Positions 1 through 32,753 of a stretch of 32,753 nucleotides of DNA are shown here, piece by piece. The DNA lies in contig JAADHN010000015.1 in the NCBI GenBank assembly GCA_013151865.1, positions 32,026-64,778 of the forward strand. Reading direction: 5' to 3'. Origin of the DNA: Kiritimatiellota bacterium. Lineage in GTDB: Bacteria; Verrucomicrobiota; Lentisphaeria; Oligosphaerales; JAADHN01. Positions within the stretch are counted from its first letter, which is position 1, and each line of letters begins with the position of its first letter. Both the position numbers and the translations under genes were made by a program. The notes under the pieces were generated by a model. That model was not told where the DNA came from and searched no databases. It was given only the letters and a program-made list of their open reading frames with translations.

Positions 1-402
1 GGCCGCCTCCAGGCGCAACGGACGGTGACGATGTCCGGCGCACCCCGGGGGACCGTGTAGGCGACGTGAATGAGCCGAGTCAGGGGGTTCACTCGAAATC
101 GTATTGTCTCGCGCCGGGCATCCGTGGGGTTTCCGGCACAGAACAGTGCCGCGCCCCACGCCGCTGAAATCGTCGGGGACCGCATCGCCGGTCTCCTGCT
201 GTGGGCTTCGTTCGCGTCGCATCCCCGCCGGGGCCGAGGTTGCTGACCCGAATCATGCATGAGCCATCTGCTGCGATGACGCATCTCACACATCATTCAA
301 AACATTGCTGCCGTCCCCCGACCGCGGCGGCGTTTCGACGCAGTCTCGGCCGGCGTTCGACGCAATGACGGGAATCCGCATAAGCTACGCCTGCTCGCGA
401 CG

Positions 403-440
403 GAATTCATGGATTCATTCAGATTATTAAAGATACATGA
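403..440 (+). promoter_or_regulatory. AT-rich island, possible promoter zone for rtcB
   Basis: This is the only clearly AT-rich stretch in the 767 bases before rtcB, and it contains TATTAA at 425-430 and GATACAT at 432-438. I cannot find a -35/-10 pair with 16-18 bp spacing, so this rests on base composition only. The distance of about 330 nt to the rtcB start would imply a long leader. Confidence 0.18.
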
Positions 441-629
441 ACCGCCACCCGAGTCAATTCACGCCCTTCCCGGGAGAACGACGGGGCGCACGGGACGCTC
501 CGGGGGCCGGACGGGCGCCGGAGGAGCCGTGTACGAGTTCGCGGCATTCCGCCGCCGATGCCGCGCCGCAAAACGGCAGGCGATCTTCTGGGACGGGCGG
601 GTTTCGAGTGCTATCTTGACCCCGTCCGC

Positions 630-655
630 AAAGGGTGCGCGGCCGCACGCCCTTT
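630..655 (+). promoter_or_regulatory. Hairpin upstream of rtcB
   Basis: AAAGGG and TGCG at 630-639 pair with CGCA and CCCTTT at 644-655 across a four-base loop, leaving a two-base CG bulge. Four T residues follow at 653-656. It could be a weak terminator of upstream transcription or a leader structure. It lies about 112 nt before the rtcB start. Confidence 0.3.
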
Positions 656-767
656 TCGGCCGGGTCCTATCCGGTGCGGACGACCCCGGACGCGCGGGTG
701 GACGATCGCCCCATGCCGTTCGGAGGTCGGGGGAAAAGACGCGAGATTCCTGCGGGAGACGATCAGC

Positions 768-2225
768 ATGAGCCTGCGAGACGAGTTCAAGCGGGTTTCG
801 TCCACCTGTTGGGAACTCCCTGCCGCGGCTCGACCGGATATGCGGGTATCGGCGCGAATTCATGCCACGGCCGAACTCTTCCGGGAGCTGGACGACGCGG
901 TCTTTCAGCAGCTCTGCAACGTGGCGACCTTGCCGGGCGTGATCGAGCCGGTCGCCTGTATGCCGGACGGGCATTCGGGGTACGGATTTCCCATCGGCGG
1001 GGTGGCAGCGACATCGGTCCCCGACGGGGTCATCTCGCCGGGCGGCATCGGGTTCGACATCAATTGCGGCATGCGCCTGGTCCGTACCAACCTGACCTCG
1101 GCGGAGGTCTTGCCCCGGGTCCGGGAACTCGTCGATCAGCTCTTCAAGGCAGTGCCGTGCGGCGTGGGGCGGTCCGGCGCCTTCAAGCCGGGAGACGACG
1201 ATTTCCACGACTTACTCGAGCAGGGGGCCGGCTGGTGCGTGCGGCATGGTTACGGCTGGGAAGAAGACCTCGAGACCACCGAAGACCGCGGTTGCATGGA
1301 GGCCGCCGACGCCCGCCGTGTGAGCCGGCGCGCCATCGACCGGGGTCGTGCACAAGTGGGGACGCTCGGGTCCGGCAACCATTACCTCGAAATCCAGGTA
1401 ATGGCGCCGGAAAACGTGGCCGCCCCCGACCTCGCCGCCGCATTCGGTCTGACGCTGCCGAACCAGGTGGTGGTCATGTTTCACTGCGGCAGCCGCGGCT
1501 TCGGCCACCAGGTTGCGTCCGACTACCTCCAGCGCTTCCTGGGGGTCATGTCGTCGAAATACCGCATCCGCATTCGAGACCGCGAATTGGCCTGCGTCCC
1601 GTTCGAGTCGCCGGAGGGTCGCGCCTATTACGCCGCCATGGCCTGCGCTGCGAACATGGCGTTTGCCAATCGACAGATCATTCTGCACCGCATCCGCGAT
1701 GTCTTCGCCGATGTTTTCGGGCGTTCCCCTCAAGAACTCGACATGCATCAGATCTACGACGTATCTCACAACACCGCCAAAATCGAGCGGCACGAGGTTC
1801 GGGGGGATTCACGCCTGCTGCTCGTGCACCGAAAAGGCGCGACGCGCGCGTTCCCCCCGGGGCATCCGGAACTGCCGGGACGATTTCAGCAAACCGGACA
1901 GCCGGTAATCGTCGGGGGCAGCATGGAAAGCGGCTCCTACCTGCTCTGCGGCAGTCGTGGCGCCGCGGAGACGTTCTATACCACCGCTCACGGCAGCGGC
2001 CGACGGATGAGTCGCCGGCAGGCCCGACGCCGATTCGACGGACGCCGGCTCCTGCGTCAAATGGCCGACCGCGGCATTCACGTCCGGACCTCCTCGTTCG
2101 CCGGTCTGGCCGAAGAAGCCGGGGCCGCATACAAGGACATCGACGAAGTCGTCCGTGCCGTGGTGGACGGCGGACTCAGCCGGCCGGTGGCCCGTTTCGT
2201 CCCCATCGCCAATATCAAGGGCTGA
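768..2225 (+). CDS. rtcB: RNA-splicing ligase RtcB (3'-phosphate/5'-OH RNA ligase)
   Basis: RtcB joins RNA ends bearing a 2',3'-cyclic phosphate or 3'-phosphate to a 5'-OH end, using GTP and Mn2+, in RNA repair and tRNA splicing. The 485-aa product has the family's metal and catalytic residues: Asp97 and Cys100 in DINCGMR, His205 in GSGNH, His239 in FHCGSRG, His334 in VSHN, and the guanylylated His408 in AHGSGR. Their spacing follows the archaeal-type enzymes rather than the shorter E. coli form. I chose the ATG at 768 because GGGAG sits ten bases upstream and the protein then begins where family homology begins; the open frame continues upstream to 558 without homology. No intein is seen. 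The archease gene follows 166 bp later, a pairing known from many genomes. No rtcA or rtcR is present in the window. Confidence 0.96.
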   Translation: MSLRDEFKRVSSTCWELPAAARPDMRVSARIHATAELFRELDDAVFQQLCNVATLPGVIEPVACMPDGHSGYGFPIGGVAATSVPDGVISPGGIGFDINCGMRLVRTNLTSAEVLPRVRELVDQLFKAVPCGVGRSGAFKPGDDDFHDLLEQGAGWCVRHGYGWEEDLETTEDRGCMEAADARRVSRRAIDRGRAQVGTLGSGNHYLEIQVMAPENVAAPDLAAAFGLTLPNQVVVMFHCGSRGFGHQVASDYLQRFLGVMSSKYRIRIRDRELACVPFESPEGRAYYAAMACAANMAFANRQIILHRIRDVFADVFGRSPQELDMHQIYDVSHNTAKIERHEVRGDSRLLLVHRKGATRAFPPGHPELPGRFQQTGQPVIVGGSMESGSYLLCGSRGAAETFYTTAHGSGRRMSRRQARRRFDGRRLLRQMADRGIHVRTSSFAGLAEEAGAAYKDIDEVVRAVVDGGLSRPVARFVPIANIKG

Positions 2226-2292
2226 TTGAACGAACGTCCGTACCCGCCGGCTCGGAACAATCGCGCCAAGCCTGCCTTGCGGTGCGTCTCAG

Positions 2293-2308
2293 AATTGTCC
2301 GGACAATT
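2293..2308. promoter_or_regulatory. Perfect 16-bp palindrome, candidate operator
   Basis: AATTGTCCGGACAATT is a perfect inverted repeat without a spacer, located 67 nt after the rtcB stop and 83 nt before the archease start. The TTGT...ACAA half-sites resemble operators of FadR-type GntR repressors, but no regulator gene is in the window. It could instead be a small hairpin between the two genes. Confidence 0.4.
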
Positions 2309-2391
2309 TCGAAAGGCGCGTCAGGTGTCTCTTCACGCGGAAGCGACCGGCGGCCGCCGGGCAACGCCCCGGCATCACCGGGAAAGCTATC

Positions 2392-2826
2392 ATGCCCTAC
2401 CGTTTTGTACCGGAAATCACCCGTGCCGACATCGCATTCGAGGCTTGGGCCGAAAGTCCCGAAGAGCTGATTCGATCTGCGGCGGACGCCCTGCTGGCCG
2501 CCATGCTCACCGCTCCCGCACGAGTCCGTGCGCGGTGCCGACGCCGGATTCGAGTCACGGCCGGAGCGTTGGACCTCTTGCTGTACCGCGCCCTTGAAGA
2601 GATTCTCTTCCTGCGAGATGCCGACGGATTGCTCGTTCGCTATCGACGCGTTGAGATCAGACGGACAAAGGAGGAGATCGAAGCGCGTATCGAGGCCGCC
2701 GGCGAACCGGTCGAGGCGTATCGGGGGGAATTCGCCACCGAAATCAAGGCGATTACATTTCACGAGTTGCGCATGGCGCAGGATGCACGAGGTCTGTGGC
2801 GCGCGACGGTCGTGGTGGACGCCTGA
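2392..2826 (+). CDS. Archease, RtcB cofactor
   Basis: Archease speeds RtcB guanylylation and allows multiple turnover. The 144-aa length is normal for the family. The N-terminal pattern ITRADIAFEAWA, with Asp13, corresponds to the conserved HTADIGF-type motif, and the protein ends in VVVDA, with Asp143 matching the second conserved metal-binding acidic residue at the very C-terminus. The region LLYRALEEILFLRD also matches the family core. A cytosolic location is expected. The gene follows rtcB in the same direction with a 166-bp spacer containing a 16-bp palindrome, so it may have its own control in addition to read-through. No strong Shine-Dalgarno sequence is visible. Confidence 0.93.
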   Translation: MPYRFVPEITRADIAFEAWAESPEELIRSAADALLAAMLTAPARVRARCRRRIRVTAGALDLLLYRALEEILFLRDADGLLVRYRRVEIRRTKEEIEARIEAAGEPVEAYRGEFATEIKAITFHELRMAQDARGLWRATVVVDA

Positions 2827-3085
2827 GGAGATGGGCATCGGACTTCACTTTACGGAACAATACGCGGCAGAGGCATCCGTTACTTCTTCGGAACCGCCGC
2901 GTTGGCTTCAGGGGCCGCCGGTCTCGTCCGGCTCAGGTCGACCCCGGCCGATTCCGGCTGGGGCCGGACTGTCCGAAGAGGAAGCCGCGGCCGCCGTTCG
3001 CAGTACAGGGGAAGCGACGACCGCCGCAGCGGAATCGCCCCTGCAACCCGGAAAAGCCCTGGCAAACATCGGGAGGCCTTGAATC

Positions 3086-5122
3086 GTGACGCAACCCCCA
3101 TGTACGGCGCCGCCCGCCCTGGTCGTGGACTCCACACATAGCCCGCACGCCGTAATGCGCGGCGTGCCTTTGGACGCGGTCCGCCTCGGGCCGGACGGAT
3201 TCTGGGGCGAACGCCAAAAACAAACGCTGGATGTGACGGTGCGACGACTCTGGGAATTGCTGGCCGATCCGGAGGCCGGGCATGTCCTGGACAACTTCCG
3301 GATTGCGGCCGGCCTTGAAGACGGTGAGTTCGCCGGAACGTACTGGCAAGACGCCTGGCTCTATAAATGGACCGAGGCGGCCGCGTGCCTCTTTCGGCTC
3401 ACGCGGGACTCGTGGCTGGACGAACGGATGGATGAGGGTATCGAGCTGATCGCGGCTGCCCAGGAGCCGGATGGATATGTGGCCACCCAGATCCGGGCGC
3501 GAGGCTGGCCCCGGTTCCAGAAGCTGAACCACCATGAGGTTTATACCATGGGCCACCTGCTCACCGCCGCCGTGGTCCATCGCCGGATGACCGGAAAAAC
3601 GTCTTTCCTCGATATTGCCGTTCGCGTCGGCGACTTCCTTTGCCGGGCCCTGGGCAAGAGCGTTCCATGTCACTTTGCGCACAACCCTTCCGCCGTTATG
3701 GGCCTGGTGGAACTCTTCCGGGAAACCGGACGGCAAGATTACCTGGAATGCGCCAAACTCATCGTCGACGAACGAGGCGCCCACCCCAAGCCGCGGAACC
3801 CCTGGGAACGCCCGCCCGGTTTCAACGGGACCGACCAAATCCAGGATCGGGTCCCGCTGAGACAGGAAACCGAAGTCGTGGGACACAACGTCTTCTTTAC
3901 CTATTTGTTTGCCGGGGCCGCCGACGTTTTTCTGGAAACGGGCGACACCGAATTGCTCGCGGCCCTGCGCCGATTGTGGAAGGACCTTGTGGGGCGCAAG
4001 ATCAACCTGAACGGCGGGGTCAGCCCCATGGGCGTGGGCTTGTCCATACGCCAGGATCGCGTTGGCGAAGCGGTGGGGGCCGCCTATTTCCTGCCCAATG
4101 CGGACGCCTACAACGAGACCTGCGGCCAAATCGGCAACCTGTTATGGAACTACCGAATGCTCTGCGCTACGGGCGAGGCCCGGTATGCGGACATGATCGA
4201 GCACGAACTCTACAACGGCATTCTCTCCGGGATCGGCCTGGACGGGGAAAGCTGGTGGTACCGAAACCCGCTGCGCCGCCATCAGCCGGGCGAAGCCGGA
4301 CCGGGACTCAATGACCTGCCTCTGCGCGAGAAGCCCGGCAGTCGCCGCACCTGCTGCCCGACCAATGTGCTGCGCACAATCGCCGAAGTGGGCTCCTGGT
4401 TTTACACTCTCTCCGAAGACACTTGCTGGATCCACCTTTACGGCGCCGGCCGGGTCGAACTCGATGTCCCCGGCTCCCGGGCGGCCGGCGACGCCGCCCT
4501 GGTGCTCGAGCAGCACACGGACTATCCCTGGGACGGCGTGGTGGCCGTCGAAGTGCACGCCGCGCCCGAGCAGCCCGTGGCGATCGCTTTGCGTATTCCG
4601 GCCTGGGCTCACCCGGGCGAGGTGCGACTCGCCCTCAATGAAAAAGACGCCGGGACCCCAACGGTCCCGGGCTCGTATGCCGTGCTCCGGCGGCGCTGGT
4701 TCCCCGGGGACATCCTGGAGTTGTCTCTCCCGTTCGGACCACGGCTGGTGCAAGCCCATCCGCGGGCCGAACACCTGCGCAACCAAGTTGCCGTCATGCG
4801 CGGACCGGTGCTCTATTGTCTCGAATCCGTCGACCTGCCTCCGGAATTGGACTGGACCAAGGTCCTCCTGCCGTCGGACGTGCAGTTCGAAGCGGGCACG
4901 ACGCCGGCCTTGCCGGCGCGTTTGCCGGCACTCGAGTGCACGGCCCTGTACCGAGACGAACCGAACTGGGGTGAAGATGAGCTTTATCGAACCGTCTCCG
5001 CTGCACCGTTGCGACCGATTCGGGTCCGCCTGGTTCCGTATTTTTCCTGGGCCAACCGCGGCCCTTCCGCCATGAGCGTTTGGTTGCCGGCGACGTGGCT
5101 TCCCTGTGCCCCACGGCTTTGA
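3086..5122 (+). CDS. GH127-family glycoside hydrolase (beta-L-arabinofuranosidase type)
   Basis: The 678-aa protein matches the DUF1680/GH127 family, which removes beta-L-arabinofuranose from glycoproteins and glycans by a cysteine-nucleophile mechanism. The zinc/cysteine site is complete: Glu344 and Cys346 in YNETCGQ, and Cys423-Cys424 in RRTCCPTN. These equal Glu338, Cys340, Cys417 and the following Cys of Bifidobacterium HypBA1 with a constant shift of six residues. The N-terminal two thirds is the helical barrel (FAGTYWQDAWLYKWTEA and similar helices); the rest is beta-sandwich. Translation probably starts at GTG 3086, with GGGAGG at 3071-3076. There is no signal peptide, so it is probably cytosolic and acts on imported oligosaccharides. 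The family also contains members with other specificities, so the exact sugar is uncertain. Confidence 0.9.
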   Translation: MTQPPCTAPPALVVDSTHSPHAVMRGVPLDAVRLGPDGFWGERQKQTLDVTVRRLWELLADPEAGHVLDNFRIAAGLEDGEFAGTYWQDAWLYKWTEAAACLFRLTRDSWLDERMDEGIELIAAAQEPDGYVATQIRARGWPRFQKLNHHEVYTMGHLLTAAVVHRRMTGKTSFLDIAVRVGDFLCRALGKSVPCHFAHNPSAVMGLVELFRETGRQDYLECAKLIVDERGAHPKPRNPWERPPGFNGTDQIQDRVPLRQETEVVGHNVFFTYLFAGAADVFLETGDTELLAALRRLWKDLVGRKINLNGGVSPMGVGLSIRQDRVGEAVGAAYFLPNADAYNETCGQIGNLLWNYRMLCATGEARYADMIEHELYNGILSGIGLDGESWWYRNPLRRHQPGEAGPGLNDLPLREKPGSRRTCCPTNVLRTIAEVGSWFYTLSEDTCWIHLYGAGRVELDVPGSRAAGDAALVLEQHTDYPWDGVVAVEVHAAPEQPVAIALRIPAWAHPGEVRLALNEKDAGTPTVPGSYAVLRRRWFPGDILELSLPFGPRLVQAHPRAEHLRNQVAVMRGPVLYCLESVDLPPELDWTKVLLPSDVQFEAGTTPALPARLPALECTALYRDEPNWGEDELYRTVSAAPLRPIRVRLVPYFSWANRGPSAMSVWLPATWLPCAPRL

Positions 5123-5149
5123 AAATCCGCCGGACGCCGCCTCCCCGGT

Positions 5150-5197
5150 TCTCGTCCTTTCCTCTGCGGTTTCCGTGCTCTCAGTGGCTTGCCGCAT
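5150..5197. repeat. CTCTGCGGTTTC-type dispersed repeat fragment
   Basis: The spacer after the GH127 gene contains CCTCTGCGGTTTCCGTG followed by CTCAGTGGCTT. Such CTCTGCGG/CTCTGTGGC wording recurs between genes in many PVC-group genomes, to my recollection. Only one copy is visible here, so its repeat nature rests on recall and is uncertain. Confidence 0.25.
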
Positions 5198-5288
5198 TCA
5201 CCGGTCCCGCGAGGAAGGCGGCCGAGCCGGGACGGGATGGATATTGATTCCGTGCCCCGTCGGCGCCTCGTTTGACGGCGTATATTCC

Positions 5289-5307
5289 CAGTCTGCAGGG
5301 CAGACTG
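5289..5307 (+). promoter_or_regulatory. Perfect 8-bp hairpin upstream of the malic enzyme
   Basis: CAGTCTGC (5289-5296) and GCAGACTG (5300-5307) form a perfect stem with loop AGG. It lies 100 nt before the malic enzyme start and directly after a TATATT box at 5281-5286. There is no U-run, so a leader structure or operator is more likely than a terminator. Confidence 0.35.
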
Positions 5308-5406
5308 CCCATTGCGGATATGCGGGCGTCGGCCCCAACCCCTGACGGCGAGCGGCTGAATCGGCCCGGGGCGTGGTGAAGTTCCCGGGACTTTGAAGGA
5401 GAGACC

Positions 5407-6753
5407 ATGCGCGACAAGTCATCCGAGAAGAGTCTCCTGTATCACCGGTCCCCCGTTCCGGGCAAGATCTCGGTCGTCCCGACCAAGCCTTGCGAAACCC
5501 AGGACGAACTTTCCCTGGCCTACACGCCCGGCGTGGCGGTCCCGTGCCTGGAGATCGAGGCCCGCCCCGAGGCGGTATGGGATTACACCGGCAAGGGGAA
5601 CATGGTGGCGGTCGTGAGCGACGGCACGGCCGTGCTGGGCCTGGGCAACATCGGTCCGGAAGCCGGCCTGCCGGTCATGGAGGGTAAGGCGGTCCTCTTC
5701 AAGCGATTCGCCGACATCGATGCGTTCCCGGTTTGCGTGACGAACGTGCACGGCCCCAACGGGCGAACGGACGCCGAAAAACTGATCGAGATCACCGCGG
5801 CCCTCGAACCCACGTTCGGCGGGATCAACCTCGAAGACATCGGCGCCCCGGCCTGTTTCGAGGTGGAAACGGAACTGAAACAACGAATGGGCATTCCGGT
5901 CTTTCACGACGACCAACATGGGACGGCCATCATCTCGCTGGCCGGCGTTCTGAACGCGTTGATAATGGTGGGGAAAAAGATCGAGGACGTCCGGATCGCC
6001 GTGAACGGGGCCGGCGCCGCCGGGATCGCCTGCACCGAATTCTACATTGCCGCCGGTGCACGGCGTGAAAACGTCGTGATCTGCGACTCGCGCGGCGTGA
6101 TTTACCAAGGCCGCGAGGCGGGCATGACCCCCCAAAAAGAAGCTTTGGCCGCCGACACCTCCGCACGCAGCCTGGCCGAGGCCCTCGAAGGCGCCGACGT
6201 TTTCCTCGGCCTTTCCGTGGCCGATTGCGTCACCCCGGAGATGGTCCGGCGCATGGCCCCGAACCCGGTGATCATCGCCATGGCGAACCCGACCCCGGAG
6301 ATCTTCCCGGATGTCGCACTCGAGGCCGGCGCCGCGGTTGTGGGTACGGGCCGGTCGGATTTCCCGAACCAGGTAAACAATGTCCTGGGATTCCCGGGAA
6401 TCTTCCGCGGGGCGCTCGATGTGCGCGCCAACGACATCAATGAAGCCATGAAAACCGCGGCAGCCAAGGCCCTTGCGGAGATCGCACGCGAACCCGTGCC
6501 CGACGGCGTTAAAGAGTTTCTGGCTCGGGCCTACCCCGAAGACGCGGCCCGGGGCATGTTCGACGGCCCCTGTCCCTTGAGCCGGGAGTACGTCATCCCA
6601 AAACCCTTTGACCCCCGAGTCGTGCCCCGGGTCGCCCGCCGCGTGGCCGAAGCCGCCATGGCGACCGGCGTGAGCCGCATCGCCATTGACGATCTCGGCG
6701 CCTATGAGCGCGCCGTTCGCGACCGCATCGAAGCGGTCCGGCAGGGGGCATGA
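5407..6753 (+). CDS. Malic enzyme (oxaloacetate-decarboxylating, NAD(P)-dependent), short form
   Basis: It oxidatively decarboxylates malate to pyruvate and CO2, producing NAD(P)H, in the cytosol. The 448-aa protein carries the family's catalytic tyrosine (Tyr39 in LAYTPGVA), catalytic lysine (Lys94 in MEGKAVLFK), metal ligands in NLEDIGAP (Glu143, Asp144) and FHDDQHGTA (Asp168-169), and the dinucleotide-binding glycine loop GAGAAG at 201-206. It has only the malic enzyme domains and lacks the phosphotransacetylase-like extension of MaeB (about 760 aa). GGAG lies about seven bases before the ATG. It sits alone between two sugar-degradation genes, so it may supply pyruvate or reducing power during glycan growth, or be unrelated. 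Cofactor preference cannot be told by eye. Confidence 0.93.
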
Positions 6754-6775
6754 GCCTCCGGGAGGCCCAGACGGC

Positions 6776-6798
6776 GCTCGGGGCACGTTGTCCCGAGC
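6776..6798 (+). terminator. Hairpin after the malic enzyme gene
   Basis: GCTCGGG (6776-6782) pairs perfectly with CCCGAGC (6792-6798), with a further G-T pair inside. It is 23 nt after the stop codon and is followed by TTCGTTCTCG rather than a clean T-run, so termination efficiency is uncertain. Confidence 0.35.
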
Positions 6799-6885
6799 TT
6801 CGTTCTCGTTCCGCGCCGTCCGGCTCCGGCGCACGGCGCGTCCACGACGCCCAACCGTGCGCCGCCCCGGAAGGAGACGAAAATC

Positions 6886-9800
6886 ATGAAAACGACCTGC
6901 CTGGGCCTTGTGTTCTGCGCGACGCTTGCGGCGGCCGCGGCCGAAAAATCCGAGACCGTGGGTAAGCGGCCCTACGAAATGATTTGGGCGCATCGCGACA
7001 AAGACGACAACCCGCCGTTGGTCGATTTCGAAAACCTCGACGGCTGGACAGTGGAAACACGCAACGCCGTGGCGCGCTTCGAACGCAGTCGTGAACAGCA
7101 GATATGGGGCAAGTTCGTAGGCAAACTCACGTATCGTGCCGCCGGCAGCAAACGTCCGTTCGTCCGAGTGCTTCCCCCCGCCCCCATCCCGATCCGAGGT
7201 TCGTTCGACGCAGTGTCCTGCTGGATCTACGGGAACAACTGGGCCTGGGTTCGCGACGCGACTACGCCGCGGGTGTCGGTCAGCCTCGATTTCGCCGACC
7301 CAACCGGTGCGGAGTTCGCCATCCGCTTGGGGGTGGTCCGCTGGAAGGAATGGTTCCTCTGTCACCGCCGACTCACGCCGGAACAGATTGCCCGGGTCGC
7401 GAACGGCGCGGAGTTCCGCGGCATCACCATCGGCAACGGCCTGAACAAACAGGACCGGGTGCTCTACTTCGACAACCTGGCGGTATTCATCGAGAAATTC
7501 CCGCCCCTCAGCTTTGAGCCGCGTCCCAAACGCGGCATCGACATGTTCCCCGGCCAAAGCCCGGGAACGAACACCGGACCGGGACGCCTGCCCTTCCCGA
7601 CCCGACCGGAGACCATCCTCCCGGACAATCTCGCCCGCGACAGCCGAACGACTGCCGTTCGCGACAAAGACGGCGGCGTCCGATTCGAGTACGAAGGATC
7701 GGACGGACGCCTCACCTGGCTGATCACCCCTCGCACCGGAACGTTCGACGACATCCGCGTTCGCTGGCACGGGCGCGGCGGCTGGATTCGCCCCTGTGTA
7801 GGCGGCGGCGTCTTCCCGGCCGACGCGAACGGCAAGCCCGTTGCGCCGGACAAGGCCGAACTCGTGGACGCAAAGCTCGACAGCGGGGTATTCAGATGCC
7901 GCTGGAAACTCACCGCCCCTTCCGGGACCGTGAACGTCACTTGGACGCTCCGGGTCCTGGGCAAAAGCCTGGTTCTGGATCTGGCCGCACCGGGCGGCAA
8001 CGTCTGCGAAGTCCGCTACGGGCGGGCCGTCGGCTTTGCGGCGCCCCGGGCCGTCCCCATACCGTACCTGACCTACGGCCGACCCCGGCCGGGCCTCATC
8101 GTGGCCGGCCGCCCCGAATCGCCCCTGTTTTTTTCCGAGTGGACCGACTGGTACCGCTCGAATGCAAGCGTGCCCTGGGGTGGGTGCGCCGTCACCAAAG
8201 AAGGCGCCGTCTGCAACGGCGGTGTGCGGTACATTCCCCTGACCAACGGCCGCCGGAACGACTGTTTCGAACGCCTGATCTTTACCCTCGCCCCTCGGGT
8301 CGAGGAAGTCTTGCCGAACATCCCGAACCCACAATCGCCCTGGAAAAAGGTCACCGGCACCCGGGTCTGGCGTGCGCACGGAGCGAGCAACCGCGAGAAC
8401 GACGCGGCATTCTGGCGCAAAGTCCACCGTTACGGCATGACCCAGGTGATCGTCACCGACCACGAAACCGGCTGGCGCGACGGCGGCGAAAGTTTCACGT
8501 TCCGGACCCGACCGGCCCCCGGCAAAGGCGGCGACGCGGGCCAGTACAAGTACGCCCGGATCATGCAGGATGAACTCGGGTTCGTATATGGGCCGTACAA
8601 CAACTTCACCGACTTCGCCCCGGTGAACGAATTCTGGAGTTACGACATGATCAGTCGGACCCCGGACAACCAGCTCCAAGGGGCCTGGGCGCGCTGTTAC
8701 GCTCCGAAACCGGCCCGGGCCGTCGAGTACTGCGCCCGCCTCGCCCCGATAATTCAGAAGAAGTTTCACTTCAGTACCGCCTACTGCGACGTCCATACCG
8801 CCGTGGCTCCCTGGAGCCGGGTGGACTACGATCCCCGAGTGCCGGGCGCCGGCACATTCGCGGCGGTCTTTTACGCCTATGGCGAAATCATGCTCCTCCA
8901 GAAAAAGGCTTGGAACGGCCCGGTCTATTCCGAAGGCGGCCATCATTTCCCTTATTGCGGACTGACGGACGGCAATTACGGGCAGGACCAGTCGTACCGA
9001 CTCCCCGAAAACCCGTGGCTGGTGGACTTCGACCTGCGCAAGATGCACCCCCTGTGCTGCAATTTCGGCATGGGCAATCCGGGCATGTTCTATGGCCGGA
9101 ACCATGCCATGGGGACGAAGCGCCGGGAGATCGACGCCTACATCGACCGGTTCCTGGCCGCCACAGTGGCGTTCGGGCACCCGGGGTTCCTGGCCTTCGA
9201 AGGCGGCTATCGCAACGCCTTGCGCAGCTACTTCATGCTCCAGCAGCTTCACAGCCGATATACCCTGGCCGACGCCGCGGACATCCGGTACGCCGACGCC
9301 GGGGGGCAATTGCTTGACTCGAGCGCCGCGCTTGCCCGTGGCGCCTATCGCCGTTCTCAGATCGTCACCCGCTACACCGACGGCACCGTCACGGTCGTCA
9401 ACGGCCACCCCGCCGAAAGACTGAAGGTCCGGATTGACGAACGGCCCCTCGACCTGCCGCCCAACGGCTATGCCGGTTGGACCCGGGACGGCGCCGTCGA
9501 GGTTTTTTCCGGCGACCGAGACGGCACACGTTGTGACTATGTCGTCTCTCCGGCCTACCTTTACGTGGACGGCCGCGGCCGCTTCGTCCGCTTCCCGAAG
9601 GCGGCCGGGGCCGCCGTGGGCATCTGCCGGATATTGCCGGACCGCACCTGGGAGGTCATCCTGTACGACGGCCTCGAATGCGGCTTTGCCGTGGACGCCG
9701 CAACGGCCGTCGCCTTGAACGAGGCCGGGGAGGAGCTGGGGCCGGCCGAACTCCGCCGCGCCCGGGGATTGACGTTCGTCATGCCCGTCAAGGAAGCTTT

Positions 9801-11241
9801 CAGCTACCGGTTGCGCGGCGGTTCGACGGCGACCGGACCGGATCTGCGCAGCGACCGCGACACGGCGTCCCCCGGGGAAACGGTCGTGGTCCGCGGCCGC
9901 GAGCAGCACCGCTTCCAAATTCCCCGGGACGCCCGGGCCGGCGACCGGATCTGGCGCAAGTTCGAAGGAAAGTGGATCGATTTCACCGTGATCGATCCCG
10001 CCCGGGTCGACCTCCGCGTCGACGGCGACAAACTGCGTGCGGATATCACCAGCCAAATGGCCGTCCCCGCAAAATTCGTCCTCGTCTTGAACGCCCAACA
10101 CCGCACGCTCGAACTGACGCCGGGCGCCGGCGGGCGTGCGGAGTTCGCATTGCCGCCCGCCCGCGACGAAAGCATCGACCCCATCGCGTTGAAGATCACC
10201 GCCGGGGCCGTCGGCATGACCGTGGACCGGCTGCTGCTCACCGAATCGGGGTTTGTCGAACTCGCGCCGCTCCCTGCGCACTGGACCGGGGGCATCCGCC
10301 TGCGCGGCAAGCCGGAACAAGTGGGGTTCGGGGAAACGCGGGGACACGCCTACATTGGGCGTGCATCCTGCAACAATCAGGACAAGAAAGCGCTGGACAT
10401 GCACCCCCCGTACCGGGGCGGCGTGGGGTACACGTACGCCCTGTTCGACGCGATCCGGCTCCCGGCTGCGCCGCCCGCCCGCTTCCGAGCCATGGTCGGA
10501 AAACGCGACGGCAGCGACCTCGGAGACGGCATCCTCTACCGAGTCGAAGTCGTGGACCCCGCCGGCAACGTCCGGTCCATTGCCGAGGAAACCGTCACCA
10601 AGCACCAGTGGCGCCCGATCGCGGCCGACCTCGGCCCCTGGGCGGGAAAGACCCTGCAACTCAAGCTCATTGCCGACGTGGGTCGAGCCGACAACTCGAG
10701 CGGCGACTGGGCCTGTTGGGCGGATATGAGAATCGAGAGCGCCCGGCAACAGCTCATCCGCAAGCTCATTCCACCGGACGGCGCCTTTGCCACGGCCCCG
10801 CCTCCGGTCAAAAGCGGACAGGTTCCCCGCGCCCGACTGCGCGCCGCGCGCAGCGGCCGCATCCATTACGACGGGATCGGACTCGAAGGGGCCGGCAACC
10901 AGTATGAAACGACCGCCGTCCTCAACGGCGTCGTTCTCGGCCCCATGGCACGGGCCGGCGGGAGCGAAGTCGGCGGAAAATGGGCCGAAGATGTCACCGT
11001 CGCCCTGACGCCGGCCGCCATTCGCACCCTCAAGCGCCGGAACCGATTCCAGATCCGTAATCCGGGCCGCGATTGCTTCAAAGTGCGCCGATTCTGGATC
11101 GAACTCGAACTGGCCGACGGCCGAAAATGCGCTTCGCGGGTCAGCACGGCGGTCTTCACCCAACCCGGGACTTGGCGGTATGCCGAGGGGATCGGCGTGC
11201 CCGCCGACGAAACACTCACCATCAGCATCTGGTTCGAATGA
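6886..11241 (+). CDS. Secreted multi-domain putative glycoside hydrolase (GH101-like barrel)
   Basis: This is a 1451-aa exported protein. A short signal peptide (MKTTCLGLVFCATLAAAAA) would be cut before EKSET. AAGGAG lies at 6871-6876. By eye the order is an N-terminal beta-sandwich (about 30-230), a second beta domain (about 250-470), a barrel (about 485-800), beta-rich modules (about 800-1110), an NPCBM-like carbohydrate-binding region (about 1135-1285) and a final beta module. In the barrel, Asp635 in AYCDVHTA and Glu683 in VYSEGGHH are placed like the nucleophile and acid/base of endo-alpha-N-acetylgalactosaminidases (GH101) and related unclassified families. I infer fold and role from this layout and do not recognise a close family. 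The substrate is unknown. Neighbours point to complex, probably sulfated, glycans. Confidence 0.6.
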   Translation: MKTTCLGLVFCATLAAAAAEKSETVGKRPYEMIWAHRDKDDNPPLVDFENLDGWTVETRNAVARFERSREQQIWGKFVGKLTYRAAGSKRPFVRVLPPAPIPIRGSFDAVSCWIYGNNWAWVRDATTPRVSVSLDFADPTGAEFAIRLGVVRWKEWFLCHRRLTPEQIARVANGAEFRGITIGNGLNKQDRVLYFDNLAVFIEKFPPLSFEPRPKRGIDMFPGQSPGTNTGPGRLPFPTRPETILPDNLARDSRTTAVRDKDGGVRFEYEGSDGRLTWLITPRTGTFDDIRVRWHGRGGWIRPCVGGGVFPADANGKPVAPDKAELVDAKLDSGVFRCRWKLTAPSGTVNVTWTLRVLGKSLVLDLAAPGGNVCEVRYGRAVGFAAPRAVPIPYLTYGRPRPGLIVAGRPESPLFFSEWTDWYRSNASVPWGGCAVTKEGAVCNGGVRYIPLTNGRRNDCFERLIFTLAPRVEEVLPNIPNPQSPWKKVTGTRVWRAHGASNRENDAAFWRKVHRYGMTQVIVTDHETGWRDGGESFTFRTRPAPGKGGDAGQYKYARIMQDELGFVYGPYNNFTDFAPVNEFWSYDMISRTPDNQLQGAWARCYAPKPARAVEYCARLAPIIQKKFHFSTAYCDVHTAVAPWSRVDYDPRVPGAGTFAAVFYAYGEIMLLQKKAWNGPVYSEGGHHFPYCGLTDGNYGQDQSYRLPENPWLVDFDLRKMHPLCCNFGMGNPGMFYGRNHAMGTKRREIDAYIDRFLAATVAFGHPGFLAFEGGYRNALRSYFMLQQLHSRYTLADAADIRYADAGGQLLDSSAALARGAYRRSQIVTRYTDGTVTVVNGHPAERLKVRIDERPLDLPPNGYAGWTRDGAVEVFSGDRDGTRCDYVVSPAYLYVDGRGRFVRFPKAAGAAVGICRILPDRTWEVILYDGLECGFAVDAATAVALNEAGEELGPAELRRARGLTFVMPVKEAFSYRLRGGSTATGPDLRSDRDTASPGETVVVRGREQHRFQIPRDARAGDRIWRKFEGKWIDFTVIDPARVDLRVDGDKLRADITSQMAVPAKFVLVLNAQHRTLELTPGAGGRAEFALPPARDESIDPIALKITAGAVGMTVDRLLLTESGFVELAPLPAHWTGGIRLRGKPEQVGFGETRGHAYIGRASCNNQDKKALDMHPPYRGGVGYTYALFDAIRLPAAPPARFRAMVGKRDGSDLGDGILYRVEVVDPAGNVRSIAEETVTKHQWRPIAADLGPWAGKTLQLKLIADVGRADNSSGDWACWADMRIESARQQLIRKLIPPDGAFATAPPPVKSGQVPRARLRAARSGRIHYDGIGLEGAGNQYETTAVLNGVVLGPMARAGGSEVGGKWAEDVTVALTPAAIRTLKRRNRFQIRNPGRDCFKVRRFWIELELADGRKCASRVSTAVFTQPGTWRYAEGIGVPADETLTISIWFE

Positions 11242-11452
11242 GGCCGTGTCCCCGGAGGAGAGGACTCGCTCGAATCGTCCCCCTGTCGAGGACGAGACAC
11301 CGCGGTTGCAAATCTCCACATCCCGCGCCACGTTGGCAGGATGAGATCATGTTGCGCTCTGGGGGATCGTTGCGTCCGGGACGAACGCCCCGTCCCCACC
11401 GGTTTCTCCGATGGTGTCCCGGGAGGGAAAAAGGGAAAAAGGACCGCGTGGA

Positions 11453-12934
11453 ATGGCAGGCGTCCGCGACAAACCCGACATTCTGCTGCTCATGGGCGAT
11501 GAACACCCGGTATTCATGACGGGCTGTTACGGCCATCGCAGCGTTCGAACCCCCGCCATCGACCGGCACGCGTCCCGGGGACTCGTCTTCGACGCCGCCT
11601 ATTGTCCAAGCCCGATTTGCGCTCCGTCCCGAGCCGCAATGATGACCGGCAGACACGTTCACACCGTCGAAGTCTGGGACAACGCCTCTCCATTGCGCTC
11701 GGACTGGCCCACATTCGCGCACAGTTTCAGTGCCGCGGGGTACCGCACCATCCTCTGCGGCAAAATGCACTTCGTCGGCCCGGATCAACTTCACGGGTTC
11801 GGCGAGCGCTGGACCCAGGACATCTATCCCGCCACCTTCGACTGGACCCGCTCCAACCGTGCCGGGCCTGCTGTGAATTCCGGACAAAACATCGACCGCG
11901 TTTTCGAATGCGGGCCGGGATGGACCTCGGACATGGATTACGATGAGGAAGTGGCGTTCCGCGCCGAATACGGCCTGCGGCAACTCGGGCGCGAACGACG
12001 CCGGCCTCCGTTCCTGCTGTGCGTCTCGTTCACGGGCCCGCATTACCCTTACCGGGCGCCGCAACCTTGGTGGGACCTGTACACCGACGACGACGTCGAC
12101 CTGCCTCAAATCCCCGAGGACTACCGCGAACGGGAGCACGAGTACGTGAAGTGGCTCCGTATTCACGGACAGTTCGACCGCTTGGTCCCGGACAATGTGG
12201 CCCGGGACGCGCGTCACGCCATTCTGGGCCGCATCTCTTTACTCGATCATTACCTGGGCCGCATCCTGGACCTGGCGGAGAGGACCGGTCTGGCAGAGAA
12301 CTTGATTACCGTTTACACCAGCGATCACGGGGACATGATGGGCGAGCACGGCCTGTGGTTCAAGAACGCAGCCTACGAATGGTCGAGCCGGGTCCCGCTC
12401 ATCGTGTCCGGGCCCGGGGTCCGATCCGGCCGAATTGCGGAAGCAGTCAGTCTGCTCGACCTCGGGCCCACGCTGTGCAGTTTGGCTCAAGTCGCTCCGG
12501 TCACCCCGGAAACAGACGGGCGCGACCTGTCCGACTTGATCCGGGGACAGCGGGGACCGGGTCCGGGATCGGCGATCATGGAGAACTACGGAGAGGGCGT
12601 CTGGCGCGGGTGGCGGATGATCCGTCGCGGCAACGTCAAACTGACGTACGTGCCCGGGTGCGAGCCCGAACTCTACGACCTCGCCCGCGATCCCGGCGAG
12701 TGGAACGATCTCGCCGGCGATCCGGCGTACCGCACAGTGCGAGACGAATTGACGGCGCAGGTATTGGACGGATGGGGACCGGACGCCTGCGACGAGGCGC
12801 GCTGGCAGAGCGAGGAACGGCGTCTGGCCATCCTGAAATGCCCGCCGACTTACCATTGGCAGCAGCCGTCCCCTCCCGTACCGCATCCGCTCTGGTCCGA
12901 CCGCACCCGCCCCATCGACAATGTCAACGTGTGA
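11453..12934 (+). CDS. Type I (formylglycine-dependent) sulfatase
   Basis: It hydrolyses sulfate esters, probably from a sulfated glycan. The 493-aa protein has the FGE recognition motif ICAPSRAAMMTGRH, with Cys56 as the residue converted to formylglycine, an N-terminal metal-binding segment LLLMGDEH (Asp16) and the metal ligands Asp and His in TSDHGDMMGEHG. The frame opens at an ATG at 11411, but I prefer the ATG at 11453: AAAAAGGA lies just upstream at suitable spacing and homology starts there. Neither start gives a signal peptide, which is unusual because most sulfatases of this family are exported. A cytosolic enzyme, as in choline sulfatases, is implied. No formylglycine-generating enzyme or anaerobic maturase is in the window. 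The exact S1 subfamily cannot be named by eye. Confidence 0.9.
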   Translation: MAGVRDKPDILLLMGDEHPVFMTGCYGHRSVRTPAIDRHASRGLVFDAAYCPSPICAPSRAAMMTGRHVHTVEVWDNASPLRSDWPTFAHSFSAAGYRTILCGKMHFVGPDQLHGFGERWTQDIYPATFDWTRSNRAGPAVNSGQNIDRVFECGPGWTSDMDYDEEVAFRAEYGLRQLGRERRRPPFLLCVSFTGPHYPYRAPQPWWDLYTDDDVDLPQIPEDYREREHEYVKWLRIHGQFDRLVPDNVARDARHAILGRISLLDHYLGRILDLAERTGLAENLITVYTSDHGDMMGEHGLWFKNAAYEWSSRVPLIVSGPGVRSGRIAEAVSLLDLGPTLCSLAQVAPVTPETDGRDLSDLIRGQRGPGPGSAIMENYGEGVWRGWRMIRRGNVKLTYVPGCEPELYDLARDPGEWNDLAGDPAYRTVRDELTAQVLDGWGPDACDEARWQSEERRLAILKCPPTYHWQQPSPPVPHPLWSDRTRPIDNVNV

Positions 12935-13105
12935 CTCGGCCGCCCGGGCCGCCGTGGGTCGGGAGGGGCGCCGCGAACGGGAATCGCTGACCTGCACCGA
13001 TCCGCACTGAGACGACGAACGGCGGGTGGACTCAAGCCTGGATGCGAACAGGGCGAGCGCACCGGTGCAACCCGAGGGATTGGAAGGGGCCTGTCCGCTG
13101 TCCGG

Positions 13106-13125
13106 GTTCGCATTTTCGTGCGAAC
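13106..13125. promoter_or_regulatory. Inverted repeat upstream of the beta-helix gene
   Basis: GTTCGCA (13106-13112) and TGCGAAC (13119-13125) form a perfect dyad around TTTTCG, 55-75 nt before the start codon. It could be an operator or a leader hairpin. There is no T-run after it, which argues against a terminator. Confidence 0.35.
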
Positions 13126-13179
13126 ATTGGAAATGAGCGATTCGATACCATCCGGTCAGACATTCAAGAGGAAAACAGC

Positions 13180-15885
13180 ATGAAGACGCTCCTGCATTGC
13201 ACACGGTCACTCATGGGTTGTTTCGCCTTTGCCGCAATCGGATCCGCCGCCGCCACATTGTACGTTTCGCCGGCGGGCAACGATTCCTGGAGCGGCAGGC
13301 TCCGCGTCCCGGACGCCGCCGGCGCCGATGGCCCGTTGGCCAGCCTGGACGGTGCCCGGCGCGCGGTGCGAAAACTGCGAAGTTCGCAGCCGGGATCGAA
13401 AAAGGAGGCCATTCGTGTGCTCTTTTTGGACGGGACCTACCGCCTCCGTTCACCGGTTGCTTTCACGCCGGAAGACTCGGGCACGAAAGAACAGCCCGTG
13501 GTCTATGCCGCGGCGCCGAATGCACACCCGGTCTTTTCCGGGGGGCGACGCCTGCGGGGCTTCCGCATCGAACAGGGCGTGTGGAAACTGACGCTTCCGG
13601 AGGTCAAGGCCGGAAAATGGGTTTTCCGGTCGCTCTTCGTGAATGGACGCCGTGCCGTGCGGGCACGAAGCCCGAACGCCGGTGAGGGCTACTACCATAT
13701 CCGCGCCCCGGCCCCCCCGGTGACCGACCCGAAAACAGGCAAGGAAATCTCCCGTGAGAAAACGGCCTTTGTCTACTCGAAAGACGATCTCAAGCCCTGG
13801 CCGGACCTCGGGGATGTGCTCGTCGTCAATTTCGACGCCTGGGACACTTCCATCCTTCCGATCGCCGCGCTCGACCCCGAACGGCGGGTGGTGTCCTTCG
13901 CCAAACCGACTTTTTGGGCGTTCAAACGGCTCGGAAACCGATACTACGTCGAGAACGCCCCGGACGCCCTGGACGCACCGGGAGAGTGGCGTCTCGACCG
14001 CCGTACGGGACAGCTCTCCTACATCCCCAGACCCGGCGAAACTCCCGATACCGCCCGAGTCATCGCCCCGGAAATCGAGCAGTTCGTGCGCCTTCAAGGA
14101 GATGCCAAGTCCGGCCTGTACGTCGAGAACATCCGTTTCGAAGGACTGACCTTCGAATACGGCGACTGGCGACTCGAGGACGGCGGTTATCGCGGCATGC
14201 AAGCGGCCTGGCAGGTACCGGCGGTCGTCGAGGCGACTTCCGCCCGCCGTATTGTTTTGGCGAACTGCGTAATCCGCAACGTCGGGCTGTACGCCGTCGC
14301 ATGGGGAGCGGGCTGCCGGGAAAACCGCGTGACCCGCTGTCACTTCCATCATCTCGGCGCGGGTGGCGTCAAGATCGGGACCCCGGGCAACGCGCCCTCG
14401 CCGGCACTCGAAACGGCCGGCAACACCGTTGAAAACTGCTTCATTCACCACGGCGGCGCCGTTTACCCGGCGGCCGTCGGGGTCTGGATCGGTCGCAGCA
14501 GCTACAATATCGTCAGCCATAACGAAATCAGCGACCTGTATTACACGGCGATCTCAGTGGGTTGGGATTGGGGCTACGCGCCCTCTTCGGCACACGACAA
14601 CCGGATCGAATACAATCACCTGCATCGCCTCGGCCGGGGCTATCTGAGCGACATGGGCGGGATTTACACGTTGGGCATATCGCCGGGGACCGTGCTGCGC
14701 GGGAACGTCATCCATGACATGGACAAGTTCAAGTACGGCGCCACCGGCATTTACCTGGATCAGAGCAGCTCGCAAATCCTGGTTGAGGACAACCTGTGTT
14801 ACCGATGCCAAACCGGCGGGTTCACCCTCCACTACGGCAAGGACAACATCGTCCGCAACAACATCTTCGCCCTGGGCAGAGACCACCAGATTTCCCTGGG
14901 ACGCCCGGAAAAACACCGGCAATTGACCTTCACCCGCAACATCGTCTATTACCGGGAAGGCCCGCTGACCGGCTACAAGTGGGGTGAAGGCGAATTCGAA
15001 AGCGACCACAATCTGTATTGGGACGCATCGGGGGCCCCGGTCAAGTTCGGCAAGTACACGTTCGACGAATGGCGTAAGTTGGGACGAGACAAGGAGTCCC
15101 GCATCGCCGATCCCCGGTTCAAAGCCCCGGAGAATGCGGACTTCGCACTGGCGCCCGACTCGCCTGCACTCGCACTCGGGTTCAAGCCGTTCGATCCCGG
15201 CAAAGCCGGGTTGTACGGCGATCCGGCCTGGGTCGCGCTGCCGACAACGGTCGCACCGCTTCCCCTGGAACCCCGCCCTCGCCCCCAACCCTTTGCCGAC
15301 GATTTCGAGGACACGGCCGCCGGCCGGGTCCCGATCGACGGCCAGGTGTACGGCGCCGAAGCCGGGGCCCACATTCGGGTCACGGACCGGACCGCCGCCA
15401 CGGGCAAGCATTCACTCGAGATCAAAGATTCCCCCGAGGTCAAAGAAGACTACAACCCGCACCTGGTCTATTCGCCGAACTTCGAGAACGGCCGACTCAT
15501 CCTTGCTTTCGACCTCCGCCTCGAGGCGGGCGCCACGCCCACCATCGAATGCCGGGACTGGTCCACCACGCCGTACCGGGTCGGCCCGAGCCTCGCCATC
15601 GGCCCGGACGGGACCCTGAAAACCGCGGACCGCTCCCTGGTTCGTCTCCCGGCAAACGCCTGGGTGCGAATCGAAATCTCTTGTGAGTTGGGCAAGAAAG
15701 CGGACGGCGCCTGGGACCTCACCGTCGTCCTCCCCGACGGCAAGCGCCGTCAATGGCGCCGACTGCCTTGTGTGGCGCGGAAGTTCTCCCGGGTCACCTG
15801 GGTCGGGTTCGTCAGCGACGGGCGCCGCGCCACGTCGTTCTGGTTGGACAATATCCGGATCGCCCTCGCCGGAGCGACCCCTTGA
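13180..15885 (+). CDS. Secreted right-handed beta-helix protein (putative polysaccharide-active enzyme)
   Basis: This is a 901-aa exported protein. The signal peptide (MKTLLHCTRSLMGCFAFAAI...SAAA) is cut before TLYVSPAGNDSWSG, a start typical of parallel beta-helix proteins that include GH141 and several polysaccharide lyase-like groups. Residues about 30-690 contain the helix, with recurring N-x-I/V-x-x-N turns such as NCVIRNVG, NTVENCFIHH, NIVSHNEIS and NRIEYNHLH, which stack as in pectate-lyase-like folds. Residues about 700-900 (FADDFEDTAAGRVP onward) form a separate jelly-roll, probably a carbohydrate-binding or LamG-like module. I set the start at 13180, with AAGAGGA about seven to thirteen bases upstream, because the upstream open frame shows no signal or homology. 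The fold is fairly secure. The reaction (hydrolase or lyase) and substrate are not. Confidence 0.75.
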   Translation: MKTLLHCTRSLMGCFAFAAIGSAAATLYVSPAGNDSWSGRLRVPDAAGADGPLASLDGARRAVRKLRSSQPGSKKEAIRVLFLDGTYRLRSPVAFTPEDSGTKEQPVVYAAAPNAHPVFSGGRRLRGFRIEQGVWKLTLPEVKAGKWVFRSLFVNGRRAVRARSPNAGEGYYHIRAPAPPVTDPKTGKEISREKTAFVYSKDDLKPWPDLGDVLVVNFDAWDTSILPIAALDPERRVVSFAKPTFWAFKRLGNRYYVENAPDALDAPGEWRLDRRTGQLSYIPRPGETPDTARVIAPEIEQFVRLQGDAKSGLYVENIRFEGLTFEYGDWRLEDGGYRGMQAAWQVPAVVEATSARRIVLANCVIRNVGLYAVAWGAGCRENRVTRCHFHHLGAGGVKIGTPGNAPSPALETAGNTVENCFIHHGGAVYPAAVGVWIGRSSYNIVSHNEISDLYYTAISVGWDWGYAPSSAHDNRIEYNHLHRLGRGYLSDMGGIYTLGISPGTVLRGNVIHDMDKFKYGATGIYLDQSSSQILVEDNLCYRCQTGGFTLHYGKDNIVRNNIFALGRDHQISLGRPEKHRQLTFTRNIVYYREGPLTGYKWGEGEFESDHNLYWDASGAPVKFGKYTFDEWRKLGRDKESRIADPRFKAPENADFALAPDSPALALGFKPFDPGKAGLYGDPAWVALPTTVAPLPLEPRPRPQPFADDFEDTAAGRVPIDGQVYGAEAGAHIRVTDRTAATGKHSLEIKDSPEVKEDYNPHLVYSPNFENGRLILAFDLRLEAGATPTIECRDWSTTPYRVGPSLAIGPDGTLKTADRSLVRLPANAWVRIEISCELGKKADGAWDLTVVLPDGKRRQWRRLPCVARKFSRVTWVGFVSDGRRATSFWLDNIRIALAGATP

Positions 15886-15896
15886 CGGCGCGCTGT

Positions 15897-15914
15897 CCTC
15901 CACGCCCGTGGAGG
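15897..15914 (+). terminator. GC-rich hairpin between the beta-helix and GH99-like genes
   Basis: CCTCCAC (15897-15903) and GTGGAGG (15908-15914) form a perfect 7-bp stem with a GCCC loop, 12 nt after the stop codon, followed by TGCATTT. It is a plausible weak rho-independent terminator or an mRNA-stabilising 3' end. Confidence 0.4.
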
Positions 15915-15972
15915 TGCATTTCCCCGCCCGGCAAAGCGCCGCAAAACGAAATACAGAAGGAAGCCGGAACCC

Positions 15973-18900
15973 ATGAGACGAGTCGATCGCGCACTTCCCG
16001 GAATCGTACTGCTGGGCGCAGCACTGGCCGGCATCCTGCTGGGACGTCCCGCCCGCGGGCTCGACCGCCCCTGGATCGCCGATGTCTTTTTCTATTGGTA
16101 CGAATGGGACCCCAAGACCGAACAGGGAAACTGGATCAACGGCGTCCACAACACCCCGCTCCAGGGCTACTACGACTCGCGCACATTCCGCGACAACTAT
16201 TCGACCCTGAAAACCGCCGCGGAATGGGGTATCACCCATCATTTCATCGATTACTGGGGCTTCCCGTGGAAGGACGAGAAAGGTCGGCGGCGCGAGAAGG
16301 TCGTGTTCGAAGCCGCGGAGGCACTCAAGAAACAAGGCTACGATATCGCGATGGGTTTTTACCAGGACGGCAAAAACTTCGCCATGGACGTCTTCGCGAA
16401 GAACCTCACCGAACACCGCGACACGGAGTACTGGTTGCGTGAGTTCGCGCACTCCCCGCTCTGGCCCCGGCTGAACGGACGTCCGGTGCAGTTGGTCTAC
16501 GGCCGCAACGGACGCCCGGTCCCCACGCAGGACAACGACGCCTACCGGCGCTGGCTGCGGAAACGCTACAAGACACCGGATGCTCTCAACCGGGAATGGG
16601 GGACCGATATCAAAGGCTTTGACGCGGTCCGTCTGCAATACGGGGCCCGGGGACCGGAACGCGCCGATGCGGTCGAATTTGCCTTCGTCGCCTGGCGACG
16701 GGAATGGGCCAAGCTCGACGCCGTGGTGCAGCAACGTTTCGGCTTCCCCGGCATCAAGGCCAGTTTCGACGTGGGCTACACCCCGTTTCGGAACTTCGGC
16801 TACCTCGGCCTGACCCGGACCTTCTGCGGCCCGCATTCGTACGGCGGCATCTTCGGACCGCCGGCGGAGCGGGACGTCGAGCGCTTCATCCAGGCGCAGG
16901 TCGCCAAACATTACGACTCCGTGTTCTTCGATCACTTCAAGAACTACTACCACGATTGGGACATTCGGGTCCCCGGTTTCGCCTACCTGCCGGACCCCGT
17001 GAATTTCGACCGGTTCTGGACCGGGGCCCTGATGCGCCGATCCGAGGCCCTGCTGCATCTTTCCTGGAACGAATGGTGGGAAGGGTCGAACCTGGAGCCC
17101 TCCCGCGAATTCGGCAAGAAGTACTGTGAAAAAAACCTCTTCTACGCCACGCTGATGAAGCGCTGCTTCCCCGATATTCGTTCCGCATGGCAACGGGCGC
17201 CCATTGCCGTACTGTTGAACGATTACGCGCTTCGCTGCGGTGCAGCGGACCCGGACGACCTGTACCGGACGATCACCACGCTCCGTCGCCTGAACGCCCC
17301 GTTCGACCTCTTCCCCGACGCCCGGGCGACCCCGGCCGCACTCGAGCGGTTCAAGGTCATCGTGGCTCCGGCGTGCGGCCAGGGGTTCGGGCGCAACGAC
17401 CGGCGCGAAGAACTCTTGCCCATGCTCCTGGACTGGGCATCGAAAGGCGGCCTGCTCATTCTTTCCGCGGATGCGAAGTCCGCGGAAGCCCTGGGGCTTC
17501 GTCGGAGTGTTCCACCGCCTGCCGCCGGCCCTACCCGACCCGGTCCGGACCTGAACGTTTTCGTGGACGTGGGGACGGATGGCGACGAACGCTTTCTGGC
17601 GTCCGGATACTCGGGGCGCGAGAACTGGGGAAAACTGCCGGCAGGAACGTTCGGCGCGGGCACGGAAAAGACGGTACGCTGGGTCCCGGGCTCGGAGCGC
17701 ACGACACATTTCCGCTTCCCATCATCGCCGTTGCGGGACCACGTCCTTCGTCTCGGCGGCAGCGCCATCTGGGACAACCGCGTCACGGTGACGGTCAACG
17801 GCCGCCGAGTCGGGCAATTCCCCATCGCACCGGGCGAAAACGAGACCGCCATCGCGATCCCGGCCGAGGCCATCGGCGGACGCCCGGTTGCCGAGGTGAA
17901 GTTGAACTATGCCGCCATGCACGTTCCGGGACGAAAAGACCCGAAACGCTTCGGGGGTGAATCTCGTATCTGCAACCTCGCCCTCGAATGGGTGCAGTTC
18001 TCGACAGCCGACATTCCGGCCCGAAACCTTGAGCAGAGGTACCGGCTCCCGAAAGCCGCCGTCGTTTTCCTGGATCCCGTATACGGTGCACTGAAAGGCC
18101 AAACAGCGGCGGCGCCGTACACCGCGGCGCCGTGGCTGAAGTGGGACGGCGTCGGCGCCCGGGTCCTTTCGAAATACGCCGACGGCCGGCCCCGCGGCAT
18201 CCTCGTCCCCCGCAATCGGGGCCGCGTGCTCTACGTGAACGGCAGTTTCGGAGACTTCTCCGCCGCGGCGGAGACACCGCGAACCGACGTCGCCGCGACC
18301 GATCTCCAACTCTGGGACGCGCTCCTGGCGAAGTTGGGCAAGACGCCCCCGGACCGCTACGTCTCCGGCGCCGGCCTGGGCGGCGAACGCCTGCGGACTG
18401 GAACGACCGACATCCTGCCGGTATACAATTACCGCGGCGATGCGGAATCCGCGCCGCCGGTCCCGGTCCGGCTGTCGGTGCCGGCAGGCACATGGCCTCT
18501 GAGCGAGGCGGTCGCGCTGAGCCGCGACGGTGAGCGGGGCCCCGTACCGAGGCAGCTCTCGTCCGGCCGCCGGGGCGACCGCTGGGAGGCGACCGATACC
18601 GTGCGCTGGTGCGCGGTGTACGCCTTCGTGCACGCCCCGGCGGCTCTTGATATCCCAACAATGTCCGGCGTACCGGGCGAGACGGTGACATTCCCGGTTA
18701 CGGTCCGAAACCTGACGGACCGGCCGCTCTCCGGAACGCTGCGAGTCACAGCCGGAATCCCGACCGTCTCGGGCGAGGCCCGACCCTTCACCTGCCCGGC
18801 GGGCAAAGGAAAAGAGGTCCGGGTGGGGTTGCCGGTCCGGATTGCGGACTCCGCGGAATGGGGCCGGAAAACCGTGACCGTCGAACTCGACTGGGGCGCG

Positions 18901-21171
18901 GACGAGAAGGCCTGCTTTTTCCGACCCCTGATTGTCCAGAAACTCCCGGAACTCGAGTTTACCCCAGTCCTGATTGGAAATCTGCCCGGACTTCAAGTCC
19001 GCTATCCGCCCGCACCATCGGGCCTGGCGCCCTCGATCGGGGGAATCCGAATCGTTCGGGAACACTCGCAGACGGCCCATAGCGGCACCCTGGCGCCGGG
19101 CCAGACGCGCACTTTCGCGCTGGACGGACCGGCCCCCGGGGGCACTCTCCGCCTGCGCCCCGGGAAGCTGCGGTTTTCGTACCTGGCCGGCACACGGCGG
19201 GTTTGGAAGAAACTCGACCTGCTTTGGCCGGTCCTGCCCGAGAAACTCGCGGCCCCGAACGCGCAGGCGCGCGCGCTCCTGCTCTGGAACCCGACGGCGA
19301 TGGGAATCGGTCCCATCGCTCTGACCGCGCGGCTCCCCCGGGACCCCGGACCGTGGCACATCGCCGATGACGCCGGTCGCCCGGTCCCCGACCAATCCGT
19401 TCCGGAACATCGAAGGGTCCTGTTTGCGGGCGTCGCTCCGGCCGAAAGTGCCCGGCTGTACTGGCTTGTTCCGGGAAAAGCGCCCGAAACACCGCGGACC
19501 GACCTGACTTGGCGCGTCGAAGGAGAACTCGGCAGCGGCACAGGCCGTGTGATCGTCGAAAACGCATGGTTCCGTGTCGACCTCGATGAAGCCGCCGGCG
19601 GCACCGTGACCCGCCTGGTGTCCAAACGCACGGGGCGCAACTATGCCCGGAATCACAGTTTCGATTTCAATTTCGGACGTTTCACCAAGCCGGGGCATCC
19701 GCGCCCCAAGGTCAGCACGGCCCAATTGATCGACGAGAAAAAAACACGCCTGTCGGACGGACCCCATCCCCTGAAACTCACCCGGCACGGTCCGTTGTGG
19801 GTCGTGGTCGAGTCTCTGGCTATCCTGGGCGCCACCACGTGCAGCACGCGCTACGAATTCGTCGCCTACCAACCCATGTTCCGAATCATCCGCCGCGTCC
19901 GACGTTCCGGGGGACCGGCGCCGGAAGAAGTCGTTGTGCTGGACTCCGACCTCGAGCCGAACCTCCTGCGCAAGAGTTCCCCGGGCTTTGCCGGAATTTC
20001 CGCACCAGCGCCCAAGTGCCACTACGGCTGGAGGTACAGCGATTGGGTGCCCCCGGACATCACGCTCCTCCCCGCCCGGCCGGGCACGGACACCGAAGCC
20101 ATCACTTTTCACATCGTGGAAAGTCAGGGGATCGACCGGGTCCGCCAGGGCTTCTGGCCCGCGAACCGACCGAAGGTTGGGCCCCGGGCCACGGCCCGAA
20201 TCGAATACATCTCCCGAAAAACAAACAGTGCCCTGTTGAACGTCCGAGTGCGCCTGCACACCGGCTGGCAACTCCAGGGACGGCGCTGGTTCGATACGGC
20301 GAACCGACTGCGGTTGAAGACCATCAACCTCCCGAAGGACGTGCGGCAAGCCGCCTCGTCGCCCGTTGACTGGTGGTGCACGGCCTGGCCCCGACGGCAA
20401 TGCGTCTCCGTCCAAAAGGACCAAGTGCACGACGGGTCGGTCTCGCTCCGGATCGGCGGACGGGAGTCGCCCGCCCCCGAGTCGGTGCGGCTCATCGAAC
20501 ACAGGGACGGCGCACTGCTCGAGTTGCCGTACGGTCTGGTCGCGGACGGACGGACCGTGGTTTGGCGCGCGCCGCCCGAGGGTCCGTGGCCGCGCCGGTA
20601 TCATGTCTACTGGGCGCCGGCGGACTTCCCCGCCCCACTCCCGACATCGGACTGGACCCGGACGGCAATCGTCTCGTTCCCGTTCGAGGAAAGTTTCGCT
20701 GAAAGCGGCGGCTGGCGCTTTTCCGGAGTCGTAAGGCGTGAACAGGCCGGACGGAACGGGACCCCGGCACTATTCTTCGACACGCCCAAGGGCGGTCCGC
20801 GCATCGCGATCTGCGACAAGGTGTTGCCGGAAGTGGACACCGCCTACCGGGTGCGGTTCACGGCCAAGGCCGAGGGCGATACCCCTTCCCTGGCCACGAA
20901 CCTGTACGCCGGCCCGGGATTCGACGGACCCCAGACGCACACCGCGCTCAAGTCGGACGGGGCTTGGCACGAGTACGGGATCCGCCTGCCGCCGGCCCGA
21001 TTCCCGCCGGAGCATGTCCCGCGCTTCCGGTTTTGGGTCATGCCCGGCGACTTCCGTGTGTGGCTCGATCGCGTGCGCATCGAACGTGCCGGGCCTGCCG
21101 CGGCGCCCCGCCGATCCGCTTCTCTCGAAGCCCCCGTCGAGAGCCTGCCCCTGCCCGGAGAATCGCAATAG
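15973..21171 (+). CDS. Secreted five-domain glycosidase: GH99/WbsX-like barrel fused to GH38-like beta-sandwich
   Basis: This 1732-aa protein has an N-terminal signal segment (residues 1-29, ending RPARG). Residues about 30-400 form a GH99/WbsX-like barrel: the motif WNEWWEGSNLEP at 365-376 has Glu367, Glu370 and Glu375 as acidic candidates, and families of this kind act on mannan-type or surface glycans. Residues about 400-515 resemble the flavodoxin-like domain of GH42 enzymes (KVIVAPACGQGFG, KGGLLILSAD). Then come a jelly-roll (about 550-690), an Ig-like NEW3-type domain (about 895-1000), a segment like the GH38 mannosidase C-terminal sandwich (about 1190-1500, with VENAWFRVDLDEAAGG), and a final binding module (about 1560-1710). 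All boundaries are by eye. AAGGA lies upstream of the ATG. Only the first barrel seems to carry an active site. The substrate is unknown. Confidence 0.7.
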   Translation: MRRVDRALPGIVLLGAALAGILLGRPARGLDRPWIADVFFYWYEWDPKTEQGNWINGVHNTPLQGYYDSRTFRDNYSTLKTAAEWGITHHFIDYWGFPWKDEKGRRREKVVFEAAEALKKQGYDIAMGFYQDGKNFAMDVFAKNLTEHRDTEYWLREFAHSPLWPRLNGRPVQLVYGRNGRPVPTQDNDAYRRWLRKRYKTPDALNREWGTDIKGFDAVRLQYGARGPERADAVEFAFVAWRREWAKLDAVVQQRFGFPGIKASFDVGYTPFRNFGYLGLTRTFCGPHSYGGIFGPPAERDVERFIQAQVAKHYDSVFFDHFKNYYHDWDIRVPGFAYLPDPVNFDRFWTGALMRRSEALLHLSWNEWWEGSNLEPSREFGKKYCEKNLFYATLMKRCFPDIRSAWQRAPIAVLLNDYALRCGAADPDDLYRTITTLRRLNAPFDLFPDARATPAALERFKVIVAPACGQGFGRNDRREELLPMLLDWASKGGLLILSADAKSAEALGLRRSVPPPAAGPTRPGPDLNVFVDVGTDGDERFLASGYSGRENWGKLPAGTFGAGTEKTVRWVPGSERTTHFRFPSSPLRDHVLRLGGSAIWDNRVTVTVNGRRVGQFPIAPGENETAIAIPAEAIGGRPVAEVKLNYAAMHVPGRKDPKRFGGESRICNLALEWVQFSTADIPARNLEQRYRLPKAAVVFLDPVYGALKGQTAAAPYTAAPWLKWDGVGARVLSKYADGRPRGILVPRNRGRVLYVNGSFGDFSAAAETPRTDVAATDLQLWDALLAKLGKTPPDRYVSGAGLGGERLRTGTTDILPVYNYRGDAESAPPVPVRLSVPAGTWPLSEAVALSRDGERGPVPRQLSSGRRGDRWEATDTVRWCAVYAFVHAPAALDIPTMSGVPGETVTFPVTVRNLTDRPLSGTLRVTAGIPTVSGEARPFTCPAGKGKEVRVGLPVRIADSAEWGRKTVTVELDWGADEKACFFRPLIVQKLPELEFTPVLIGNLPGLQVRYPPAPSGLAPSIGGIRIVREHSQTAHSGTLAPGQTRTFALDGPAPGGTLRLRPGKLRFSYLAGTRRVWKKLDLLWPVLPEKLAAPNAQARALLLWNPTAMGIGPIALTARLPRDPGPWHIADDAGRPVPDQSVPEHRRVLFAGVAPAESARLYWLVPGKAPETPRTDLTWRVEGELGSGTGRVIVENAWFRVDLDEAAGGTVTRLVSKRTGRNYARNHSFDFNFGRFTKPGHPRPKVSTAQLIDEKKTRLSDGPHPLKLTRHGPLWVVVESLAILGATTCSTRYEFVAYQPMFRIIRRVRRSGGPAPEEVVVLDSDLEPNLLRKSSPGFAGISAPAPKCHYGWRYSDWVPPDITLLPARPGTDTEAITFHIVESQGIDRVRQGFWPANRPKVGPRATARIEYISRKTNSALLNVRVRLHTGWQLQGRRWFDTANRLRLKTINLPKDVRQAASSPVDWWCTAWPRRQCVSVQKDQVHDGSVSLRIGGRESPAPESVRLIEHRDGALLELPYGLVADGRTVVWRAPPEGPWPRRYHVYWAPADFPAPLPTSDWTRTAIVSFPFEESFAESGGWRFSGVVRREQAGRNGTPALFFDTPKGGPRIAICDKVLPEVDTAYRVRFTAKAEGDTPSLATNLYAGPGFDGPQTHTALKSDGAWHEYGIRLPPARFPPEHVPRFRFWVMPGDFRVWLDRVRIERAGPAAAPRRSASLEAPVESLPLPGESQ

Positions 21172-21453
21172 GACCGCAGACAGACCACGGAACGGGTATG
21201 CACGCGGTCGCAGGACGAACCTTGCGATGAGCAATACGCACCCTCCGCGGGAGCACCGAGGCGGGCCCCGGGACGCCAACGCCGACCAGGTTTCATTCGC
21301 CCTTGTCGGCCGTTGCCCAAGTCGCTTATCGGGACGGGACCGATGGACGGCGACGGTCTTGCCGGGGGCGATCACCTGAGTGGAAACGCCAACGTTTCGT
21401 CGTGCCGGGCACAGCGCCGGGACGCCATGATCGCGCTCTCGAATTGCTGGAAC

Positions 21454-21481
21454 TTGCAATCGGATGTCGCCTCTTCATATT
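21454..21481 (+). promoter_or_regulatory. Possible sigma-70-type promoter for the helicase gene
   Basis: TTGCAA at 21454-21459 and CATATT at 21476-21481 are separated by 16 bp. Each matches four of six consensus bases. It lies about 200 nt before the chosen helicase start, within a locally AT-richer stretch. Such matches occur by chance. Confidence 0.25.
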
Positions 21482-21588
21482 CACGGGAACCACGCGATTC
21501 CCGCTTGGTCTCGGCACCGTCCGAACACGCCGCCGTCCCCGGGGGCAACTTGCGGAGCGCCGCCACAATTATGCCGCCCGGCAAGCAC

Positions 21589-21597
21589 GGGGGGGGG
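21589..21597. repeat. Nine-base poly-G tract
   Basis: A run of nine G lies 80 nt before the helicase ATG at 21677. If translation instead began at an upstream in-frame ATG such as 21464, the tract would be inside the coding sequence and slippage would switch the frame. Confidence 0.6.
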
Positions 21598-21676
21598 TGC
21601 CCGGGGAATCTGCCAGGTGGGCGGGAACTCCCTGGGTCAGCGCTTGCATTGGATGTATGAAGAGGTATCGAGGCAC

Positions 21677-24600
21677 ATGTCGTCCGCAGAATCGGCCATT
21701 TGGGACAACCGCGACCGTGGCGCCGTGGGGACGTTGCTCGCTCAGAGGTTCGTTCCCGGCGCCGATGTCTCCGTGGTTTCGGCTTTCTTTACCATCTATG
21801 CCTACGGCAAACTGCGGACCCAACTGGATCGGCTGAAGAGCTTCCGCTTTCTCTTCGGCGAACCCCGGTTTGTCGGCGCCCCGGGCCCCGACACGCCCAA
21901 GACGTTCGACATCGAAGATGCCGGTCTCCGACTGCACAATCGGTTACAGCAAAAGGCGTTGGCACGTCAATGCGCGGATTGGATCCGGGAAAAAGCCGAA
22001 ATCCGTTCCGTCGTTCGTTCGGGGTTTCTTCACGGCAAAATGGTCCACATCCGGCAACCGAACCAGGTGGAAAACGCTCTTGTCGGCAGTTCGAACTTCA
22101 CCGTGCGCGGGCTCGGGTTGAGCGCGAATGCCAATATCGAGTTGAATCTCGAAATGAACGACCGCCGGGATGTCAACGACCTGTTCCGGTGGTTCGAGGA
22201 TATCTGGACCAGCGACATGACGCGGGACGTCAAACAGGACGTTCTCAGCTATCTGGAACGCCTGTACGCCGATACCCCGCCCGAATTCCTCTACTACCTG
22301 ACCCTTTTCCACGTATTCGACCGCTTCCTCCGCGACCAGGCGGACGCCCGGCTCCTCGACGCCCGGACCGGCTTTTTCGACAGTAGGGTCTGGGACATGC
22401 TCTATCCGTTTCAGAAAGACGGCGTCCGCGGAGCGATCAACAAGATACTCCGGCACAACGGGTGCATCATAGCGGACAGCGTCGGGCTCGGAAAAACCTT
22501 CGAAGCCCTTGCGGTGATCAAGTACTTCGAACTGCTCAACGCCCGCGTACTGGTGCTCTGCCCGAAGAAACTGGTCGGCAACTGGTCTCTGTACCGCCAC
22601 AACGACTGCCGGAATATCCTGGTCGACGACCGGTTCCGCTACGACATCGCCTGCCACACCGACATGTCGCGTCGGACCGGAACGAACGACTTCGGCCTGG
22701 ACCTTGCGAATCTGAACTGGAGAAACTACGACCTGCTCGTCATCGACGAATCCCACAATTTCCGCAACAGTGCGTACGGCAAAGAAGACGAGGACGGCAC
22801 GTACCGCGCCACCCGCTACGAACGCGTTATGGAAGAGATTATCCGCAAGGGCATCCCCACGAAAGTCCTCCTGCTCTCCGCCACGCCGGTCAACAACACC
22901 CTGCGCGACCTGCGCAACCAAATCTATTTCATCACCGGAAAGTCCGATGATGCCCTTCGGGAATCCGCGGGCATTGCGGACATCGGGGAGACGTTGCGAC
23001 GTGCACAGGTCCAGTTTCGACAATGGGCCGATCGTCGCCGGGATGGGGGCCGGTCCCTTCAGCAGCTACTCGAACGGCTGGACTCCGGCTTCTTCAAACT
23101 GCTCGACGAATTGACCATCGCCCGGTCGCGCAAGCACATCGTCAGTTATTACGATCCGGCGACGTTCGGCAAGTTTCCGATACGCATGAAACCGCTCGCG
23201 GAATCCCCGCCCATCGATATCGAGGACCATTTCCCGAGTTACGACCGGATCAACCGCGACATCTCCGAGTACCGCCTGTCGCTCTATTCCCCGTCAGCCT
23301 ATGTACTTCCCCAATACAGGAGCGAATACGACATCAAAGTCGCCGGCCAGGCGCCGGATGTTTTCGGCGACCAGCGCACTCGCGAGCGATACCTGGTCGG
23401 CATGATGAAAGTGAACTTCCTGAAACGCCTCGAGAGTTCCATCCGGTCTTTCGGAATCACCATGGACCGGACAATCGAGCGCATCGACGCCCTGCTCGAA
23501 CGAATCCGGGATTTCGATGCGAACCGAGACCAGTATGAGCAACCTCCCCTGATCGACCCCATGGGCGATGAAGAACTGGAGGCACTCCAGGAGCAACTGT
23601 TGGTCGGGAGCAAGCTCAAATTCAAACTGAAACACCTCGACTTGAAGGCCTGGGAAAAAGACCTCCTGGCGGACCGCGACCAGTTGCTGAGCCTGTACAA
23701 CAACGCCACGGCTGTCACGCCCGAACGCGACGGCAAGCTGCAACGGCTCAAAGAACTGATCGAGCGGAAATCGCGCGCGCCGATCAATCCGGGAAACCGA
23801 AAGGTCCTGGTTTTCACGGCGTTTGCGGACACCGCGGAATACCTCTACGAAACCTTGAAACCATGGGCACGCGACACACTGGGCCTCCATATCGCCCTCG
23901 TGTCGGGCGGAAGCGCCGAGAATCGAACCACGTTCATGCCCGCCGGTTTTCCCCGCCAGAACCAGTACGACGCCATCCTCACCAATTTCTCGCCGCGAGC
24001 AAAAGGCCGTGCCCAAATGGCGGACATGCCCCGGGAAGGCGAGATCGACCTGCTCATCGCCACCGACTGCATCTCGGAAGGTCAGAACCTCCAGGACTGC
24101 GATTTCGTCGTCAATTACGACATCCACTGGAACCCGGTGCGGATCATCCAGCGCTTCGGACGGATCGACCGCCTCGGCTCGACCAATGACCGCGTTCAGT
24201 TGGTCAATTTCTGGCCCACCGACGACTTGAACCGGTACATCCGCCTCAAAGAACGTGTCGAAACCCGCATGGCCCTGGTCGATCTCGCGGCGACGGGCGA
24301 GGACAACCTGCTCAGCAACGAGCAACTGCGCGACCTCATCCGGGAGGACCTTACCTACCGCGACCGGCAACTCCTGCGGCTCAAAGAAGAAGTCCTCGAT
24401 TTGGAGGACATGGACGCGACCGTCACCCTGAGCGAATTCACGTTGGACGACTTTCGTATCGATCTGCTCCATTACCTCGAAGCCAATCGCCGCAAGCTCG
24501 AGGAAGCGCCCCTGGGCCTGTACGCCGTGCTCCCCCCGCCGCAACCCTCCCGAATGCCGCCCGGCTTCGACCGCTACCCCGAGTTGCACCGAATCGCGCG

Positions 24601-25027
24601 CCCCGGCGTCGTATTCTGCCTGCGCCAGGCCGATCCCGGCGATGAACTCGACCGCGTGAATCCGCTCCAGCCCTACTTCCTCGTCTACATTCGCGACGAC
24701 GGGACCGTCCGTTACAACTTCGGTCAGCCCAAGCAGGTCCTAACCATCCTGCAAGCGCTTTGTCTGGGAAAAACGACGCCGGATGAAGCCCTGTGCGAGC
24801 GGTTCGACCACGGGACCGACAACGGCGAAAACATGTCCCGGTACGACGACCTGCTTCGGAAAGCGGTCGCCGCCATTGACCGGCATATCGGGCGGCGCGG
24901 CCTCGCCAACCTGCTGGGTGGACGCGGCGGCCGTCTGCCCAAACGGGACGACGTGCCTTCCTCGCTGGACGATTTCGAACTCATCACCTGGTTCGTTATC
25001 CTCGGATCGGAGGCGAACGATGCCTGA
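21677..25027 (+). CDS. PLD-nuclease / Snf2-type SF2 helicase fusion protein
   Basis: This 1116-aa protein joins a phospholipase D-like nuclease domain to an SF2 translocase. Residues about 8-190 are PLD-like: His119-Gly-Lys121, Asn140 in GSSNFT and Glu155 in NIELN form the HxK...N...E pattern of BfiI-type nucleases, without the classic Asp of HxKx4D. The helicase follows, with Walker A lysine 273 in DSVGLGKT, DESH at 357-360, SATPVNN, and motif VI QRFGRIDR at 825-832. A C-terminal region (about 880-1116) is of unknown role. I prefer the ATG at 21677 because similarity begins at IWDNRDRG and GAAGAGG lies upstream; ATG 21653 is an alternative. The stop overlaps the next start by 8 bp. With the adenine methyltransferase downstream it suggests ATP-dependent restriction. 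Confidence 0.9.
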   Translation: MSSAESAIWDNRDRGAVGTLLAQRFVPGADVSVVSAFFTIYAYGKLRTQLDRLKSFRFLFGEPRFVGAPGPDTPKTFDIEDAGLRLHNRLQQKALARQCADWIREKAEIRSVVRSGFLHGKMVHIRQPNQVENALVGSSNFTVRGLGLSANANIELNLEMNDRRDVNDLFRWFEDIWTSDMTRDVKQDVLSYLERLYADTPPEFLYYLTLFHVFDRFLRDQADARLLDARTGFFDSRVWDMLYPFQKDGVRGAINKILRHNGCIIADSVGLGKTFEALAVIKYFELLNARVLVLCPKKLVGNWSLYRHNDCRNILVDDRFRYDIACHTDMSRRTGTNDFGLDLANLNWRNYDLLVIDESHNFRNSAYGKEDEDGTYRATRYERVMEEIIRKGIPTKVLLLSATPVNNTLRDLRNQIYFITGKSDDALRESAGIADIGETLRRAQVQFRQWADRRRDGGRSLQQLLERLDSGFFKLLDELTIARSRKHIVSYYDPATFGKFPIRMKPLAESPPIDIEDHFPSYDRINRDISEYRLSLYSPSAYVLPQYRSEYDIKVAGQAPDVFGDQRTRERYLVGMMKVNFLKRLESSIRSFGITMDRTIERIDALLERIRDFDANRDQYEQPPLIDPMGDEELEALQEQLLVGSKLKFKLKHLDLKAWEKDLLADRDQLLSLYNNATAVTPERDGKLQRLKELIERKSRAPINPGNRKVLVFTAFADTAEYLYETLKPWARDTLGLHIALVSGGSAENRTTFMPAGFPRQNQYDAILTNFSPRAKGRAQMADMPREGEIDLLIATDCISEGQNLQDCDFVVNYDIHWNPVRIIQRFGRIDRLGSTNDRVQLVNFWPTDDLNRYIRLKERVETRMALVDLAATGEDNLLSNEQLRDLIREDLTYRDRQLLRLKEEVLDLEDMDATVTLSEFTLDDFRIDLLHYLEANRRKLEEAPLGLYAVLPPPQPSRMPPGFDRYPELHRIARPGVVFCLRQADPGDELDRVNPLQPYFLVYIRDDGTVRYNFGQPKQVLTILQALCLGKTTPDEALCERFDHGTDNGENMSRYDDLLRKAVAAIDRHIGRRGLANLLGGRGGRLPKRDDVPSSLDDFELITWFVILGSEANDA

Positions 25028-25903
25028 TCCATCCGTGCCCGCGACAAGACCGCCCGCCCCGCTCCTCGACCGGGTGGCGACCATCCTCGAACAGGCCCGC
25101 ACGAACGTCGTCCGTACGGTCAACAGCCAGATGGTCATCGCCTACTGGCTCATCGGCCGCGAAATCGTCGAGGAAGAACAGCAGGGCCGGGACCGGGCGG
25201 AATACGGAACTCGATTGATCGAGAAGCTCTCTCAGCAACTCACGGAGCGATATGGGAAGGGGTTTTCGGTGAGCAACTTGGAGTCTTTTCGGAAATTCTA
25301 TATGACCTATCCTGACCGCCGACCGCAAATTCCGTACACAGTGTGTAGGGAATCTATAACTAATTCTCGCCCAACAACCAACGGGTTTGCCTCCGCCCTT
25401 TCCTGGTCCCACTATCGCCTTCTCATGCGGGTCGGCAACAGGCAGGCCCGCTCCTTCTACGAGATCGAAGCAGCTCTGTTTTCAGCCCCAACGGGGCGGG
25501 ATCACCGTAGCCTGGGGCAAGCCATTACGGCGCCGCCCCAGGTCAACATGCCAACACGGACCGTGTGCCCTGAAGGGGCACATCAACCGGCTGCCGACAC
25601 TCGATTGAAGAAGCCCTCCAGGCTTCATTCCGGTTCTCGTGCCGTCCCCGGGGCGATGCCCCGGGCTACGATGACGCCGGGCCTTCAGCCCGATCCGGAC
25701 CATCCATCGCCCTCGACCAGTGCCTCGGGAAAAATGCGATCATGCTCCCCCACGGAAACCGGCGCATCTTCACCTCACGCTATCGACTGTACCTGCCCTC
25801 GGTGGACGACCTCCGCCGGGAGTTGGTCCACGAGCTTGAACTCTGCGAGGCCCGCGCCCAATATCGGTTCAACTCGCCTTTTGCGGGGACCGCAACCCCG
25901 TGA
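25020..25903 (+). pseudogene. Broken YhcG (DUF1016) PD-(D/E)XK nuclease gene
   Basis: The first part (25020 to about 25475) encodes a normal DUF1016 N-terminal domain: VRTVNSQMVIAYWLIGREIVEEE, then SVSNLESFRKFY, then LSWSHYRLLMRV ending at FYEIEA. The family should continue into a PD-(D/E)XK nuclease, but a multi-hairpin element occupies 25485-25692. Family sequence resumes at 25700 in another frame (PSIALDQC..., then RRIFTSRYRLYLPSVDDLRREL) and stops at 25901-25903. The catalytic centre is therefore missing and the frame is shifted. The frame of the first part continues to 25973, so a 317-aa chimera could be made, with the last 165 residues unrelated. Its ATG overlaps the helicase stop (ATGCCTGA), showing it was part of the operon. 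YhcG proteins are common accessories in restriction loci. Confidence 0.85.
25485..25692. repeat. Multi-hairpin REP/BIME-like element inside the YhcG gene
   Basis: At least six stem-loops occur in about 208 bp: GCCCC-AAC-GGGGC (25485-25497), CCTGGGGC with GCCCCAGG (25511-25542), TGTGCCC with GGGCACA (25564-25582), GAAGCC with GGCTTC (25610-25626), CCCGGGGC-GAT-GCCCCGGG (25647-25665) and CGGGC with GCCCG (25678-25692). The wording AGCCCCAACGGGGCG and TAGCCTGGGGCAA resembles abundant intergenic repeats of Planctomycetes-like genomes, to my recollection. No transposase lies inside. It may move like REP elements through an enzyme encoded elsewhere (inference). Confidence 0.75.
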
Positions 25904-25925
25904 CCGGTATTCGACAACAGATTAT

Positions 25926-25949
25926 CGCCACCCTGGCGGCACGGTGGCG
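25926..25949 (+). promoter_or_regulatory. Hairpin before the ATPase gene
   Basis: CGCCACC (25926-25932) pairs with GGTGGCG (25943-25949), ending 20 nt before the ATPase start. The likely GGAG ribosome binding site lies just after it, so the stem could modulate translation. It may also be chance in GC-rich DNA. Confidence 0.25.
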
Positions 25950-25969
25950 GAACCACCCGGAGACGACAG

Positions 25970-27124
25970 ATGAAAAAGACCCAGTTCAGCATTCGAAACG
26001 TGGGGCCACTTCGAGAGGTCGATTTTCGCTTCGGCGACCTGACCGTCCTCGTCGGTCCCCAGGCGGCCGGCAAAAGCATCGCACTCCAACTCCTCAAGCT
26101 GACCCTGGATGCCGGAGGAATCGCCGCCACCCTGAAAAAACACGGTCGAGATTGGGACGGCAAATTCGGTCCGTTCCTGGATTTGTATCTCGGCGAAGGA
26201 ATGCACGGCGTCTGGGAGGCCGGTTCGAGCCTCATCGAAATGAATGGACGGCCGGTCATCCTCATGGATAGAATCCGTCGTTCACGTTCACGCCCGGAAA
26301 GGTCGTATTTCATCCCCGCTCAACGGGTCCTGACGCTCGCCAACGGCTGGCCGAGGCCCTTTACCGACTACGCGCCCGGCGATCCGTTCGTGGTCCCGGC
26401 GTTCAGCGAGAACCTCGGTTTCCAAATGGCCGTGGGGCTGGGCCGAGGCGGAGCGATCTTTCCCCAACAAGGACGTCTCAAGAAGCCGATCCGCGACGAG
26501 TTGACCCGGACGGTGTTCGGCGATTTTCAACTCAAACTGGACAAACGGGGACTGCAGAAGCGCCTTGTCCTGGAACACGCGGGGGAAACTTTGCCGTTCA
26601 TGGTCTGGTCCGCGGGTCAACGGGAATTCGTCCCGCTTCTGCTGGGGTTATATTGGCTGTTGCCGCCATCGAAAACATCGCGGCGCGGCGACATCGAGTG
26701 GGTGGTCGTCGAAGAGATCGAGATGGGCCTGCATCCAGGGGCAATTTCCGCCGTCATGCTCTTGGTTCTGGACCTTGTCGCCAGGGGATACCCACGAGTC
26801 ATACTCTCGACCCACTCGCCGCACGTTCTCGACATCGTCTGGGGCCTGCGCATGATTCGAGAGCATGGGGCCGACCCCGGCGCCGTGCTCGATTTGTTCG
26901 GTCTCCACCATTCTCAATCCATGATGAATATGGCCGAAAACGTCCTCCAAAAGACCTGCACGGTTTTCTATCTCGATCGGGTCTCCGGTAAGTCGCGGGA
27001 TATTTCGTCCCTGGACCCGGGCGCGGCCGATTCGGAAGTCTCCGGCTGGGGCGGGCTCACCGAATTCAGTGGACGAGTCGCGGATGTCGTTGCCCGAGTC
27101 GTCAGCGCCGCGGAGGGACGTTGA
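25970..27124 (+). CDS. ABC-type AAA ATPase (OLD/AAA_21-like)
   Basis: This 384-aa protein is a single-chain SMC/ABC-type ATPase without long coiled coil. It has Walker A GPQAAGKS at 30-37, a signature-like WSAGQREFVPLLLG, Walker B WVVVEEIEMGLHP with the catalytic Glu, and an H-loop LSTHSPHVLD. It resembles ATPases that act as sensors in two-gene defence modules, such as those of OLD, Septu and PARIS type, but I cannot assign it to one. No TOPRIM or HNH nuclease is fused. GGAG lies about ten bases before the ATG. The next gene starts one base after its stop codon, so the two products are almost certainly co-translated and probably form a complex. Localisation is cytosolic. Confidence 0.88.
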   Translation: MKKTQFSIRNVGPLREVDFRFGDLTVLVGPQAAGKSIALQLLKLTLDAGGIAATLKKHGRDWDGKFGPFLDLYLGEGMHGVWEAGSSLIEMNGRPVILMDRIRRSRSRPERSYFIPAQRVLTLANGWPRPFTDYAPGDPFVVPAFSENLGFQMAVGLGRGGAIFPQQGRLKKPIRDELTRTVFGDFQLKLDKRGLQKRLVLEHAGETLPFMVWSAGQREFVPLLLGLYWLLPPSKTSRRGDIEWVVVEEIEMGLHPGAISAVMLLVLDLVARGYPRVILSTHSPHVLDIVWGLRMIREHGADPGAVLDLFGLHHSQSMMNMAENVLQKTCTVFYLDRVSGKSRDISSLDPGAADSEVSGWGGLTEFSGRVADVVARVVSAAEGR

Positions 27125-27125
27125 C

Positions 27126-27581
27126 ATGGAGTTCCGAGACGCAGTGAAAAATACCCCCGATCTACAGGATGCGTTGCAGCGCGGCCTCCAGGCACTGAAC
27201 AATACGGCCCGTGCCAAGGTGAGGGCGTCGCGGCCAAGGGACCTCCGCGGCAGCGTGGACTTGGACGGACATTTGAAAAAGAAGTACCCCAAGGCCAGCC
27301 GCTGGGATTATGCGATTGGTGTCGCCCAAGGCGGGGGCGTTGACGACCGTGTCGTGTACGTCGAACTCCATCCGGCGCACACCGGCGAAGTGAGAACAGT
27401 CCTGAACAAGTACTCCTGGCTGCGTTCCTGGCTCCGGAGTAAGGCCCCGGATCTCGATGCGCTCCCGGCATCCTACCACTGGATCGCCACGAGCGGAGTA
27501 CATATCAGCAAGGGCTCACCCCAGGTCCGTCAGTTGGCAATATCCGGGATCCGAGTGTCCAGCAGGCTGGAGTTGACGTGA
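27126..27581 (+). CDS. Unrecognised 151-aa partner protein of the AAA ATPase
   Basis: I do not recognise a named family. The 151-aa protein starts one base after the ATPase stop. Visible features are SVDLDGHL (Asp45, Asp47), RWDYAIG (Asp61), a strand VVYVELHPAHTGEV with Glu80-x-His82, His85 and Glu88, then Lys95 in LNKYSWLRSWL, and YHWIATSGVHI (His118, Trp119, His126). An acidic residue before a beta-strand ending in E-x-H, then a lysine-bearing helix, is compatible with a degenerate PD-(D/E)XK-like nuclease, but this is a guess. A DNA-binding or regulatory role is equally possible. It has no signal peptide or membrane segment. Tight coupling suggests an effector or adaptor for the ATPase. 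Confidence 0.8.
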   Translation: MEFRDAVKNTPDLQDALQRGLQALNNTARAKVRASRPRDLRGSVDLDGHLKKKYPKASRWDYAIGVAQGGGVDDRVVYVELHPAHTGEVRTVLNKYSWLRSWLRSKAPDLDALPASYHWIATSGVHISKGSPQVRQLAISGIRVSSRLELT

Positions 27582-27623
27582 CTGGGCGGCCCCAAAGAGC
27601 CTTCCGACCATCGGACGGGCCAG

Positions 27624-27652
27624 CTTTGCGGAGACCGCACTCCCATGACCGG
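27624..27652 (+). repeat. Copy of the YhcG-gene tail after the ATPase module
   Basis: The last 25 bases match 25883-25907 at 21 positions, and both copies read in frame to a stop: FAGTATP-stop at the YhcG end and FAETALP-stop here. The two copies bracket the ATPase and 151-aa genes. It may be a duplicated gene end left by insertion of that module. Confidence 0.4.
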
Positions 27653-27721
27653 CGCCACGGTTTTGGGCCATTTCAGAATTGCACTTGAGAACAGCACAAT
27701 ACCGATTGGTTGGAGTGATCC

Positions 27722-30700
27722 ATGCCCGACACCGAACTGAAACAGCGCATTGAACAAGCTCTTGCGGACTTCGCGGCCAAGCCGCTACGCGACGCGGCCA
27801 TCGCCCTGTTCGATGTCCTGGGCTACCGGAGTCAACGCGCGCCGTCTATGCCGGACTCCGAACCGGAGACCTTTGCCGCGATGTTCCAAGACATCTCCGG
27901 CGCCCAGCTCAATCGGGACAAGGCCCTGCTTCGCGACTGGGTTTCCGCGGACCTGCTCTTCCAACTCACCGATGACGAGGTCCGCAGCGCGGACGGGGAC
28001 CTGTCGCTGTTCGAGAGTTCCGCTGCCTGGGACAACACGAAGATCGAGTCCTACCTGTTTATGGCCGTTGGGTTGCGAAGTCCGCACCACCGGGAAGGCG
28101 CCCGCCGGGACCGGCCCTACACCCGTTCCGAACTGGCCGCCATCACCCGCGCCGTCAATCGGGTATTTCCCATGCCGGTCATGCTCCTCTTCCGCCACGA
28201 CGACACCCTGACGCTGTCGGTGATCAAACGCCGACTCCACAAGCGGAACGCCGACCGCGATGTGCAGGAAAAGGTCACCCTCGTCAAAGACGTACGTTTC
28301 GGCGATCCGTTACGCGCTCACATCGAAATCCTCAATGATCTCTCCCTCGGCGCGCTCCATGACGAGTACCGGTTCCACAACTTCGTCGGGCTGCACCAAG
28401 CCTGGGAGAAGCGCCTGGCAAGTTACGCCCTCAACGAGCGTTTCTACCGCGAGATTGCCGATTGGTATTTCTGGGCACTCAGCCATGACGGTGTGGTGTT
28501 GCCTCGCAGCATCGCAGAAATCGGAGACCCGGAGGAGCAGGACAGGCAGCGGGCCGTCTTCTTCATCCGTCTGCTCACCCGTCTTGTCTTCTGCTGGTTC
28601 CTGCAGGAGAAACGCCTGGTCCCGCGGGACCTGTTTCGGCGGCGTGTTGCCGAGGAGTTGCTCGACGACTTCTCGCCCGCGGCCGGCACCTACTACCGCG
28701 CCGTCCTCCAAAACCTGTTCTTCGCCACCCTTAATCAGGAACAGAACCAACGCGATTGGCGCAAGAAGTACCCGGGAACACGCGACGGAAATCGTGGCGT
28801 CACCAACCTGTGGCGCTACCAGAACCTCCTGACCGATCCCGGCCGCTTTGAATCGCTGTTGCGCGAGCAGATCCCGTTCGTCAATGGCGGACTTTTTGAT
28901 TGTCTCGACGACCAGGAAGCCGACCCCAAGGTCTTCCTCGACGGTTTCAGTGAACGGCGCGACAACAAGACCTGCCTGCCCAATGAGCTGTTCTTCGGCG
29001 AAGAACGCATTGTGGATCTCAGCGCGATCTACGATGACAAGCGGCGGCGACGCGAAAAGGTGCGGGGACTCATCGAAATCCTGAGTTGCTACAAGTTCAC
29101 CATCGAGGAAAACACGCCGCTCGAAGAGGAGATCGCCCTCGACCCCGAACTCCTCGGCAAGGTGTTCGAGAATCTCCTTGCCGCCTACAGCGAGGACACG
29201 CGAACCACCGCCCGGAAAGCATTGGGCGCTTTCTACACGCCCCGCCGAATCGTCAGCTATATGGTCGATGAATCTCTGCGCAACTATCTCGCGAGCCAAG
29301 TGCCCACGGTGTCGTCGGACATCCTGCGCGACCTCTTTCAGGCAGACCCAAGTGAGTACAGCGCAACCGAACACATCAATGCCGCCGACCGCGCCGCGTT
29401 GATCAATGCCATCGGCCGCGTCAAGATCATCGATCCGGCCTGCGGTTCCGGTGCCTTCCCCATGGGGGCACTCCACCGACTGGTCGACCTGCTGCGCAAA
29501 CTCGACCCGAACAATGAAAGCTGGAAACGCGACCGGCTGGCGGAAGCCGAACGCTACTATGAACTGCTCCGCGCCGCCAATGCCTCAGACGAAGAACTTG
29601 CGGAGTGCGCGGACCGCATCGAGGACATCCGCCATTCGTTCGACACCCGTTTCCACGCGCTGGACTTCGGCCGCAAGCTCTACCTCATCGAGAACTGCAT
29701 CTACGGCGTGGACATCCTGCCCATTGCCTGTCAGATCGCAAAACTCCGCTTTTTCATCGCTCTCATCGTGGATCAGAATGTGGACAGAGAAGCGCCGAAC
29801 CTCGGCGTCCGCCCACTGCCGAACCTCGAAACTCGCATGGTCGCCGCCGACACGCTCATGCCCATCGAAAGACCGGACCAACAGATGAACCTGCTCGATG
29901 CCTTGGTGCAGCCCCTACGCTGCAAGCTCGAGAAAGTCCGGCACGATCATTTCAACGCGCGCACTCCGGCCCGCAAACGAAAGTGCCGTGAACAAGACCG
30001 GAAGCTTCGCGACGAAATTGCGACCCTGCTGCGCGAGAACGGAATGCCCGCGGACTCCGCGGCCAGATTGTCGGAATGGGACCCGTATGACCAGAACCAT
30101 CCGGCGGGCTTCTTCGACTCGGAATGGATGTTCGGACTGCCTGTCGGCCCGGTGCGAGTGGACGGCGCGGCTCCGGGCACATTGCGGGGAAACTTCGCCC
30201 TGATGAACAAGGTCGCCGGACAGATGGAACCGACTGCGGCCGGCAACGCCCAGAGCGGGTTCGACATCGTGATCGGCAATCCCCCGTACGTCCGCATCCA
30301 GACGCTCAAGAAGCAGGATCCCGCACGAGTGGCCTTCTACAAAAAGCACTATGCCTCGGCCAGGAAGGGAAACTACGATCTCTACGTCGTCTTTGTCGAG
30401 GCCGGGCTGAACCTGCTCAAGCCCGATGGCCACCTGGCCTACATCCTCCCCCACAAATTCTTCAATGCCAAGTACGGCGAGCCCCTGCGCAAACTGCTGG
30501 CCGACGGGGGGCACCTCCAGCACGTCGTGCACTTCGGCGACCACCAGGTCTTTCCCGGCGCCACCAACTACGTCTGCCTCCTCTTCCTCGCCAAAGCTGG
30601 CGCCGACGCCTGCCGATTCGTGCGCGTGGATGAGTTGGAGGAATGGTACCGCACTTTCAAAGGCACGGATGGCGAGTTCGCGGCCGAAAAGATTGGCGCG

Positions 30701-31804
30701 AACGAATGGAATTTTACGGTGGGGCCTGGAGCAAAGGTCTTCGAGAGGTTGCAGGCGATGCCTCAAAAGTTGGGGGACGTGGCGGATGTGTTTGTTGGGC
30801 TACAAACCAGCGCTGACCGGGTGTTTGTTCTTAAACCACGCGCCGAGTATCGAGACTCTGTAGGCGAATTTGAGACATCTACGGGCGGAACCGTGCAACT
30901 GGAAGCGCCCATGCTGAAGCCTTTCCTCGCTGACGTGTCGCTCGCATCGTATGCAATCCCGCACAGTAACCGCGTTCTCATCTTTCCGTACTCACTTGCC
31001 GAAGGTGAAGCTCGACTGTATGACACGCAGTTTTTGAAGGGGAATTTCCCACGCACATGGGCTTACCTATCGAAACACTCGGAGGCTCTTCGGGGGCGAG
31101 ATGGCGGCAAATGGAATCACGGCGGTTGGTACGCCTTCGGACGAAGCCAAAATCTGACTGCGATGGAGAGCCCCAAATTGGTAGTGCAGGTCATATCTCA
31201 ATCTCCCCGTTTCGCCTTCGATGACCGGGGCCTTTACTTCACCGGCGGCGGAAACGGTCCCTATTACGGCGTAAGATGGGCGAGGGTGGACGAACCACGC
31301 TCACTCCACTTTCTTCAGGCACTCCTCAATTCCCGCGTGACCGACTTCTTCATTCGCCAAGTGAGCACGACCTTTCGCGGCGGCTATTGGTCGTACGGGA
31401 AACGGTTTATCGAGCAACTCCCCATCGCTCCGGCCACTCCGGCCCAGCAGATACACGTCGTCCGCTTGGTGACTTATCTCCTCTGGCTCAACGAGCGCTT
31501 TCAGCAGCACGCGGATCTGAAGACCGCGCGGGACGCACTCATGCTGGGGTACTTCGAGCAGGTGCTGAAGGGATTGGTCTACGAGCTGTACTTTCCCGAC
31601 GAGTTGCATGCTCACCGCCTCGCCCTGTTCGACCTGATGGCCAAAACAGACCTGCCCGACATCGACAGCATCCCCGAGACAGATCGCCTGCGCCGCCTGC
31701 ACGAGGTTTTCGAGACCATCTACCACACATCCCATCCACTCCGCGGCGCGCTCTATCGTCTGGGATCACTGGAAACCGTTCGTATCATTGAGGACAGGCA
31801 ATAA
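27722..31804 (+). CDS. Eco57I-like adenine-specific DNA methyltransferase (type IIG-like)
   Basis: It should transfer a methyl group from SAM to adenine N6 in a specific DNA site. The 1360-aa protein has an N-terminal domain of about 480 residues without an obvious nuclease motif, FYTPRRIVSYMVDESL (from 504), SAM-binding motif I DPACGSGAFPMG (from 571), catalytic NPPY at 853-856 and ILPHKFFNAKYGEPLRKLL. A TaqI-like target-recognition domain follows (about 1000-1250, beginning near VFVGLQTSADRVFVL), and IEQLPIAP lies near the end. GGAG precedes the ATG. The lack of a visible nuclease suggests that the PLD-helicase upstream does the cutting. The region 30690-31290 is visibly lower in GC than its flanks, as if its target domain had been exchanged. 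It is longer than typical stand-alone methylases and similar in build to PglX-like enzymes. Confidence 0.92.
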   Translation: MPDTELKQRIEQALADFAAKPLRDAAIALFDVLGYRSQRAPSMPDSEPETFAAMFQDISGAQLNRDKALLRDWVSADLLFQLTDDEVRSADGDLSLFESSAAWDNTKIESYLFMAVGLRSPHHREGARRDRPYTRSELAAITRAVNRVFPMPVMLLFRHDDTLTLSVIKRRLHKRNADRDVQEKVTLVKDVRFGDPLRAHIEILNDLSLGALHDEYRFHNFVGLHQAWEKRLASYALNERFYREIADWYFWALSHDGVVLPRSIAEIGDPEEQDRQRAVFFIRLLTRLVFCWFLQEKRLVPRDLFRRRVAEELLDDFSPAAGTYYRAVLQNLFFATLNQEQNQRDWRKKYPGTRDGNRGVTNLWRYQNLLTDPGRFESLLREQIPFVNGGLFDCLDDQEADPKVFLDGFSERRDNKTCLPNELFFGEERIVDLSAIYDDKRRRREKVRGLIEILSCYKFTIEENTPLEEEIALDPELLGKVFENLLAAYSEDTRTTARKALGAFYTPRRIVSYMVDESLRNYLASQVPTVSSDILRDLFQADPSEYSATEHINAADRAALINAIGRVKIIDPACGSGAFPMGALHRLVDLLRKLDPNNESWKRDRLAEAERYYELLRAANASDEELAECADRIEDIRHSFDTRFHALDFGRKLYLIENCIYGVDILPIACQIAKLRFFIALIVDQNVDREAPNLGVRPLPNLETRMVAADTLMPIERPDQQMNLLDALVQPLRCKLEKVRHDHFNARTPARKRKCREQDRKLRDEIATLLRENGMPADSAARLSEWDPYDQNHPAGFFDSEWMFGLPVGPVRVDGAAPGTLRGNFALMNKVAGQMEPTAAGNAQSGFDIVIGNPPYVRIQTLKKQDPARVAFYKKHYASARKGNYDLYVVFVEAGLNLLKPDGHLAYILPHKFFNAKYGEPLRKLLADGGHLQHVVHFGDHQVFPGATNYVCLLFLAKAGADACRFVRVDELEEWYRTFKGTDGEFAAEKIGANEWNFTVGPGAKVFERLQAMPQKLGDVADVFVGLQTSADRVFVLKPRAEYRDSVGEFETSTGGTVQLEAPMLKPFLADVSLASYAIPHSNRVLIFPYSLAEGEARLYDTQFLKGNFPRTWAYLSKHSEALRGRDGGKWNHGGWYAFGRSQNLTAMESPKLVVQVISQSPRFAFDDRGLYFTGGGNGPYYGVRWARVDEPRSLHFLQALLNSRVTDFFIRQVSTTFRGGYWSYGKRFIEQLPIAPATPAQQIHVVRLVTYLLWLNERFQQHADLKTARDALMLGYFEQVLKGLVYELYFPDELHAHRLALFDLMAKTDLPDIDSIPETDRLRRLHEVFETIYHTSHPLRGALYRLGSLETVRIIEDRQ

Positions 31805-32100
31805 AGCTCACCAAGATCATCCTCAACAACTTCCGTGCGTTTCCGAGCTCTCAATCCTTCGAACTTCCTATCAACCGCAAGGACATCGCCGATTGGGCCT
31901 ATACGTGTCCGGGTCTCACGGCCAACTCTAAAATGTACCAATATCGACATCCCCCGGGCTCCGGTCAAACAGCGGAGAAAGAGTTTCTTTATCTTCCCCA
32001 ACCGAATGCGTTACTGCGTCTTCTTCCGGGCGGACATCCGGGACGCAACCACTGCCGGTTTTGGCACAAATCAAGGGAGGCATTCCCAGGGGCAGCCTGA
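31801..32100 (+). pseudogene. Start-less, truncated RecF-like AAA ATPase gene
   Basis: Codons from 31804 read KLTKIILNNFRAFPSSQSF and on to ELPINRKD at 31884, the characteristic first strand pair of RecF/SMC-like ATPases, normally followed within ten residues by a P-loop. Here family likeness stops at 31884, no P-loop follows, and the frame ends at 32098-32100. The codon before KLTK is ATA, and an in-frame TGA lies at 31789-31791, so no start codon exists. An ancestral ATGA overlap with the methyltransferase stop, changed by one G-to-A substitution to ATAA, would explain this. The gene was probably a third operon component, now dead. Confidence 0.7.
31906..31950. mobile_element. Possible IS21-like end fragment
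   Basis: Just after the ATPase remnant breaks off, TGTCCGGGTCTCACGGCC is followed by AACTCTAAAATGTACCA. TG-started ends with AAAATGTACCA-type internal repeats remind me of IS21-family termini. No transposase gene or second end is seen, so this may be a relic or a false likeness. Confidence 0.2.
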
Positions 32101-32162
32101 TTCGTCAAGATCGCGACCACTTCCGCGGGGGTTTCTTCCGGTGAATCGTCGACTGCTGCGGC

Positions 32163-32190
32163 CGTGGCGAAGAACATGTCCTTCGCCACG
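32163..32190. other. Perfect 10-bp inverted repeat
   Basis: CGTGGCGAAG (32163-32172) and CTTCGCCACG (32181-32190) form a perfect stem around AACATGTC. No T-run follows. It lies in scrambled DNA after the ATPase remnant and could be a small mobile element end or an orphan terminator. Confidence 0.4.
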
Positions 32191-32197
32191 ACTGGGC

Positions 32198-32428
32198 GAT
32201 CCGGCGCATTTCCACCCAGATTGGGCCGGTGCGCTCCTTTCAACCAAAGAACAGCGCAGGGAACTCCTGGAAACATTGGACGCGTACCTGCAACATTCCG
32301 AAGCCAATGCCGGCATCCGCAACGTGATCATCCAAATCCGCCCGGAAGTGGAACGCTGGGTAGAGAAAAGTCCCTCACCCGCTCCAGACGCGGAACCAGC
32401 CGGCAATGGAGAAAAATCTTCCGATTGA
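32198..32428 (+). pseudogene. Possible C-terminal gene remnant, family unknown
   Basis: The frame ending at 32428 reads DPAHFHPDWAGALLSTKEQ, then a helical segment with ELLETLDAYLQHSE and IIQIRPEVERWVEKS, which looks like real protein rather than a random frame. No start codon with a ribosome binding site precedes it and upstream residues look non-coding. It may be the 3' end of the gene whose 5' end is at 31801, with the middle lost, but nothing proves this. Confidence 0.25.
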
Positions 32429-32440
32429 AGCCCCAAGAAG

Positions 32441-32753
32441 GACGGGCAGAGTGGACGGGGCGGACTGATGTGGACTGAAGTGGACGGGACGCACAGGATG
32501 GGCACTGCGGACTGAAGTGGACAGGACGCATGGGGGGGATACAGGAGGCAGAGTGGGCGAGGCGGACTGATGTGGACGGGACGCACAGGATCGACACTGT
32601 GGACTGAAGTGGACAGGACGCATGGGGCACAGGAGGCAGAGTGGACGGGGTGGACTGATGTGGACTAAGTGGACGGGACGCACAGGATGAACACTGTGGA
32701 CTGAAGTGGACAGGACGCATGGGGCACAGGAGGCAGAGTGGGCGAGGCGGACT
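32441..32753. repeat. Degenerate tandem array, period about 90-97 bp, open at the window end
   Basis: The words AGGACGCATGGG (32523, 32615, 32712) and AGGCAGAGTGG (32546, 32635, 32731) recur at 92-97 and 89-96 bp. Each unit is built from smaller GTGGACTGA/GTGGACGGGACGCACAGGA words, so there is a nested short repeat based on GTGGAC. Roughly three and a half units are visible. Minus-strand open frames across it (proline- and serine-rich) are a by-product of the repeat. I see no conserved-repeat/unique-spacer pattern, so this is not a CRISPR array. Confidence 0.85.

Follow-up and report, generated by a model that had tools for sequence, protein, structure and literature searches.

The window analysed here, a stretch of 32,753 nucleotides from a Kiritimatiellota bacterium, carries a GH127 gene, the gene for a protein that we call P0001, and a sulfatase gene, with a malic enzyme gene lying between the first two. 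The initial annotation had placed a large secreted protein at this locus, and an ORF was found at exactly that position (Table 1).

Table 1. Features of the P0001 gene and its product, in window coordinates
Feature	Position	Strand	Basis
Whole gene, secreted protein P0001, 1451 aa	6886..11241	+	ORF call and relatives
N-terminal signal peptide, ~residues 1-20	6886..6945	+	Sequence by eye: positive start, hydrophobic stretch, Ala-rich end
N-terminal β-sandwich, ~residues 55-201	7048..7488	+	Model secondary structure; weak FlaA sheath profile match (E 0.008)
Second β domain preceding the barrel, ~residues 231-469	7576..8292	+	Model; within the DagB/NagBb-aligned region
Predicted catalytic barrel, ~residues 487-826	8344..9363	+	Model and fold matches; borders by eye from secondary structure
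Family-specific block DHETGWRDGGESFTFR, residues 525-540	8458..8505	+	Replaces the GHD-type motif
Trp601, aligned with NagBb Trp398	8686..8688	+	Profile and multiple alignments
Asp635, predicted catalytic nucleophile	8788..8790	+	Conservation and profile alignments
Glu683, predicted acid/base	8932..8934	+	Conservation and profile alignments
His721, third invariant residue of the superfamily sample	9046..9048	+	40-sequence alignment
CBM51/NPCBM-like β-sandwich, ~residues 1122-1287	10249..10746	+	Fold and Pfam NPCBM scores
C-terminal β domain, residues 1288-1451	10747..11238	+	Unmatched in a number of relatives

For residues 22-1010, an AlphaFold2 model (mean pLDDT 93.2, pTM 0.91) shows a barrel in which strands and helices alternate, with β-rich parts on either side. 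In this model Asp635 (in the motif AYCDVHTA; model residue 614) and Glu683 (in VYSEGGHH; model residue 662) immediately follow the strands 611-613 and 659-661, respectively. Given that these strands are successive in the list of secondary structure elements, the earlier placement of the two acids on neighbouring strands of a β-flanked barrel holds in the model. Further downstream, the CBM51-like sandwich gives fold Z-scores of 13.3 to 7jrm and 13.0 to 2vmi, with other sandwiches scoring 11-13.6. The Pfam NPCBM model reaches 15.6 bits on P0001, below its cut-off of 23.9, and matches 19 of 51 family members at E≤1 (best 4.6e-4). CBM51 modules bind galactose-type and blood-group glycans, and this module might hold the enzyme on its glycan.

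The initial annotation had named GH101, GH13 and GH66 as the folds to compare. The best Foldseek rows were the GH101 structure 3ecq (E 2e-17) and 5opq (E 7e-16), and 5wzn scored 2.8e-12. The second of these is DagB, a GH129-like 3,6-anhydro-D-galactosidase of Zobellia galactanivorans for which its authors proposed a new family, and the third is NagBb, the GH129 α-N-acetylgalactosaminidase of Bifidobacterium bifidum (5wzn/5wzp). By VIA-align, DagB (5opq_D; Z 25.0, rmsd 4.7, 534 aligned residues, 12% identity) is the closest solved fold and NagBb (5wzp_B; Z 24.0, rmsd 3.4, 514 aligned) comes next, both spanning the model range 242-881; the GH101 enzyme EngBF lies behind them at Z 18.9, and the best row outside GH101/GH129 at 19.7. 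No row named GH66 occurs among the Foldseek and VIA-align matches listed. Barrels of GH13 and GH36 reach Z 18-19.7 as well, so that fold alone cannot fix the family; for GH13 the similarity extends across ~340 residues, and P0001 has no Pfam GH13 match. P0001 shares with NagBb a β domain joined to a barrel, but at ~10% identity and with a different pocket block, and it is much larger owing to extra β domains at its N- and C-terminal ends. With GH101 it shares the barrel, the flanking β domains and, by prediction, the use of an Asp as nucleophile and of a Glu as acid/base, but identity is only 10-11%.

Neither phmmer nor the family profile gave a direct significant sequence match to solved GH101 or GH129 chains: a phmmer search of P0001 against PDB sequences returned chance rows only (designed immunoglobulins, E 0.14-0.37), and the family profile (A1) recovered no glycosidase, yielding weak FlaA sheath rows on the N-terminal sandwich (E 0.008-0.06). 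A direct sequence search with a C-terminal piece of a GH101-like protein (L104) was likewise without a match. Among Pfam models, Glyco_hydro_101 does not match P0001 and detects 2 of 66 family members at E≤1 (best 0.027); Glyco_hydro_129 matches neither P0001 nor, at E≤1, any of the 66; and PF18952 (DUF5696) has no match in P0001 and is absent from the 15 families matched by the 66 members at E≤1. Three paralogues (L005, L006, L007) match DUF5696 directly.

In profile comparisons the closest relatives by sequence beyond the family are DUF5696/GH101-like proteins, DUF5696 being the nearest profile. An hhalign comparison of the family barrel (A5) with a profile of 11 DUF5696 rows and one GH101-like row, L104 (A6), gives a probability of 95.2 and an E-value of 2.6e-8, and pairs Asp635 with an Asp and Glu683 with a Glu. 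A6 in turn aligns with NagBb (E 4e-50), and this Asp and Glu fall on NagBb positions 435 and 478. Aligned through this intermediate profile, Asp635 and Glu683 correspond to Asp435 and Glu478 of NagBb, the latter being the second catalytic residue of that enzyme, and Trp601 to Trp398. PMC8106489 describes this tryptophan as a sugar stacking platform. Against a profile of three local GH129 proteins (A7) the family barrel reaches a probability of only 4.3, and the full-length family profile against GH129 gives 46 (E 2e-4).

Relatives of P0001 were found in seven phyla, chiefly Planctomycetota, Lentisphaerota, Verrucomicrobiota and Armatimonadota, with 39-64% identity in the fetched loci and mostly in uncultured bacteria; the plasmid collection yielded no relative. 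Asp635 and Glu683 are kept in 65/65 relatives chosen for wide coverage (the 68-row alignment excludes relatives with a query start >30 or end <890) and in all 77 whose ORF covers both sites, a count that excludes 6 more ORFs falling short of them; L008 and L004 are one gene. Such retention indicates that the pattern is not due to chance. It also makes it very improbable that P0001 is a catalytically dead sugar-binding relative, as the several β domains around the barrel might suggest, since a dead site would not keep an invariant Asp and Glu across seven phyla.

We further aligned 40 superfamily sequences drawn from the family (17 of 66 rows sampled), its paralogues, DUF5696, GH129 and GH101, the last represented by L104, L111 and L113 from seven ORFs matching the GH101 model. 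The Asp and Glu are invariant in 40/40, and among the fixed polar or aromatic barrel residues of the family only these two and His721 are invariant throughout. Where GH101 and DUF5696 have a GHD-type motif (G[HY]DG in DUF5696), present in 3/3 GH101-like rows and absent from 17/17 family rows, the family has the block DHE..RD..ESFT. Its residues D525, H526, E527, R531, D532 and E535 occur in 17/17 sampled members, and the four acids among them are absent in the 17 rows of the other groups. Given this replacement by an invariant block, the substrate probably differs, and the sugar accepted by P0001 is probably other than the GalNAc of GH101. The corresponding tree joins the family and six paralogues in a single, separate clade (support 0.954) and groups GH101 with DUF5696, apart from the P0001 family. 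The deep branching is uncertain, as the family by itself has a support of 0.745 and neither DUF5696 nor GH129 is a single clade.

Gene neighborhoods were rejected as a substrate clue, as conserved neighbors are lacking across the 79 loci clustered (window included): no neighbor cluster except the family itself occurs in more than 8 of them. Among 108 nearest-neighbor ORFs (3 of 111 were left out of the Pfam scan) GFO/IDH/MocA (6) and S9 peptidase (5) lead the Pfam families, with sulfatases in 2, and no family dominates the 94 second-neighbor ORFs. These ORFs were called as the longest, by which shadow ORFs may have been picked, and five loci (L027, L029, L077, L084 and L090) had no family member under this rule and contributed no neighbors.

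Together these observations suggest, with a probability of roughly 0.8, that P0001 represents an undescribed family of secreted glycoside hydrolases within the GH101/GH129 superfamily and that it most likely acts on an α-bond with retention. PMC10949244 describes GH101 catalysis as a double displacement with retention, in which an Asp is the nucleophile and a Glu the acid/base. By analogy, we infer that Asp635 would attack the anomeric carbon and Glu683 would serve first as acid and then as base. Trp601 and His721 would retain their superfamily positions in the sugar-binding site, and the region holding the GHD motif in GH101 and DUF5696 is rebuilt in this family. A galactose-type, perhaps sulfated, glycan is our guess for the substrate.

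Two alternatives retain a small share of the probability, and both draw on DagB. PMC5698469 reports that four acids are essential to DagB, one of them an Asp from the partner chain, and that DagB does not conserve the second catalytic residue of NagBb. It is conceivable, if rather unlikely, that P0001 is a superfamily glycosidase whose mechanism or catalytic residues differ, for instance an inverting enzyme in which D525, E527, D532 or E535 takes part, acids whose invariance in the family sample and absence from the rows of the other groups would fit such a role; however, no acids but Asp635 and Glu683 are invariant in all 40 sequences. About equally improbable is a DagB-like exo-enzyme on sulfated algal galactans, with the neighboring sulfatase and GH127 as partners. 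DagB heads the VIA-align list, and the window has the three kinds of gene that the same source reports for the Zobellia carrageenan cluster (GH127, DagB-kind enzyme and sulfatase); but the malic enzyme gene interrupts the arrangement here, sulfatases are rare next to the relatives, and of the four essential DagB acids only the Asp435-type residue could be tied to the P0001 family.

Less probable still is an ordinary divergent GH101 endo-α-N-acetylgalactosaminidase acting on mucin-type O-glycans. The lead of 3ecq in Foldseek and the CBM51-like module, with the glycans bound by its kind, are compatible with it, but the missing GHD-type motif and the tree argue against it, and the source genomes, which include groundwater, lake and Thermogutta records, would make mucin improbable as the main substrate.

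The initial view that P0001 does not look like a known GH101 enzyme and could represent a new family within the same clan agrees with the fold, catalytic pair and profile similarity, which all point to GH101/GH129, and with the absence of a Pfam or NCBIfam model naming the family. The literature searched, a scope outside CAZy, dbCAN and most subscription papers, yielded no description of the family and no mention of DUF5696. We give about even odds to a more specific proposal, namely a new, cross-phylum α-glycosidase family at the CAZy level that has kept only the Asp, Glu and His of GH101/GH129 and rebuilt the pocket with an invariant block rich in acids and arginine, for a linkage new to the superfamily such as one in a charged or sulfated glycan. 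A pocket so different from the GH101 one suggests a substrate perhaps not covered by the known superfamily members. A name for this large, secreted family, which Pfam and NCBIfam both miss, would allow many genes to be annotated at once.

P0001, the target protein, is read from an open frame with a secretion-type N-terminus; a longer frame on the opposite strand, which overlaps the target gene and its neighbor, is taken as a shadow of G+C-rich codon use in the P0001 gene because the relatives match the plus-strand frame. P0001 matched nothing in Pfam at E ≤ 0.1 or in NCBIfam at E ≤ 1. In the barrel region the only related model touched at E ≤ 1 was Glyco_hydro_101, by 2 of the 66 members scanned of the family formed by P0001 and its relatives (best E 0.027). 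By the profile tests made, P0001 belongs to none of GH101, GH129 and DUF5696 (PF18952). The initial annotation's guess of a separate family is likely to be right.

The predicted structure of residues 22-1010, modeled from 69 aligned sequences (mean pLDDT 93.2, pTM 0.91), bears out the GH101-like fold named in that annotation, with GH101, the GH129-like DagB and the GH129 enzyme NagBb among the best matches. Foldseek was led by GH101 3ecq (E 2.0e-17), DagB 5opq (7.0e-16) and GH101 5a55 (8.2e-14), with NagBb 5wzn lower at 2.8e-12 and alpha-glucosidases between and below. VIA-align gave Z 25.0 for DagB 5opq_D (rmsd 4.7, 534 aligned), 24.0 for NagBb 5wzp_B (rmsd 3.4, 514 aligned) and 18.9 for the GH101 enzyme EngBF 6qfo (rmsd 7.1, 529 aligned), beside Z 18-19.7 for amylase-type and GH36 entries; in the best of these alignments the aligned range begins at about model residue 243, and therefore covers a beta domain as well as the barrel. 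In the model of residues 985-1451 (pLDDT 93.3, pTM 0.74), a beta-sandwich at about 1122-1287 resembles CBM51 modules (7jrm, Z 13.3; 2vmi, Z 13.0), with other sandwiches also at Z 11-13.6. Weak matches to Pfam NPCBM occur in 19 of 51 family members. The CBM51-like module (residues ~1150-1290) is repeated in several other large ORFs of this genome (L009-L015), and at the profile level the N-terminal sandwich weakly resembles FlaA flagellar sheath proteins (E 0.008).

The catalytic assignment follows a two-step chain from the family profile through A6, a profile of 11 DUF5696 sequences and one GH101-like sequence, to NagBb. In profile alignments the family profile reached local GH101-model proteins at E 8e-8 and local DUF5696-model proteins at 2.2e-8. 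The barrel region alone matched A6 at E 2.6e-8 (probability 95.2), pairing Asp635 with the Asp of YFDVLS and Glu683 with the Glu of SSEGG; both positions, as annotated earlier, agree with the P0001 sequence. A6 in turn matched NagBb at E 4e-50, the same Asp and Glu landing on NagBb 435 and 478; in a further alignment a line opens with YLD at residue 433. The second catalytic residue of NagBb is Glu478. One report places Asp435 in the catalytic pair of NagBb, with Asp486 as the DagB counterpart (PMC5698469). Against the chain stands a weak score with three local GH129 proteins (probability 4.3 for the barrel region, 46 for the full-length profile). Asp635 and Glu683 are both kept in all 77 relatives that cover the two sites. 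Forty sequences were aligned jointly (17 family, 6 paralogues, 11 DUF5696, 3 GH101-like, 3 GH129). Of the D, E, H, R, K, W, Y, N and Q residues that the family keeps fixed from 500 to 900, only Asp635, Glu683 and His721 are invariant in all 40. Trp601, present in 17/17 family sequences, 5/6 paralogues and 14/17 sequences of the other groups, aligns in the A6 profile alignment with NagBb Trp398, described as a stacking platform for GalNAc (PMC8106489). GH101 enzymes are described as retaining, with nucleophile and acid/base roles assigned to Asp and Glu, 4.2 Å apart in EngBF (PMC10949244). P0001 is predicted to work like GH101/GH129 enzymes.

Whereas in the DUF5696 and GH101-like sequences a Pro comes after a G[HY]D motif, the corresponding family stretch reads DHE, RD and ESFT; D525, H526, E527, R531, D532 and E535 occur in 17/17 family and 0/17 other-group sequences. 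Three paralogues from this genome (L005-L007) form the bridge, because they retain the older G[HY]D-type motif and match DUF5696 directly. A FastTree analysis of 261 barrel columns grouped the family with six paralogues (support 0.954), distinct from GH129 on the one hand and DUF5696 plus GH101 on the other; the deep branching order is uncertain because of the large distances among barrel sequences.

The window encodes RtcB, GH127, malic enzyme, P0001, a sulfatase, a beta-helix protein resembling GH141 and an unclassified protein of 1732 aa, all in the same direction. The GH127, sulfatase and GH141-like genes are arranged around P0001 as in a sulfated-polysaccharide locus. In the Zobellia carrageenan cluster, GH127 enzymes and S1 sulfatases are described as occurring together with a GH129-like enzyme (PMC5698469), whereas here a malic enzyme breaks up the set. 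Because of this interruption, and because conservation of neighbors was looked for in the relatives' loci and not found, the neighborhood is given little weight as a substrate hint. The 1732-aa protein has weak matches only (WbsX, E 5e-4; GH42, E 0.004) and no noteworthy match among PDB sequences; it is possibly another unnamed glycosidase. Further along lies a likely phage-defence island.

Features of the P0001 region and of the likely defence island
Feature	Window position	Strand	Remarks
P0001 ORF	6886-11241	+	open frame, 1451 codons
N-terminal sandwich of P0001	7048-7488		
Antisense frame	5419-11331	-	1970 aa; overlaps target gene and its neighbor, longer than P0001 frame
GH127	3086-5122		near P0001 gene
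Sulfatase	11411-12934		CAPSR motif; near P0001 gene
GH141-like beta-helix gene	13042-15885		near P0001 gene
1732-aa protein	15973-21171		
HKD+Snf2 helicase	within 21464-31804 (island)		PADLOC C3a139, E 2e-128
DUF1016 protein	within 21464-31804 (island)		PDC-S02
AAA ATPase	within 21464-31804 (island)		PDC-M56A, E 1e-142
Eco57I-type methylase, type IIG-like	within 21464-31804 (island)		E 1.5e-97

A scan of genome contigs, with the best 80 of 86 matches listed, found P0001 relatives at no fewer than 78 loci, which are 39-64% identical in the best segment; the 78 listed fall in Planctomycetota (25), Lentisphaerota (16), Verrucomicrobiota (13), Armatimonadota (11), Kiritimatiellota (6), Poribacteria (2) and Omnitrophota (1), with 4 lacking a phylum label. 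Even sampling of the phylum to which this genome belongs gave a match at E ≤ 1e-100 in 31 of 288 genomes. Within its order 28 of 40 genomes, its own counted, had one at E ≤ 1e-10, a count that takes in paralogues and shared beta domains. The genome itself also encodes more distant paralogues of P0001 (L002-L007). The GH101/GH129/DUF5696 superfamily is strongly expanded in this genome and its order relatives: DUF5696 matches occur in 28 of the 40 order genomes, with up to 12 per genome, and the genome carrying P0001 has five GH129 matches spread over four ORFs and two GH101 matches.

Follow-up and report, generated by a model that had tools for sequence, protein, structure and literature searches.

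A REP/BIME-like hairpin element in the place of the nuclease core of a YhcG gene

The window, i.e., the whole stretch of 32,753 nt analyzed here (G000:C31:32026-64778), belongs to a 6.2 Mb metagenome assembly of 176 contigs, and its structure is known from this assembly only. It carries an operon on the forward strand, in which the two surviving parts of a YhcG (DUF1016) gene are separated by a hairpin element. The features of the locus are as follows:

21464–25027, plus strand: HKD/PLD and Snf2 helicase, first gene of the operon (Pfam SNF2-rel_dom, Helicase_C and PLDc_2; PADLOC C3a139 HKD+Snf2, E 2e-128)
25020–25475, plus strand: N-terminal part of YhcG (DUF1016_N), frame intact (PF17761; end of the profile match)
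~25477–25694, plus strand: full-length six-hairpin, RAYT-linked REP/BIME-like element in the place of the core (edges of related copies, 11-copy alignment, fold z −4.8)
25485–25497, plus strand: outer left hairpin, GCCCC-AAC-GGGGC (sequence; conserved in the alignment)
25507–25542, plus strand: REP, a GTAG tag followed by the palindrome CCTGGGGC...GCCCCAGG (sequence; pairs kept through two-sided changes)
25565–25581, plus strand: inner left hairpin, GTGCCC...GGGCAC (sequence; conserved in the alignment)
25610–25626, plus strand: inner right hairpin, GAAGCC...GGCTTC (sequence; conserved in the G010 and C49 copies)
25647–25669, minus strand: inverted REP, CCCGGGGC...GCCCCGGG followed by CTAC, which is GTAG on the other strand (sequence; compensatory stem changes)
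25678–25692, plus strand: outer right hairpin, CGGGC...GCCCG (sequence; compensatory G-C/C-G stem change)
25697–25903, plus strand: C-terminal tail remnant of YhcG, in a frame other than that of the N-terminal part and with its own stop (profile match; tail alignment)
25970–27124, plus strand: AAA ATPase, PDC-M56A (PADLOC, E 1e-142)
27069–27581, plus strand: PDC-M56B, partner of the AAA gene (PADLOC, E 2e-50)
27722–31804, plus strand: Eco57I-type DNA methylase, type IIG-like, last gene of the operon (PF07669, E 1e-38)

Residues encoded by 25020–25475 match DUF1016_N (PF17761, E 5e-36 with Pfam), which places the gene in this family. A profile made from intact relatives matched the N-terminal part up to nt 25475 (profile 30–177) and, after a change of frame, the tail from nt 25742 to 25861 (profile 349–388, i-E 1.9e-6), with zero profile match between the two in the six frames scanned. 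The tail could be followed further upstream by alignment to 15 intact proteins, where GPSIALDQC of the window, from ~25697/25700, pairs with DNPT(I/V)GLILC. Over its length the remnant GPSIALDQC...IFTSRYRLYLPSVDDLRREL corresponds to DNPT(I/V)GLILC...IFASKYxLxLPTEEEL, and its stop codon lies at 25901–25903. The initial annotation had let the family sequence end near 25475 and resume, after a frame shift, at 25700. The end and the frame shift agree with the profile matches, and the point of resumption is right because of the pairing of GPSIALDQC with the intact tails.

Alignment with intact DUF1016 proteins showed that 153 residues are absent relative to the ortholog in genome G017, spanning IKNNWT...EGD. 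The lost span holds both catalytic segments, IDLVFYH and LIDLKVG, and thus the whole PD-(D/E)XK (D...DxK) site. The gene therefore bears a replacement and not a simple insertion, as had been claimed. No alternative frame restores the nuclease in any of the six frames, and a Pfam search across the genome of the window gave no match to PF06250. As both PF06250 and the D...DxK site are absent, we file the gene as a broken gene and not as a nuclease. It has the N domain, the tail and the operon place of an intact member of the YhcG/DUF1016 PD-(D/E)XK nucleases (PF17761 plus PF06250; PADLOC PDC-S02) but, unlike these, no nuclease domain. A PDB sequence search with the N domain as query gave no meaningful match. 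The frame of the N-terminal part is open through the element up to 25973, and its stop overlaps the start of the AAA gene as ATGA.

The operon order on contig C372 of G017 is helicase, intact YhcG, methylase, and the YhcG there carries both PF17761 and PF06250 (Pfam). Both neighbors of this intact gene are orthologous to those in the window (helicase upstream, 52% over 1129 aa; methylase downstream, 39% over 1333 aa). DNA similarity between the two loci ends on the left at 25470 and is next seen on the right at 25765. Given this synteny, the window YhcG would have been an ordinary member of the operon before its breakage. The AAA/PDC-M56B pair lies between YhcG and methylase in the window and was not found in the G017 locus. 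Among the genome contigs scanned, the AAA gene has relatives at three loci, and at two of these it is paired with M56B; neither pair locus has the helicase, YhcG or methylase, and hence no closer operon came out of the contig scan. The pair stands alone in KSB1 and Thermoflexales genomes (two other phyla) and, because it recurs alone there, it looks like a separate defence cassette. At the end of the window (32328–32753, minus strand) there are also imperfect repeats with the translation RPVHFSPQCxSCASRP...

The element in the place of the core is about 217–220 bp long and meets coding sequence within a few bases at either side. A GTAG tag (25507–25510) precedes the first palindrome and CTAC (25666–25669) follows the inverted one, as is typical of GTAG REPs, and the REP at 25507–25542 forms an inverted pair with that at 25647–25669. 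The insert folds better than all of 200 dinucleotide shuffles (z −4.8), and its raw folding energy is unexceptional for the GC-rich window (about rank 19 of 446). We regard the element as a real unit because related copies share both of its edges, not because of its folding.

The initial annotation had suggested a search of the genome for other copies and one for a RAYT-type transposase. Searches of the order for copies revealed 10 relatives in four genomes (G010, G001, G011 and, in the window genome, G000:C49). Their matches start at window positions 25475–25484 and end at 25689–25694, with one end at 25704. The 11-copy alignment retains the layout of outer hairpin, GTAG-REP and inner hairpin, followed by inner hairpin, inverted REP with CTAC and outer hairpin; in the copies of G011 and G001 conservation is poorer for the inner and right-hand parts. 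Both REP stems and the right outer stem show compensatory changes between the copies. The GTAG tag is present in most copies, although not in all (G011 has ACAG). Several copies each occur in G010, G001 and G011, while the C49 copy (73%) is the only near full-length relative in G000. No copy closer than ~74% was found in any search (best in G000 ~73%), and a recent jump of the element within the genome is therefore unsupported. Judged from the reading frames, the other copies inspected seem to lie between different genes or in non-coding DNA; Pfam matches on both flanks were obtained for two copies only, and these belong to different families (RNA polymerase/ankyrin and HlyD/OEP). Loss of a gene interior was not seen at any other copy inspected.

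A transposase of the type sought was found as well. In G004:C60 inverted copies of the left end of the element enclose the gene of a 150-aa Y1 (RAYT-type) transposase (PF01797, E 2e-22), and Y1-type genes adjoin related hairpins in G000:C25 and G001:C351, the latter gene being identified by eye from its C-terminal sequence. With related ends on both sides of a Y1 transposase gene, the element is RAYT-linked.

The arrangement seen in G004 is one already described for RAYTs and REPs (PMC3733652, PMC3116915). Like GTAG REPs, BIMEs/REPINs and RAYTs (PMC3733652, PMC3116915, PMC2817692), the window family shows palindromes tagged by GTAG, or by CTAC in the inverted partner, REPs in inverted pairs, and related ends around a Y1 transposase gene. 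GTAG REPs, in-gene ones included, are known from Verrucomicrobia and Planctomycetes (PMC3733652, PMC3116915, PMC2817692), and in-gene GTAG REPs have been reported as ORF insertions that are abundant in the verrucomicrobium Opitutus terrae (PMC3733652). The window unit differs from GTAG REPs in being larger (six hairpins, ~217 bp) and in replacing 153 codons, whereas the published in-gene REPs are presented as having inserted into ORFs. We found no report of a REP replacing a protein domain in the literature, of which our coverage was incomplete. The Rickettsia palindromic elements (RPEs) are likewise palindromic, lie within genes and often leave the frame open. The likeness meant here is one of form and position, and RPEs add to a gene that retains its core, unlike the window element.

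In Rfam the REP and the inverted REP resemble Acido-Lenti-1 (RF01687), one on each strand, but with 25.1 and 24 bits both remain below the gathering threshold of 37 and membership was rejected; the search of the element otherwise gave only unrelated matches. The hairpins that flank the Y1 transposase at G000:C25:2300-2994 also resemble this Acido-Lenti-1 "sRNA". RF01687 may, at least partly, represent REP DNA instead of an RNA gene.

A second, young repeat of 263–267 bp, whose inner hairpins are similar and whose terminal inverted repeats of 17 bp read GGGCCTGTCGCTTTATT, is present in G000 in at least ~20 copies (contigs C91, C34, C157, C14, C10, C172 and others; L003-L012, L034-L048), and many contigs end in it. 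Judging by the flanks, its target would be palindromic and contain a short direct repeat (e.g., ATCA). The 267-bp form has an order of inner hairpins similar to that of the window element, yet was rejected as its source: the 17-bp terminal repeats, and with them the mark of a MITE of this genome, are not present at the window element, which with ≤73% identity to any copy is too diverged to be one. At the window element the target DNA that might have shown a duplication is gone.

The same kind of replacement was identified in a second genome, G308. Its YhcG gene (G308:C77) runs to QIHSLFFE in the N-terminal part and continues with a 239-bp insert and then the tail RKERLLIEECVSNYITR; the congener G321, in which the gene is intact, has an identical tail. 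DNA identity between the two genomes is 87% in the left flank (993 bp) and 86% in the right flank (813 bp); between these flanks G308 is missing 539 bp of G321 and has gained the 239 bp of hairpin insert. The insert folds very strongly (z −13) and holds a symmetrical hairpin element, of which G308 has three other copies (~71–73% identical); the edges of the insert consist of unrelated filler, ~24 and ~28 bp long. Judged from the sequences, the G308 replacement is an event independent of that in the window, since G308 lies outside the class of the window, its element is of a different subtype and the breakpoints differ. The N domain of G308 has 13 synonymous and 8 non-synonymous changes versus 10 and 7 on the intact branch; on these small numbers it shows no excess of amino acid changes and is not visibly decaying. 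With an independent second genome showing the same kind of replacement, the swap of an element for the core looks recurrent, and it is probably an accidental way of breaking YhcG genes.

Loss of the core is more widespread than the element. Among the matches listed for the 149 genomes of the class, ~20 of ~155 DUF1016_N matches, counted by eye, have no PF06250 partner listed, and for ~17 of these this is not due to a contig end. Deletions of the core that keep the tail and contain no element at all were found in G017:C86 (in frame), in a second remnant on G017:C372 and in G329:C171 (loci L170, L148 and L125). The second remnant (L125, ~11080–11380) lies directly behind the intact YhcG, with the core missing in frame (WSRNILALQM-NKAIGVSEYQLT). 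Partnerless matches and element-free deletions together make loss of the nuclease core a frequent fate of YhcG genes, of which the cases with an element at the junction are one form.

It cannot be explained by chance that a 217-nt unit with relatives elsewhere lies exactly between the two halves of one gene; its edges coincide with both breakpoints, as judged from the edges of related copies and from the tail alignment. We consider it reasonably probable that the window holds an inactivated YhcG of a helicase-YhcG-methylase operon, in which the gene was dispensable and a RAYT-linked REP/BIME-like element became fixed where the core was deleted. One or two copies of the element would have entered YhcG as non-autonomous DNA through a RAYT-type transposase. 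The core might then have disappeared when two copies recombined or when a deletion began at the hairpins, either of which would leave a single element flush with both ends. Of the two possibilities named in the initial annotation, selection against the nuclease and dispensability, this reading takes up the second: the breakage would have been tolerated because YhcG was dispensable, and a possible remaining product is an N-domain protein with no nuclease activity. Against this reading stands the fact that no donor copy found is closer than ~74%, so that movement by a present-day RAYT appears unsupported.

A replacement in one step, in which the repair of a gap or break in the gene (or an aberrant reaction of a RAYT) brought in the element and target DNA was lost in the same event, is a lesser but still serious possibility. 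It would agree with the flush or near-flush edges in two independent cases and with the filler at both edges in G308, filler DNA at edges being typical of patch repair. The filler is not predicted by recombination between two copies. However, no such reaction is described in the REP literature searched, and loss of the gene interior, judged from the flanking sequences, is confined to these two cases among the copies inspected. The proposal of the initial annotation that the elements move into genes with deletion of target DNA thus survives in part: the pairing of element and deletion stands and has a second independent case, whereas a one-step event does not follow, with other inspected copies lacking interior loss and cores also being lost where there is no element. 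The routes that fit best are recombination or hairpin-started deletion, which suits the flush edges of the window, and capture of an element in break repair, which suits the G308 filler.

The nuclease-less YhcG, i.e., the N domain with its read-through, might also be a functional product that has been kept, and not debris. The open frame that reaches the AAA start, the single open frames across the junction in G308 and G017:C86, and the change counts of the G308 N domain all point in this direction. We nevertheless find this improbable, given that the window tail is out of frame, that at 64% GC 30% of shuffles have no stop across the element and 5% none over the full open run, and that the G308 counts are small. 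Insertion by chance at or near the junction of an older, ordinary core deletion is unlikely, and slightly more so: element-free deletions of this kind do exist, but only a few bases separate the window element from either breakpoint, and G308 would need the same coincidence again. It is just as doubtful that RAYT-linked hairpin elements repeatedly and specifically strip the catalytic cores of YhcG, with the N-domain proteins kept as nuclease-dead parts of defence operons. A misassembly, joining two YhcG fragments through a repeat, is the least likely of all, for although several of the 176 metagenome contigs end in another, high-identity repeat, the copy is ≤~73% identical to any other in the genome and so lacks the long shared words through which a false join could arise, the gene order of G017 is preserved around both halves, no other YhcG gene in the genome could have supplied a half, and G308 has the same kind of structure.

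REP elements are usually regarded as intergenic passengers or small additions within genes. The parts found here (REP/BIME, RAYT, broken YhcG) are of known kinds; what is new is that such an element recurs together with the loss of a nuclease core. Two independent swaps, one of which has its intact allele in a congener, tie REP-like elements to loss of host DNA and provide natural alleles for studying the action of REP elements and their domesticated transposases. They also indicate that YhcG genes of defence islands readily lose the nuclease and retain the N domain.

Hairpins at or near the junction were also present in L148, L149, L135 and L157. A scan of the core windows of 14 intact YhcG genes showed no comparable hairpins, and the same hairpin segment, which if found inside intact DUF1016 genes would have spoken against a replacement, was likewise absent there. 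Palindromes as a general cause of core loss were rejected, since many core-less genes have none, the sample is small and the scan was chosen post hoc. The DUF1016_N linker before LSWSHY is hypervariable (L148, L149, L024, L031 and L170), and several genes have palindromic, repeated, in-frame DNA in it. Some core deletions start at such linker palindromes, and the linker of L149 (G031:C496) has four hairpins. In this gene the YhcG N domain is followed by palindromic repeats and then, by eye, by the apparent C-terminal end of a type I restriction subunit, which looks like a larger deletion with hairpins at the junction.
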